NCBI GenBank assembly: GCA_030248195.1
Contig: JASAND010015551.1
Span: 1-64,000, forward strand
Direction of reading: 5' to 3'
Length of the DNA stretch: 64,000 nt
DNA from: Trissonchulus latispiculum
Lineage: Eukaryota; Nematoda; Enoplea; Enoplida; Ironidae
Below, in pieces: positions 1 through 64,000 of this stretch. Both the position numbers and the translations under genes were made by a program. Below the pieces are notes generated by a model. It made no database searches. It saw only the letters and a list, made by a program, of their open reading frames with translations, and was not told the origin of the DNA. Within the stretch, counting starts at the first letter, position 1; every line of letters begins with the position of its first letter.

Positions 1-149
1 GTGCTGTGGTGGGGTGGGGTGGGGACGTAAGTGATTTTGGGTCAAATGTGAAATTTTCGAAAAGTGGTCAAAATAGAATCTGCTTGCGCATGGTGTTCGG
101 AAATATATTATGTTGGTTCTTTTTTGCGCATACATATGTAAAAGAATGG

Positions 150-941
150 AAAACAAGAACCAAAAATGCTCCTTCGTCGCATGTAAAATACATATGAGTA
201 CTCTCAGGCAGGTTGTACAAAGACGGAAACTAGCCTGTAAAATGCATATGAGTGGCGTTGAGGTTGTAAATTAAGGGAAACAAGTTGCAACGGCTTAACA
301 TATGAGCCTGTCCTATAACGAGGCTCATATTGGCGTCACAGTGCAGCCATCTTAAAGATCATCAGGTCATCATATTAAAGAAAAAACGAATGAATAGACA
401 TAACATGTTAACATTGTGGCTTGAAAGAAATGGACAGAAAAGTGAACTGCGACACCTCAAGTTTACTGTACATATGCAAGCTGATGTTCCCCGAAACACC
501 ATGGCACCTACTATTTCCGGAAGCACTATAGTACACCTACTGTATTCTCGGAACACTATGACACACTACTCTCACATATATACGTAATGCTTTCCCCACA
601 TGGCTCTGAGTCAGAGCGCAGAGTGGCATGCCGTATAATGCGTATGCACAGTATAATGTCTTAGCGACAAGATGTGTGAAGGACAATTTTGTAATGAAAA
701 GCTTTACGTGCTATTTATATGAAAGTCAAATTTCGACAAATTATATTATGACATACGCCAATATGAGCCTCGTTATAGGACAGGCTCATATGTTAAGCCG
801 TTGCAACTTGTTTCCCTTAATTTACAACCTCAACGCCACTCATATGCATTTTACAGGCTAGTTTCCGTCTTTGTACAACCTGCCTGAGAGTACTCATATG
901 TATTTTACATGCGACGAAGGAGCATTTTTGGTTCTTGTTTT
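150..941. mobile_element. Foldback element with two identical 187-bp inverted arms
   Basis: Positions 150-336 and 755-941 are exact reverse complements over 187 bp, separated by a 418-bp spacer (337-754). I compared the two arms base by base and found no mismatch. Each arm contains a smaller hairpin near its inner end (ATGAGCCT ... AGGCTCAT). I see no open reading frame of note and no clear target-site duplication, so this is probably a non-autonomous foldback/MITE-type element. The spacer shows nothing recognisable. Identity of the arms implies recent insertion or gene conversion. Confidence 0.85.
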
Positions 942-1059
942 GCTTACTGAAATAAGTATATATTGAATTACAGATACATATCACAAATATTTTACAAACC
1001 GAGCATAACACTTATATGGGTTTGAGCGGCGATAAGTTCTGAACATTTTGTGGGTCTGC

Positions 1060-2830
1060 CGTAAGTGTACTGGATTTATTTTAGGCGAAAAAAGTGAGGG
1101 TGGGGCGTGGGGAGTGTGGGGAGGAGCCCCCACTATTGTGGGGGGATGGTCTAAATGCTACAAATACTGTAAAAAAAATAGCCTGTTTTCTACCTGTGCT
1201 GCTATAAATAAGCTAAAATACTCAACAATTAAATTTTAGCACCACAAGACGAATTTTGACAAAGGAATTCCAGTGAAACTGGAAAATATCTGAAAATTTT
1301 GACCAAAAATCCTTCATATTTTTTTTATTTCTGGGCACCTGAAGGTGACTGGGAGGAACCCCAAAAATTGAGGGTGGTGCCGAGTGGGGCCGGCGCCCCC
1401 CACTAAAGCAGGAATTTTCTGTGTAAAATCAGGGTATTTTTTACCGGAGTGGGAGCGGCGAGCCCCCCCCCCGAAGTTGACCTCCCCCCGAAACTGCCTC
1501 CCCCCTGAAATCGCCCCCGGATTTTTGCTTCCCCCAGGGATTTTTAGGGGGGGGGCAAATTTTTGCCAAAAATAGGCAAATTTTCCGGTGTCGCCGGAGA
1601 TTTTTCGTAAAGATTACTATTTTTAGCTTAAATCCTGACGTTTTTGAGAAATTTTTGCTTTTCTATGTGTAAAATACGCCAAAAATGCCAATTTTTAGCT
1701 CATGTTTGCAAAAAATCCCCCCGAAGATGCCCCCGGGAAGCCCCCCCCCCGCCGAAAAAATCCCTAAAAAATACCCTGTCAAATACTGCTTATTTCCGCA
1801 AAAAATATATTTACACAGTGAAAAACTAATTTACACAACAAAATACACAGCCAAATTTTCGGAAATTTTTACAAAAAGTGCTCTGAAAAGATAGCATTCA
1901 AGCTTTTCATATTTAAAAAAGCGCTAGCTATATTAGGTGGGGGATGCCACTCCCAGACCCTGTCTCTTTCCGAAGATTTACAGTAGTTTTCTACATTGTG
2001 ACATGGTTATTGGAGGTCCTTTTTTCTGTTGATACTCCTGCTTATCTAGTAAGTTATTAGTATGTAATTTATTTACTTACTGCATCCTATGTGGGTTTAT
2101 TTTAGGCAAAAATAAGTGGGGGGACGCCCCCCCCCACTAGTGGGGGGAAATAAACTGGACCAGAAATGCTAAAAGTACTATATAAATAGCCTGCTTTGCA
2201 CATACACTGCTATAAGTATGCTTAAAAATGCTCAAAAATCAAGTTTTCGCACCAAAAAAAGGCGATTTTGATCAAAAATTTCCGGCGAAGCCGGAAAAAT
2301 TTTGAAAATTTTGATCAAAAGTCGTAAAAATTTGGCAATTTCTGGGCACCTCAGGGTGAGTGGGGGGGAACCCAAACATGTGGGGATGGGGCCGAGTGGG
2401 GAGGACCCAAAAAGTCCTCTGTCTAGTTTTTGGGAACACTGTCACAAACTTAAAAATCAAGTTTTCGCACCAAAAAAGGCGATTTTGATCAAAAATTTCC
2501 GGCGAAGCCTGAAAAATTTTGAAAATTTTGACCAAAAATCCTAAAAGTTTGCCAATTTCTAGGCACCTTAGGGTGAGTGGGGACAAGTTCAAAAAAGTGC
2601 GGGGGGCCGAGTGGGGTGGGGGGGGTGCGAGATTGGGGGGAAAGCTTATTGGAAATATTGGAAAAGGAAAAGAAGCCGGAAAATTTTTGAAAATTTTGAC
2701 CAAAAATCAAAAATCCTTAAAATTTGGCATTTTCTGGGCACCTTATAGTGAGTGGGGTGGGGAAGGAGTGGAGTGGGGGGGGACCTGAAAAGTGGGGGGA
2801 CGCCCAGTTGTATTTTGAAAAACAACACTC
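1060..2830. repeat. Degenerate tandem repeat array (about 1 kb unit with about 215-bp subunits)
   Basis: The segment starting near 1060 (TTTTAGGCGAAAAAAGTG..., G-rich tract, then a 'GCCTG...TGCTATAA' stretch) recurs near 2098 with the same order of blocks, giving a large unit of about 1.04 kb. Within it a subunit built on 'TTTGACCAAAAATCC', 'CCGGCGAAGCCGG' and 'TTTCTGGGCACCT' recurs near 1230, 2240, 2460 and 2670. Long G and C runs are frequent. Open frames here on either strand, for example the minus-strand frame at 2272-2703, are by-products of the repeated low-complexity sequence. The remaining stretches at 942-1059 and 2830-3070 show nothing recognisable. Confidence 0.6.
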
Positions 2831-3070
2831 TTAAATTTTACACAGCTTTAAACCAAAATTCACACTGAAATTTAAATTTACACAAGATTCACACAGGTCC
2901 GATTTTGAAAAAATCCCTGCACTAAAGTAAACCCAGAGTGTAGCCGGTGCACTTTCAAGCAAGATCTAACCAGGGAATGAGAGGGTCGGGACTATTTGCA
3001 GTTGTCCTTTAGTCTTACGGGCTGGTCTAATACGTACCATCATAATCTTTGCATCTTTTTCATCTTTCAG

Positions 3071-3162
3071 GCCTTTGTACTTTCTGTGGAATCACTTAAA
3101 AGTTTTATGTTGCTGTCAACGGAAAATCGCATAGGATTACTGAATTTAACAAACGACATGAC
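3071..3162 (+). CDS. Tudor gene, first exon seen (residues 1-30)
   Basis: Preceded by the pyrimidine-rich acceptor CATCTTTCAG and followed by the donor GTAAGT. It encodes the N-terminal strand of the extended Tudor domain ('FVLSVESLKSFMLLSTENR'). It ends in phase 2, which the next exon completes. There is no in-frame start here, so at least one exon lies upstream. Confidence 0.7.
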
Positions 3163-6100
3163 GTAAGTTTAGAACTCAGTTTTCTGTCGGTACAGAATAT
3201 CTTTTCTCTTTTTAAATCAAAAAATCATAGTTGTCGCCTTTCCATGTCACTTTTTTTACTGATTGGGGAAAATAAGCTAAAGCCTAAGAGTTGTAAATTG
3301 AGCTTGGCAGACTTTACGTAAAAAATCTCAGGAATAACAGTGTGCGCGTTTTATACACTATAATATATTTAAGGTATCACGTTGCGCCTGCATTTTATGG
3401 GATTAAGTCGTTTGAATTTTTCTTCCGTCAACGGACAATGTCCATAATCTGGGCTCAGTGGGGAGGAGAGGGGGTGAAGGCCCCTATACACACTGCGCCC
3501 CAGTTCTAGAGTAATGCTACATAGTCGTACTATACATACGTAGTCAACATTTGAGTTGTGACTCTTGGCTTCGGTCTGTGAATCTGGAGATGAGCACCGG
3601 CTGCCTATAACTTCCTGTAGGTTGTAATTCTGTTTGGGGTCAACTTTACCTTATTACCTTTTTCGCTTATTTTATGATAGAACTAATTTTTTACAGTGTT
3701 TAGCTGCTACAAAAAGTTCACCCCTCAAGAAACCTCTGGATTGAGCTCAACATAGACACTTAGACATGTTTTAGAAGCTGTTAACTGTCCATAACAGTAA
3801 CAATAACAATTGGAGATGCCGGGACCCAGCCCATGCACGGTCACTTTAGTTAATCTCTGACCAAAATTTTGTAATATTTGAAATTTTTTGCCTCAATTTT
3901 GAAGTTTCAAATGTCAATGAGAAGCTAAAATGTTTCAATCGTGTGTTTTCACTGATGTAAATGAAAAACAATAGTAATGTTTGTGAATCTGGAATCGTTG
4001 CAAACAATTAAATTTTTATAAACATTTTTAAAATTTTCTATTTGAATTGGACTCCAATTCTTAGACCCGGCCTCGGCCATGGCCGTGACGAAGTCCCGAC
4101 TCCGGTAGTGGCAGCAGCAATGCATCCTTGACAGGGCTCTTGTGTAGTCCTGAAGACTCCCCCATTAACTAAATCCAAGTGTTTGGACACAAGTAACATT
4201 CTTGCTAAAGGTACTGTACATATTTTGTACTCCAAGTACTTTGTGGCAAAGTTATCGCCCACGTTGTTTGTGGATTTTCTTTCCATTTTCTTTCTGACCT
4301 CCCCTGTTTTTCCTTCTTCTTCCTCTTTCGGCATACGCGGAACCCACTTTTGGCAGGCATCCAAGAGTTGAAAACTGAATTTACTAGGAAATGGCTAGGC
4401 TGGAGTTTTTTTTAGAATCAGCAGTTTCTGCTCGTTGTCTTAATTTAGCGATTTCTATTGTTCTCCCTACGGAAATCCTTACTCTGAATTTCCATTGGAC
4501 GTTATGAGACCTGGCTTAGTCTGTGCTGCCTTTGATACTTCACGCAATGTGTGGCAGAGGGCCCAAATAAAGAACCTTCAGCCTGTTGATGACGGAACAA
4601 CCATGTTTGAGGTAATTTATCTACAAATGTATCATCCATGGTTGCGAATATACTGAATGTGCAAAAACACCGAGCGTCTTTATTTAAATTGTGAAATAGG
4701 TTACTGGGCTTTGTCTAGGCTAACATAGTTGAGGGACACAAAACGGCCGAGGAAGTCCGAAAATTTGAAGTTTTGATATTATTTTTATGACGAGATCTTA
4801 ACTCTACAGTGTGGAAATCATTTAATTGTTATGATAACCCACCATTAAAGAGCTTCGCGAAGTTCAAAAATGATCCATCTGTAATAAGGTACAGTATAAG
4901 TTGGCTGGTATCAGGGATGGGCACAGAAAAGACTACTGTAGAAAACGGTTTTTTGGTGTTCCGTTTATTCCGCTTCCTTCGTAAAAGCTCTCAAGCTTTT
5001 CGCTAAGTTGGAAAATGTTTGAAACATTGGGTGTGGGTAAAAACCAGCCCCAGCCCCAGCCCCAGCCTCGCACCAGCCTAAGAAAAACCAGCCCCTTCTC
5101 TCGCTGACCACTGTACACTTTAAACTAAGGACTTTAACACATAATTACGCATATGTGTGCAGACAGTATATAAGTGCATGCTCCGTCCGTATGCGTTAAT
5201 TGTGCATTATATACAGCCATATAAAATATATAGGTGTATTGGACATTATATTTATATGATTTTGTACAATTGGGGAGTTCAAGGAAATTTATTTCCATTC
5301 AAAGAAATTAAAGAATAGAAATTAAGAGTTTGAAGTTATAATATTATATATAATCGTTAAAAGTATATATCCCGTCAAGCTTGAATGAATTATGAAATTA
5401 TTCTGATTCTGATGTTAAAGAATATACAGTTTGGGAATTTCAAAATTTAAAATAGGATCCCTTTATCATAAACCACTTTACTGGTTCCAGTTAATTCAAA
5501 TTTCGAATTCGCAATTAATATGCCAATGCCAAACTAATGCTAACTTAAATATTTAATAAAAAGTCCTAAAATAATCTTTAAATTCAATGTTTCAAAATTC
5601 AAGAATTTTAAAAAGTTTAAGCTTTAGTTGCAAATTGATCAGAAATATATTGCTTCTGTCTCTTAAATTTCTGTGTTTATTGGTTTAATCTCCGATTATA
5701 TATGTCCAGTTTTCAGTTAGGAGGGAGGAATAGTAAAATTGAATTTGAAGGTTCAATATATACATGACAGAATAAAATGAGAGCTTTGAAGTTTAGAAAT
5801 TTTAGCGAAGGTTCATAAAGCGTACAGACTTAAAAAATTAAAATAGCAGGAAATGAAATTGTATAAATATTTGTGTAAATAAAGTTTCCAAGGAAAATAT
5901 TGAAATTTCAAAATTTTGATCTTGTTCATTTGAATGTTTTAAATTTTGGTCAAAATTATATATTCTGTAGGCATTATTAACGATTATATTATAACTTCAA
6001 ACTCTTAATTTCTATTCTTTAATTTCTTTGAATGGAAATAAATTTCCTTGAACTCCCCAATTGTACAAAATCATATAAATATAATGTCCAATACACCTAT

Positions 6101-9100
6101 ATATTTTATATGGCTGTATATAATGCACAATTAACGCATACGGACGGACCATGCACTTATATACTGTCAACACACATATGCGTAATTGTTTTAAAGTCCT
6201 TAGTTTAAAGTGTACAGTGGTCAGCGAGAGAAGGGGCTGGTTTTTCTTAGGCTGGTGCGAGGCTGGGGCTGGGGCTGGTTTTTACCCACACCCGAAACAT
6301 TAGGATAAAAATAGACATTATTGGAAACATTTGGACACTAGTCTAAAAATGTTATTGAGGAAGAATTGGCGAAACAACACACGGCAAAATACAAACAAAT
6401 TGAAAGTTTATCGTTGGAAACGAAATATTTTCGTCGACTCCATCTTCAATAGACGGATGGTAACAAGTTAGTTAACATAAAGTTTTTATTGGGGGAGGGT
6501 TGGAGGCCTTCACTTTTAATTCCTACTCCACCTTCTGGAGCTCTGCCTGCAATTTTTGTCATATACTCAATCGCTTTTTCGCCAGGCATCCGAAAGTGTC
6601 AAATTTGTCAAAATTTCAAACCTTTCCTCAATTTTCCACTAATTTATGGACTTGTAAACTAAGTTTAAGCTTAGAACAACGATTTCTTTATTGTTACCTT
6701 AATGCTTATTCTTGTATAAAATTGTTTTGTTTAAATTATATTTCCTAGCGGATCTAAATTTACAACCATCCAATTTTAAAACTCTCAATGTCTATGAGCG
6801 GGTATCCGGATGTGGAAACATATCCAATGTGGTCCCTAATGCTCATACTCAACCCTAATGCTGTTGTAATTCTAGATAGGCTTCATTGACATGGGATTGA
6901 CTGAAAATTCGGTTCCTGTTGATAAGCTGCGTCTTTTGCATCGTCGTTTTTATGATAGAATGCCCAGAATTGTCATTCCGTGTCGACTGGATAGTGCCCT
7001 ACCGCCGGAAGATGTACGTTTTTCGTCGTATCTGGTAGGCTTTTCGCTTTCGTAAATTTCTTCATTGATTTTGTTGCGGTTTACCGCTGTCTGTCGAGTA
7101 TTTATTTTGAGGCCAGTGACATTGGTAGCACTACTCTTTCGAATTTATCACTGCTGTTTGAACTAGCATTGGCACAAGCTTTCGTTATGTCTACTTCTAC
7201 ATCTTACAGTGTTTATTCTTGTGGTGACTAAGGAATACGTATCTGATAAAAATTTTGAGCATGCTGTGCTGAGCATAATTATGTTTGTTTAATAGTTGGA
7301 TGAGATGGTGATAAACAGTCCTGTCATCATGTTTGATTGATTGCTGAAAGTGAAATTTAACGCAACAAGTGAAATTACACAAACATTTAAAATCAGGAAA
7401 TTATCTAAAATTTCAAGTGTGAGCTGTATATATTGTGTTTTTTGTTTCTTCAGGAAAAAATGCAGTCAGATGCGATCTTAGAAGAATTTATAACTTCCGT
7501 GAAGTGTCGTGCTCTTACAGTTTTTCCGCGAAATTACAACGTAAGTTCGGACATCAGTACTTCGTTTTGTATTCAACAACACGTGTCGAGCCTTTATGTT
7601 TTGGGATAACTGCTGAGCTTTGTGCAGTTTCTGTAGTAGTGTACCGTTTTGATTATGTACATAGACAGTGGCCAAGGGCGTATCCAGAATTTTGAAAAGG
7701 AGAGGGTACGAATTTAATTTTCCCAAAAATTGGCCAAATTTGCCCAAAAAATGCGGGGTCCGGATTCCCCTTGATACGCCCATGGCACTTGGCAATGACA
7801 ACTGCTTATGTTCGCGCTAATAGAAAACTTACTTACTTGATCACCATCATCTTAGCCACGAAGACATCGGTGGCCTTTGGTTAGCTGTTGCGTCAGTCTA
7901 TTGTGTTATAAAAGTGTCATAAAAGTATATAATGCTATTTCGGCAGTCTATTGTGTTTAGTTCCACGGAGTATGTAATTGAGTATTTTAAAAGCGCCGAA
8001 GTCATATTTTATCACATTATTTTAGTTATATCTGTTAGTTTGGTTACCTACCTTAGCTTTGGTTATTGTCCTGCTATTGATGCATTCATAACAATTTCGA
8101 TTTCCTGAATTGGCTTGTAGAGACAATGAGTAAACACGATGGAACACGCCTTTTTTTAATTTCTAGTTAAAATCACAACATTATTGTTTTGATAAATTTT
8201 TCAGAGTGATGGTAGATTGAATGTTTCCTTACAGTATTATGACGAAACAGAAGCTAAATATGTTTATGTTGAAGACAGATTGACTAGTATCGCAACACAA
8301 GCTGGTGATGCAGTTGTTCCGGAGTCCTATCCAGAACCGGATTTCTCTTCCTCCCCTGGGTAGGTGTCAGTCTGTAATTCATTTTATCGAGCCATACTGA
8401 GTCTTCTAGAATCTTCTAAAATACTTATATGGATGCATTTAGACCTTGGTCTAGTTAGTTAGAATTTAATGTTTAAAAAGCCTGTGTTAGCCCCTGCTTA
8501 GCTAAGCTGGGGTTTTCTTGATCTAATTAGTTAGAATTTAATGTTTTAAAAACCTGTATTAGCCCCTGCTTAGCTAAGCTGGGTTTTTCTACAAGTTTAA
8601 AAATCTCAAAATGTTATTACCTAGTTGCTTTGTTTGTAGGTCGTCTGGTGTGGAGTCACCGGAATTGGGCAATGACACCAATGGTCAGAACTCGGCATCA
8701 ACTGGATTAACGGTATATTTGGAAGTTTCAGATTGTAAAACACAGTTAACAAAAAACCTGCGTTATTATAGCAATTGTTGGTCATTTCATGGTCTTTGTC
8801 ATAACTGGCAGTTTTGCAAAGAGTACTCCGAAAGAATGGATTTCCTACTTTTCATAATTAGTAGAATCCTAATGAGACTTGATGGATAGTTTCCACAAAG
8901 ACGTAATTTGTTGCAATTCACAGAAACTAGTGTGTTTTTGAGAGCTCTGCCCTCCAGTCCTATGCGTAGCTACTTCCGTACGTTTAAGCAGGTGCATTCT
9001 GCATAACCTTATGTTAAATGATCCGAACACATGCTGAAACAGGAGAATAACATAAAAAGCAACACTTTCAAATTTTGAAAAACCCTGTTGTGGAAAGTTA

Positions 9101-12100
9101 GAAATTGACTTCCACCAAGTGTTTATAATAGAAAGAGTATGACACTCAGCTCTTCCTAATAGTATAAGCTTGCAATATGCTGGAAACATTAAGGCCGAAA
9201 TCTCCGGGAGGGGGATTCTCAGCGTGTAAACATACATCGCTGACATTTTTAAAACGGGCGTTTATGCCAGATTAAATACAATAACTTGGGCTAGCAAAAT
9301 CGTACAGCAATTTTTATCATAGGGGTCGCGGCAGCTAAGGTCGGGTTAGTTATGTAGTTACTTTTCTGGCATGGAGAATCGATTCCCGCTGTCAGTTTTA
9401 TCGTCAGACTCACCCATCTTGCTGGGCTGGTTCAACTTTGCCGTCGGGAGGGTCAAGTCGGAAACCGCTTCCTGGAGGTCCATAGTAGGCTTTGCCTCTC
9501 AAAGCTTTCTATGTAGGGTTTGCTGGTCCGCCGAGCTCATTCCCGGTGTCCACTTTGCCGTCTTGAGGGTCCAGTCGACACCCACTTTTAGGAACACCAC
9601 ATAGGACTGTGCATAGCCTCTCAAAACCTTGTCCATAGGGGTTTTCGGTGCCCCGAGCTCATTTCCGCTATTTTTGCCGTCCGACGTACCTATTTTGCTG
9701 GGCTGGTTCCACTTTGCTGTTTGAAAGGTCAGTCGGATGGGGGGGCCCAAGTGGTCAAAAATAAAATTTTTCCAAAGTGGTCAAATTTGGATCGAAAGCC
9801 CTAGGTGAGCTGAGCAACTTTCGCCATGGAGCCCACAAAATCTTGCTGTGTCGGATTTATGTCATTACCTACTTTCTTAATCGGGGATAGACATACATAG
9901 GCCCAACACACATATTATCCCCTTTTGTGCGGAGCATTTTTGTTTCTTGTATCATTAAACCGGCAATAAAATATCCTTTCCTCGAAAATTCTGAGAATTT
10001 CATCATTTCTTCAAAATGCCTTACGTTGTTGCCGGATTTATAAGACATTTCCTGAACCTAACTACATAATTTTATATCGTTAAAAAGATCTTGTTCTACG
10101 CAGCATAATGATATAAAAATTATTTCTGTACTATTTTCCTAACTCAAATTATAGTATGTAATTTTTCAAAAATGTCAGCGTTGTATGTTTACATGCTGAG
10201 AAGCCCACCCCGAGATTTTGGCCTTAAGTTTCGGGCATATTGCTAGCTTATTTTATTAGGAAGAGCTGAGTGTAGTACTCTACTCTTCCTATAATAAACT
10301 CTTGCTTCCACTAATATACGTACTTGTGATTCATGTCCACATTGATTAGATTGATTTTCGGTGATGTTTTTGTTTCTGTAGGCAGTTCCTCAGAGAAGTA
10401 GTGCAAATACTACTAATGAGTCAGACAATGATTTACGGAATTTGGTGGCTGAATTCAGGGATAGCTTCAATCTGGGACGAAGTACCCGTGATGATATTCA
10501 AGTTGCTTTGCATATTCTGAGCGAAAAGAGGTATGAATTGAAGATATTTCGGTGTGTTTTAATCTATTAGAAAACTTTCGTCACCGATTTAGCTAAAGTC
10601 TGATCAAAAGAGAAGATAGGGAATCTTGTTTCCCTCTTTTCGAAATGTTGTTTGATTTTGTAGTAGGATCAGCCTGTAGATTACTGAGGCTCATGCTTTT
10701 GTTAAAATGCTTTATGTTGGTAATTAATTAAAGTTGTTCCGTGCGTGTTTTTCGTTTCGCAATTCATACTTTAACCTGCGAAGAAACCACGTCGATGATA
10801 CCCATTATTTGGTGCTGAGCTTCAGCTGGCAATAATACAGGGTTAGGCTAGTTTATTTATGACGTTAGCGCAGTCGTACTAACAGCCTCTTTTCGCAAAT
10901 ATTCGAGATAGATTCTAGTTTGTTGCCTAGTATGAGAATCTGGTTGATACAATCGTTTTATCTACCAACCTTTTGACATCTATTTCTACCTGTCCCTTAT
11001 TTTAGCACGGAGGGAAAAACCCAAATTTTCGAATTTTGGCTGTAACTTTTTTATTAAGCGACAAATCGAAAATCTAACGATAACTACCATGAGGCCTTGC
11101 GAAGAGCTTCAAAATGAGCCATAAAACGTCTCTCTATCACTTACGGTTGGTGAGAAATTTTCGACCAAACCGATGGGAAAAAACCCAATGCGGGAAAAAA
11201 ACCCATGGGCGGGAAAAACCCAGCCGAATTTTTTGCTGCAAGCATTCCAAAACGGTTTTGACTATACCATTCGAAAGAGCGGGTCATTTTTAGTACATCT
11301 GAATCATAAAATATCAATATTTTTGCAAAAAATCATGTAAAATGGACTTTTCAAAATTTCGTATGTTTAACACGTAAACATAGGCAAATTTTGGAAATTT
11401 TTGAAATTTGCTTAATTTCTGCAGTTTAAGCATCCTATCACATAGAAAACGTGTTTTATTGCATTTAAAGCCAAACCCGACCTATTTTAGTGAAAAATTA
11501 GCGGTTTTTGGCGAAATTTGAAAATTTGGCTTGAAATGGCACCATCTCAGATTTTGGCCACCTGGACCTCACATAGAAGGTCGAACCTAGGTAAAATCTA
11601 TACCAAATTAATCAGGAGGCTCTACTGAGCAAAGAAATGCATGAATTATTCCTTTGCTGCTAATGGTTAGAAAAAAATTCATTTTGAAATTTGGGTTTTT
11701 TCCCCGCACATGGGTTTTTTCCCGCCGAGTCTGGGTCACCCCCAGGTCGCACCACAGGTATTAGAGCCAAATTGCATACACCATCGTGAAGTTCGAGACA
11801 TATCCTCTGTGAAACTGTAATCCGTTTTGGGCTAAGTCTTTCCAGTAGTTCAGGGTGACCCCCCAAAGTTGACCCTGCGTGACCCCCATGTTGGGACCAA
11901 AAATTCCAAAATTTTCAAAGTCCCAAAAAATTTGGTGAGAGGCAGGGGGAACTACAATAATACACCCTCTAGGGTAGTTTTGGACGCTCTTTAAGATAGG
12001 CTATTAAAATCCGATCTAGCTCATATGGGTGACTCACACTGGCGATGGGTTTTTTCCCCGCATATCGGATTGGGTTTTTACCCGCCGCGCTATATATACT

Positions 12101-12258
12101 AATGTTCAGAAATTTAATTTAGGATAGCTGCTCGAAAAAAGGCTTATGATTATCCTGGCCCCGAAAATACGTCCCGCCTTCGCAATGTGGAGACAGCTTT
12201 CAACGATATGCGCAGCTTTGCTGTCGAACTTGGCCTGGTTGATTCTTGTCCCAGTTGA
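3071..12258 (+). CDS. Tudor-domain protein, C-terminal part (eight coding exons)
   Basis: Spliced coding sequence 3071-3162, 4449-4611, 6876-7013, 7454-7540, 8205-8359, 8640-8712, 10382-10530 and 12123-12258, ending in TGA at 12256-12258. Every junction is GT/AG, and the phases fit in succession (2, 0, 0, 0, 2, 0, 2), giving 330 residues from the first exon seen. Residues about 1-200 look like an extended Tudor domain: a leading 'FVLSVESLKSF' strand, 'GLVCAAFD...NVWQRAQI' (residues 53-71), 'GFIDMGLTENSVPVDKLRLL' (87-106), then a second half-barrel ('VIPCRLD'). Such domains usually bind methylated arginine or lysine on partners such as Piwi proteins in germ granules. Here the usual WYRA and DYGN positions read WQRA and DMGL, so classic ligand binding is doubtful. 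Residues 213-330 are a serine/asparagine-rich linker and a helical tail I do not recognise. The 5' exon(s) and start codon were not found. The exact family member cannot be named. Confidence 0.8.
4449..4611 (+). CDS. Tudor gene exon 2: first half of the Tudor barrel
   Basis: Acceptor TTTAG and donor GAG/GTAATT. It encodes residues 31-85, including 'PGLVCAAFD' and 'NVWQRAQIKNL', the strands that normally carry the WYRA motif. Confidence 0.85.
5029..6293. mobile_element. Foldback element with about 330-bp arms in Tudor intron 2
   Basis: Left arm 5029-5360 and right arm 5977-6293 are near-perfect inverted repeats. Both begin outside with GGGTGTGGGTAAAAACCAGC followed by a CCAGCC hexamer run. 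The run has four units on the left and three on the right, so the arms have diverged by at least one slippage event. The 616-bp interior is AT-rich with no coding signal. The element fills more than half of the intron between exons 2 and 3. No clear target duplication was seen. Confidence 0.85.
6876..7013 (+). CDS. Tudor gene exon 3: core of the Tudor barrel
   Basis: Acceptor TTCTAG and donor GAT/GTACGT. It encodes residues 86-131, with 'GFIDMGLTEN' at the place of the usual DYGN motif and 'KLRLLHRRFYDRMP', typical of the end of a Tudor core. Confidence 0.88.
7454..7540 (+). CDS. Tudor gene exon 4
   Basis: Acceptor TTCTTCAG and donor AAC/GTAAGT. It encodes residues 132-160 ('EEFITSVKCRALTVFP'), the linking helix and returning strand of an extended Tudor domain. 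Confidence 0.8.
7676..7784. mobile_element. Short MITE with GGGCGTATC terminal repeats (hAT-like)
   Basis: The terminal repeats GGGCGTATCC and GATACGCCC bracket about 100 bp that includes runs of CCAAAAATTGG type. Ends of the form CANGGGCGTATC are common in hAT-derived MITEs of many animals (general knowledge, not checked). The 8-bp flanks resemble each other only imperfectly. It lies in Tudor intron 4. Confidence 0.45.
8205..8359 (+). CDS. Tudor gene exon 5: second half-barrel and linker
   Basis: Acceptor TTTTTCAG and donor GTAGGT. It encodes residues 161-211 plus a split glycine codon. The start ('GRLNVSLQYY') looks like a last beta strand; the end is rich in proline and serine ('SYPEPDFSSSP'). 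Confidence 0.8.
8451..8592. repeat. Tandem duplication, 72-bp unit, two copies
   Basis: Two consecutive copies (8451-8522 and 8523-8592) share 'TTAGAATTTAATGTTT' and 'TTAGCCCCTGCTTAGCTAAG' and differ at a few positions. It ends about 50 bp before exon 6 of the Tudor gene. Confidence 0.8.
8640..8712 (+). CDS. Tudor gene exon 6: serine/asparagine-rich linker
   Basis: Acceptor TTTGTAG and donor ACG/GTATAT. It encodes residues 213-236 of low complexity ('ELGNDTNGQNSAST'). The phase fits both neighbours. Confidence 0.72.
9115..10304. mobile_element. Inverted-repeat element in Tudor intron 6
   Basis: Arms 9115-9256 and 10162-10304 are inverted copies with roughly 80-85 per cent identity by eye (shared blocks 'AATGTCAGCG', 'TATGTTTACA', 'AGGAAGAGCTGAGTGT'). 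The interior (9257-10161) holds an imperfect GC-richer repeat at 9370-9740 built on 'CTTTGCCGTC', 'GAGCTCATT' and 'GCTGGGCTGGTT'. The open frames there (9371-9604 plus, 9499-9750 minus) sit in that repeat and are not called. Confidence 0.65.
10382..10530 (+). CDS. Tudor gene exon 7
   Basis: Acceptor TTTCTGTAG and donor AG/GTATGA. It encodes residues 237-285: a linker, then 'LRNLVAEFRDSFNLG' and 'DDIQVALHILSEKR', likely helical. Family not recognised. Confidence 0.78.
11005..12090. mobile_element. TIR DNA transposon derivative with TA target duplication, Tudor intron 7
   Basis: The left end GCACGGAGGGAAAAACCCAA and the inverted right end GCGCGGCGGGTAAAAACCCAA match except at two substitutions and one extra base. 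Both ends are flanked by TA. The interior repeats the GGGAAAAAACCC theme near both ends (11175-11222 and 11690-11730, again at 12046-12088). There is no transposase coding. The TA duplication suggests mobilisation by a Tc1/mariner-like or other TA-targeting transposase; this is inference. The element ends 32 bp before the last coding exon. Confidence 0.65.
12123..12258 (+). CDS. Tudor gene terminal coding exon
   Basis: Acceptor AATTTAG; it completes the split arginine codon. It encodes residues 287-330 and ends at TGA 12256-12258. The 3' UTR follows. An ATTAAA at 12719-12724 is a possible but unproven polyadenylation signal. Confidence 0.8.
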
Positions 12259-13960
12259 TACAGACCATTATTACTTTAGCTTGTGATGTGGAAACAATGA
12301 ATTGTTTTAATTTTTAATCTATAAGTACGTGTATTACTCAGTGAAATTATTGTCAAAACTCAAATATCATACTAGAAAGCCATCCAAACAGCCCCGTGCA
12401 ATTCATTTCGGAAATGTTTTCATAATGTTTGTGTTTGTTTTTAGTGTGTGTATATAAATGTCTTTTTAGTTTGAAATATTTTGTTTTGTATCAGCTTCAC
12501 TGCTGAAAAATGTTTGTAAGGTGTATGTAAACGTTGCATGGTTCATTGCTAAATGCTAACTGAACTGGCCCTTCTTTGCTTGTGTGATTTGTTGCTGTTA
12601 ACGTGATACCTTGTGTAAAAACTGGGTTGGTGTACATACGAGTAGTTTTTGCTTTGGTTCTAGTCTACACAGATTATGATTTCCTCTTGATCCGACATGT
12701 TAGTGTTGTTCTTTGATGATTAAATGACGTATTTTATGCAGTGTTATATTAATTTGGAAATGTGAGTGTTCTGTATTAAGGTATATTGTGTACTTACGGA
12801 ATCTTTCGCATCAAGAAATTTGCTCAAGTAAACCACGGATTTTCGTATCTGTGTGCTGCAAAACTGTAGAATTTCTGTATCTCTTTCGAAACTTAAACTG
12901 TAAACTTAAACCTGAACTTTAACTTGAAAATTGTCAAAAACTTATACTGAATCGAATTAATTTATGATACTCTCACGAATGCAATTTTTGTAAACTTGTT
13001 TCCACAAGGATTAGGCTCAGCTTCCTTAGCCGTGAAATGCACAGTCATTCAAGTTCCATTCCAGGACCCTGTTTCAGTAGTTAAGCAAACATTTTAATAA
13101 GAGGGCGGTGTTTTCAAATCTGAGGTAATTTTTCGTTGCCCAGACCTTACACGGAAAGTTTTGCTTTCATCAAGAAAATAACAAACTTTAATCCTAATTC
13201 AATAATAAGACATATTGGATGGTTTGAGGCAATTTTAAGCAAAAAGTTAATGAATGAATTTGTAACATGATACATGATATATTGTTCCTCAGATAAACAG
13301 GGCTTACGTAATACCTTATTGTTTATAGCTAACGAAGTAGGCCGATATACGGAAACTCCCTTCCCACGACTGGATTTCTATCATAATAATACTTGTTTAT
13401 ATAGGATTGAAAATTTTTACAGAAAACCTCCAGTAAACAAGAATGTCTCATGACTCTTATCTTTCTACCATATTCTTTGCTGTTTTCACTTCAGATTAGT
13501 CCAGGGATCACTGCTTTGCACTTTCAACAGTAAATATAATTTGTGACTACTGGGTACTTCTTCTAGGCAGGTTTTAGACACGCCCATCAAGACAAAATAT
13601 CCTTGTGAGCAAGTGTGTAGCGAGTGTCACTAGATTGCAAGTAAATACCACAACGAATACCTGAGCCAATGTTGTTAAATAATTTACCCGTCTCTAGGGT
13701 TGTGTCAGGGCCGTGAAGAGGGCTTCGTGCTCAGGCCGGCCCTATGCCGGCTTGGCCCGATTTTTTGATGAGACAACCCGGCCCGAATCGGGCCACTCGG
13801 GCTTTCCGGGCTATTTGAATAGTTTGTCATTGCTGAAAAATATTGATTTTTTCGTTGTAACTTGCGGCTTCCGTTGTCCACACACTATTGTCTTCTTCGG
13901 TGCTTAACATAGATACATGCATATCAGAAGCGATACATTTGAAGCAAAATATATATATAC
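12259..13960. other. Tudor 3' UTR and intergenic sequence
   Basis: The region starts with the 3' UTR of the Tudor gene; the transcript end is not determined. A short GC-rich patch at 13710-13815 is rich in GGCCGG, GGCCCG and CGGGC words and is open in one frame, but looks like low-complexity repeat. I see nothing else that can be supported. Confidence 0.5.
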
Positions 13961-15696
13961 ACAAGAATAAAAATGCTCCGGTGGAGCATAAAAAATGCAA
14001 TATGGGTGACATTCGGTTGTAAATGGACAGAGGACTAGGTTTTAAAACGTTAATATGGGAGGGGCAGGTTGCAAATGCCAGGAGACTAGGTTAAAGGCGC
14101 ATTAATATGGACCAGCTTCGCTGAACAACCCATATTCGCGAAAACTGTCCAGAGTTTCTATCGGCTGCTGCTTGCTATTGCTATTGGCAGTTCTTCGGAA
14201 AATTGTACAATTTGTCAGCATGACCTGCAAGTATATGTGGTCGTGCTCCTTATTATACAACTTAATATATAATACACGTACATAATGTCAACTGCTTTTC
14301 GCATCAACTTAAGGTGCTGGTTTCCTTTCGGGTATTTTTGACTCCTACGGCTTTAATTCTTTACGCAAAGGGCTAAAACTTACGAAATAACCTATATATT
14401 TCCGTGCTCTTTAGCATTTTAGGACCAGTCCCGTATTCTTAGGCCAAAAGATAAGAAAGTTTTCGTTTTTGGCCTTAAGCTCACAGTAGGTAGACAAGAC
14501 ACGTGATTGGTTGGTATGGCTGGAAAGAGGACTCGCAAATGAACATTTTTGCTCTTACAACTTTTGAGCCATCTCCAGTAGTTAAGTCAGTATAAGCAAA
14601 AAACTGTTTTTAGGGTCAAAAAATGACCATTTTCGAGGAAATCAGTTTTTTTCAAAATTACTGCCACATGTTACGGACAAAATTGGCTTAGTTATACTCA
14701 ATCGATACATCGTCCAAATGCACATTTTATGAATGCCTATTAGCCGGACTTTATTGCTTTCAGCTAGAGATTTGGCCGAAAAAACCATTTTGGCAAAACT
14801 GCGATTATTTTGTTTCGAACATTGATTTCTCAAAAACTACTCGACGGATTCCGGAGATTTTCGGCAGAATCGAAATTCGCACTTCTGCGGAGGGACGTTT
14901 TTCTTGGTTTGGGCTAAAACACATTGAGTAGCAAGAAAACTCAATGCGAAGTTGCGAAACTTCGTGATACTGTGCATTTAGCCGATTTTCTCGACCGTTA
15001 AGACCTGCTGAGCCAAATCCACAAAAAAGTCCCTCGCCCCATATGTCCTTCATATCGTGGCACAAAAAGAACTTTTGGCCGATTCTTCAATTTTGAGAAA
15101 TCGATGTTCAAAAACTTTTGGTCTATATTCATCCTGTTAGATGTCAGCTTGTCAGAAAATTTCTGCTATTTTTTGCTAATTTTGCCGTTTCTGTAAGCTC
15201 ATGTGAATGTACAGATAATAAGCTTTAAAGCGATGTATAAAGCTCTTTGTAACTCCCAAAATTGCGAAAGTTATAGCGTTTCAAAAAAATCACCACAAAA
15301 GCACTGCACAAAAGGATACCACCACCAGCTTAATACAAGATTCTGCGCTGACAGTGCAGACAAAACACCTTGAACACCTTTCTATCAGAACTGCTTTGTT
15401 TATTTGGAATAAGCTTTTATATTTCAAAATCGTCCCGCTTGCTTTGAAAGCTGAAGAATGTAGATCTTACTCGTATGTCGTATGTCATGTGGAGTGGAGC
15501 ATGAGTGACCGCAAATATGGGTTGTTCAGCGAAGCTGGTCCATATTAGTGCGCTTTTAACCTAGTCCTAGTCCTCCTGGCATTTACAACCTGCCCCACCC
15601 ATATTAACGTTTTGAAACCTAGTCCTCTGTCCATTTGCAACCGAATGTCACCCATATTGCATTTTTCATGCTCCATTGGAGCATTTTTATTCTTGT
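13961..15696. mobile_element. Foldback element with about 180-bp arms, host to a nested TIR element
   Basis: Arms 13961-14139 and 15511-15696 are inverted copies differing by a few substitutions and small indels (outer end ACAAGAATAAAAATGCTCC, inner end 'CAACCCATATT'). The interior contains a second element at 14309-15332. Open frames at 14642-15065 on the minus strand belong to that inner repeat. Confidence 0.8.
14309..15332. mobile_element. TIR element of family A (TTAAGGTGGTGGTA ends), nested
   Basis: It begins TTAAGGTGCTGGTTTCC and ends ...ATACCACCACCAGCTTAA, an imperfect inverted pair. The same sequence, in reverse orientation and with an internal deletion, occurs at 61339-61993. Pieces also occur at 60197-60312 and 62999-63930. 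It is therefore a dispersed family of about 1 kb without coding capacity. Possible 3-bp TTA/TAA target duplications hint at a PIF/Harbinger-type relative, which is unproven. Confidence 0.6.
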
Positions 15697-15910
15697 CCTA
15701 TTTCATTTTTAAGGTTCTCAGTAAAAAGCAAACCGTTAAAGCTGTGTGAAAGAAACTTTAAAAATTCCACCGATCATTAATCGCCAACCGAAAGTACAGA
15801 ACAAAGAAGCTTGGAAAGTTCCAAGTTCTTCCTTTTTCTCTATTTTGACAGAAATCCAACATCCAGTACCCAAGGCTGCAATAGTTTTAGTTACTGTATA
15901 TAGCATATAG

Positions 15911-16400
15911 CACTCTACTGCAGCGCAACCAGATGCAAACTTTACTGTCGGTGAAGGAAACTCATACGGCAAGATTTGCAATGCTCTGCCGCACTTGTGT
16001 GCAAAATTTCGAACGATTGCAACTTACCTGTAGCTAGTTATAGGCCGTGCTGTACTTCAGCAGCACTCTACTGCAGCGCAACCAGATGCAAACTTTACTG
16101 TCGGTGAAGGAAACTCATACGGCACGATTTACAATGCTCTGCCACACTGGTGTGCAAAATTTCGGACGATTGCAACTTACCTGTAGTTAGTTATAGGCCG
16201 TGCTGTACTTCAGCATCTCTCTACTGCAGCGCTAAACTTTACTGTTGTTGAAGGAAACTCATACCGCACGATTTGCAATGCTCTGCCGCACTTGTGTGTA
16301 AAATTTCGGTCGATTGCAACTCAGCTGTAGCTAGTTATAGGGCGTGCTGTACTTCAGCAGCACTCTACTGCAGCGCAACCACATGCAAACTATAGTGTCA
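15911..16400. repeat. Minisatellite, 153-bp unit, about 3.2 copies
   Basis: The anchor CACTCTACTGCAGCGCAACC begins units at 15911, 16064, about 16217 and 16361. Spacings are 153, 153 and 144 bp; the third unit lacks about 10 bp. Blocks 'GAAGGAAACTCATAC', 'AATGCTCTGCCGCAC' and 'GTTATAGGCCGTGCTGTACT' repeat in each unit. There is no open frame across the array. Confidence 0.9.
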
Positions 16401-18012
16401 ATGTAGGTACGTTAATTTGTCATGTCCTGAGCTATCTACACAACCAATTTAATATGTTTTACCGTTTACAAGCCTAAAGCCAGCTTTCTGTGGTTGCTGC
16501 ATAACAGTGCAGCACGATAGCAGCACCGCACCGCGCTGCGACTATGCTCATCGTGTTCAGCGACCCCGATAACCCTTATATTCGTCCCACTAGATGATCC
16601 AAAACTGCATATTTAGGCCTATTTTTGACTATTTCCTGTAGGGTGGGAAATTTTCCGAAAATGGCTATTTGGCAGGACCAGCTTTGGGGCGGCCGCCTGA
16701 AAGATCCTGGACAGATATCGAAAATCGCCCTCGTTATGACACGCTACCCATCCCAAAGTTTCTTATGCAACAATCTGCGTGTCTCTAGCTTGTTCACTGA
16801 GCCCTGCGGCTCTGACACAAAATTGGCCTTTTTGGCCAAAATAGCGGTTAAGCCACCTTTGGCCGGCCGGCCAGGTCACATGTCGGGTCAGACAGCGAAA
16901 AGCAATCGAAAATGTTCACTTTCGGGATATATACGTTCAGAAAAACCAAACTTCGCCTGCTGAAAATGCCCAGATCGTTCTATCATTAAATCAGAAAATT
17001 GCACTTTTCCGAGCGTGACTTACACGGAAAAAACAAACGGACCTAACTTGTCCGGAAGCGAAAATTTTCAAAGTTGGAGAAATTTTGACCAAAACTTTCT
17101 TGCGACTTGTAGTACTCGTCGTGCTGATTCCAACGATACCAAATTTGTCTAGTTTCGTTGAGTATTTAGCTGGCACGGTGCTCGAGCAGGTCTCTAAGGG
17201 CCGCGCAGCGCCTTTTATACTCATATTATAGGGGAGCGCGAGCGCGCTCCCCTATAATTATGTGTAGGGGGGAAACTTTAGCATGATGACGTCAGCATGT
17301 AAGCCTTTCACCCTCAGACATTTAAAATTTTACCATTCACACACAGTTTTTAACTATTTTGAGTGTATTATATATTTCAATATAGTTTTAAGAATTTTTC
17401 GGGTCGGAGGTGCTGTAGTGACAATCTTAGTTTCGTTCGTTCTTTCAATTATTTTACAATTTACGCTTTTAAATAATTCAAAAATGGTGTGAAGCAAATA
17501 CAAAGCACAATTCTTGCGTAATTTTCGCAAAACTCAACCGATTTTGTTGAACTCTGAGAGATTTGATCTAGCACGAAGGCAGACGGCTGCGCTAAAAGTT
17601 AAGTTTTTCGAACTTTTAAAATTATTAGATTATTGATGAATAATGGTTCTAAGAGACCAGGTGTGCATTGAGTTTTACCCATGCATTTTAGCAGGTTTGA
17701 TGAGTTTCGTTTTATTGTTAAAAGGTTTAACTTTGCAAATAAACGGATTTTCAACTCAATATAGTGATTTCGTTAGTTCGGAAATGTGTTTAAATTATCA
17801 AAACTGCAGATTTCGTTTAGAAACCATCAACTATTAGCCATGTCATACTCGCACACTTTCTGGCGCCGTTCTTTGGTTTGCTTTTGCTTTTGTTTTTTAG
17901 TAAATTCGTTAAAAGGGGAGCCTGCTTCATTGCAGGCTTCTGTGCCTACTTTTCGATTACTCACCGGCCAGGACTAGTGCTCTGGGACTCGACTGTTGGC
18001 AACCCAAGCTAG
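16401..18012. other. Intergenic sequence before the LTR element
   Basis: No gene could be supported. A 112-codon plus-strand frame at 16625-16963 and a minus-strand frame at 16991-17224 lack any recognisable motif. A perfect short palindrome sits at 17225-17258 (listed separately). The rest, up to the target duplication CTAG at 18009-18012, looks unremarkable. Confidence 0.4.
17225..17258. repeat. Perfect 34-bp palindrome (16-bp arms, 2-bp centre)
   Basis: ATTATAGGGGAGCGCG, then AG, then its exact reverse complement. GC-rich centre, AT-rich outer ends. It could be a binding site, a hairpin in RNA, or a relic of a foldback. Confidence 0.9.
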
Positions 18013-18556
18013 TGTGAAGTTAGCACCGACAGGAAAGATATAAATTATACTTAAGTTGCTAAGCCTAAGTGAATTAGTATTGCATTTCGACAAACGTTCA
18101 ATGATTTAACATTACTTCTGTCTAAATTCTTAGGTCTGGCTAGCTAATACTTGATGTTCGCCATATTGGGTAGGTTTAGGCAGCAGTTGTGGCTGTAAGT
18201 TGGTGAAGAAAGGTTGGGTAGTTGTCATTGGGTTCGAATTTGGGGAGATTACTTTTGGGTTTTTGGTTAGTTCCTTTGTCGCACTGTCGGCTTTTGCCGG
18301 GCGTTTTGGTTGTGTTCTGTATTTTGGTAAAGTTTATGTTTTTGGTTAAAATTAATGTTTTGTATTAACCTTGTCATCAAGTTTTGCCGAAATTACAATA
18401 AAGCGTTGTAATCGTTTCTCTGAGTTTCAGTTGGTCAGGATCCTCTATTTCTCCAGCATCACACACCACCGGTATTCACCTGTAGTTTAGTCTTATCCTA
18501 GTAGTCAAAAGTCAGGCAACAGCATTTTACTAAGATTCGTATAGTCAAACTTCACA
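18013..18556 (+). repeat. 5' LTR
   Basis: It starts TGTGAAGTT and ends AACTTCACA, so the tips form a 9-bp inverted repeat with TG...CA ends. A TATAAA lies at 18039-18044, and a polyadenylation signal AATAAA at 18397-18402. It is about 98 per cent identical to 36555-37098. Confidence 0.95.
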
Positions 18557-18558
18557 TG

Positions 18559-18574
18559 TGGCGACCGTGTCATG
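18559..18574 (+). promoter_or_regulatory. Primer-binding site
   Basis: TGGCGACCGTGTCATG begins 2 bp after the LTR. The TGG start pairs with the CCA tail of a tRNA. The sequence resembles sites described for tRNA-Arg-primed insect elements, from memory; the tRNA identity is not verified. Confidence 0.7.
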
Positions 18575-18580
18575 TGGTAG

Positions 18581-20817
18581 ATGCTGGAGGAGTGTGACGG
18601 TCTTGACCCAAAATTTTATCGAGATTTAGAAGATCGACTTCAAGATATTCAACGTCTTTTTGAATTTTCGCAAAATTTAGATTACCCGGACGAATATAAC
18701 GATTTAGTTTTGCGACAGAGGTGCTGTGAGCAAGCGCCAGTAATAAATCGGGGGGACCCGCGCGAGCTTGGTGAATATACTGATCCGCCTCTCCAAGATG
18801 GGGTTCCACCTGGAACTCGAGGGGGAGCTCCTTACCGTGCTTGGGGGATTCCCTATATCCCCACCACAATCCCTCTGCAAACTTGGGGGAAAATTCTACG
18901 CGTAATCAAAATATTCCATGTTGTCGTGCTCAAGTCCCGGTCAGTAGCAGAGGTCCACCCCCCCCCCCGCCAGTGGACCCAGGCGGGGGGTTCCTCCCAG
19001 CTTCAAACTTCGGCCTCCAGTACACAGCAAATTCCGCGGCCGTCATATTCTCAGATGTTGAACAAAGCTTTTGGTCCTCCAGTTACCTCTCCCAATCAGA
19101 TGGTGCAGAATGGGGGGCGAACCCCCCAAAATTCCTCCCAACCCCTCCTCCCCCGACGCCCACTCCAGAAATTCAGGGAGGAAATTCAGCTGCGGCTGTA
19201 GGTCTAGAGCAGGTTTGTGTCGTTAATACGTCTCCTTCGGAGGCTACGGGAGGTCCGGCAGCTCCCTCGGGTCAATCTGTGCTACCGTCTGAGGAGGAAA
19301 TTTTCGCGGCGGCTGCTGCTGTCGTGCGGGATCCAGAAGTTCGTGATCTCCCTCAGGCGCACCGCTTGGAAAAAATTTCAGATTTCTATAGGGGGTTGGT
19401 GGATAGGATGACAGATCAGCTTGTTGCAGACCGGCGGGCTTTTCTCGGACTTCCACTAGAGTCAGGCGGGCTTGCGGGGGGTTCGACCCCTGCTGCCTCC
19501 CAATCCGGTCCTTCATCCTCAGTGGCCGGCTATGTCCAGTCGGAGTCGAATGGAGGCGGAGCCCCAGTCTCTCCGCAGTCTCAATATTCATATGGTACTG
19601 GACAAGCGACGATGATTTCCACACATAATCAGTCTCAGCAAAATCCGTGGCCAGAAAACGCTACGCCTCAGCCTTCAGTCCCTCCTCCGGCCCAAGGACC
19701 GCCTCCAGCTCAGTCAAATGTCCCACCTCCCCAACAGAATGGACCTGGTCAGTATAATCCTGGATCTACTTCGCACGCAGTGCCTGAACCGCAGCCTCAG
19801 CAACAGCAGGCTCCGCCACATCAGGCGGGTGGCCCTCAGGCTGGTGGCTATGGGTATTATGATCCAAATTACTATTACTATGCTCAGTACGGCTATTACG
19901 ATCCGAATTTGTATTTTGATCTCAATCAGCAGCAATATTTTGAGTCTCAACAGTCTCAACCTCAGTTGGCTCCTATGTATCCGGACCCTGTGCCGGGTAC
20001 TCCGCAGAATTAGGGGGACCAGCAGTCTCCAAATTCGGCACAGCCGGACCAGACAGTTTGCCAGGTGGCCACTGACCACTCAGGGGGGGCTCGTCCTCGG
20101 TCGAGGCCTCATCCCACTCCAGCTACTATGCAGGCTACGGACGCCTCAGTCGGACGTCATAATGCTCAATTATACCGTACGTATATGGCAATTTTACATG
20201 ATATTCCTCGTTTTGAGCCGACTTTTGATTATTTTGAAGATTGGTTACCACAGTTTGTTTCAGCAGCTACCGTGCAAGGGATCCCTCGGAACCAGTGGGC
20301 CCGCCTAATGTTCAACAAACTGTCTGGTAAAGCTCTCACTTTTTCTTCGAAAGTTGGTCCTGAAGTTGTTGAGTCACTGGACGAATTTATACGTATGATG
20401 TCCGCTCAGTTCCCGAAGCCTCAACAATCAGTTTCAGAAAAATTTCATCGTTTTGCTCAAAGAGTCCAGCAGCCTGGGGAAACCGTCCGCCAGTATGTGT
20501 CGGAGCTGCAATCTCAGGCTTTGGAAATTTGGCCATCGCAGGCAGACTGGGACAGGCACTGCGTGCAACAACTTTTTGACGGTATTCGTTCGGAATATAC
20601 GACGACTTTGGCATCAAACTTCGGAAAAGGTGAGCCTAAATTGGACGAAATCCTACGTATCCTGGACAAATTGGAATCACGGATTTCAGAACCTGGATTG
20701 GCCGATCAACAAGCCTTTGCGGCTCCAGTTTTTCATGTAGGCGCCCAGAATTCTTCCAGGGACGGGCTGCCCCCCTCGATTCGACTCCTGCGACCAGGCT
20801 GGAGCTGCGGGAGATGA
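18581..20817 (+). pseudogene. gag: Gag, matrix and capsid region (broken)
   Basis: The ATG at 18581 is the first after the primer-binding site. The frame runs to 19201, then coding shifts to the frame of 18841-20013; the switch zone contains a 13-base C run near 18957. That frame meets an in-frame TAG at 20011-20013 and continues in the same frame to 20817. Residues before 20013 are proline/glutamine/serine-rich with a tyrosine-rich patch ('YYDPNYYYYAQYGYYDPN'). The segment 20190-20660 matches a Retrotrans_gag capsid core ('WARLMFNKLSGKAL', 'FHRFAQRVQQPGETVRQYV', 'FDGIRSEY'). It would form the particle shell. Whether the TAG is a mutation or a suppressible stop cannot be told from one copy. 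Confidence 0.8.
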
Positions 20818-21707
20818 AGGACTGGTTTGAGACAAAATTTTTTGATAAGCTCAAAGAAATGGAGGAGGAGAAGGAAAAACGTTTTCCTCTTTGCCGCCAC
20901 TGCAACAAGCGGGGGCACCACCCGGATCGCTGTTGGGACAAGGACCCTTCGAAAGCTCCTCCGGGGTACAAAGGTAGGAATAATCAAAATGTTCAGGCGC
21001 AAGTTGATATGGTGGGGGCCTACCCTCAGATGCCTCCTCAGCCGGTATACTATCCGCAGCCTGACCCGGCGCTTCAGTCCCCGGGTTACGCGGTGGCCCC
21101 ACAGCAGTATCTGCCCCCGTGGCAGCATGTTTCGCAGGGTCAGCCTCGGCCGCTGCTGCAGTCTCAGTGGCAGTCACAGGGCGTGGCGGCTCCTGGTTCT
21201 GTGGCGCGTCCGCGGGTGGCTTTGCCGGTGGGTCAGCCGCGGTACCGGGGGGCGGGAGCGAGAGCCTCCGGTCCTCCATGTTTAAATGCTAATTTTTTAC
21301 CATCTTTTCACGGTCCGGTAGGGGGCGGGGCCCAGCCTAAAAGAGGGGGTAGAAACCCTGCAACGGCTCCACCTCCGACAGCTCAGCAAGTAAATCAGAT
21401 GGTCAATCAACTTTCGGTCAATATGTTACAGATTGAGCCCGATTATGAACGTTTAGGCCTCACAGATCAGCCGGAGGAAACCTCGGAACAAGTTTTGGGG
21501 GCAAATTTGTCCTTCGATGCTGATTCAGTAGAACATCAAGTGGCTCAAAAATTTCAGTTGCTTCATCGGAATTTCTCCACATTAGCAGCTATTCATGGCC
21601 AAACTCACGAATTTATGAATAAGTACTTTGACGCTATTCGGCTACATATAGGTGAGATGACTGACCTTTTTCTTCGTTTATGGCCAAACAAATTTGATTT
21701 CGAATAA
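20814..21707 (+). CDS. gag: Gag nucleocapsid part with CCHC zinc knuckle (297 codons)
   Basis: The ATG at 20814 overlaps the preceding stop (ATGA), so translation would need a -1 shift or re-initiation. Near residue 27 there is a CX2CX4HX4C knuckle ('CRHCNKRGHHPDRC'), the nucleic-acid-binding motif of retroelement nucleocapsids. The middle is proline/glutamine-rich. The end ('VAQKFQLLHRNFSTLAAIHG', 'LFLRLWPNKFDFE') is probably helical. A copy of the polypurine 12-mer AAAAGAGGGGGT lies at 21339-21350 inside this frame. It ends at TAA 21705-21707. Confidence 0.8.
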   Translation: MKDWFETKFFDKLKEMEEEKEKRFPLCRHCNKRGHHPDRCWDKDPSKAPPGYKGRNNQNVQAQVDMVGAYPQMPPQPVYYPQPDPALQSPGYAVAPQQYLPPWQHVSQGQPRPLLQSQWQSQGVAAPGSVARPRVALPVGQPRYRGAGARASGPPCLNANFLPSFHGPVGGGAQPKRGGRNPATAPPPTAQQVNQMVNQLSVNMLQIEPDYERLGLTDQPEETSEQVLGANLSFDADSVEHQVAQKFQLLHRNFSTLAAIHGQTHEFMNKYFDAIRLHIGEMTDLFLRLWPNKFDFE

Positions 21708-21718
21708 TATTTGGATGA

Positions 21719-22444
21719 ATGAAGCTGAGCCGTCGGACTCGTGGTGTGCGGGGGGCTCTCCCATTTTGGCGGGCCCGGGGTCTCCCTATACAGCTCCGCC
21801 CGAACCACCTGTCCAAGAACCTGCACCAGCTGAGGCTACAAATTGGGTCCAGGACGACAAAGGGGGAGGAAGTTCCTCCTCCAGAAACAGAGGCTACACC
21901 TGCCTCACAGGTAAATCCTCATAGCGTGGTACAAATTTCTGATTTGATGGGCCATTCAGCTCTCGCAGAACCGGGGGATGTCCCAGAAATTGACCTCGAA
22001 TCTGTTCTCGCATCGGGTGAAAACACTCCAGCATTTTTGATTGATGTCAACGGTCAAAAATTGGTTGCAATTGTAGATACGGGAGCGTCCATTTCTATCA
22101 TTAGTACGGGGGGCCTGGAACCTCTCCTCAGGGCGGGCGCAGAAATCGTGGTTCATTACCCGGATTCTATCAAAGCACGAACACCAGTAAGTGACTATTT
22201 GAAACTAATAGGGAAGGCGTTTTTGCCTTTTAAAGTTGGTCAAATTCAATTTGGGTGGCATTTTCATGTTGCTCCAGATTTTTATCGGGATATTTTGCTA
22301 GGTACTGATTTCATGAAGGCTTTTTCTTGGGATATCATCCTTTCTCAGAATAAAGTTTACATGGGTACGATGAACCATGATTTGCTCACCCCTGACCAAT
22401 TGAGAGCTGAATGGAATACCCGGGACGGGATTCAACAGTTTTAG
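21719..22444 (+). CDS. Retroviral-type aspartic protease
   Basis: The catalytic motif 'VAIVDTGASISIIS' lies at about residues 115-128, and the second signature 'DILLGTDFM' at about residues 191-199. Both are typical of Ty3/gypsy proteases, which cut Gag-Pol. The DTGA active-site triad is intact. The first 60 residues are a proline- and glutamate-rich linker of no known function. The following reading frame overlaps in another frame from 22411, so Pol continues by a frameshift or has been broken here. Confidence 0.9.
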   Translation: MKLSRRTRGVRGALPFWRARGLPIQLRPNHLSKNLHQLRLQIGSRTTKGEEVPPPETEATPASQVNPHSVVQISDLMGHSALAEPGDVPEIDLESVLASGENTPAFLIDVNGQKLVAIVDTGASISIISTGGLEPLLRAGAEIVVHYPDSIKARTPVSDYLKLIGKAFLPFKVGQIQFGWHFHVAPDFYRDILLGTDFMKAFSWDIILSQNKVYMGTMNHDLLTPDQLRAEWNTRDGIQQF

Positions 22445-23071
22445 CAGTGGTTCTAGCAGTTGACGTGGTGGTCCCTCCTTCCTCGGAGGTCTGGGCTCAG
22501 GCACGGGTCTCCCCAAGACTGACCGAGACTCCCCACCTATTCGAACCGTTTGATGATTTTGTACATATAAATCGTGTTTTGCCTTATGGGGGGATTGTTG
22601 TGCCTCGGGAAACAGTTTTTGATTTTTTGGTCGCAAATCCCACTAACCGCCCGGTCGAATTATCGAAGGCTACCATGTTGGGGTCCATTAGCCCGGCTGA
22701 AGACTATTTCGCCACAGACCCTAACTTAGAGGTACCGTTGGCAGTCACGAGGGCTCAAGTTAATATCAATACGTATACTGACGATATGTTATTCATTGTT
22801 GATGAGGACCTCGGGACCCCTCCTCCGCAAATTTCTTCTCCATTTACTGGGCCTTGTCTGATTCTCCTTTTGATGACCCGTTGGCTCTTAATTGTGATGT
22901 TGACTCTACTCAAGGGGACCTCCTGCTAAAAGAGGGGGTGGACCCCCTGCATCCGAACGAATTTTTTGACGAGCCTGAAAAAATCCCGGAAGCGACTTCG
23001 TGTGCGAAGGGGGTTACGGCTCCTCCTGAACCTCAGTCTCCTCTAAAAGAGGGGGTGGTCACCCCCAAAAT
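22445..23071 (+). pseudogene. Linker between protease and reverse transcriptase (broken)
   Basis: Two overlapping frames (22411-22929 and 22854-23192) give sequence of the protease-RT linker type: 'VHINRVLPYGGIVVPRETVF', then 'NRPVELSKATMLGSI', as in other Ty3/gypsy linkers. An acidic stretch carries two repeats of 'LKEGV', each encoded by the 12-mer AAAAGAGGGGGT (22928-22939 and 23045-23056). At least one frameshift separates the parts. Confidence 0.55.
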
Positions 23072-24506
23072 TTGGATTGGGAGGTTAAAACCTTGCAGTC
23101 ATGTTTGTTTGCGGGTGAGAACTTGGTCGATTTTTCACAAGAAACGAAAGATTCTTGGACAACGGTACCAGTGGCGTTTTCGGATGTCGTAGAGTCTTGG
23201 GCGTCAGAGTCTAAGTCTCACCCTGAGCCTCCTGCTGGTCAGGGACAACAGGGTGAGGGCGTGGACCCCAACCAGGTGCCTTCCGTTACTGTTCTTACTG
23301 ATCTGCCTAAAAAGTTTCGAAAATTTTTGCGTCGCAAGATCCATCCGGGAGAACCTGGGTTCGAGCCCCGTACGTATAGAGTGACCACTGAAAAATATCA
23401 CCCTACTGATTTGTGTTTTGACGAGGCCTTTTCACGTATCCCTCAGAACGGGGATATTGTACGTACTCCGGAAGAAGAGGTCGAGGTTGACCCTCTGTCG
23501 GCAGCTGAATCGGTAGCAACTGCTCTTTTTGCAGATGCAGCAAAACGTGCTCTTTTGAACTGGAAAATTAGTTTGAAGGATTGTTGTTTGTCCCGTCGTA
23601 ATCATCGGCGGCTAAAACTTATGATTCTAAATTTTCCTGACATTTGGGGCACTACAGGCGGTTTTGGTAAAACCGATATTGACTATCATTATATCGAAAT
23701 TGAGCCAGGAAAACGGCCTATCCGTGCCCGGGCGTACAAAGTTAGCCCGGCACAGAAGAAAATTATAGACGAAAATTATCCGTTTGGTTGGAGCAGGGCC
23801 TCATACAACCCTCTCGGTCTCCGTGGGCTTCCCCGATTATTCTAGTAGCAAAGAAAGATGGGGATTGGCGTCTTTGTGTTGATTATCGCTAATTAAATTC
23901 TGTCACTAAGAAAGATTGTTACCCTCTCCCTCGAATTGATGGTGTTTTTGAACTTATTTTGGGCCATTGTATCTTTTCGAAATTGGATTTAGCCTCGGGG
24001 TTTCATCAAATTCCTGTTTATCCGGCAGATCGGGAAAAAACTGCTTTTATTACTCATTCTGGGTTGTATGAATTCAAAGTTATGCTAAGTTATTTTAGTT
24101 TGGGTTGTGTAACGCCCCCAGTACCTTCCAACGGATAAGCGATCGTATCATGGAAGGGTTTATTGTTTATATTGATGATATTCTAGTTACTAGTCCAACT
24201 CAGAATCACCATCTGCAGCGTCTCCTTGATATTTTTCAACGTTGCGCAAAAGAGCATGCTTTGCTAAAACTATCAAAATAAGAATTTGCGCGGAAACAGA
24301 TGGCCTTTTTGGGTCATATCCTTTCAGAATTTGGCATTGCTACCAATCCTGACAAAATTCGGGTGGTCCGTCAATTCCCTGTCCCTCAATCTGTTAAGGA
24401 TATTCAAAGTTTTTTGGGTCTAGCGGGTTATTATCGTCGTTTTGTTCCTCACTTTGCAAAAATCGCCAAGCCTTTGACTCGACTTTTGAAAAAAGGTATA
24501 TACTGA
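23072..24506 (+). pseudogene. pol: Reverse transcriptase (broken)
   Basis: The amino part is open to 23845 and contains the usual entry 'YHYIEIEPGKRPIRARAYKV'. A frameshift near 23790-23845 then moves coding to another frame with 'VAKKDGDWRLCVDYR' (23845-23889), followed by an in-frame TAA, 'KLDLASGFHQIPV', and another frameshift near 24100. The catalytic YIDD box is at 24168-24179. A further TAA at about 24278 precedes 'MAFLGHILSEFGI' and 'QSFLGLAGYYRRFVPHF', the thumb/connection motif. All landmarks of a Ty3/gypsy RT are present in order, but at least two frameshifts and two stops make it inactive as it stands. Confidence 0.9.
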
Positions 24507-25173
24507 ATTTGTTTGGGACTCCTCTTGTCAAGTTGCTTTTGAGTCCTTGAAGGAAAAATTAATTACAGCACCCGTTTTGATCTATCCCAATTTTACGAAA
24601 CCTTTTACTCTTGTCACTGACGTTAGTTATCAGGATATAGCCGCTATTTTGCAACAAGCAGATGATAAGGAAAAATTTCATCCAGTAGCGTACGCGGCCA
24701 GAGCCCTTCATGCATCTGAAAAGAACTACACTGTTACCGAATTGGAGGCTCTCGCTATCTTTTTTGGGATTTCATATTTCCAACATTACTTTATTTTACA
24801 TTAATTTGACGTGATCACGGACCATCAGGCCCTGGAATACATCCTGGGCGATGCCGCAAAACCTAAGACGGCTGAAGGGAGGGTGGCCCGTTGGCGTGCT
24901 TTTATAGAACAGTTTCGTTTTCGCGTTATTCAAAAACCTGGTTCCGTCAACGGGGCAGCGGACGCATTATCTCGCAATCCGCCTGCCATTGCTGGGGTTT
25001 TTGTTGAGTATCCGAAATTTCCGGAATATCTTTTTGCTCTGTTAGATGACGTTATAGATGACGAAGGCCCCGATGATGGTCCTCACTCTGTGCCGATGCT
25101 CGCGGCAAAGGAAATTAGGTCTGAGGCCTTTAAGGCTGACCCGTTTACTTCTGCAATGATTGAGTTTTTGTAA
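24507..25173 (+). pseudogene. RNase H domain (broken)
   Basis: 'PFTLVTDVSYQDIAAIL' carries the first catalytic aspartate; 'YTVTELEALAIF' the glutamate; 'VITDHQALEYIL' the next aspartate; 'GAADALSRNPP' closes the domain. A stop (TAA near 24802) lies between the second and third motifs. A frameshift just before 24547 separates it from RT. It ends at TAA 25171-25173, where integrase sequence would normally follow in frame. Confidence 0.88.
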
Positions 25174-26402
25174 AATGATAAACTTCCGAAAGATTTACAG
25201 CTGGCCGCGTACGTACGTAGTTCTGCTTCTAAATTTGTCTATGAAAATGACATGCTATACCGTTTTCAAACTGATAAGAAAGGAGTTCCCTTAACTGATG
25301 CTATTCGCCTTATTGGGGTCCCCAATGATTGTCGTCAATATGTTCTCAAAGAATGTCATAATGACTTTTTGGGGGTTGTCATGTTGGGAGACCTAAAATG
25401 ATGGGAATAATAGCCGCTAGATACTATTGGGATACCCTTTCTCGTGATGTTACACGGTTTCTCGAGTGCTCTCAAGTGTGTGCGGCTTGCAACCCCGGTC
25501 CTCGCAAGCCTCAAGCCTATATGAAATTTTTTACTCCGGTAGAGGCACCATTCGAAAGGATCAGCATGGATGTCATGCATGTTCCTACTACTTCTGCGGG
25601 TCATTCCAAAGTTTTAGTGATGGTTGATTTTCTGACGCGTTGGGGGTGGGCCTTCGCTATGGGTAATGAACAGACTAATACTATTGCAAAACTTTTGGCG
25701 GAACAAATTATTGCAGTTCATGGGGCCCCTCACGAAATTTTGACTGATCGGGGCACCCCTTTTTGTTCTACTCTTATGGATGAGCTTTGCAAACTTATGG
25801 GAACGCGAAAAGTACGTACTACAGCATATCACCCACAGTCGAATGGTGCTTGTGAACGCCTAAACGGTACTCTTAAAGGCATGTTACGCAAATGTATGTT
25901 GGCTTTTGAGCTGGAGTGGGACACCCTTCTCCCTTGGGTGCTGTTCGTGTACCGCGCAGCCCCACATGCCTCTACCGGAGAGTCTCCATATTATCTTTTG
26001 CATGGACGTGATCCTCGTTTGTTTTCTGAAAACTTTTTGAAAATGCCTGATCCGACAACTAGAACTTTCAACTCGTCGTACGTGCAAGACCTGCGTAAAC
26101 GTTTACGTTTTTGTCGTGATTTACTGAAAGAGCATATGGAAAAAATCTTGAAAAAGCGTAAAAACGATTATGATGCGAATGTTAAGAAAATTGATTACAA
26201 AGAAGGTATGCTAGTATGGAAAGATATTGCAAAAGCGAATATACCAAAGGGTGCAAGCCGCAAGTACTTGCCAGTCTTCGAGGGACCGTTCCGGGTGGTC
26301 AAAGTTCTTGCACGTCCAAATGTCGAAATCCAGTCTACTACCAAAACAGATCCCCCTACGGAAAAAATTCATGTAAATCGCCTCAAGCCGTTCCTCACCT
26401 AG
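25174..26402 (+). pseudogene. Integrase with GPF/Y tail
   Basis: The amino-terminal zinc-binding part is split by a frameshift in the T5G5 run near 25367-25376, which separates its histidines from the frame of 25398-26402. In that 334-codon frame the cysteines are C28 and C31. The catalytic triad is D58 ('SMDVMHVP'), D117 ('ILTDRGTPF') and E153 ('NGACERLNG'), spacing DX58DX35E as expected. The tail has the GPF/Y-type module 'KYLPVFEGPFRVVKVL' and ends 'HVNRLKPFLT'. There is no chromodomain. The catalytic core itself is uninterrupted. Confidence 0.92.
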
Positions 26403-27139
26403 TTCTGTCTGATATTGTTCGTATTTTGTATTTTGTATGTATGCCTCACCTATGTCTTTTGTTCATTTTATAGCTTTTTGTTCTAGCGTGGTCTCATCTT
26501 TTTCTTTGTTTCAGCTTTTAACTATATGTTACTTTTACTATTTTAGGCGCTTATATAATTGTGTATCTTGTCTGGCACCAACCTGGTCCTTTCTGTTTTG
26601 GGTAAATAAAATTTTTCTTAGATTCTTTTGATGTTTCTTATAACGTATATACGTATTCTTTCTTAGATTAAATTTTCCAAATTCTGCCGTCCTTTTCATT
26701 CTTTTAGAACTATACTGTTGAATCTTCTTGAATTGTACGATATGTACTTCTTTCATTTTGATGTACTGAATTTTGAAATTCCTTGAATACGTACTGTCGG
26801 GTACCTTTCAAGTGCTCGTTTTTTGACGTTTCTTCTGTTTTGCTCTCTATTTTTATGATTCCAATTTTTCTCTAAATTTTTCAGTTTGTCGTAATGAGTT
26901 TGGCTTTTCTTTTAACTTCTATGTAATGCACTTTATTTATTTTTGTTTCAGAACTGGTTTGGTCACTTGTTTGGTTGCGAGTCCTGTTTGTGTTCAGTGG
27001 TCAGGAGGCCTTTTGGGGATTCTTGTCCACGTTTGGTTTGTTGTTTTGGACCGGATCAGGAAAATTGATCAGGTGGTATTTTTGATTATTTGAGTGCGTA
27101 GGGTCAGTTAGTCTGCCACAGTGTCTGTCGAGCAGAAAA
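26403..27139. other. Spacer between integrase and third reading region
   Basis: T-rich sequence with no supportable ORF. It may carry the splice acceptor or leader for the third region: an acceptor-like TTTTTGTTTCAG lies at about 26940-26951. Confidence 0.4.
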
Positions 27140-29335
27140 ATGGTTCGAAAACGCCGTCACCAAGATAAATCTGAAACGTCCGAACGGGAGTCTAGTCCTG
27201 AGCAACCGTTGTCAAAAGCTTTACAGGAAAAAGGGGCGACCCGGGACTGGAAAAAGCTTTCAGAAGTGGGTGCCCCTCCTAGCTCTCAGATTCCCTTACG
27301 CCGCTCTCAGCGGACGAAAAAGTCTCGCACTTCGGAATCAGATGCAAGCTATCAGCCATCTGAAAAAGATACCTCAGAAGAGGTCACAGTTGATGGTGAA
27401 ACAGTCTCGGACCCCTCTCCGGGTCCTGCCTCGAAATCTCAGAAAGCGACACGTTCACAAAAGGCAGCGACTCCACGCCGGTCTCGATCTTCTCGGAAAC
27501 GGGAACGCTCAGAAAAACGGAAATCTAACACAGAACCGTTGCCCCCCATTTCTTTACTAGATTTGAGCCTCGTTTTTGCAGAAAAGCCTCCCCCTAAGAT
27601 TGACTTTGGCTCCGCCTCCGACAGACGCTGGCGGGAGGACTGGCTGAATACAATTCACCAGGCTACGTTTTTGCCTGAAAAGTTACGATCAGCTACTGCC
27701 ATTATTACTGACATCTCAGACCTCTTCGGGGAGGTCGAAAATTTATTGTTCTGGGCTAAGGAGGCGGGATTTCTTGTTCTGGATGTTGAGGACCATTCTC
27801 AGAAATGGCTGGATATCCCCACGGGCCAGTCTGCGACGACCTTGCAGTTTGCAGTCCCAACAGATATCACAGCTTTTCGCGAACGAATTGATGCCCTGAA
27901 TCCGACTGTGGAATCCTAGTTTGAAACTGGGTTGAGAATCACGGTGATGATGGTTCACGTCATCTACCTCCAAGTCCCCTCCTGGAAATTATTAAGCTAT
28001 GCGTTGCAACCACTGTTCTATAACACTCCGTTTTCGGTTTTGGCGGTTGGCGCTTTGAGCGATGCGCGTCGGATTCTTGGCAACTTGAGCATTGATGCCA
28101 GAAATTCCTTAGTTGATATCAACCATTTCTACCGCTTTGCTTATCGCAGAATGGCCCTTAAGGGACTCCCGCCTGAGAATGACCCTGAACATCCAGTGCG
28201 GGGCCCACATATTTGGTTTGACGAGAATACTCAGCGGTGTCTCCTCCCTGCTAAACTGCATGAGAACCTCTCCATGGGGTGGTTATAGCGACACGTTCTC
28301 AAATATCCTTGGCGTTGTGTAAGGAAATTTCTGCGCACGGTTTTATGTCCTTTTTGAAGCCTTCTGAAATTGTGTACGCGATCAAAGATGCAGTCGACCT
28401 AGTTTTGGTTGTTCAGCGCTTGCTACATGCGTGCCCGTCCTTTCTGACGAAGCACTTTCAACTTCTGCAGCGTACCAAAACCGTGAGCCAAGTTTCGTAG
28501 CTTGATACCCTAGAACGCTTGGAAGGCTCGGCTCTTGCGCATATTATGGATGAGCCTGTTTTCCGACCTTTGACAAAATTTCTAGTTGCGCATATTGATG
28601 GTGACAGGCGTCACTCTCAAAAATTAGTTTATGTCAAAATTTTGTCAAAATCTCCGCCTTTGGACCTTTTGCCAGATCAAGACAAACTGAACTCTGACTT
28701 GTTCACTTCTGTGGGGGATCGCCAAAATCCTGCTTTAGTCCCGAGTGCACAGCAAATTGAGTTGGCCGGTGAAGAACCGGAATACACTTTTGCTCCGAAA
28801 GCTCCGAAACCGGACAAAGAGCGCAAGTAGCGCAAATTGGACGAAAAAGCTGCTGAACAGCATGAGGTGCCAGAGGGGCTTCCCTCAGAAATTCTGGACG
28901 TTTCTTCAAATTCTTCGGATGCGGAAAATGAGCCCAGGCCGGAAACGCCTCCTCCGAAATGGGAAGTGTCCTCGCGGCCACCTTCTCAGGAGGAAGTTCC
29001 AGCTGGGGACTCGCCCTTTCCCTTCACCCCCCCCTCCGTCCTCTCATCCCATCCGCTACCCGCTCTCCTCTTTCGAAACAGTCAAACCAGCCGGCAGCGG
29101 CTTTTCATGTTGCTTATACGGAGGAAAATCAGTCTCCCTGATGTCGCGTGTTGATTTTTCTATGCCTGAACCTTTGCAAATTACTTTTTCCAGGTTCTAC
29201 TTTTCCGGAGCAAGGGGGCGTCCCGCCTGCCGGCACTCCATCTGCAGGTTTGGGATTGACTCCCGACCCTATGTTTGCTCCTACTCCGGGCACAAATCGC
29301 CCTTCTCGTTCATCTTCAGTCCCGGCTTCACGTAC
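27140..29335 (+). pseudogene. Third reading region of the LTR element, amino-terminal part (function unknown)
   Basis: The ATG at 27140 opens 259 codons, basic and serine-rich at first ('RKRERSEKRKSNTEPLPP'), then globular ('WREDWLNTIHQATFLPEKLR', 'LLFWAKEAGFLVLDVEDHSQ'). A TAG at 27917 interrupts the frame, which then stays open to 28288. Coding continues in the next frame from about 28279 to about 29150 with TAGs at 28498 and 28828, then shifts again to a proline-rich stretch up to the LINE insertion near 29335. I recognise no domain in this part. It resembles an accessory gene placed where other elements carry env. Together with the part after the LINE it would be about 1300 residues long. 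Confidence 0.6.
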
Positions 29336-31863
29336 TACGGTACTTCTTTTGATCTTGTTCAACATGTACTTGAACCGACAAGGGATGTGGCTGTTTTGGA
29401 TTTAATATTTGCGAACACATCCTCCCTCATTTCAGAAACAAAACGTATGCCCCCATTAGGGAACAGTGATCACAACGTTGTTACTTTTTCTATTAATGCT
29501 GCATGCTTGAATTCTGTACCAAATAATTTACCTACAAAGGTCTGGGCTAATTCTGATAACGCTGCTTTGTATGGGTGCTTGCAGGCTACGAACTGGGGTT
29601 TGCTGTTTAAAGACAAATCTGTTAACGAAATGTGGACAATTTTTAAGGATATTTGCTTGAACCTCATTGATATCTTTGTACCGACGAAACTAACGGGCAA
29701 GCGGAAACACCCTCAAAGGTACTCTAATAATACCAAGAGAATGTTGGCCAATAAGAAAAAAGCGTTTCGAAAGATGAAAAAGAGTCCTTCTTCTGATAAC
29801 AGGAAAGCGTATAAACAAGTTGCTAAATTTTGTTCTGAATCTGTAAAAAAAGATAACCTGAAATATGAGGCCAAATTTTTGTCAAATCGAAACTCTAAAG
29901 CATTTTACTCCTATGTTAAAAAATCTTTGTCTCCTCATAGTAGTTTGTCTCTGCTAGTTGATGGTGACCGCCAGGTGTCTGGGGATTTTGATATGTCGAA
30001 TGTGTTTGCTAACCAGTTTTCTTCTGTTTATGTTACGGATGATAATAATCTGCCTACGGTTCCGGAATATGTTGTCGATGAGGATATAGCCCATTCACTC
30101 TCTAGCTTTAGAATCACCCGAAAACATGTAGAAAATGCCATTTCGAAACTGAAGCCAAATTCTAGCCCTGGGCCTGATGCCCTCCCAGCTGTTTTCTTTA
30201 AAAGGTTTAGCATACTTCTGTCTGTTCCTCTCCAATTAATTTTTCATGAATCCTTTGTAACAGGAATAGTGCCTAGTGACTGGAAGCAAGCTATAGTTGT
30301 TCCCATATATAAAGGCAAGGGTTCTAAGGCGGGAGCGGCTAACTACAGGCCTGTTAGTTTGACATGTATTTGCTGTAAACTGATGGAACGAATACTGAAG
30401 GATGAACTTTTTGATTACTTTACTAAATCCGGTTTTATATCTTGTCACCAGCACGGTTTTGTCTCTGGTAGGTCAACTCAAACACAACTTTTGAACTGTG
30501 TAAAGGATTGGGTCACATTTATTGACAAAAACATTCCGGTAGATGTAGTTTATATCGATATTAGTAAAGCCTTTGACACGGTCAGTCATTTGAAGCTGCT
30601 CTACAAACTGAAACGCTATAAAGTTCCTGATATATTTTGTAAATGGATAGAAAATTTTCTAAACGATCGCTATCAGGTGGTTCGGGTGAACGGGGTGTAT
30701 TCAACACGGTGTCGGGTTCTGAGTGGGGTTCCTCAAGGAAGTGTGTTAGGTCCACTATTGTTCTTGGTGTACATTAATGATGTAGTCAGTAGAGTTGAAC
30801 AAAGCTATGTAAAAATATATGCGGATGATACAAAAATATATTATACATGTGGTAGTGATGTTGACCGTAGTGTACTCTTACATGATATCGAAAACGTTTT
30901 TGGGTGGGCGAACGAGAACCAATTGAAAATTGCTTTGGAAAAGTGTGTTTTAATGCATTTCGGTGGAAACAACAGCGAATTCGATTATACTGTGAGCAAT
31001 GTTCAGATTCCAGTTGTAAACTCTATGAAAGATCTAGGAATAGTTGTAGATGATAAATTAAAGTTTTCCCAACACTGCTCATCAATCAGTGTTAAAGCTT
31101 TGACTCGTATGAACATTATTTTTAAGTCATTTCGATCACGAGACCGGGATTTTTTGTGTGCGATGTACACTACTTATATTCGACCTATTTTGGAGTATAA
31201 TTCGCCGGTATGGTCTCCGTATTTAAAAAAAGATATTGAGAGAGTAGAAAACGTTCAAAGGCGGTTTTCAAAGCGGATTCCGGGTTTGCGCAATAAAACG
31301 TATTCTGAGCGTTTGGCAATTTTGGGATTAGAAAGTTTGGAATTGCGTAGGATCAAAGCAGACCTCAATCAGTGCTTTCGCATAGTGAAAAATCTCGACA
31401 ACATAGATTTTTCTGACTATTTTGCCTACCGTCAGGATGTGGGATTAAGGGGACATAATTTAATGTTAGACTCTGTACACTGCCGAAGAAATGAGAAATT
31501 AAATTTTTTCAGTAGCAGAGTAGTTAAATTGTGGAATAACCTCCCCCTTGAAGTTGTCAAGGTTGATTCACTTGAGGCTTTTAAATCTAAACTGAAGGAT
31601 ATAGATTTGTCGATTTATACAAAGATCTTTTAGCATTTCTGTGGCTATTTATATACTGCACATGTTTATACTGTTTTCACGTAGTTTGTGGATGTAGATA
31701 TTAGTCTGAACTAGGTTTTATCTGATTGTTTTATATTGTTGTATGTACGGATGCATGTAAGTAGCTGTGTATACAGTTCTTTGTATTCCTTTTCAGTAAA
31801 TGTTTTACTGCGTGACTATAATCTTTACTGAATAAACCAATTGCTTGTTTGTTTGTTTGTTTT
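29335..31863 (+). mobile_element. 5'-truncated non-LTR retrotransposon (CR1/L2/Jockey-like LINE) nested in the LTR element
   Basis: The insertion splits the third reading region of the host LTR element. The 5' end is cut inside the endonuclease domain, as is usual for incomplete reverse transcription. The 3' UTR (31634-31839) includes AATAAA near 31830. It ends in a short tandem tail of TTTG units (about 31842-31862), a 3' end style typical of CR1/L2-related LINEs. No clear target duplication was found. The exact 5' junction is uncertain by about 10 bp. Confidence 0.88.
29336..31633 (+). CDS. LINE ORF2 fragment: endonuclease C-terminus and reverse transcriptase
   Basis: About 765 codons are open without a stop. 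The start is the tail of an apurinic-type endonuclease ('LVQHVLEPTR', 'VLDLIFAN', 'LGNSDHNVVTF'). The RT follows with 'SSPGPDALPAVFF', 'NYRPVSLTCICCKLMERI', 'QHGFVSGRSTQTQLL', 'VVYIDISKAFDTVSH', 'LSGVPQGSVLGPLLFLVYIND' fragments, and the catalytic YADD at 30818-30829. The C-terminal part ('LEYNSPVWSPYLKKDIERVE', 'SERLAILGLESLELRR') is typical of CR1/L2/Jockey-group LINEs. Being unbroken, it is younger than, or has decayed less than, the LTR element around it. The frame also reads into upstream LTR-element sequence from 28745, which is accidental. Confidence 0.93.
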   Translation, partial: YGTSFDLVQHVLEPTRDVAVLDLIFANTSSLISETKRMPPLGNSDHNVVTFSINAACLNSVPNNLPTKVWANSDNAALYGCLQATNWGLLFKDKSVNEMWTIFKDICLNLIDIFVPTKLTGKRKHPQRYSNNTKRMLANKKKAFRKMKKSPSSDNRKAYKQVAKFCSESVKKDNLKYEAKFLSNRNSKAFYSYVKKSLSPHSSLSLLVDGDRQVSGDFDMSNVFANQFSSVYVTDDNNLPTVPEYVVDEDIAHSLSSFRITRKHVENAISKLKPNSSPGPDALPAVFFKRFSILLSVPLQLIFHESFVTGIVPSDWKQAIVVPIYKGKGSKAGAANYRPVSLTCICCKLMERILKDELFDYFTKSGFISCHQHGFVSGRSTQTQLLNCVKDWVTFIDKNIPVDVVYIDISKAFDTVSHLKLLYKLKRYKVPDIFCKWIENFLNDRYQVVRVNGVYSTRCRVLSGVPQGSVLGPLLFLVYINDVVSRVEQSYVKIYADDTKIYYTCGSDVDRSVLLHDIENVFGWANENQLKIALEKCVLMHFGGNNSEFDYTVSNVQIPVVNSMKDLGIVVDDKLKFSQHCSSISVKALTRMNIIFKSFRSRDRDFLCAMYTTYIRPILEYNSPVWSPYLKKDIERVENVQRRFSKRIPGLRNKTYSERLAILGLESLELRRIKADLNQCFRIVKNLDNIDFSDYFAYRQDVGLRGHNLMLDSVHCRRNEKLNFFSSRVVKLWNNLPLEVVKVDSLEAFKSKLKDIDLSIYTKIF

Positions 31864-31865
31864 AG

Positions 31866-33588
31866 GCCTCGTCCATTTCTGGACAACCTGGGACTTCCGG
31901 ATCTGCGGAGGCTTAGGAGACCTCACAGTCTCTTTCGACTGATCCTAGGTATGCTAAACGGGCTTTTCCACTTCACAAAGATGAACATCTTCCTCCTTTG
32001 AAATTGGACATCCCCTTGCAGACCTTTTCATTAGGACCCTGCAACAATTCCACCGTCTCATACGATTCGGTGGCCTGACGAACATTTCTTGTCCTTTGCG
32101 AGTATGAATCAACAGTTTGAATGTTCGGCAGCCCCTTGGGAACATCCTGCAAATTCGAAGTCACTATTGTACAAGTATTCCGCGCGTTATTTGGTGGAAA
32201 AACCGGTTCCTCGTTTTCATGCGAATCCACCGCCACACATTACGCTGCGTAGTGGGTTTTCTCTCGATCGGGAAATCAAGTCTATGAAACCTCCGTCGCT
32301 GGCCCTTACCATTGATGACGGTGCCCTTTTGGGGGCTCCTAAGTACAAAGGTCCACAGGAAATTGATTCGCATTACCATCAGGCAGTTTGGTCAGCTATT
32401 CTAAATGACCGCAGGGCAGTCCCATTGCGGGTTTATTCGGAATTTGAGTGGCAGGTTGTGACCTTGCCTGATTTTTCCTCAAAAGTGGATCCTACACTTA
32501 TGAATCCTTATTTCACGAATTCTTTCAAATATTGGGATAACTATTTGAAGACTTTGAAATATGCTCCCTTTTCACTGACTGACTTTGCGATGGAAAAGTA
32601 TTTCGATATTATAAAGACTCTTTTTCCGGAGGCAAGCCCTGATATCAAATGGGATAAGTTGGAGCCTCTTTCTCATCCTTCCTATCGCATTCAGTTGGAA
32701 GAACCTAAATATTGGAAACTTTCTATCAAATTTCCGGCTATTTTGCGCGATGGTGAAGTTCTTTTTGAGTCTTTTCAAGTTGTTGGTTTTGCTCCTTACA
32801 AAGTTGCCGCATTAGCTGATCTTGTTTCGCGATTTTTTCCGTTTCTCAATATATATCCATCTGTTTCGCGTTTCCAGCAGGTGGCAGATTTGCTTAGGGT
32901 ATGGTCAGTAATGTCTAAGAAAATGGTTCAGGTGGCAAAGGAAGTCACTGATGAGTGTTTGGGTCATGTTTTGATGTGTGCATCGAACTTTAACTATTTT
33001 CATCCGATTGCTAGTTTTCAAGGCGCTTATGACCCGGCTTCTAATATGTTTCGCCTTGAACCGAAAAAGGTTCCGGGTGCAAACGGATGGGTTGAATTGT
33101 GGGGTTTATACTTTCAGACATCTGAGCAAGCTTACCAATTTCGGAAACTTTTCTTTTTTGCTTGCTGGCACGCCCCAGCCGAGGCATGAGCGCAGTATTT
33201 GAATCCATTTTACTGCAAATTTGCGGCTGAACAAATTTTGGGTTGGTTGCCACCAGCTTCGGTTATTCGCAAAATGTCGCAAGGCAAAGATATGCATGTA
33301 CGGGCGTTTGTCATGCTAGAGGTTCTTCGTGCCAAGGCTAAGGCTTGCCCAGAGTTTGTAGACTTTTTGCGTGATTCTGGCTGCCGACTGCTGGTTGAAG
33401 CAACCTATGACCCATATTGGGGAATTGGGTTGAACAAAAATCAATTGAACAATTTGTCGCATAATCAGATTATCAGCGAGGTCATTCGTGTGCATAAGGA
33501 ACAGAACCGCAGCCGGTTAGGCAAGGTTATGATGATTTTGCGCGCTGAATTGTTCCCAAATTTGAATCGTGAAATGGAAGATCTTTAG
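31866..33588 (+). pseudogene. Third reading region, carboxy-terminal part with NADAR domain
   Basis: After the LINE, coding resumes with a TAG at about 31914, shifts frame near 32060, and is then open from about 32065 to 33588 except for one TGA at 33187-33189. The first 290 residues (to about 32960) are globular but unrecognised. The final part, about 32970-33588, matches the NADAR (YbiA/DUF1768) superfamily. Motifs in order are 'CASNFNYFHPIASF' (the usual SNFyP), 'QTSEQAYQFRK' (E at 33124-33126; the usual T-EQAYQ-K), 'FVMLEVLRAKAKACPEF' (the usual M-----aKf-qnp), and 'LLVEATYDPYWGIGL' (the usual LvEas--D--WGiG). NADAR proteins act on N-glycosidic bonds of ADP-ribose-like or riboflavin-precursor substrates. 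The key motifs are intact; only the TGA lies inside the domain. Confidence 0.82.
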
Positions 33589-36538
33589 AATGAGCGGCAG
33601 CAGGCCCACAGGGCGGCGATCGGTCGGATCGTCCCGCCCTGAGTTCTCATGCAGTTTTCTTGTGTATATTCTTGCCCCTTTCTTTACGGGTTGGTGCTAA
33701 AATTGGTGCTTAAAAAGTCTTTTATTTTTTCTTTCGTCTTTTACTGTTTTATCATGGGGGGCGGGGGGTCTTTTCGTTTTCTTTTCTTTTTACTATTTTT
33801 ACATTTAACTTTTATCTGCTGTGTGGGTTATTCTACTTGATTTCTTGATGTCTGTCGTTCTCTTTTTGACTCTTTTCGATGATTTCTTTACAAATTAATT
33901 AGAAAGTCTTTTGATAAATTTCTCTTCGTTTTCGATCTCTTGTTTTAACTTATAAATTTTTGTTCACTTGCGTATTCTATTTATTAGTTCCTTTGAATTT
34001 TGTAAATATTTCGAAAATTTTCTTCTTTACCTTTGATTTTAGTACGTATAAACATTTCTCTTTGATACATTAAAGTCAACTTTCTTGACTATATCTCGTT
34101 TGAATTTTCACTTTTTCACTGGAATAACTTTAATCTCTGATTTTCGCTGCTTTTTCTGAATTCCACACAGCAGATTGGACTTTTTCTTTTTAACCTTTTT
34201 ACAACTTTTAACTTTTGGTGCTCCTACCTTTTTCACACTCTCTTTTGGAGTGTTAAGTTGCGGGCTGCTCCGGTCTCCGCACACCGGGTGAGGTGGGCCG
34301 CACGCTCCTTAACATTCTTTTTCTTTTTTGATTCCGTTTCTTTTAGTTTAGCCTTGAGATTCTCTTTGATAAGCACATGCCTATGGGGTTTCTCCTCCGC
34401 TAAGCGGGGCTGCGTCTCTCCCATTGGTTCTGGAGCTACTAAAGTCATAGGTGGGGCTGTAACTATGTATCGTCAATCTTTTGTCTTGTTTACTTTTTGC
34501 CATTTGCTAATGATCTTTTGATTCATGATTCTTTTGTGTTTTATTTGATTGCCTTAATTTTTGTTTTTGTGTGTTTTAGCTAACATTTTGTCTGCTGTGC
34601 CGGTGCCGACCCCCCATCCTCAGTGCCGGGTGTGCTTCCCAGGAATTGTGTCAGCTGGTTTGGGTTGGATCTTACCGGCCATTTGCTTCGGCGCTGGGTC
34701 TGGCGCGGTTGGGTACCGCCGTGACTGGTCGGTGGTTGTAGGTGCTGGGTCCCTACTGGGTTCTTCTCCTGCCAGGTTTCTGGACTGTTTGTTACGGCCA
34801 TGGTCTGGTCTTGGGTTGTTTGGTTGGGCGGCCGAGGATTGGTTTCGGTCTGGTTGGCCGTCGGTTCTGACTCTGGGCCCCACAATGCTTTTGTGTGGTA
34901 GCCATGTGCATTGGTACCATTTGGTGGTGGCCTTTTTTGGCCTCCTATTTGGACTTTTTGTGGCGTCCTGTGCCCTTTGTCTTGATTCCATCTGGGATGG
35001 TGGTCGGCCCAGTGCTTTGCCTGCGGCTTTCCGGCCAATCTGCTATGTCGGTGGGCATACCTTGCCTGCTCACCTGTTCCATCTTTGGGAGCCTTGCTCT
35101 GCTGGCCTCCCTGGTTCGGCCCTTCTGGACTTTTGGGGTGCTTTGCGTCCTTTGGCTGCTTCTACGGTGACTGGTGCCATGGTCGTTCTGGTACCTGTGG
35201 CTCTCCTGCCTCTTTTGCCGTGGGGCAGGCTTCTTTTGCCTGCTTTCGTCTGTCATCTCGTCGGCTCTTGGTCAGGTTTGGCCGTCGGTTTTCCGACCTT
35301 TGGAAGGTTTGGGGGCCTTCTGCCTTTCCTATTGGCCTTTTTGGTCTGTGTGAACTTTTTCCTGGTCTACCTGCCGCCATGGGGTTGCTGGGCCAGGCGG
35401 TGCACGGCTTGTTTGGCCATAATTTGTGCCTAGTCCCAGTCCCGCTTGACTTTGATCTTGGTTTGGTTGGGTTAGACTCAGTGGACTGTGACAGGAGACC
35501 CTTCGAGGCCTGGTAGGGTCCGGCTGGAGGGGCGTTTTGTTCGGTGACTGTTTCCGGTCAGGAATTGCATTGTCTGCGGTGCTGGAGAGTATACCGCCAG
35601 TGTCCCTTCCATCGCACACCTGTGACACTGTCCCCCCATCCTAATCTTGTGTGATTTTTGTTGTTGTTTAATCAGTATTGGTGATTGGTATTTTTCGAGT
35701 TCTATTATTTGGTTGTGATTTGCAGAGAGGGAGCCACAGGGATCAAAATTTCTAAATTGAGGTTCAGTTGACTACATTTTCTTTCTTCTTTCGTCAGGGT
35801 GCCCGCCACCTCGGTATAGCCGTTGTAATCGTCGGTGCTGGTATAGCTAGTTTTTCACTATCAGTTTTCTGTCTGTTTTGTTTTTCTACTAAAAGCGGTT
35901 GCACGGTTTACGGTTTCACTTTTCTTTGTATAAAATTTTCCTGCTTCTTTTTCTTGAAAAATTGCAATTCTTTGATGACATCATTTCTTCCTGCCTTGTT
36001 GTTACTAACCTAGTATTCTCTTTTGTCTGGCATTGTACGTTCTACTTCATTCAATTGTTGGCTGCTACAATTACTGTACAATTTTTGATTCTTTTGTTTA
36101 TTATCTACATGCATAATAATTTTTCTTGTCATCTTTATACATATTTACAATAGTTACAATATTTGCAATAGTGGGTTTTGTTCTCTTGTCTGATCTTGTT
36201 TCCTGTCGGTGCACCCTACTCTTTTAGTACCTGGGTGATCTCGGGCGGGAATTTGTAACTTTTACGTAGGTGTTGAAGTAGGTAAGTAAGTTTTCGCAGT
36301 AGTTTGTCAAAAATGTCTCGATTCAGTTACGAGTAGTTTTACCGTTGGCCGGTTAGCATGTTAGAAAAGTTGTGTGCTCAACCGTGGTATGGTGTATGTT
36401 CACCACTGTCGTTTCTTTTTATCCTAACGTAATTTTCACAAAAAGTTTTACCTTTACTAGTACCTAAGGTACCTGTGAGTAACCTTCTTCTTATCATGTC
36501 GTCTAACTGAGTGGACCCGTCCGAGGCCGCCCGGGGCC
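33589..36538. other. Long 3' non-coding stretch of the LTR element, with an A-poor island
   Basis: T-rich to 34540, then a G/T/C-rich, A-poor island at about 34600-35640, then T-rich again. In the island several frames are open on both strands (34561-35433 plus; 34580-35038 and 34945-35256 minus). All stop codons need A on one strand or T on the other, so base composition alone explains this. The 290-codon plus frame would encode a hydrophobic multi-pass protein, so an env-like gene cannot be excluded, but I see no supporting motif. Confidence 0.45.
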
Positions 36539-36549
36539 AAAAGAGGGGG
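36539..36549 (+). promoter_or_regulatory. Polypurine tract
   Basis: AAAAGAGGGGG lies 5 bp upstream of the 3' LTR, the normal place for the plus-strand primer. The same 12-mer with its following T occurs exactly at 21339, 22928 and 23045 inside gag-pol. Confidence 0.85.
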
Positions 36550-36554
36550 TATTA

Positions 36555-37098
36555 TGTGAAGTTAGCACCGACAGGAAAGATATAAATTATACTTAAGTTG
36601 CTAAGCCTAAGTGAATTAGTATTGCATTTCGACAAACGTTCAATGATTTAACATTACTTCTGTCTAAATTCTTAGGTCTGTCTAGCTAATACTTGATGTT
36701 CGCAATATTGGGTAAGTTTAGGCAGCAGTTGTGGCTGTAAGTTGGTGAAGAAAGGTTGGGTAGTTGTCATTAGGTTCGAATTTGGGGAGATTACTTTTGG
36801 GTTTTTGGTTAGTTCCTTTGTCGCACTGTTGGCTTTTGCCGGGCGTTTTGGTTGTGTTCTGTAATTTGGTAAAGTTTATCTTTTTTGTTAAAATTAATGT
36901 TTTGTATTAACCTTGTCATCAAGTTTTGCCGAAATTACAATAAACCGTTGTAATCGTTTCGCTGAGTTTCAGTTGGTCAGGATCCTCCGTTTCTCCAGCA
37001 TCACACACCACCGGTATTCACCTGTAGTTTAGTCTTATCCTAGTAGTCAAAAGTCAGGCAACAGCATTTTACTAAGATTCGTATAGTCAAACTTCACA
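36555..37098 (+). repeat. 3' LTR
   Basis: Same length as the 5' LTR, with about 12 substitutions between them. AATAAA at 36939-36944. Followed directly by the target duplication CTAG. Confidence 0.95.
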
Positions 37099-37102
37099 CT
37101 AG

Positions 37103-39118
37103 GTTGATAAATAATTGTTAATTTCTTTTAAATCGCTGGGAAATTATAAAGCAATAGCCATGGAGGGTGAAAAAGGACCCTCGGTGTCTATTGTTTATAA
37201 TAAAGTATTCTGAATTTAAAATTGTTAATTTATTCTAAAATAAATATATTCTAATTTTCAATAATAAAAAGGAAATCTGCCTGAACTTTACGCAAACATC
37301 AGGCCATCCAGAGCGGCAGAATGTACTTCTCTGCATAGGCTGGCCGCAAACACGTAACTCGGGATCCACTTTCCTAAAACTCTGAACTTTTGACTACATT
37401 TCAACAAGCCAAAATTTTCTGGTGCCACCTGGTTTGTACCAGCCAACATATTTCGCTGACCGGCGGAGGCTTGTTGTCATGTTTCTGCTGTAGTTAACGT
37501 CAGCATTTTAGGACATTATTGTATTGCATTATTTGCAATATTGCATTATTTTAAATTCATTTTCCTAATTTCTCAAATACACAGCCTACACTACACTACA
37601 CTCCTAATCAAATTTTCTGACAGCAGCGGACATTTCTTTACTTTCCTATCTGAGAACTTGGCCTCCCTTCCGTCCCCATTCTGCAGCCAGTGTTTTTATA
37701 CCAATAGCCTTCCAAGTGGGCACTTCAAGGTTTCAGCCAACCTAGTCTCTACAGGTATGCGGGGGGCAACAGTTGTTGGAACGAACAACACTGGTTGCCC
37801 TGGGCGAGACTGCAATAACCGTACGCCGGCTTGGCTTGGGGACTATGTTTTCTATCCGTAGTCTTCTTCTCTCCGCCTCTTGTCCGTTTGCGGTCTGCGG
37901 AGAGAAACACCTGACAGGCCTCACTAGGAGCCTAAACGGTGTCGAGCCCTCACCAAAAAAACCGATTTAATTCAAATTTGGTATGGGTGCATTTGAATAC
38001 ATTTCTGATCGATTGCTGAGCCTTTTACATTTGAAGAGAAAATAAAAGTAGTCCCAATTGTTTTGCACACGACTTTTGAAAAACTAGCGGTAGTCAGAAT
38101 TCCGTATTAAACCAGGCACAAAATACGATTAGTAAAGTCCATTAAGCTTAATACTTGCTCGTTTTTGGTTTATTTTTAATAAAAACCGGCATGTGTAGGT
38201 CAAGTTGGAAATTTAACACGTTAAATAATAGCTTGCTACAGCTAGACTTCCAAATACCTGCGCTGTGAAAAAACTGGTTGTATGAAGGTTTTTTAAAACG
38301 GAAGGAGGTAAGGATTAATCTTTATTACTTCTAAATTACAAGCACATCATTGAAATAAGAAAGTGAAAATTTCAGCATCCAAGTATTAAAGGGAAAACTC
38401 TGGCATGCTCGAATTTCCCATTTTAAGCTAACAACAGGGGGAAGTTTGGCATGCAGGAATTTCTCCCGGGGGAAAATTTAGCATGGGGGAAATTTTAGCA
38501 TGCGACACCGGTGTCAGGCGTCATTGTTCAGACGTACAAAGTGTAGCCGATATAAACCGCAGTGGTATGGCATGGCAACGCCAACCTGATCCAGACTTCT
38601 ATGTGGTATGGCTGGAAGGTAAGGCTGATGAAATAAATAGGTCATTAGTTCAAGCAAGAGTGTTCAAGGGAGGTAGGGCCAAAGTAGTTCATTCCAGTCG
38701 TGGTATTTTGATGGACGGAGAAGAAAAAGTTATGTCCGCAATTACATCAATTTCTGCCCTCAAAGCTATCCGAACTATATATGTAGACAATATGAAACTT
38801 TTGATTCGGCCACAGTGTTGGCAGGGCAGACAATAGAAACTGACCAATGAACATTTAAGAATCTTGAGAACAGGAGAGGACCATAGAAACAGTCTTTTGT
38901 AGATCCGGCAGGGAAAGATGTTTTATATAATGAAGCGAGTGACATTAAGACTAGATTCTTCGGTCTATCTGTTTCTTTTGGTTCTCGAGATAGTCTCGCT
39001 AGACTACACGGAGACGGAAGGTCATCACGCCTACTAGGAGTTAGTAGACTTAGATATCAGATTTCTGAAAGGTGATGTTTCCAAAATCAGAAATCCCTAT
39101 AGCCGACCTAAGTAGGGT
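37103..39118. other. Intergenic or degenerate repeat sequence
   Basis: No gene could be supported to about 38480. At 38400-38505 there are several copies of a GGGGAAATTT(T)AGCATG-like word, found also near 47735-47790 and 50745-50830, so it is part of a dispersed repeat. A 117-codon frame follows at 38483-38836 ('WLEGKADEINRSLVQARVFK'); I do not recognise it, and it may be a fragment of the retroelement further on. Confidence 0.35.
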
Positions 39119-39128
39119 ATTAGTCGGG

Positions 39129-39395
39129 GGTGCTTCCTAAACTGCGGCCCAAACTGCCTAAAATGCAGCTCCATGTTAAATTTTCAAAATACATTAGAAT
39201 TGGAGTTTTGGGCCGCAAACTTCCTAAACTGCGACCCGTCATCCTTGGCCCAAAGATAGTTCGGGCCGCATTTTAGGCATTTTGCAGACCAAAGATAGTT
39301 CGGGCAGCATTTTCGCAGTTTGCTGCCAAGGATGATTGGGTCGCAGTTTAGGCAATTTGCGGCCAAGGACGACGCTCCGCAGTTTAGGAAGCCCC
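39129..39395. mobile_element. MITE, 267 bp, with 10-bp target duplication
   Basis: The ends GGTGCTTCCTAAACTGCGG and CCGCAGTTTAGGAAGCCCC are inverted with one mismatch. ATTAGTCGGG is directly repeated at 39119-39128 and 39396-39405. The interior repeats 'AAACTGC', 'GGGCCGCA' and 'CCAAAGATAGTTCGGG'. A 9-10 bp duplication fits a Mutator-like origin; this is inference. Confidence 0.75.
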
Positions 39396-39569
39396 ATTAG
39401 TCGGGAGTTCTTTTTTCGTTGGGTTAGGATGAATAGTATAGGATAGGATCTGGTCGCCGGATGAATAGGAAATAGGATCGTGTTCAGCAAAGACATAGCA
39501 ACAGGATCTGGTCGCCGAATTGTGAAAATGCCTTTTGTGTTATCAAAGAACAGCTTCTCTCTGCTCCGA

Positions 39570-40000
39570 TATTGCAAACAGCAGAAGAATGGCAAAGAGT
39601 TTGTTGTTTCCTATGCTAGTAGAGCATTGAGCACCAGGTATTCTACCATTGAGTTAGAAATGCTCGCGATCATTTGGACTACTCGCAAGTTTCGACCTTA
39701 TTTTTACGGCAAGCATTTTACAGAGATCACCATCCTCTAAAACACTTCCACTTCTTAAAGACCCCATCTTTCCGGTTACAATGGTGGACAGCCGAACTCC
39801 AACAGTATGATGGTTATATGACAATAGATAACCGCCCCGGCACCAAAGTGCGAATGCAGATGCTCTTTCTCGCCTACCTTTCACATCCCCCCGATGACTC
39901 CGACGATCATACTGCTTTTATGGTAGCAGTAGAAGGCTTTTCCACGTGGAGTCTCGACCTAATTCGCCAAGAACAGGGAAAAGATAACTTATATATGTGA
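39570..40000 (+). pseudogene. RNase H fragment of second Ty3/gypsy element
   Basis: 'FVVSYASRALSTRYSTIELEM' followed by 'RPYFYGKHF' is the usual RNase H block with its glutamate. The next motif is in another frame (about 39736-39765, 'DHHPLKHFHFL'), and the closing part around 39850 is in a third. At least two frameshifts make it non-functional. Confidence 0.8.
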
Positions 40001-40039
40001 GCAAATTAAGAATCCAGTAATTGGCAGCTTTGCAGGGGA

Positions 40040-41158
40040 AAAGTCGGTTCCGAAGTACATTCGCCCAAAAGACTTCGCTATTAAGGAAGGCGTTTTACTT
40101 AGGCGAACCAGAAAACAAAACGGATTTCGTCATTTCTTCTTGCAGCAAAATCATGCCAGTCCTACAGCCGGACACTTAGGCTCTGTTAAGACTTTAGAAC
40201 GTTTGCAACCGAAGTACTACTGGCCTCTCATGAGACGAGATATCCAGAACTGGTGTAAGACATGTGAAACGTGTCAGCAATGGAAGGATCCTGCATTTCG
40301 CGGGAAAGCTCCGCTCCGCTTGTCCCTGTCGCCGTAGGAGGTCCATTTGAACGACTGGGAGTAGACATAATTAGCCCTTTCAGAACAACTCAAAGAAAGA
40401 AGAGATACATAGTCGTCTTTATAAATTACTTCACGAAGTGGCCTGAGATTTTTGCGGTTCGTTCAATCGAAACCTAGGTGATTGCTAAACTTATGGTTGA
40501 GGAAATAGTGTTCCGCCACGGTTTGCCGAAAGTGTTACTATCTGACCAAGGCACCAATTTCACGTCTAAATTAATGCGACGTGTGTTAGAATATATTGGT
40601 TTTCGGAAAGTCCAGACTACTGCTTGTCATCCGCAGACAGATGCGCTAGTGGAAAGATTTAACAGGACGCTAAAGCTAATGTTAGCAGCATATGTCAATG
40701 AAAGGGGCACAGATTGGGACTCGCGCGCACAGATTGGGATTACAATCACCTCCGGATGCTCTCCTTTTCATTTAGTTTATGGCAGAGAAGTGTATTGCCC
40801 TTTCGACCATAAGCTTTTGAAAAATAGCAATAGTTTGACAACCCCTTCCGTATACTTCAGGAAACTGCAAAACGGGTTCCAATCCGTGTATCCAAAAAAA
40901 GCATTAGATAACATTTCCAAGGCACAGGATCAGCAAAAGGCGTACTACGACAAGCACACAGCTGAGTTTCGCTTAAAAGTTGGCGAGCAAGTTTTGCTCA
41001 AGCGCGTTCCTAAGGATTCCAGGAAACCGAACTGGATATCCGGATACGTAGTTTCCGAACAACTGTCGCCCGTTAATTATCTAATACAAAAGAGTGATGA
41101 TCCTGAAGACACTGTAGTTGCCCATAATCGGTTGAAACCTCACTTCTTGCGCCATTAG
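40040..41158 (+). pseudogene. Integrase of second Ty3/gypsy element
   Basis: The zinc-binding part has both histidines ('HASPTAGHLG', 40154 onward) and the cysteines 'CKTCETC'. The catalytic residues are D at 40364-40366 ('GVDIISPF'), D at 40544-40546 ('LSDQGTNF') and E at 40652-40654 ('LVERFNRT'), spacing DX35E for the last pair. A frameshift near 40300 and an in-frame TAG at 40475-40477 break it. A short duplication of CACAGATTGGGA (40703 and 40730) replaces part of the usual sequence after the glutamate. It ends 'HNRLKPHFLRH' at 41158. Confidence 0.9.
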
Positions 41159-41711
41159 TGGAATATTATCTCTCTCGTTTAGTTGAATTTCACCCATCTT
41201 TTCTTCTTATTCTTAGTTTTCTTTCTAGCTGCCGAACATTTCCTTTCAACCACTTAATGCCAAGTGTTCAACTTCGTGCAACTAATCAATGTGCAAGACG
41301 CTAAACCTGGAGTGTTCTGACTCCGCGAACGGTTTATCCTTGCTGTTGTTTGAGACGCTGTTGCTGTTAACGCTCAAAACCTTAACTGAAATGTACAGGC
41401 TTCATTAAAAGTTAAAGTTTGGGTCGTTACTTTGCTGTTATAATCCCCTCTATATATAATTTTGAGGAAGATTAATTAAGCGTACTGGCTTCGTAAAAGA
41501 TTAATGTAGACATTATATATGGAAGCATTATTTATGACTGCACCGTAATTGAGCACAATATTTCCGGTTAGCTGAAGTGTTCTGGCTTCCCCAAAAGTTA
41601 CCATTCAGATAGTCTTCGCTGGCTTCGGAAACAATTAACCCATTAGTTTTTAAAATAAATTGACTGAAGCGTCCTGGTTTCGATAGAAGTTAATTTATTT
41701 TATCTTTGCAG
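41159..41711. other. Spacer between integrase and NADAR remnant
   Basis: No coding sequence. It ends with a good splice acceptor (TTTATCTTTGCAG, ending 41711) directly before the NADAR frame, so this stretch may be the end of an intron used to express the downstream product from a spliced RNA, as env-type genes are. A donor was not identified. Confidence 0.4.
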
Positions 41712-42215
41712 GTGCCGGGTCGCCGTGTATTGGTTTTCTTTGGTATTAAAAACGATGCATTTTCCAACATGCACTCTTGCAGCATGAGTGTTGCTAGAGG
41801 AAATTTTCATTCTGTGGAACAAGGATATCAGTGGGCTAAAAGCTGAATTTGTGAAGACGATTGCGCCCGGAAAGAAGTTGAAGAGTTTTCGGAGGATCCA
41901 GTTGCGTACAAGCGCCGATGCAACAGCCGCAGTCTTCATTGGAATGTAAACCCCTAAGCTCTGGGAGAATGCGAAGGTTCACATTATGCTCAGCTTGCAG
42001 ATATCCAAGTATCGGCAGAACGATAACTTGCGCAAACTACTGCTTTCCACTGGCGATCTATGGTTAGTTGAAGCTTCACCATACGATGCTGAGTGGGGTC
42101 GTCGTCTAGGGAAAATGATTTGCAGGAGTATTTGAAGCGCACAGATGCCGGTCTACCAGGAGATAATGTGATGGGAAACCTTTTGATGGAAGGTAGAGCA
42201 TACTTGCTCGGCTCC
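41712..42215 (+). pseudogene. NADAR-domain remnant downstream of integrase
   Basis: The frame opens right after the acceptor at 41711: 'VLVFFGIKNDAFSNMHS' (usual start i-FyG---fSNf) and 'FHSVEQGYQWAK' (usual fhSvEqgYqw-K; E at 41817-41819). The frame then meets TGA at 41844-41846 and coding shifts by one base, with 'LWENAKVHIMLSLQISKYRQ' (usual W-----iM-----Ky-Qn) and 'LLLSTGDLWLVEASPYDAEW' (42049-42108). A TAA lies between. The last motif, 'DNVMGNLLM' (about 42162-42188), matches the usual G-N-lG--LM and is in yet another frame. All NADAR blocks are present in the right order, so identity is strong although the gene is broken. The family hydrolyses N-glycosidic bonds of ADP-ribose-like or riboflavin-precursor compounds. 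Confidence 0.85.
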
Positions 42216-42230
42216 AAAAATTATCCTCGA

Positions 42231-42573
42231 ATCCTCATTGTGGCGGATTTCCAAGGTAGGTTTTCCGTCTTCAGATCACTATCATATGTTGTTCCTGCCG
42301 GGAGCGAAGATTCAGCTCATTTTCAAAGTTCTTTGCAAGGCTTTTCACGAGGGATACGGGGTGGCGATGGCTTTTGGAGGAACGAATATCGTTGTCGTTC
42401 GTCGCTACACCAACGGAAACCCTGAGGAAAAAATGGGTCACTTGAAAGCAGTCATGGAACAGTTTGCGAAACAGATTCAGCGTTTTCAGGAAGAAAGCCC
42501 TCAGGCAACCCTTGTTCTGTCTGAGATACCAAACGCCTTGGCGGGAACTTTGCCATGTAGGCCCGCAAATTGA
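42231..42573 (+). pseudogene. SGNH/GDSL-hydrolase-like remnant following NADAR
   Basis: Block I appears as 'ILIVADFQGRF' (42231-42263), in place of a GDSxGR-type start. One base later in frame come 'DHYHMLFLPGAKIQLIF' (block II glycine), 'VAMAFGGTNIVVV' (block III, GGTN at 42375-42386) and 'PQATLVLSEIP'. The order and spacing are those of the SGNH hydrolase fold found in several invertebrate mobile elements and in the esterase domain of some LINE ORF1 proteins. The catalytic serine of block I reads phenylalanine (TTC), so even without the frameshift the active site would be altered. The last block (DxxH) is missing before the stop at 42573. Confidence 0.6.
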
Positions 42574-43340
42574 TTAACCGGGTCAATAACTCCTTAGCCA
42601 AGCCGTGTAACGAGCACACGCGTGCTAAGAAGCAGGGTCGCTTAGTTCTTTTGAAAGTATCCGCTAGCTTATATAATCCACAATTTTTCAAACGAAAAGG
42701 CGACGGAACCTGTGACATCTGAATGACCAAGGTGGTAAATGTTCTGTCGATAGCGTGATGCGGTAAAGGTCGAGAAAAGTTTATTGTTAAACAATTTTGT
42801 GCTTTCAGAACCGTTTCCAAGTTTTCAGTTTTAATGAAACCTGCCGTATTAAATGCACCGATAATTTAGATTTGATTTTATCTACTGTTGCTGCACATTC
42901 ATAAACTGTTTCGTGTAACTATGTTAAGGAAGGTGTTTTGTTTAATGTCTCTGTTTTGGGGGGGAAGGAAAATGTGAGATTCTTTGAAACATGCTAAAAC
43001 AGTCAGTAGTACGAAAACTTTGATCCAACCCTTCTAAAAACAATTTGACGTTCAAACCTAGAAATCTGGCCGCTGAAAAGATAGAACGTTTGAGCCTAGA
43101 TATTAGCTGATTTAAGTTGTTACGAGTTCTGCTTGGTTGCATTTTACCGAGTAAATAATGGACTTAGCTGCCTACGCTTTGGACGCCCCTACATTTTGGC
43201 GAGGCTGCCTCCCCTGGGTTTCTTCTGTGTGACTGTCAAGTTTCCTGTTTTCAACATCGAGAAAATAATAGTAGCAAGAGCACAATACTAATAAAGGATA
43301 ACGTTAGCAAAAACATTAGAACTGAAGAAACAATTAAATA
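42574..43340. other. Region with dispersed repeat, possible 3' end of the second element
   Basis: The segment 42978-43190 is closely similar to 47250-47460 and 50270-50480 (shared 'AACAATTTGACGTTCAA', 'GATTTAAGTTGTTACGAG', 'TTCTGCTTGGTTGCATTTT'). After CCCCTACA at about 43190 follows TTTTGGCGAGGCTGCC, which looks like a primer-binding site next to an LTR end. An LTR boundary is therefore possible, but no 5' end or second copy with this junction was found. Confidence 0.35.
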
Positions 43341-43499
43341 CTTAAGATGAAAGGTCAAATACGATATTTGTTTAATACATGTTTATTTAATTTAACCCTT
43401 TATAAAATTAATCATATTGACCTGTCTTTGCTTGGTTTTTCATTGCAGGGTCAGGGTTTAATAGATTCTCAGGTTCAATGGAGGTTTAAAAGATTGGTG

Positions 43500-44270
43500 G
43501 ATATCTGTAGTTGGTTGTGTGAAATGGTCAACGTCGCCCAAAATTCGGCAAGAAGGTACTACATTAATTATGCAAGGTACACTTTGGGTTTACAGTTGTG
43601 CTCTTTGTTGCAAACTTACACCTGGTGCATTTTCTCTACGCATTTTGGTAGGCCTAGCGCGAATGCAACAGTTATGAGGAGTTCGGAAAGCACCCCTTTC
43701 TACCACCCCATAATTGAGTAAAGGCACTTCGCGTAAACGCTGCTGCAAAAGTGTGCGTATGGACGATAGAGAAAAGAAAATATTTATGCACTTGTAGGTA
43801 AGAAAGCTCTAGTTACCCCCGACAAGTTGGATATTCGCAGATCATTAGAAATCACTTTTCCTGGGTACTGAATTCCAAAATTTAGCTCTTGGTTCTTTAT
43901 CGTATTTTACCTGATACATGTGGTATATCAAAATTTGAAAGTGGAATTGTCGCAAAATCGATGCCACTTTTAACCTACAATATATGTTGGCAACACCAAT
44001 GCAGCGAAAAGTGGATAAAACCACAATCACAAAGTTTAATCTGAGCTGCATCCGACAGTGTAAAACGTTTAAGGCTACGACCAAGAGTACTGCATAAATA
44101 CAGTACAGTAGTACCAAGAGAGTTGCCATTTTTCAGTTTACTGTGAGAAGAATGGATGTCACACGACTAAGCTTGTTGCGTAAGATCCTGGTTTTTGTGT
44201 TTCTACCTAGCCACTCAAATCTCCACAGATTTCAAAATGTTTTATTTCTGTTTACAGGTAAGAGATTCTA
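43500..44270 (+). repeat. Partial copy of the tandem locus (copy 0)
   Basis: 43513-44200 is repeated at 45370-46060, including 'GCAAGAAGGTACTACATTAA', 'GAGGAGTTCGGAAAGCACCC' and the start ATGGATGTCACACGACTAAG. At about 44214 the similarity switches abruptly to sequence found at 47973 and 51001, which indicates a recombination or deletion junction between units. The remaining 375 bp before the next foldback match 51001-51420. Confidence 0.75.
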
Positions 44271-44682
44271 GTATGCATTTAATGAAAATTATGAACTAAA
44301 CCCTTCATTATAATTCATTGGGAGCTTAAACATAAATACAGAGTTAAACTATTTTTAACTCGGCTTGCTTAAACCTTAAACCTTAAATCTAAAATGTTAA
44401 ACCTTAAACCTTCCAGTGTGAATACTTACTCATAAATAAACTAGTTTAACCTTAAACCTTAACCCATAAACCATAAACCTTATACCGTAAACATTGTGCA
44501 GTGTGAACCGGGATTTATTGTATATAAAGATCTTCATCTCCCTTTCCGTTTTAAAACATGTTATTTAATTGTTAAATGTTCCACTTCAGTTATGCCATTT
44601 TGATTAATTTAGAGACAGTATAATAAAGAATCACTGTTACTATATGGTCGTACACTCTTAATTATGCGCTCTTGGTTAAATT

Positions 44683-45092
44683 AAGAGTACATGATAAGAC
44701 TATGACAAGCAATAACATTCTATGCAATGAAGGCCAAAACTATGCTACTCGCGCTATCGGCTGACACCCCCCACGAATTGATCCCCTCTCACACCGCCCC
44801 TATATGGGAACGTGGTCCAAACGAGGGTCGCTCACTGCTTTGCATAATTACACGCGGAAATTAACAAGGGCCCAATTTGAGGTTGGGGTTTAAGCGTGTA
44901 TGTTTAACACTTGTTATGTAGAAAACATGCTAAGCGAGTGAGCGACCCCCGTTTGGGACTATGTACCCGTATAAGGGCGGTGTAAGAGGGGGTCGATTCG
45001 TGAAGGGGTCAGCCGATAGCGCGAATAGCATAGTTTTGGCTTTCACTGCATAGAGTGCTAGGCTTGGCATACTCTTATCATTGTGTACTCTT
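44683..45092. mobile_element. Foldback family F, copy 1
   Basis: The ends AAGAGTAC and GTACTCTT are followed by a longer inverted arm that includes 'AACTATGCTACTCGCGCTAT' and a C-rich then G-rich run towards the middle. The interior shares 'CCGCCCCTATATGGGAACG' with copy 8 (58350-58748), defining a subfamily. Confidence 0.8.
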
Positions 45093-47851
45093 GGTTAAAT
45101 TTATCTGCGTACCTATGTTATGATAATTTATAAGGAAGCTGAGACAGGGGATCATACTGTATTGGCTGAGGCTCTGATTTATGCAATAAAATTTCGAAAG
45201 CTTATATTCAGCCACCACTTTATCGCACGTCTTGGATCATTATTTTACAACTTCGTCTAGCGAGCATGGATGGATCGAAAATATTCTACGAAAGAACGTT
45301 CTTAGAACAAGTTTTTCAAGTCTATTAATTTAATTCGAACTGTTGAAGTTAAGCTGTATTGTTTTGTTCTAAATGGTCAACGTCACCCACAATTCGGCAA
45401 GAAGGTACTACATTAATTATGCAAGGTACACTTTGGGTTTATAGTTATGCTGTTTGTTGCAAACTTACACCTGGTGCATTTTCTCTACACATTTTGGTAG
45501 GTCTAGCGCGAATGCAACAGTTATGAGGAGTTCGGAAAGCACCCCTTTTTACCACCCCATAATTGAGTAAAGGCAGTTTGCGTAAACGCTGCTGCAAAAG
45601 TGTGCATATACATATACACGAAAGAGAAAAAATACTTATGCACTTGTAGGTAAGAAAGCTCTAGTTACCCCCCCAACAAGTTGGATATTCGCAAATCATT
45701 AGAAATCACTTTTCCTGGGTACTGAATTCCAAAATTTAGCTCTTGGTTCTTTATCGTATTTTACCTGATACATGTGGTTTATCAAAATTTGAAAGTGGAA
45801 TTGTCGCAAAATCGATGCCACTTTTAACTTACAATATATGTTGGCAACACCAATGCAGCGAAAAAACCACAATCGCAAAGTTTAATCTGAGCTGAATCCG
45901 ACAGTGTAAAACGTTTAAGGCTACGACCGAGAGTACTGCATAAATACAGTACAGTAGTACCAAGAGAGTTGCCATTTTTCAGTTTACTGTGAGAAGAATG
46001 GATGTCACACGACTAAGCTTGTTGCGCATGATCCTGGTTTTTGTGTTTCTACCTAGCCAAAGGTCCATGTCTGAAGACGAAATATTGCGGTACATGGAGC
46101 TGGTTGGATTTAACTTGCAAGGGAGCTTGCCAAGGGGCTTTCGTGATGTTAGTGGATTTCTTGGCAAGGGTATGACACAAGCGTTCGGTGAAGAGGTGAC
46201 CCAATGAACCTCAAGTGGGCACCGTTATATGATAGAGCCATGGATCCAGCTGCCGGCAACTTGGACTGACTCACCCACCGACATCAACTGCCCCGATTTG
46301 TCTCGGCTTCAAACTGCCATGCCATGCCATGCAGTGCTTTCGAGCGCCAGGTTGCAAGAGCCCAGCTGCACAGGCTCGGCCTAAAGGTAACCGTGGAAAC
46401 TGATTTAACAGTTTACGAGCACGTGGCCGTTGTTGCGCGCTCAGTCAATAACCAGCTGTACATTGTCCACGTTGCCACGAACAGTGCGGAATTTCCCTGT
46501 CCGAACGATGCGACTAGGTTGAGAATAACCCCCTGGAGTCCATACAACATGGATGCCCATGGACTGTTCTGACTGTTCGTCGCGATGAGGAATCGTACGT
46601 CCCAGTTGCAGTCACAGTTGCCCAGATTGCCCAAGCCTTAATATGGCTTTCCGTGGTCTACGATGCCTACTTGCTGGAATGTGAACACTATGCCACAGTG
46701 CTTTTGTTTGAGAGCAACGGAGAGCTTGCATTCAAATCAAATCAGCAAGATTGAAGGGCTCAGTTGACCAGGGTTCATCCTGGCGTTACCAGCTTAGAAG
46801 AGCCAATCACTCCGGCGTTTCTGATATCTCCAGAACTTGGCTTGCTAAACTAAGTTGTTTTAGCCAGAGCTCAACAACGCACGCTTCCTGGTGGATGGCT
46901 TCTCCACGACAAGAGGTATTATCTCTTTTTAACTTAACTTTTGTTATTTCACTGTCAGCGAATACTTTGCCTCGTTTTACGGGATCTGAAAGCCAGGATC
47001 CTCATGAATATTTTAGCAATTTTGACAGAACTGTGTTGTCCAACGGTTGGCAGCAAAACAATGAGGCTAAAAAGTCACTTGCTTCGCCTCTTGGACGGTC
47101 GTGCAGCACACGTTTATGAGTGCTTCACAGTGCTTTATGAGTGCTTCACTTTTAGAGTTGTTTCTTCATTTCTGCTATACTGATTCGACAATCCTCACAA
47201 CGTCTATCGCGCAAAGGCGAGTTTCCGGGAGGTGCCAATTGCAATATTCTTTGAAACATACTAAAACAGGAAGTATTACGAAAACTTTGACCCAACACTT
47301 CTAAGAACAATTGACGTTCAAGCCTAGAAATCAGGCCGCTCAAAAGAGAGAAGTTTTGAGCCTAGATATAAGCTGATTTAAGTTGTTACGAGTTCTGCTT
47401 GGTTGCATTTTGTCGAGTAAATCCTGGACTTAGCTACCTACGCTTTGAACACCCCTACACCAATTGTAATTAGGAATTATATTCGAAGGCGATTTATTCT
47501 ATAACGTGCATATTAGCACTAAGAAGGCGTGAATTAATCGGGATTACAAAACTAGCATGACTATGTTATAGTGTTGCCGAATAGTTTGCGACAAGGCAAG
47601 AAAACATCACGCCATGTCTAAAGTAAGAACACTGCTGTAGTATAGTGAGGTATGGGAACAGCTGAATAAATACTTCCACATAACGTCATTCTGGGTGCTT
47701 AGGTGTTGGTCGGCCGGCAACGCATGCCAAGCGTTTCCCCATGCTAAATTTTTCACAGGTCAAATTTTGGCATGCCAAAATTCCCCCACTCTAATATTAG
47801 CCTGAAAGGAGAAGATTTAGCATCTTAAAGTTTCTACTTTCATGGAGGTTA

Positions 47852-48862
47852 AGCCCGGTTCACACTGCAATAGGTTTAAGGATTAAAGTTTAAGGTTTAG
47901 GATTTAAGCAGTGGGGCTGGAAGATTTTACAAAAGTCTGAATATCACGTGATTTTTACATCAGCCAGTGTGCACTCAAATCTCCACAGATTTCAAAATGT
48001 TTTATTTCTGTTTACAGGTAAGAGATTCTAGTATGCATTTAATGAAAATTATGAACTAAACCCTTCATTATAATTCAGTGGAAGCTTAAACATAAATACA
48101 GAGATAATGTCCGGGGATTTTTCCTATCATTTAAAATTTCTAAACTTTCAGGTAGATGTTTTGAAACTTAAAGTAAGATCTGCTCTTAATTCCTAAACTT
48201 TTGACACTTAAGTTTTAAGGTTTTAAACATTTAGAGCATTAGAGTTTAGGATTACTTTTGTTTCTAAATCCTAAAGTTCTAAAGACCTAAATTTTAATAC
48301 TTCGTTCACCTAGCGCTTTAATTCCAAAATCCCAAAACTCTCAAAACTCCGGCAGACTACTTGATCCTGATTGGCTGCTAGGGCAGCTAGCCAGGAGAGC
48401 AGCCAATCAGGATCAAGTAGTCTACTGGAGTTTTGAGTTTTGGGAATTTTGTAAGTAATGCCTTAGCTGAAAGAAGTATTGAAATTGAAGTTTTAGAACT
48501 TTAGGATTTATGAACAAAAGTAGTCCTAAACTCTATTGTTCTAAATGTTTAAAACCTTAGAACTTAAGTATCAAAAGTTTAGGAATTTAAGAGTTTAGTT
48601 TGCTTTAAGTTTCAAAACATCTACCTGAAAGTTTAGAAATTTTAAATGATAGGAAAAATCCCCGGACAAGATAAACTATTTTTAACTCGGCTTGCTTAAA
48701 CCTTAAACCTTAAATCTAAAATATTAAACCTTAACCCTTAAATCCAAAATATTAAACCTTCCAGTGTGAATACTTACTCATAAATAAACTATTTTCACCT
48801 TAAACCTTAACCCATACACCATAAACCTTATGCCTTAAACCTTGTGCAGTGTGAACCGGGAT
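47852..48862. mobile_element. TIR element with CCCGGTTCACACTGC ends (copy in unit 1)
   Basis: The ends CCCGGTTCACACTGC and GCAGTGTGAACCGGG are exact inverted repeats, flanked by TTA on both sides (47849-47851 and 48863-48865). The inner flanks are rich in TTTAAGG/CCTTAAA words. A 3-bp TTA duplication fits PIF/Harbinger-type MITEs; this is inference. The element is interrupted by the hairpin at 48107-48668. Confidence 0.75.
48107..48668. mobile_element. Full-length hairpin element, 562 bp, with 5-bp target duplication AGATA
   Basis: It begins ATGTCCGGGGATTTTTCC and ends with the inverted match GGAAAAATCCCCGGACA. Almost the whole element folds into one long hairpin; the tip is near 48383-48411 between the inverted copies of GATCCTGATTGGCTGCT. 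AGATA is repeated at 48102-48106 and 48669-48673. Units 0 and 2 have the uninterrupted target (near 44340 and 51125), so this is a proven insertion within the window. Confidence 0.92.
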
Positions 48863-49021
48863 TTATTTTATATAAAGATCTTCATCTCCCTTTCCGTTTT
48901 AAAACAAGTTATTTAATGTGTTAAATTTTCCACTTCAGTTATGCCATTTTGATTAATTTAGAGACAGTATGATAAAGAAGAAACCAAGAGTTTTGCCATT
49001 TTTCAGTTTACTGTGAGAAGA

Positions 49022-49231
49022 ATGGATGTCACACGACTAAGCTTGTTGCGCATGATCCTGGTTTTTGTGTTTCGACCTAGCCAAAGGTCCACGTCTGAAG
49101 ACGAAATATTGCGGTACATGCTGCTGGTTGGATTTAACTTGCAAGGGAGCTTGCCAAGGGGTTTTCGTGATGTTAGCCAATTTCTTGGCAAGGGCATGAC
49201 ACAAGCGTTCGGTGAAGAGGTGACCCAATGA
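49022..49231 (+). CDS. Small ORF of tandem unit 2 (hydrophobic amino end)
   Basis: ATG at 49022, 69 codons. Copies lie at 45998-46207 and 51481-51690. The first 23 residues ('MDVTRLSLLRMILVFVFRPS') look like a signal or membrane segment; the rest ('DEILRYMLLVGFNLQGSLP') is unrecognised. All copies are open. With so few differences this is weak evidence for coding. It may instead be part of a degraded retroelement leader. Confidence 0.3.
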   Translation: MDVTRLSLLRMILVFVFRPSQRSTSEDEILRYMLLVGFNLQGSLPRGFRDVSQFLGKGMTQAFGEEVTQ

Positions 49232-49346
49232 ACTTCGAGTGGGCACCGTTACATGATAGAGCCATGGATCCAGCTGCCGGCAACCTGGACTGACTCACCC
49301 GCCGACATCAACTGCCCCGATTTGTCTCGGCTCAAACTGGCATGCC

Positions 49347-49763
49347 ATGCCATGCAGTGCTTTCGAGCGCCAGCTTGCAAGAGCCCAGCTGCACAGGCTT
49401 GGCTTAAAGGTAACCGTAGAAACTGATTTAACAGTTTACGAGCACTTGGGCGTTGTTGCGCGCTCAGTCAATAACAAGTTGTACATTGTCCGCGTTGCCA
49501 CGAGCAGCGCGGAATTTCCCGGGCCGAACGATGCGACTACGTTGAGAATAGATCCACTGGAGTCTATACAACGTGGATGCCCATGGGTAGTTCTGACTGT
49601 TCGTCGCGATGAGGAATCGTACGTCCCGGTTGCAGTCAAGGTTGCCCAGATTGCCCAAGCCTTAATATGGCTTTCCGTGGTCTACGATGCCTACTTGCTG
49701 GAATGTGAACACTATGCCACGGTGCTTTTGGTTGAGAGCAACGGAGAGCTTGCATTCAAATAA
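49347..49763 (+). CDS. 138-codon ORF of tandem unit 2
   Basis: The same ORF is open at 51806-52222 in unit 3 and broken by a 1-base insertion in unit 1. Sequence includes 'TVYEHLGVVARSVNNKLYIV' and 'ALIWLSVVYDAYLLECEHY'. No family recognised. Between units 2 and 3 I count five amino-acid replacements against two silent changes, so there is no sign of purifying selection. It may be unexpressed. Confidence 0.3.
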   Translation: MPCSAFERQLARAQLHRLGLKVTVETDLTVYEHLGVVARSVNNKLYIVRVATSSAEFPGPNDATTLRIDPLESIQRGCPWVVLTVRRDEESYVPVAVKVAQIAQALIWLSVVYDAYLLECEHYATVLLVESNGELAFK

Positions 49764-49774
49764 AATCAGCAAGA

Positions 49775-50143
49775 TTGAAGGGCTCAGTTGACCAGGGTTC
49801 ATCCTGGCGTTACCAGCTTAGAAGAGCCAATCACTCCGGCGTTTCTGATATCTCCAGAACTTGGCTTGCTAAACTAAGTTGTTTCAGCCAGAGCTCAACA
49901 ACGCACGCTTCCTGGTGGATGGCTTCTCCACGACAAGAGGTATTATCTCTTTTTAAATTAACTTTTGTTATTTCACTGTCAGCGAATACTTTGCCTCGTT
50001 TTGCGGGATCTGAAAGCCAGGATCCTCATGAATATTTTAGCAATTTTGACAGAACTGTGTTGTCCAACGGTTGGCAGCAAAACAATGAGGCTAAAAAGTC
50101 ACTTGCTTCGCCTCTTGGACGGTCGTGCAGCACACGTTTATGA
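49775..50143 (+). pseudogene. Gag-like fragment in tandem unit 2
   Basis: Open for 122 codons. An acceptor-like TTTCACTGTCAG (ending about 49981) precedes 'LPRFAGSESQDPHEYFSNFD' and 'VLSNGWQQNN', which resembles the beginning of a retrotransposon capsid domain (F-G---e--w---f------NGW). In the next frame 'LLRLLDGRAAHVYECF' would continue the pattern, so a frameshift lies near 50095. Also present at 46751-47119. It is followed about 100 bp later by the repeat also seen downstream of the second Ty3/gypsy element (42978-43190). Confidence 0.4.
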
Positions 50144-50877
50144 GTGCTTCACAGTGCTTTATGAGTGCTTCACTTTTAGAGTTGTTTCTTCATTTCTGCT
50201 ATACTGATTCGACAATCCTCACAACATCTATCGCGCAAAGGGGAGTTTCCGGGAGGTGCCAATTGTAATATTCTTTGAAACATACTAAAACAGGAAGTAT
50301 TACGAAAACTTTGACCCAACACTTCTAAGAACAATTTGACGTTCAAGCCTAGAAATCAGGCCGCTCAAAAGAGAGAAGTTTTGAGCCTAGATATAAGCTG
50401 ATTTAAGTTGTTACGAGTTCTGCTTGGTTGCATTTTGTCGAGTAAATCCTGGACTTAGCTACCTACGCTTTGAACACCCCTACACCAATTGTAATTAGGA
50501 ATTATATTCGAAGGCGATTTATTCTATAACGTGCATATTAGCACTAAGAAGGCGTGAATTAATCGGGATTACAAAACTAGCATGACTATGTTATAGTGTT
50601 GCCGAATAGTTTGCGACAAGGCAAGAAAACATCACGCCATGTCTAAAGTAAGAACACTGCTGTAGTATAGTGAGGTATGGGAACAGCTGAATAAATACTT
50701 CCACATAACGTCATTCTGGGTGCTTAGGTGTTGGTCGGCCGGCAAGGCATGCCAAGCGTTTCCCCATGCTAAATTTTTCACAGGGGCAAATTTTGGAATG
50801 CCAAAATTCCCCCACTCTAATATTAGCCTGAAAGGGGAAGATTTAGCATCTTAAAGTTTCTACTTTCATGGAGGTTA

Positions 50878-51321
50878 AGCCCGGTTCACACTGCAATAGG
50901 TTTAAGGATTAAAGTTTAAGGTTTAGGATTTAAGCAGTGGGGCGGGAAGATTTTACAAAAGTCTGAATATCACGTGATTTTTACATCAGCCAGTGTGCAC
51001 TCAAATCTCCACAGATTTCAAAATGTTTTATTTCTGTTTACAGGTAAGAGATTCTAGCATGCATTTAATGAAAATTATGAACTAAACCCTTCATTATAAT
51101 TCATTGGAAGCTTAAACATAAATACAGAGATAAACTATTTTTAACTCGGCTTGCTTAAACCTTAAACCTTAAATCTAAAATATTAAACCTTAACCCTTAA
51201 ATCCAAAATATTAAACCTTCCAGTGTGAATACTTACTCATAAATAAACTATTTTCACCTTAAACCTTAACCCATACACCATAAACCTTATACCTTAAACC
51301 TTGTGCAGTGTGAACCGGGAT
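50878..51321. mobile_element. TIR element with CCCGGTTCACACTGC ends (copy in unit 2)
   Basis: Same family as 47852-48862, 444 bp, without the hairpin insertion, TTA on both sides (50875-50877 and 51322-51324). A decayed right part also occurs at 44214-44515. Confidence 0.78.
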
Positions 51322-51443
51322 TTATTTTATATAAAGATCTTCATCTCCCTTTCCGTTTTAAAACATGTTATTTAATGTGTTAAATTTTCCACTTCAGTTA
51401 TGCCATTTTGATTAATTTAGAGACAGTATGATAAAGAAGAAAC

Positions 51444-52680
51444 CAAGAGTTTTGCCATTTTTCAGTTTACTGTGAGAAGAATGGATGTCACACGACTAAG
51501 CTTGTTGCGCATGATCCTGGTTTTTGTGTTTCGACCTAGCCAAAGGTCCACGTCTGAAGACGAAATATTGCGGTACATGCTGCTGGTTGGATTTAACTTG
51601 CAAGGGAGCTTGCAAAGTGGTTTTCGTGATGTTAGCCAATTTCTTGGCAAGGGCATGACACAAGCGTTCGGTGAAGAGGTGACCCAATGAACCTCGAGTG
51701 GGCACCGTTACATGATAGAGCCATGGATCCAGCTGCCGGCAACCTGGACTGACTCACCCGCCGACATCAACTGCCCCGATTTGTCTCGGCTCAAACTGGC
51801 ATGCCATGCCATGCAGTGCTTTCGAGCGCCAGCTCGCAAGAGCCCAGCTGCACAGGCTTGGCTTAAAGGTAATCGTGGAAACTGATTTAACAGTTTACGA
51901 GCACTTGGGCGTTGTTGCGCGCTCAGTCAATAACAAGTTGTACATTGTCCACGTTGCCACGAGCAGCGCGGAATTTCCCGGGCCGAACGATGCGACTAGG
52001 TTGAGAATAGATCCACTGGAGTCTATACAACGTGGATGCCCATGGGTAGTTCTGACTGTTCGTCGCGATGAGGAACCGTACGTCCCGGTTGCAGTCACAG
52101 TTGCCCAGATTGCCCAAGCCTTAATATGGCTTTCCGTGGTCTACGATGCCTACTTGCTGGAATGTGAACACTATGCCACGGTGCTTTTGGTTGAGAGCAA
52201 CGGAGAGCTTGCATTCAAATAAAATCAGCAAGATTGAAGGGCTCAGTTGACCAGGGTTCATCCTGGCGTTACCAGCTTAGAAGAGCCAATCACTCCGGCG
52301 TTTCTGATATCTCCAGAACTTGGCTTGCTAAACTAAGTTGTTTCAGCCAGAGCTCAACAACGCACGCTTCCTGATGGATGGCTTCTCCACGACAAGATGG
52401 AGCAGCTACAACCCAGGAATATGATGCACCCTCAACTAACCTCGGTAATGAGGGTGCTTTAGGTGACTCTGAAGGGCCCTAAACAGTAGCACCGAAAATG
52501 AGCCTGGACTCGTCAAATCTGTTTGACTGAATCTGATTGCTTTGAAATTACTGCTGTCATTAATTTAAACGTGCTGGAACCGTAGCTATGAAGTTATTGC
52601 TTGCTTTCTGCTTTTTCCACTGTCTTTTCTAGATGTCTTGTAGTCCTACTGTAATCTTTCTATGACGTTGAGGTATTATC
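51444..52680 (+). repeat. Tandem locus, unit 3 (partial)
   Basis: It matches units 1 and 2 up to 'CTCCACGACAAG' at about 52396, then carries about 270 bp (52397-52670) absent from the others before rejoining at 'GAGGTATTATCTCTTTTTAA'. After 52690 the similarity ends. So units 1 and 2 share a deletion, or unit 3 an insertion. In unit 3 the third ORF has TGG changed to TGA but would otherwise continue into the extra segment and end 'NLGNEGALGDSEGP'. Confidence 0.8.
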
Positions 52681-53691
52681 TCTTTTTAACTTAAGTTTTG
52701 CTATCCTTTCGCTACGTTCTTTAAAACTGACTAACAATATAGGCTTGCAAACCATGAAAATAGGTGTGGTATGATAATGGTCGGATATGCAGTCATGCAG
52801 CCATCCAGCCATACAAAATTTCCGCATCTCCAGTAGCTTGTACTAGAAACTTGTTCAAACTTGAAACATTCGAAACATTACTGAGTAGTCGTCGTGGCAG
52901 TTAGCCAAAATAACACAAATATTTATTTTTCTAATTAAACTTTGTATACAAAGCTTCACTGTACATCTACTTTGGTAGCATGGTAGTGTACTATAATAGT
53001 GACATGGAACTCAAATGACCACATCGTTCCAACATTTCACAAGAATATGCACTGCAATATGCAAAATAACAAGCGTTATTCATCGAGAAATATGAACTCT
53101 CGCATAATTCAAAATTTGAAGCTTTAAATTCGAGCCAAACAAGATGACGATTAAAATTGTTGCAGCTACTTAATTTTTTCAGGAAACTTGTTGAAACTTG
53201 GTAAACTCCTACTCTAGATAATAAATAAACTTTCTTAAAATTTACGGTACAAACATTTTTTAAATTGACCAATTCAGCATAGGGATAATTTGTGAAACAT
53301 TTTCTAATGCTCAATCAAGGTTAGGGTCCTGTCCTTACAAAGCTAGTTTATCCTATTACCCAGTTTTAGAAATAAAATTTGGAATACAATTGTCTGTTTG
53401 ACCTGCATCTTTACACAAATGTTGGTATTTTTCAATGCAAATGTACTAAACAACCCGCTTGCCAAAAAACAAAACCCCCTCGGTGCCGTTAAAATTGTTT
53501 TGGCACGCTTCCAGCACAAATCCGGGTGTTTCTCCTTCCCGCGGATGGGTTCCCCCACGAGGAGAACCCTCGCTAGTTTTTTCGATAAAGTTTAAAATTT
53601 AAAATTTTATTTTTCGAAAATTTTTAAAAACTCTACTTGAGTAGCAAGACCTGGTTCTATGTTTTTCAAGGAAAAAGTTAACTGAAAATGA
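52681..53691. other. Intergenic sequence
   Basis: AT-rich. The minus-strand frame at 52991-53314 and both frames at 53343-53595 have no recognisable motif. Nothing could be supported. Confidence 0.4.
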
Positions 53692-53720
53692 CAAGCGATT
53701 TGGCAAATTGACTCTCACAG

Positions 53721-53970
53721 GAAAGGACGCCATACTAGACAGGTCGAAGTAGCTGCTGCAAGTCTTTCGGGATTCAGTTCGACGGCTGAGGCTCAGTGGA
53801 AGGAACGTCGAATTCCCAGCGGATGCATTGAACCACCCGATTCGAAAAAATGGTGGGTCATCTCTTGGCTGAATTCGGGTTGCAGTAACGGTTACACCCC
53901 AACTTCCCTTTACGGCAAGTCTGTTCGGCTAAGACGAAAGATGATGCGAAATATGCGGTACATGTATTAG
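53721..53970 (+). other. Possible terminal coding exon (weak)
   Basis: A plausible acceptor (ATTGACTCTCACAG, ending 53720) is followed by an 82-codon open frame ending at TAG 53968-53970, with fairly protein-like sequence ('STAEAQWKERRIPSGCIEPP', 'KKWWVISWLNSGCSNGY'). It has no ATG, and no partner exon was found. An open frame of this length occurs by chance many times in a window of this size. Confidence 0.2.
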
Positions 53971-54960
53971 GATTAAGGTGACGAGTTGATACTATCTGTT
54001 GTTAATGTTATAGTTTTCTGATAATACAGCCCCACTTATGTTTTCTTGAGGTTATTGATTGGATATTTACTAAAACTGCACTCTAGTTTGAATCTTATGC
54101 ATTGCCTTTTGTGTATGCTTGGGCGAAAGAAATCGCCATGTATGTATGTTGGAAGGTAAATTTTACAGATAGCTTATAAGTGAACTTGTAGTTATTAAGT
54201 TGGTGAACACCTAGATTTACCTAAATAAATATAGTTGATTGATTTACTTTGAAAATATTATTACTTTCAATTGCGAATATTGTTTGCTGAATGAGAATAC
54301 ACCTGTTGTTGAGTTTTGAGTTATGCTGCGTTTCTGAGTTTGCGATGCTGATTATTTTATTGGAAACATTTTTGCACATACTGTTCGTCTTTGCAGGGAG
54401 TCTGAACTATTTTTACGGATTTACCTGGCTCAAGTTTTCGGAAACTGGGGAATTTAGCAAAACATTCAAAGAACAGTTACTTTTTGCTGTTGCAACATCT
54501 AAAGTTTTTTGTCAAGCATGTTTTGCTGAATTGTTTTCGAGCGCTGTTGTAATGTACTTACACGGAGAGCTCAGCTCAGCGTATACGCTATTTTAGAAAC
54601 TGTTCTGACGCAACGAAATTTGTGTAAAAAAGCGCTGATTTAATGTGTATAGGTGTTAATCATATAAATGCAAACTTGAGACACGCAGGTGAAGTCGAGG
54701 AGATGTAGTTATCACTTTTGACAATAGGCGAAACCCGATGAACGATGATGTAATGAAGTCTATTTAAAATCTTCAATGTTCAATATTGTACATGCGATAT
54801 TAAAAAACAGAGAACAATACGCCTGTACTGTCACTTTGTGACAAAAAGTGACATGCTGGGAACAGTTTTTATCAAAAGTATTAAATTTTGTTTTATCAAG
54901 AGAATTAAAATTTGTCTGTTTATTGGCGGCTAGAATAATGTATATAATCTGTAAGAATGG
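53971..54960. other. Intergenic sequence
   Basis: A 101-codon frame at 54291-54596 is hydrophobic and unrecognised. I see no other signal. Confidence 0.35.
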
Positions 54961-54962
54961 AA

Positions 54963-55690
54963 ACAGTTGTACAGAATTTCTACTGTTGCATTTGTGTATC
55001 TTGCAATTTTGATTGTTTGCTTTCGATTTTGTTGTTTTACTTGTTAGCGGATACATATATACGTTCAGGATTACTTCACTTACACGTTTTGTGTCAATTG
55101 TCTAGATATTTTAGCTTTATTGCTTTCACTCAGTTGTACCAAGAGTACATAATATAAGAGTGTGCCACTAGGCACACTCTCTGTTATCAGAGCAAAAACT
55201 ATGCTCTGCTCGCTAACGGCCCACCCCCCCCCCCGCAAATTAGACCCTTCACTTCAAAGAATTTTGTGCGTTATGTTTGTGTTCTAAAGCTCGAAGCAGG
55301 CACAAAATTCGCGCACGCACTGCTTGTGTTTTCGAGCTTAAAGCACATAAACATAGAGCGAGTGAGCGTACCCCCGTTTCGACTAGGTACTGATTTGCGG
55401 GGGGGGGGGTCACTAGGGTCGGATTTGTGGGGGGGGGGGGTCGTTAGCGAGCAGAGCATAGTTTTTGCTCTGATAACATAGAGTGTGCCTAGTGGCACAC
55501 TCTTATATTATGTACTCTTGGTTGTACAGAATTTCTACTGTTGCATTTGTGTATCTTGCAACTTTGAATTGTTTTGCTTTCGATTTTGCTATTGTATTTG
55601 TTAGCGGATGCATATATACGTTCAGGTTTACTTACGCTTTTCATTTGTAAGTCTTATGTCTAGATATTTCAAGCTTTGCAGGTTTCAGTC
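54963..55690. repeat. Direct duplication flanking foldback copy 2
   Basis: 54966-55138 and 55523-55690 share 'TTGTACAGAATTTCTACTGT', 'GCATTTGTGTATCTTGCAA' and 'ATATATACGTTCAGG' at an offset of 557 bp. The foldback lies exactly between them. A weaker third copy may start near 55690. Confidence 0.75.
55139..55521. mobile_element. Foldback family F, copy 2
   Basis: CCAAGAGTACATAATATAAG at the left and its inverse at the right; inner arms end in a C run (55224-55234) facing G runs (55399-55408 and 55430-55440). A short palindrome GTGCCACTAGGCAC sits in each arm. It is bracketed by about 170-bp direct repeats (see findings). Confidence 0.88.
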
Positions 55691-55895
55691 TGTTGTGCAC
55701 AATTTCGGATACCCAGAATTTCTGCGGTTGTAGTAGTGCATTTTGCAATTTTAGTTTATTTTGCTTTTGCTGCTGTAATGTTCTTCAATGTTGAGAGGAG
55801 TATTCCTGATTTTGGGTCAGATTGCTTATTCCAGTTATTTAGAGTTTCACTATTTATGGAATTTGTTTTGGGTTTGATTTGGGTTTTGGGTTTGA

Positions 55896-56110
55896 CCAAG
55901 AGTACATAATACATAAGAGTGTGACAAGCGTCACACTCTATGTAATCTGCTCGAGAGCCATGCTCTGCGCGCTAACGGCCCACCCCCCCCCGCAATTGCG
56001 TACCTAGTGGACCCCCCCCGCAAATCAGTACCTAGTACGCAATTGCGTATGTTCACTCGCTGCTGCAATATTCCATTTATTGGGACCCCCCCCCCCCGCA
56101 AATGTGACCT
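55896..56110. mobile_element. Foldback family F, copy 3 (left part only)
   Basis: It begins CCAAGAGTACATAATACATA, with the arm 'GTGTGACAAGCGTCACAC' and C runs at 55981-55990, 56014-56021 and 56086-56096. The right arm is missing, so it is truncated or rearranged. Confidence 0.7.
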
Positions 56111-56454
56111 ATCATTAACATATATGTGTGTGTGTACCGGTACCTGCACACGTCTAGGTATAGAGCTTACAAGCTGTTACATATTGCTCTGTTTACGCAC
56201 ATATTTACCTGAAATAAAGTATGGAATTGTTATTATTAGGATTGAATTGGCAATGTAATATGATATATTGACATCTAGCTTACCGAATGCTGAACGAAAA
56301 TAATTTCCAGAACAGTAGAATGTGACCGAAGCTTTTTACTAAGATTTTGGTTGACCATATTTTAACCTGTCATTTTTCCTATTTACAGTTCAATTTCTAT
56401 TTATATTTACAGTTCTCAGTAAAATCTTTAACAGTAATACTGTCATCACTTTTT

Positions 56455-56510
56455 GATCTCATTAGTTAACTTATCTTATCTTAACTTATCTTATCTTATC
56501 AGTCACTTAT
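56455..56510. repeat. Short tandem repeat (CTTAT)n
   Basis: About ten imperfect units of CTTAT/CTTAA type. Confidence 0.75.
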
Positions 56511-56718
56511 CTAGCACTGCTTTGCGCTTAAACAGCTGTCAAATGCGGTCTGATTTCCTGCAAGTGAGCAATTTCTGTACCATCTGGAAATTTCAATTTG
56601 GTAGACCATTGCATGGAACATTTCATTTTTTGGGAAGAACGACCTGTGCATGCCGGTTCAGAAAATTTATGGTACCTATCTTGACTACCATATCTACTAC
56701 CTTGACTACCACTGATAT

Positions 56719-57085
56719 CAAGAGTACATAATATAAGAGTGTGCCACTGGGCACACTTTATGCTATCAGAGCAAAAACTATGCTCGCTAACGTCCCACAC
56801 CCCCCCCCGCAAATCGGACCGTGGCAACCCCCCGTAAAATCAGTACCCAGTCGAAACGGGAGTACGCTGACTTGCTCTATATTTATGTGCTTAAGCTCGA
56901 AAACACAAACAGCGTGTTAGCGAATTTTGTGCCTGCTTCGAGCTTTAGAACACAAACATAGCGCACCAATTTCTTTGAAGTTGGGTCTAATTAGCGGGGA
57001 GGATCAGCCGTTAGCGAGCAGAGCATAGTTTTCGCTCTTATAACAGAGTGTGTCTAGTGGCTCACTCTTATATTATGTACTCTTG
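56719..57085. mobile_element. Foldback family F, copy 4
   Basis: CAAGAGTACATAATATAAGA ... inverse at 57070-57085. The interior carries inverted copies of 'AGTACCTAGTCGAAAC'-type and 'GAAGCAGGCACAAAATTCG'-type sequence also found in copy 2. Confidence 0.83.
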
Positions 57086-57434
57086 ATAATTCATAAGAGT
57101 AGGACAGCAGTCATACTCTATGTATTATAAGGGTGACACATCCTCTGCACGCTAATGAATTACCCCTCCCGCCAAATGGTACCCAGTCGAAACGCGGATA
57201 AGCTCACTCGCTCTATGTTGTGTGTTAAAGCTCAAGAACACAAGCAGTACGTGCCCAAATTTTGTGTCTATTTCTGGCTTTGTAGAATACAAGTATAGCG
57301 CACAAATTCCTTTGAAGTGATGGGTGCAATTCGGGGTGGGGGTGGGGGTCGGCCTTTAGTTTGCAGAGGATGTGTCATGCGTATAATACATAGTGTATGA
57401 CTGCTATCATACTCCTATGTATCATGAACTCTTG
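57086..57434. mobile_element. Foldback family F, copy 5, abutting copy 4
   Basis: Left arm starts ATAATTCATAAGAGTAGGAC, right arm ends ATGTATCATGAACTCTTG. Its tail is followed by CTGATATCA, which also precedes copy 4, suggesting that one copy inserted into the end of the other. Confidence 0.75.
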
Positions 57435-57464
57435 CTGATATCAACTGTACCGATCCTTCTTTAT

Positions 57465-57753
57465 AGAGTACCCTTCACTTCAAAGAATTTTGAGCGCTAT
57501 GTTTATGTTCTAAAGCTCGAAGCAGGCCCAAAATTCGCGCACGCACTGCTTGTGTTTTCGAGCTTAAGCACATAAACATAGAGCAAGTGAGCGTATCCCC
57601 GTTTCGACTAGGTACTGATTTGCGGGGGGGGGGGGGGTCACGGGGGTCTGATTTGCGGGTGGAGGGGGTGGGCCGTTAGCGTGCAGAGCATAGTTTTTGC
57701 TCTGATAGCATAGAGCTTGACTAGTGGCATACTCTTATATTATGTACTCTTGG
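57465..57753. mobile_element. Foldback family F, copy 6 (left arm lost)
   Basis: Only the middle and right arm remain; the right arm ends TATATTATGTACTCTTGG. The middle matches copy 2. Confidence 0.75.
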
Positions 57754-58024
57754 TTACAGCTACAGGTACTACACTATATCCTGGCTTTATAAGCTGAAAA
57801 TTTAAACAATAAAAAATTTTAATATAAGTTTTCATGTGTTAATTTCTATATGATTCGTAGCTTTCGCAAATCTCAACCAAGTGAGCTCAAATTTAGCGAG
57901 GCTGCGTTTGTAATCATTTCTGATAGATCTGTCGAAAATATTTTAAAAATTAGATTCTGGGATTTGAACGGATAAAACGGAGCCGAAATTTTTTGTCGTC
58001 AATTTTGCTCAAAAGTTAGTTCAA

Positions 58025-58335
58025 CCAAGAGTACATAATACATAAGAGCATGACAGCAGGCATACTCTATGTATTATAAGGCTGCTACATCCGATGCGCG
58101 CTATCGGCTGACCCCTCCCCCATAATTTGTCAAAGAAATTCGCCCACTATGTTTGCATGCAACAGACGCACTTTGAACCAACTGACTAGTTGTTTTCGAG
58201 GTTTTGCGTGCAAACATAGCGTTCGAATTTGCTTTGATATGGGGGGGGGGTAAGCCGATAGCGTACAGAGGATGTAGCGAGCTGATAATACATAGAGCAT
58301 GACGCTTGTCATACTCTTATGTATTATGTACTCTT
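58025..58335. mobile_element. Foldback family F, copy 7
   Basis: CCAAGAGTACATAATACATA ... inverse. Arms contain 'CTACATCCGATGCGCGCTAT' and its inverse 'ATAGCGTACAGAGGATGTAG' with small differences. Confidence 0.83.
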
Positions 58336-58349
58336 GACTTGATAATACC

Positions 58350-58748
58350 TAGAGTACATAATGATAAGAGTGCGACAAGCGTCACATTCTATGCAATGAA
58401 GGCAAAAACTATGCTATGCGCGCTAACGGCTTACCCCCCCCCCAACTGACCCCTACTCACACCGACCCTATATGGGTACGTGGTCCAAACGGCTTTTCAT
58501 AATTACACGCTGAAATTAACAGGGGCCCAATTTGGGGAGGGGGTGCAAGCGTGTATGCTTAACACATAGATGTACAAAATATACTAAGCGAGTGAGCGAA
58601 CCCCGTTTGGAATTATGTACCCATATAGGGGCGGTGTGAGGGGGTCAATTCGTGGAGGGGGGGTAAGCCGTTAGCGCGCATCGCATAGTTTTTGCCTTCA
58701 TTGCATAGAGTGTGACGCTTGTCACACTCTTATCATTATGTACTCTTG
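58350..58748. mobile_element. Foldback family F, copy 8
   Basis: TAGAGTACATAATGATAAGA ... inverse. The palindromic block GTGCGACAAGCGTCAC and the C run at 58434-58443 face a G run at 58656-58664. Confidence 0.85.
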
Positions 58749-59177
58749 ATAATACATAAGAGTATGGTAACGCTATGCATTATGAGCTCGCTACATCCTT
58801 TGCACGATATCGGCTGACCCCCCCCCCCATAAATCGATTCCCCCCTTTAACCGCGCCTCTTTACAAGTACGGGGTCCAAGCGGGGATAGGGGTCTATCTA
58901 AGACTGTATACTTACATGTTAAGTCTGACGGGGGACCAATTTATGTAGGAGTCTATTAAGCTTGTATGTGTACTCATTGTATGATTTACACATGTCTGTA
59001 CAAAATATATAAGCACGAGCCCGATTCCCCGTTTGGTCCCCGTACTTGTATAGGGGCGGGCTGAGGGGGGGGGTCTGATTTATGTGTGGGGGGAGGTCAG
59101 CCGATAGCGCGCATCGGATGTAGCGAGCTCATAATACATAGCGTATGACGCTTGTCATACTCTTATGTATTATGTAG
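58749..59177. mobile_element. Foldback family F, copy 9, abutting copy 8
   Basis: AATACATAAGAGTATGG ... CATACTCTTATGTATTATGT. Arms contain 'GAGCTCGCTACATCC' and the inverse 'GGATGTAGCGAGCTC'. Confidence 0.83.
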
Positions 59178-59319
59178 GTTAGTTCCATCCTTATCCTTGC
59201 GTTTTCAGTGACGTTAAGCACAAATCTTATTTCATTTCTAACAGTTTGTCGTTAGCCCAGTGTAATAAAAAAGCTTTTTACTTAAAGCTCAGAACTACAG
59301 CTCACAATCACAATGAGCT

Positions 59320-59823
59320 AAAGGCCGGTTCACACGATCAAATTCTCGTCAAATAAATGTGATCAAATTTTACCACACTTGCAATTTGACCAAATTTGAT
59401 GGTTTGAACGGGCATCAAATTCCATCAAATTCCGTCAAATTTGCCATCATATTGCTGTCAAACTATCAAATTGGTATGGTCAGTGCGCAAAAACCATCAA
59501 ATATTTGACGGCTTGTCCAATGACATTTTACCACGTGCATCACGTTTTTGAAACTGTAAATTGTTTTAGATCTTTCACCAACCTCTGACCAAAGGACGTT
59601 TAGGTTTGGGTTTAGAATCACATTGAAGTAACCAGAAAAACGCTAGCTTGCGCTTTTAACTGACCATCTTCTAATTCAAACAGGCGCCCAATTTGATCAA
59701 AATTTGGTCAAAGTGCTTGATGCGATTTTTACAGTGTAAACAGGCAATTTGATCAAATATTTTGCTGTCAAAAAATTTGATCAAATTGATTTGACGATAA
59801 TTTGATCGTGTGAACCGGCCTTA
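59320..59823. mobile_element. MITE with AGGCCGGTTCACACGATCAA ends and TAA target duplication
   Basis: The ends are exact inverted repeats of about 23 bp. TAA lies on both outer sides. The interior repeats ATCAAATTTG-like words, many in inverted pairs ('CCATCAAATTCCGTCAAATT', 'TTTGATCAAATT'). A TAA duplication and the shared GGTTCACAC word suggest relation to the CCCGGTTCACACTGC family; PIF/Harbinger-type origin is inferred. Confidence 0.82.
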
Positions 59824-59946
59824 ACAAAAGCTGGACTGAGAAGCGAACCTTCGATGTGTATTCAGCATTCCCAAAAGTATCAAGAACTAATTTCAATAAG
59901 ATTAATGATAAAGCTAAATAAGATTGATAATAATTAATGATAATAG

Positions 59947-60200
59947 CAAGAGTACATAATTAATAGAAGTGCGACAAGCGGTATACTGATACTCTCTGTT
60001 ATCAACTCTCGAGCCATGCCTATTGCCTACCCGCCATTGTGTACCTAGTTAACGCCCCCCACCCCGAAAATCAGTACTCATTACGCAATTGCGTATGATC
60101 ACTTGTTTCTTCTACAGTAATACACCCCTTCAAATGTGGCCCATGAGGGGTCTACTAAGTACGTAATTGTAGGTGGTGGGCCATTAGCTCGCATGTGCGA
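59947..60200. mobile_element. Foldback family F, copy 10 (degenerate)
   Basis: Starts CAAGAGTACATAATTAATAG; the arm is recognisable, but the right end is merged with a family A fragment at about 60197. Confidence 0.55.
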
Positions 60201-60312
60201 ATTTCCGCTCTGCCAAAAATCTCCGGAATCCATTGAGTAGTATTTTGAGAAATCAATGTTCAAAACAAGATAATCGCAGTTTTGCCAAAATGGTTTTTCG
60301 ACCAAATCTCTA
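60197..60312 (-). mobile_element. Fragment of family A element
   Basis: Reverse-orientation match to about 14760-14875 ('ATCTCCGGAATCC', 'AGTTTTGCCAAAATGGTTTT'). It ends where element B starts. Confidence 0.65.
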
Positions 60313-60313
60313 G

Positions 60314-61338
60314 CTTAAGGTGGTAGTACCACTACCGGGGTGGACTTTGAACAGATGTTGTGAACTAAATACTTAATGAATCGGCTTGAAATCTGGCAAA
60401 TTTGTTCTTTATCATGTTTTGCATCAGATGAGCTGATCTACGACGCTGAGGGGACTGGCTTGCTGTCTACACAATAGGAAATGTATTAAAAACTTTAAAT
60501 TTAAATATCTCCTTCAATCCTTTATGAAAACATTTGAGGTTTTCAGAATATGGTTAGTTTACATATACGCTCAAGCCGTTTTTTTAGTTTTTCGTAAAAG
60601 TGAGTTTTCCGTTTTTTAACGTGTTTTGAAAATTTGCAAATTTTATATCTTGCTCAATATTGCGTTTTTCCTAAAACCAAGAAAACGGCCTGAGCGTATG
60701 CTGATGCAAAACATATTTGCAAAATTTGGTCCATTGAAGGTCCACTGAAGGAGTGACGAGAAAATCAAAAACAAAAATTCTGTAATTTTTCATTGTTTGC
60801 TTTGGTTTTCGAAATTTCCAATGCTTTCAAGCAGCTGCAAAGTGCTTTCTATTAAATAATGCACATAGATAACGCAAAAGTAACCGTTAAATCCCAATAG
60901 ATTTAATTTTCGGATATACTGTTTTTACTTTACACTATGTGTGAAAACGGTCAACGTAATTCAGCTATATCAGCTATATATCAGCTATTCAGCTTCTTGC
61001 AGCATATTCATATTCAGCAATTCATTTCTATATTCAGCAACCGCTTGTAACTTTTGATAGAAACCACGTACTGAAGAGATATGCACATCATTTTAAAGCG
61101 CTTTTTGCGCTCTTTCACGTAGTTCAGTAAAATTTAATATACGAAATTTAAATAAAATTTTGACTATTTGCGCATGTGGAAAGCCACGATGGTAGCTAGC
61201 CAATTAGGCACTCTCTGACACCAAGATTTTGCGCAAAGATAGTTTGCCAACCAGTTTTGCTTTATCCAATGTTTTGTCAAGATTGCTTCATCCATGCAAA
61301 AATTACGTAGAAAATCCCGGTAGTGGTACTACCACCTT
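60314..61338. mobile_element. TIR element B, about 1.02 kb, with hairpin-forming ends
   Basis: The ends AAGGTGGTAGTACCACTACC (from 60316) and GGTAGTGGTACTACCACCTT (to 61338) are inverted repeats. Each contains GTGGTA(C)TACCAC, which can fold on itself. The interior is AT-rich with further short inverted segments. It lies between two pieces of family A, whose own tips (TTAAGGTGGTGGTA) are similar, so the two families are related or B inserted into A. Confidence 0.7.
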
Positions 61339-61993
61339 AAGGTGGTGGTATCCTTTTGTACAGTGCTTTTGTGGTGATTTTTGAAACGCTATAACTTTCG
61401 TAATTTTGGGAGTTGGAAAGAGCTTTATATATAGTTTTAAAGCTTATTATTCGTACATTCACATGAGTTTACGAAACTGGCAACATTAGCAAGAAATAGC
61501 AGAAATTTTCTGACTTGCTGACATCTAACAGGTTGAATATAGACAAAAATATTTGAACATCGATTTCTCAAAGCTAAATCGGCCAAAAGTTCTTTTTATG
61601 CCATGATGTGAAGGACGTATGGGCCAAGGAACGAGCTTTTTTGAATTTGGCTCACGTTCAAAAAAAATCGAACAAATGCACGCTAACACGAAATTTGACA
61701 AATTCGCATTGTGTTTTCTTGCTACTGGATAAGTTTCAGTCCAAACCAAGAAAAACGTCCCACCGCAAAAGTGCGAATTTCGACTCTGCCAAAACTCAAG
61801 AATCCGTCGAGTAGTTTTTGAGAAATCGATGTTCGAAACAAAATAGCCGCAGTTTTGTCTAAAAATACGGGACTGGTCCCAAAATGTTAAAGCCCACGAA
61901 AATAGGTTATTTCGTAAGTTTTAGCAATTTTCGTAATGGATTAAAGCCGTACGAGTCAATACTACCTAAAGGAAACCTGTACATTAAGATGGT
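61339..61993 (-). mobile_element. Family A element, reversed and internally deleted
   Basis: It runs from AAGGTGGTGGTATCCTTTTG to the match of 14310-14440 (ending near 'AAAGGAAACCTGTAC'), in reverse order relative to 14309-15332. It lacks the part corresponding to about 14440-14790. Confidence 0.75.
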
Positions 61994-62084
61994 TTACCTT
62001 TAAGATTTACCTTTACCCTTTATCCCGGTAGAAGATTTGCACCAGCTGCCAGAGCGACCGTGAAGTTACCAAGACATGATTCAA

Positions 62085-62460
62085 AAGTTTTGGGAACTAT
62101 TTAAGGGCCTTTTCATAAAATGATTAAACGGATTAACTTAAAAGTTTAATCATTTTATGAATACGCTCACGGATTAAACGGATTAAAGTTTAATCCGTAA
62201 CTTAAACGGACTAGTTTAATCCGTCGATCAAAAACCTTTTCATAAAATACCAACGGATTAAACTTTAATCCGTGACGTATTCATAAAATGGTGACGGATT
62301 AAAATCTTGGCGGATTAAACTTTAATCCGCAGCCTTTTCATAAAATGATTAAGTTTAATCCGTTTAATCCGTCACTTAAAAACAGTTCAAAAGCACTCAA
62401 GTTTAATCCTTGTTATTTGCGGGGATTAAATGGATTAAATATCATCAAATTATATATGTA
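62085..62460. repeat. Cluster of GGATTAAA / TTTAATCC words
   Basis: About 15 occurrences of GGATTA or its complement TAATCC in roughly 330 bp, most within CGGATTAAA/TTTAATCCG, often as inverted pairs. They are interleaved with four copies of 'TTCATAAAAT' and one inverted copy. It could be a decayed foldback or a cis-regulatory cluster. Confidence 0.8.
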
Positions 62461-62998
62461 GTACTGATTCAGTTTTGACGACATCGACTTTAAACCTTCA
62501 CTGCTCATTCATTACGTGGAGTTCAGCAATTATCGTTATATCAAAATGTAGCTTAACATTTTGCCTTATTAATGGCTACGATGAAACATATTTTGGTTGT
62601 CTATAATTTTCTTTGCTAATTATGGAACGAGTGCAACTTTTCAAATTTTTGCCGACTGAAGTAATGTTTTGGTGGGACATCGGTTTCATCACTCGATACT
62701 TCTGTCAAATGGGGATCATTCTTAGTTTATAACGAAAGCGCTCTTCGTTCTGAAAATCAGATATTATAAAATGTTTGTGTAACCCGAATACTAACTGTCT
62801 ACCTTTCTCATCTTTACGCATCAATTTTAGCTAGAAAGCAGAAAAACAAAGCTAAAAAGTATTCGTAGGTGGTTGTTTCCTCCTGTGCTGTGTATTTAAA
62901 TGACGTAACTTGTTGCCCAATATTCCGAGTTGGAAAGAGATTAGTTTGAGGCTTATATGTTATTCCACTACCATCCCAAACTACAAACTAGTTTACTT
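62461..62998. other. Intergenic sequence
   Basis: Nothing could be supported. Confidence 0.4.
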
Positions 62999-63930
62999 TT
63001 CTGGCTAACTACGTAGTTTTTTCGAAATTACTGCCACATCTTACGGACAATTTTGGTTTATTTATGCTCAATCGATACACGGTCTAATTGCACATTTTGT
63101 CAATGCCTATAAGCTGCAGTTTGTTGCTTTAAGCTAAGAAAGGGATTTGGCCAAAAATTGATTTTTGGCAAAACCACCATTATTTTGTTTGAAACATAGA
63201 CTTCTCGCCATCTACCACCCATGGATTCGCATGATGTTTGACAATATGAAAACTCACACTATTGCGAAGGTTCATTTTGGTTTGAGCTAAAACGTCTCCA
63301 GTTTGCGAGACACCTCAATACGTATTTGCGAAATGTCGTGCCACGGGACATTTAGCAGATTTTCTGTGGAATTAAGACCTGCTGAGTCAAATCCTAATGA
63401 TCCTTCACAATAAGGGCGCAAAAAGAAATTTTGGTCGATTCTACAGTTTTGAGAAATCCATGTTCAAAGATTGATAGCCTCTATTCAGCCAGTATGTCAA
63501 AAATTTTAGCTAGTTTTTTGCTAATTTAGCTAGTTTCGTAACCTCCAGCCATCAGTTTTTGAAAATCGATTTCTCAAAACTGTGGAATTAACCTAAATTT
63601 CCTTTAATGCCTGGATATATGAAGGACACGGGTCAAGAGAGATTTTTATTCAATCCTCAACAGAATCTTATGCTACAAAAAATCCGCCAAATGAGCGGTA
63701 ACACAAAATTTGGCAACTTCGGATTGAGGTCACTCGCAAGTCGCAACTGACGATATTTTGGCCCTACCCAAAAATGTCCCTCCGCAATAGTGCGAATACA
63801 TCCTGCCAAAAATCACGCGAATCCGTTTGGTAGTTTTTGAGAAATCGATGTTCAAAACAAAATAATCGCAGTTTGCCAAAATGGTTTTTAGCTCAAATCT
63901 CTAGATTAAACAACGAACAGCTAATAACGA
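62999..63930. mobile_element. Inverted pair of family A fragments
   Basis: 62999-63545 runs in the same direction as 14635-15200 ('AAATTACTGCCACATCTTAC', 'GCTCAATCGATACAC'). 63550-63920 is an inverted partial copy ('GAGAAATCGATGTTCAAAAC', 'ATAATCGCAGTTTGCCAAAA'). Together they make a long imperfect hairpin. The last 70 bp of the window show nothing. Confidence 0.7.
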
Positions 63931-64000
63931 ACTCCAGCTAATAGGTACCTATTGATAAAATATACAGTTAGATGCGTTTATATCGGTTGAGTATAAATTT

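What the first reader, a model, noticed from the sequence alone, without database searches (positions are those of the whole stretch)
32970..33588. NADAR domain encoded at the end of a Ty3/gypsy-type retrotransposon
The carboxy end of the third reading region shows the NADAR (YbiA/DUF1768) blocks in order: SNF-type start, SEQAYQ with its glutamate, M-----AKAKACPEF, and LVEATYDPYWGIG. NADAR enzymes cleave N-glycosidic bonds of ADP-ribose-like compounds and riboflavin precursors, and some bacterial members have been reported to remove ADP-ribose from guanine in nucleic acid. An LTR retrotransposon carrying such an enzyme in the env position could use it to undo host ADP-ribosylation or to edit nucleotide pools. 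The domain call is from visible motifs; the role is inference.
Basis: partly seen in the sequence, partly recalled or inferred. Interest (0 to 1): 0.88.

Follow-up and report, generated by a model that had tools for sequence, protein, structure and literature searches.

The report
Retrotransposon gene joining exonuclease and NADAR
A large virus-like jumping element, present in many copies in one (probably animal) genome, carries behind its integrase a third gene that ends in a NADAR enzyme domain and is predicted to begin with an exonuclease; the protein would likely strip ADP-ribose tags from the element's own RNA or DNA, which hints at a host defence not yet described.

Summary
Window 32035-33588 encodes, in one frame broken by a TGA, a divergent NADAR domain at the end of ORF3 of a 19.1-kb LTR element (18013-37098; LTRs 97.8% identical, TSD CTAG; protease, RT, RNase H, integrase in Ty3/gypsy order). 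This copy is dead: frame changes, an internal deletion and a LINE lie inside ORF3. It is no chance capture. A capped search of the same genome scored 149 further copies (42-92% identical), 19 in open frames of 1,600 aa or more; NADAR lies downstream of 42 of 51 close integrases, mostly 5.35-5.48 kb away; key active-site residues are kept in the five relatives read, and dN/dS to one of them is 0.085. The start of ORF3 is predicted to fold as a DEDD 3'-5' exonuclease. A second giant LTR lineage shows the same predicted layout, and Polinton-like elements carry NADAR too. NADAR in Ectocarpus Gypsy Pol and DEDDy ORF3s in rotifers are in print; my searches showed no report of the fusion at the env position. 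Likely role, untested: cleaning ADP-ribose and 3' ends of the element's nucleic acid. New variant of a known kind.

The parts
18009..18012 (.). target-site duplication CTAG, left
18013..18556 (+). 5' LTR, TG..CA, 544 bp
   Evidence: 532 of 544 identical to the 3' LTR; K2P 0.022
20014..20817 (+). gag-like open frame (weak); a CCHC-like knuckle follows in the frame 20640-21707
   Evidence: PF03732 E 0.013, below cut-off; the knuckle is read by eye
21719..22441 (+). aspartic protease
   Evidence: PF13975 2e-7, over cut-off
23893..24278 (+). reverse transcriptase, in broken pieces
   Evidence: PF00078 2.3e-6 (just under cut-off) and 1.4e-7 (over it) in successive pieces
24490..25170 (+). RNase H, in two pieces
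   Evidence: PF17919 2.6e-31; PF17917 1.7e-4, under cut-off
25398..26399 (+). integrase
   Evidence: PF00665 9.8e-15; 120 matches scored in the own genome, itself included
27098..33639 (+). ORF3, broken copy: six collinear blocks at 80-92% protein identity to a 1,727-aa open frame of a relative, with three frame changes (two before the LINE, one after), a 391-aa internal deletion near 29140, and in-frame stops
27600..28500 (+). predicted DEDD 3'-5' exonuclease domain (approximate limits, in broken frames)
   Evidence: weak profile matches in the window itself; predicted fold of the relative's same segment
29343..31863 (+). non-LTR retrotransposon (LINE) inserted in ORF3 (limits to within a few bases)
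   Evidence: PF00078 1.2e-33; flanks of the insert align to adjoining parts of the relative
33004..33552 (+). NADAR domain at the C end of ORF3 (limits carried over from the relative)
33187..33189 (+). in-frame TGA inside the NADAR domain
33640..36538 (+). ~3-kb T-rich stretch between ORF3 and the 3' LTR; its length is about the same in 5 of 6 other copies measured
36539..36549 (+). polypurine tract candidate
   Evidence: read by eye
36555..37098 (+). 3' LTR
37099..37102 (.). target-site duplication CTAG, right

Best explanation
The region is the C-terminal NADAR domain of ORF3, a third gene between the integrase and the 3' LTR of a 19-kb Ty3/gypsy-type element, and ORF3 is predicted to be a fused 3'-5' exonuclease-NADAR protein that likely removes ADP-ribose adducts and trims 3' ends on the element's own RNA or cDNA. 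Shown: the element, the domain, its place in many copies, kept catalytic residues in the relatives read, low dN/dS. Predicted: the exonuclease fold. Inferred: that the substrate is ADP-ribosylated nucleic acid (known NADARs hydrolyse guanine-linked ADP-ribose, PMC11543638 and PMC11125620), that both domains act on the same molecule, and that the benefit is survival of replication intermediates against a host ADP-ribosylating activity.
For: NADAR in both halves and over the curated cut-off in relatives with open frames. NADAR downstream on the same strand for 43 of 52 integrases of >=81% identity, window included, 29 of these 43 at 5,347-5,482 bases; both elements read from the 67-72% sister group also end ORF3 with NADAR. 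In 6 of 7 other contigs on both capped hit lists an LTR of this family follows NADAR at 2,765-3,831 bases. dN/dS to a relative with an open frame 0.085 for the NADAR C half and 0.138 for 32089-33186. Active-site E, K, E, D, W kept in the relatives read of subfamilies A, B, C and in two more. The start of ORF3 is predicted to fold as DEDD exonuclease (pLDDT 73.6, pTM 0.77; the 31 PDB hits at E<=0.001 are EXD2, RNase D, Rrp6/exosome, Exd1 and Egalitarian chains, best EXD2 1.7e-6). A second LTR lineage has both domains in one ORF. Two nucleic-acid-type enzymes in one protein point to a nucleic-acid substrate.
Against: No substrate, expression or activity data. The exonuclease call by sequence is weak: window pieces score E 0.47 and 0.68, and a reverse-strand control piece scores 0.32; Pfam finds no exonuclease in the relatives' ORF3 starts; subfamily C lacks the tyrosine of motif III, and two rows of the other lineage lack the aspartate of motif II. 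The fold model used four distant rows of the other lineage in its alignment, and the 31 PDB matches have moderate target TM-scores (0.29-0.54) with rmsd 5.9-27 A. The other lineage's model is of low confidence overall (pLDDT 49.6). The window copy is broken and lost the tryptophan; the GR arginine is not evidently kept. NADARs of the glutamate branch may have other substrates (riboflavin intermediates; PMC11543638). In the same genome NADAR also occurs in short ORFs beside other genes.
Confidence: 0.45

Rival explanations
1. The NADAR domain acts on host antiviral ADP-ribosylation: it removes ADP-ribose from proteins or hydrolyses ADP-ribose-derived signals, as proposed for NADAR of RNA viruses and phages; the exonuclease is a separate tool in the same protein.
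For: Viral NADAR and Macro domains are argued to counter host ADP-ribosylation (PMC9503650, passages). NADAR recurs in several different mobile elements of this genome, as expected of a counter-defence gene.
Against: Measured NADAR activity in the papers seen is on guanine-linked ADP-ribose and riboflavin intermediates; the fusion to a predicted nuclease suggests nucleic acid. No host target known.
Confidence: 0.25
2. ORF3 is a nucleic-acid-binding packaging or RNP protein; both enzyme folds are kept for binding, not catalysis.
For: Some DEDD relatives work as binders (EXD1, Maelstrom; discussed in PMC5408684, passages). Long low-complexity linker in ORF3.
Against: NADAR active-site residues kept in the five relatives read, which differ widely; DEDD acidic residues kept in the three window-type subfamilies.
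Confidence: 0.15
3. YbiA-like N-glycosidase on riboflavin or nucleotide intermediates that tunes nucleotide pools.
For: E. coli YbiA does this (PMC11543638, passages); the domain carries the YbiA-family glutamate.
Against: Score of the C half against the riboflavin N-glycosidase equivalog model far below its cut-off (27.4 vs 73.7 bits); no reason for fusion to an exonuclease.
Confidence: 0.07
4. Chance capture or assembly artefact limited to this copy.
For: The copy is broken and the window domain alone is under the Pfam cut-off.
Against: Many copies in the same place, open frames, low dN/dS.
Confidence: 0.01

Closest known systems
NADAR-bearing Gypsy lineage of the brown alga Ectocarpus (PMC12477816, passages read)
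   Same: Ty3/gypsy element with a YbiA-family NADAR domain in the families of one lineage
   Different: [quoted passage not shown] here at the C end of a separate ORF3 behind integrase, in a protein predicted to start with an exonuclease
DEDDy-exonuclease ORF3 of bdelloid rotifer LTR retrotransposons Vesta and Juno, shared with Athena/Terminon elements (PMC5408684, passages read)
   Same: RNase D-like DEDD exonuclease in ORF3, in the env position, in several LTR lineages
   Different: no NADAR is mentioned in that paper's main text (0 occurrences); here predicted exonuclease and NADAR share one ORF of about 1,700 aa
NADAR in ORF1 of Tx1 LINEs of Crassostrea gigas (reported in PMC12477816, passage)
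   Same: NADAR carried by an animal retrotransposon
   Different: non-LTR element, ORF1 position
NADAR of nidoviruses and other animal RNA viruses (PMC9503650, passages)
   Same: NADAR in the proteins of RNA-stage replicators of invertebrates
   Different: different replicon; no LTRs; not integrated
Guanine-ADPr hydrolases NADAR/YbiA (PMC11543638, PMC11125620, passages)
   Same: catalytic E, K, E and ADPr-contacting D, W
   Different: standalone or DarT-linked bacterial/oomycete proteins; activity of the present one untested

Membership tests
NADAR superfamily (PF08719) | profile match over the curated cut-off | tested here: met
   relatives with open frames 42.4, 51.5 and 39.6 vs 35.1 bits; the window's own C half is below it, 30 bits
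NADAR superfamily (PF08719) | catalytic glutamate and lysine seven residues on; second glutamate; D..W | tested here: met
   by alignment to the residues named in PMC11543638; the GR arginine is not evidently kept
NADAR superfamily (PF08719) | YbiA fold | tested here: inconclusive
   the only model that held a NADAR domain is of the other lineage, and that part had low pLDDT
NADAR superfamily (PF08719) | ADP-ribosyl hydrolase or N-glycosidase activity | not testable with these tools
   needs bench work
YbiA branch of NADAR (glutamate rather than aspartate or histidine in the last strand) | glutamate at the E125-equivalent | tested here: met
   LVEA/LAEA in window and relatives
Ty3/gypsy LTR retrotransposon | LTR pair with TG..CA and target-site duplication | tested here: met
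Ty3/gypsy LTR retrotransposon | order protease, RT, RNase H, integrase | tested here: met
   several relatives have the integrase in an open frame of 2,614-2,618 aa
Ty3/gypsy LTR retrotransposon | place in an RT tree | not tested
   the window RT is in broken pieces
[quoted passage not shown]
   NADAR lies behind integrase
DEDD 3'-5' exonuclease (start of ORF3) | acidic residues of motifs I, II, III | tested here: met
   invariant in the three window-type subfamilies; tyrosine of motif III in A and B only
DEDD 3'-5' exonuclease (start of ORF3) | DEDD exonuclease fold | tested here: met
   predicted model only, moderate TM-scores
DEDD 3'-5' exonuclease (start of ORF3) | curated profile match | tested here: not met
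   no exonuclease family in Pfam for three ORF3 starts
Envelope protein (retrovirus/errantivirus) | fusion glycoprotein in the env position | tested here: not met
   no glycoprotein family by Pfam in the relative's ORF3 or in window pieces

The most novel reading that the evidence does not exclude
Several different mobile elements of one animal genome (two giant LTR lineages and Polinton-like viruses) have converged on NADAR because the host ADP-ribosylates foreign RNA or cDNA; the exonuclease-NADAR fusion would be a dedicated nucleic-acid clean-up and counter-defence enzyme, the mirror image of an as yet undescribed animal DNA/RNA ADP-ribosylation defence against retroelements.
Probability: 0.25. 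Interest if true: 0.93.

Novelty: new variant of a known kind. Interest (0 to 1): 0.78.

Why it matters
The physiological role of NADARs in eukaryotes, animals included, is called unclear by the people who work on them (PMC11125620, passages); nematode SNA-3 in trans-splicing is one case (PMC9303266, passages). An enzyme domain kept at low dN/dS by a retroelement says that ADP-ribose chemistry may matter to its life cycle. The domain is small, the assay exists, and some 300 natural variants were scored in one genome (two capped lists), so the question whether such cells ADP-ribosylate retroelement nucleic acid becomes testable.

Tried and rejected
Chance capture: rejected. Protein search: no relative of 32089-33186 among 3,349 candidates at E<=10, none of the C half (1 candidate, E<=0.01). 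Viral contigs: none. phmmer of the exonuclease part of the other lineage's ORF against PDB sequences: nothing relevant. Similarity between the window ORF3 piece 32089-33186 and the other lineage's ORF: none by BLASTP. Whether the two LTR lineages took NADAR once or twice: unresolved, deep ultrafast bootstraps 24-47 (a first tree failed because one row was empty; the window's half domain, one phage protein and one LTR-element row were left out of the second). One search failed on a program option and was redone. Sister integrases (67-72%): 1 of 68 has a NADAR of the capped list on its contig (C4075, which also holds a closer copy), so I read two of these elements: both have NADAR (the first stretch of C4643 ended before ORF3 did). 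Rfam, PADLOC, VIA-align, the genome-contig scan and the third protein search were not used. The genome search with 32089-33186 was unanswered and not repeated.

Full report
1. The observation. The frame 32035-33588 is open except for one TGA at 33187-33189. The part after the stop hits Pfam NADAR at 7.1e-7, 30 bits, under the curated 35.1. The part before it has no Pfam hit, but its last 77 residues hit PHROG 1017 at 1.1e-4 over profile 5-51, and the part after the stop hits the same PHROG over 84-155 at 1.4e-6. That PHROG has no name in the library; on the C half it covers the residues of the Pfam match. A profile built here from 22 distinct NADARs of the same genome plus E. coli YbiA and four phage proteins hits both halves, in order (E-values there are for single comparisons). 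Alignments with YbiA, phage NADARs and the oomycete NADAR 8bau put the window's SEQ glutamate and the lysine seven residues on at E43 and K50, the LVEA glutamate at E125, and YDPYW at D130 and W133 in the numbering of PMC11543638 (passages; I worked out an offset of two from the chain). W89 is absent in this copy and present in relatives; R79 of the GR motif is not evidently kept in either (by eye).

2. The element. Two 544-bp LTRs, 18013-18556 and 36555-37098, are identical at 532 of 544 places and flanked by CTAG on both sides (K2P 0.022). Inside lie, in order, a weak gag match, protease, RT in pieces, RNase H and integrase: the Ty3/gypsy order. Behind integrase comes ORF3, then a T-rich 3 kb in which Pfam named no gene in the one frame tried (34558-35430), then the 3' LTR. 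ORF3 of this copy is wrecked: against a 1,727-aa open frame of a relative it falls into six collinear blocks of 80-92% identity with three frame changes, lacks 391 residues near 29140, and holds a LINE at about 29343-31863.

3. The genome holding the window has 733.8 Mb in 21,732 contigs. With the C half as query, 1,109 first-look candidates gave 150 scored matches (the cap), all at E<1e-24: the window itself and 149 others of 42-92% identity; 19 of the 150 lie in open frames of 1,649-1,727 aa by my count of the table. With the integrase as query, 120 of 5,782 candidates were scored: 52 are 81-100% identical, and 43 of these 52 (window included) have a NADAR of the first list downstream on the same strand; 29 of the 43 at 5,347-5,482 bases, the other 14 at 3,986-10,378. 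Of the 68 others (67-72%) only one contig has a NADAR of the list, and that contig also holds a close copy; I read two elements of this group, and both end a long frame with a NADAR carrying the same E, K, E, D and W. With the LTR as query, 1,029 candidates gave 41 matches: seven contigs besides the window's occur in both lists; in six an LTR follows NADAR at 2,765-3,831 bases (window 2,970), five of the six at 2,765-2,951, and in C11750 the listed LTR lies elsewhere. So NADAR is a regular part of the family. Some relatives have open frames for both the integrase-bearing polyprotein (2,614-2,618 aa) and ORF3.

4. Selection. Between the window copy and the relative, dN/dS is 0.085 over the 132-aa NADAR half and 0.138 over 32089-33186, although the window copy is dead; most of the divergence therefore likely arose in working lineages. 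For deeper pairs dS is 1.7 or saturated. The C ends of three subfamilies, 35-56% identical to one another, keep the active-site residues.

5. The rest of ORF3. By eye the start of ORF3 shows the three blocks of DEDD exonucleases. Sequence support is weak and I report it as such: in a scan of 40 window pieces and 80 reverse-strand control pieces with a profile from the other lineage's ORF, the two exonuclease blocks are the best forward-strand matches after NADAR but at E 0.47 and 0.68, and one control scores 0.32; of 2,000 shuffles each, 2 and 7 reach the scores of blocks II and III, and 243 that of block I (pieces were chosen after seeing the motifs, and only 1,229-1,421 shuffles were reported by the program per block). 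Against the relative's unbroken ORF3 the exonuclease profile gives only E 0.015. Pfam names no exonuclease there. The acidic residues are invariant in subfamilies A, B and C, the tyrosine of motif III is in A and B; in the other lineage two rows lack the aspartate of motif II. AlphaFold2 on seven rows, four of them from the other lineage, gives pLDDT 73.6 and pTM 0.77, and the 31 PDB matches at E<=0.001 are chains of EXD2, RNase D, Rrp6/exosome, Exd1 and Egalitarian complexes, EXD2 first; target TM-scores are 0.29-0.54 (that the Egalitarian and exosome chains hold a DEDD fold is recalled). I take the fold as predicted, not proven.

6. A second LTR lineage. The strongest NADARs in the genome (150 of 150 scored over the cut-off, of 2,478 candidates) fall, in the 30 loci first cut out, into three settings: Polinton-like elements with packaging ATPase and a TBP gene, loci with a YqaJ nuclease, and LTR elements. 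Pfam was run on representatives (L007, L013, L020, L035-L037 and the LTR stretches); the rest were placed by shared ORFs. In the LTR elements an ORF behind integrase, open for 676-731 aa in the longer copies, ends in NADAR (2.8e-41) and begins with a fold matching EXD2, WRN and RNase D (pLDDT 49.6 overall, the first domain mostly 70-90, the NADAR part low). LTR pairs were found in two of four contigs tested (C4104, 94.7%; C16016, 93.3%; not in the stretches of C15666 and C10583). These elements also carry protein kinase frames and, in three read, a Monjiviricetes-type fusion-glycoprotein match before the protease, one of the three under cut-off. NADARs of the two LTR lineages form separate clades (supports 99.9/100 and 93/87), their relation unresolved.

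7. Mechanism. NADARs remove ADP-ribose from guanine (PMC11543638, PMC11125620; passages). DEDD enzymes trim 3' ends of RNA or ssDNA (PMC5408684, passages). One protein with both, kept beside gag-pol, most simply acts on the element's RNA or cDNA. This is inference. A role against protein or small-molecule ADP-ribosylation, as argued for viruses (PMC9503650, passages), is the main rival.

8. Known or new. [quoted passage not shown] PMC5408684 (passages) reports DEDDy ORF3s in rotifer LTR elements. My ten searches (NADAR with retrotransposon, Gypsy, reverse transcriptase plus ADP-ribose, Polinton, exonuclease; NADAR domain; YbiA with transposable element; DUF1768; giant LTR retrotransposon terms; DEDDy with ORF3) showed no title or passage on the fusion or on NADAR in the env position; four listings were cut (20 of 104, 20 of 22, 15 of 32, 20 of 33 shown), and only openly licensed papers were searched. 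Hence a new variant of a known kind, of high interest.

Noticed in passing
G000 at large; L006-L035: 2,478 first-look NADAR candidates, of which the 150 scored are all over the Pfam cut-off: a very large NADAR set for one eukaryote genome.
   Followed up: partly
L007, L037 (C11883): Polinton/adintovirus-like element with A32/IVa2-like ATPase, NADAR, a TBP-like gene (PF00352 5.7e-37) and a chromodomain integrase; the element name is my reading.
   Followed up: partly
L036:430-1797; L042:2056-9972; L047:3-6923: Monjiviricetes fusion-glycoprotein match (PF24664, 2.3e-9, 2.6e-6 and 7.5e-8; the second under cut-off) ahead of the protease in kinase-type LTR elements, in two of three inside the gag-pol frame.
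   Followed up: no
L036:8918-9997; L043:5041-6423; L045:1298-2449; L047:7131-8246; L044:6976-8082: Protein kinase frames in the same LTR elements, before or after the NADAR ORF.
   Followed up: no
L046:5981-8104, residues 392-488: Helix-helix-three-strand-helix run in the model that could be a dsRNA-binding-like domain between exonuclease and NADAR.
   Followed up: no
window 33640-36538: T-rich stretch (AT skew -0.48 at 34001-36000) whose length is about the same in 5 of 6 other copies; function unknown.
   Followed up: no
window 40478-41158: Integrase-like ORF of a second, different LTR-type element, 31% identical over 240 residues to the first integrase.
   Followed up: no
window 46712-52222: Near-identical ORF pairs about 2.5-3 kb apart (46712/49736 and 49260/51719): looks like a tandem duplication.
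   Followed up: no
window 15909-16407: Three copies of a ~150-base repeat.
   Followed up: no
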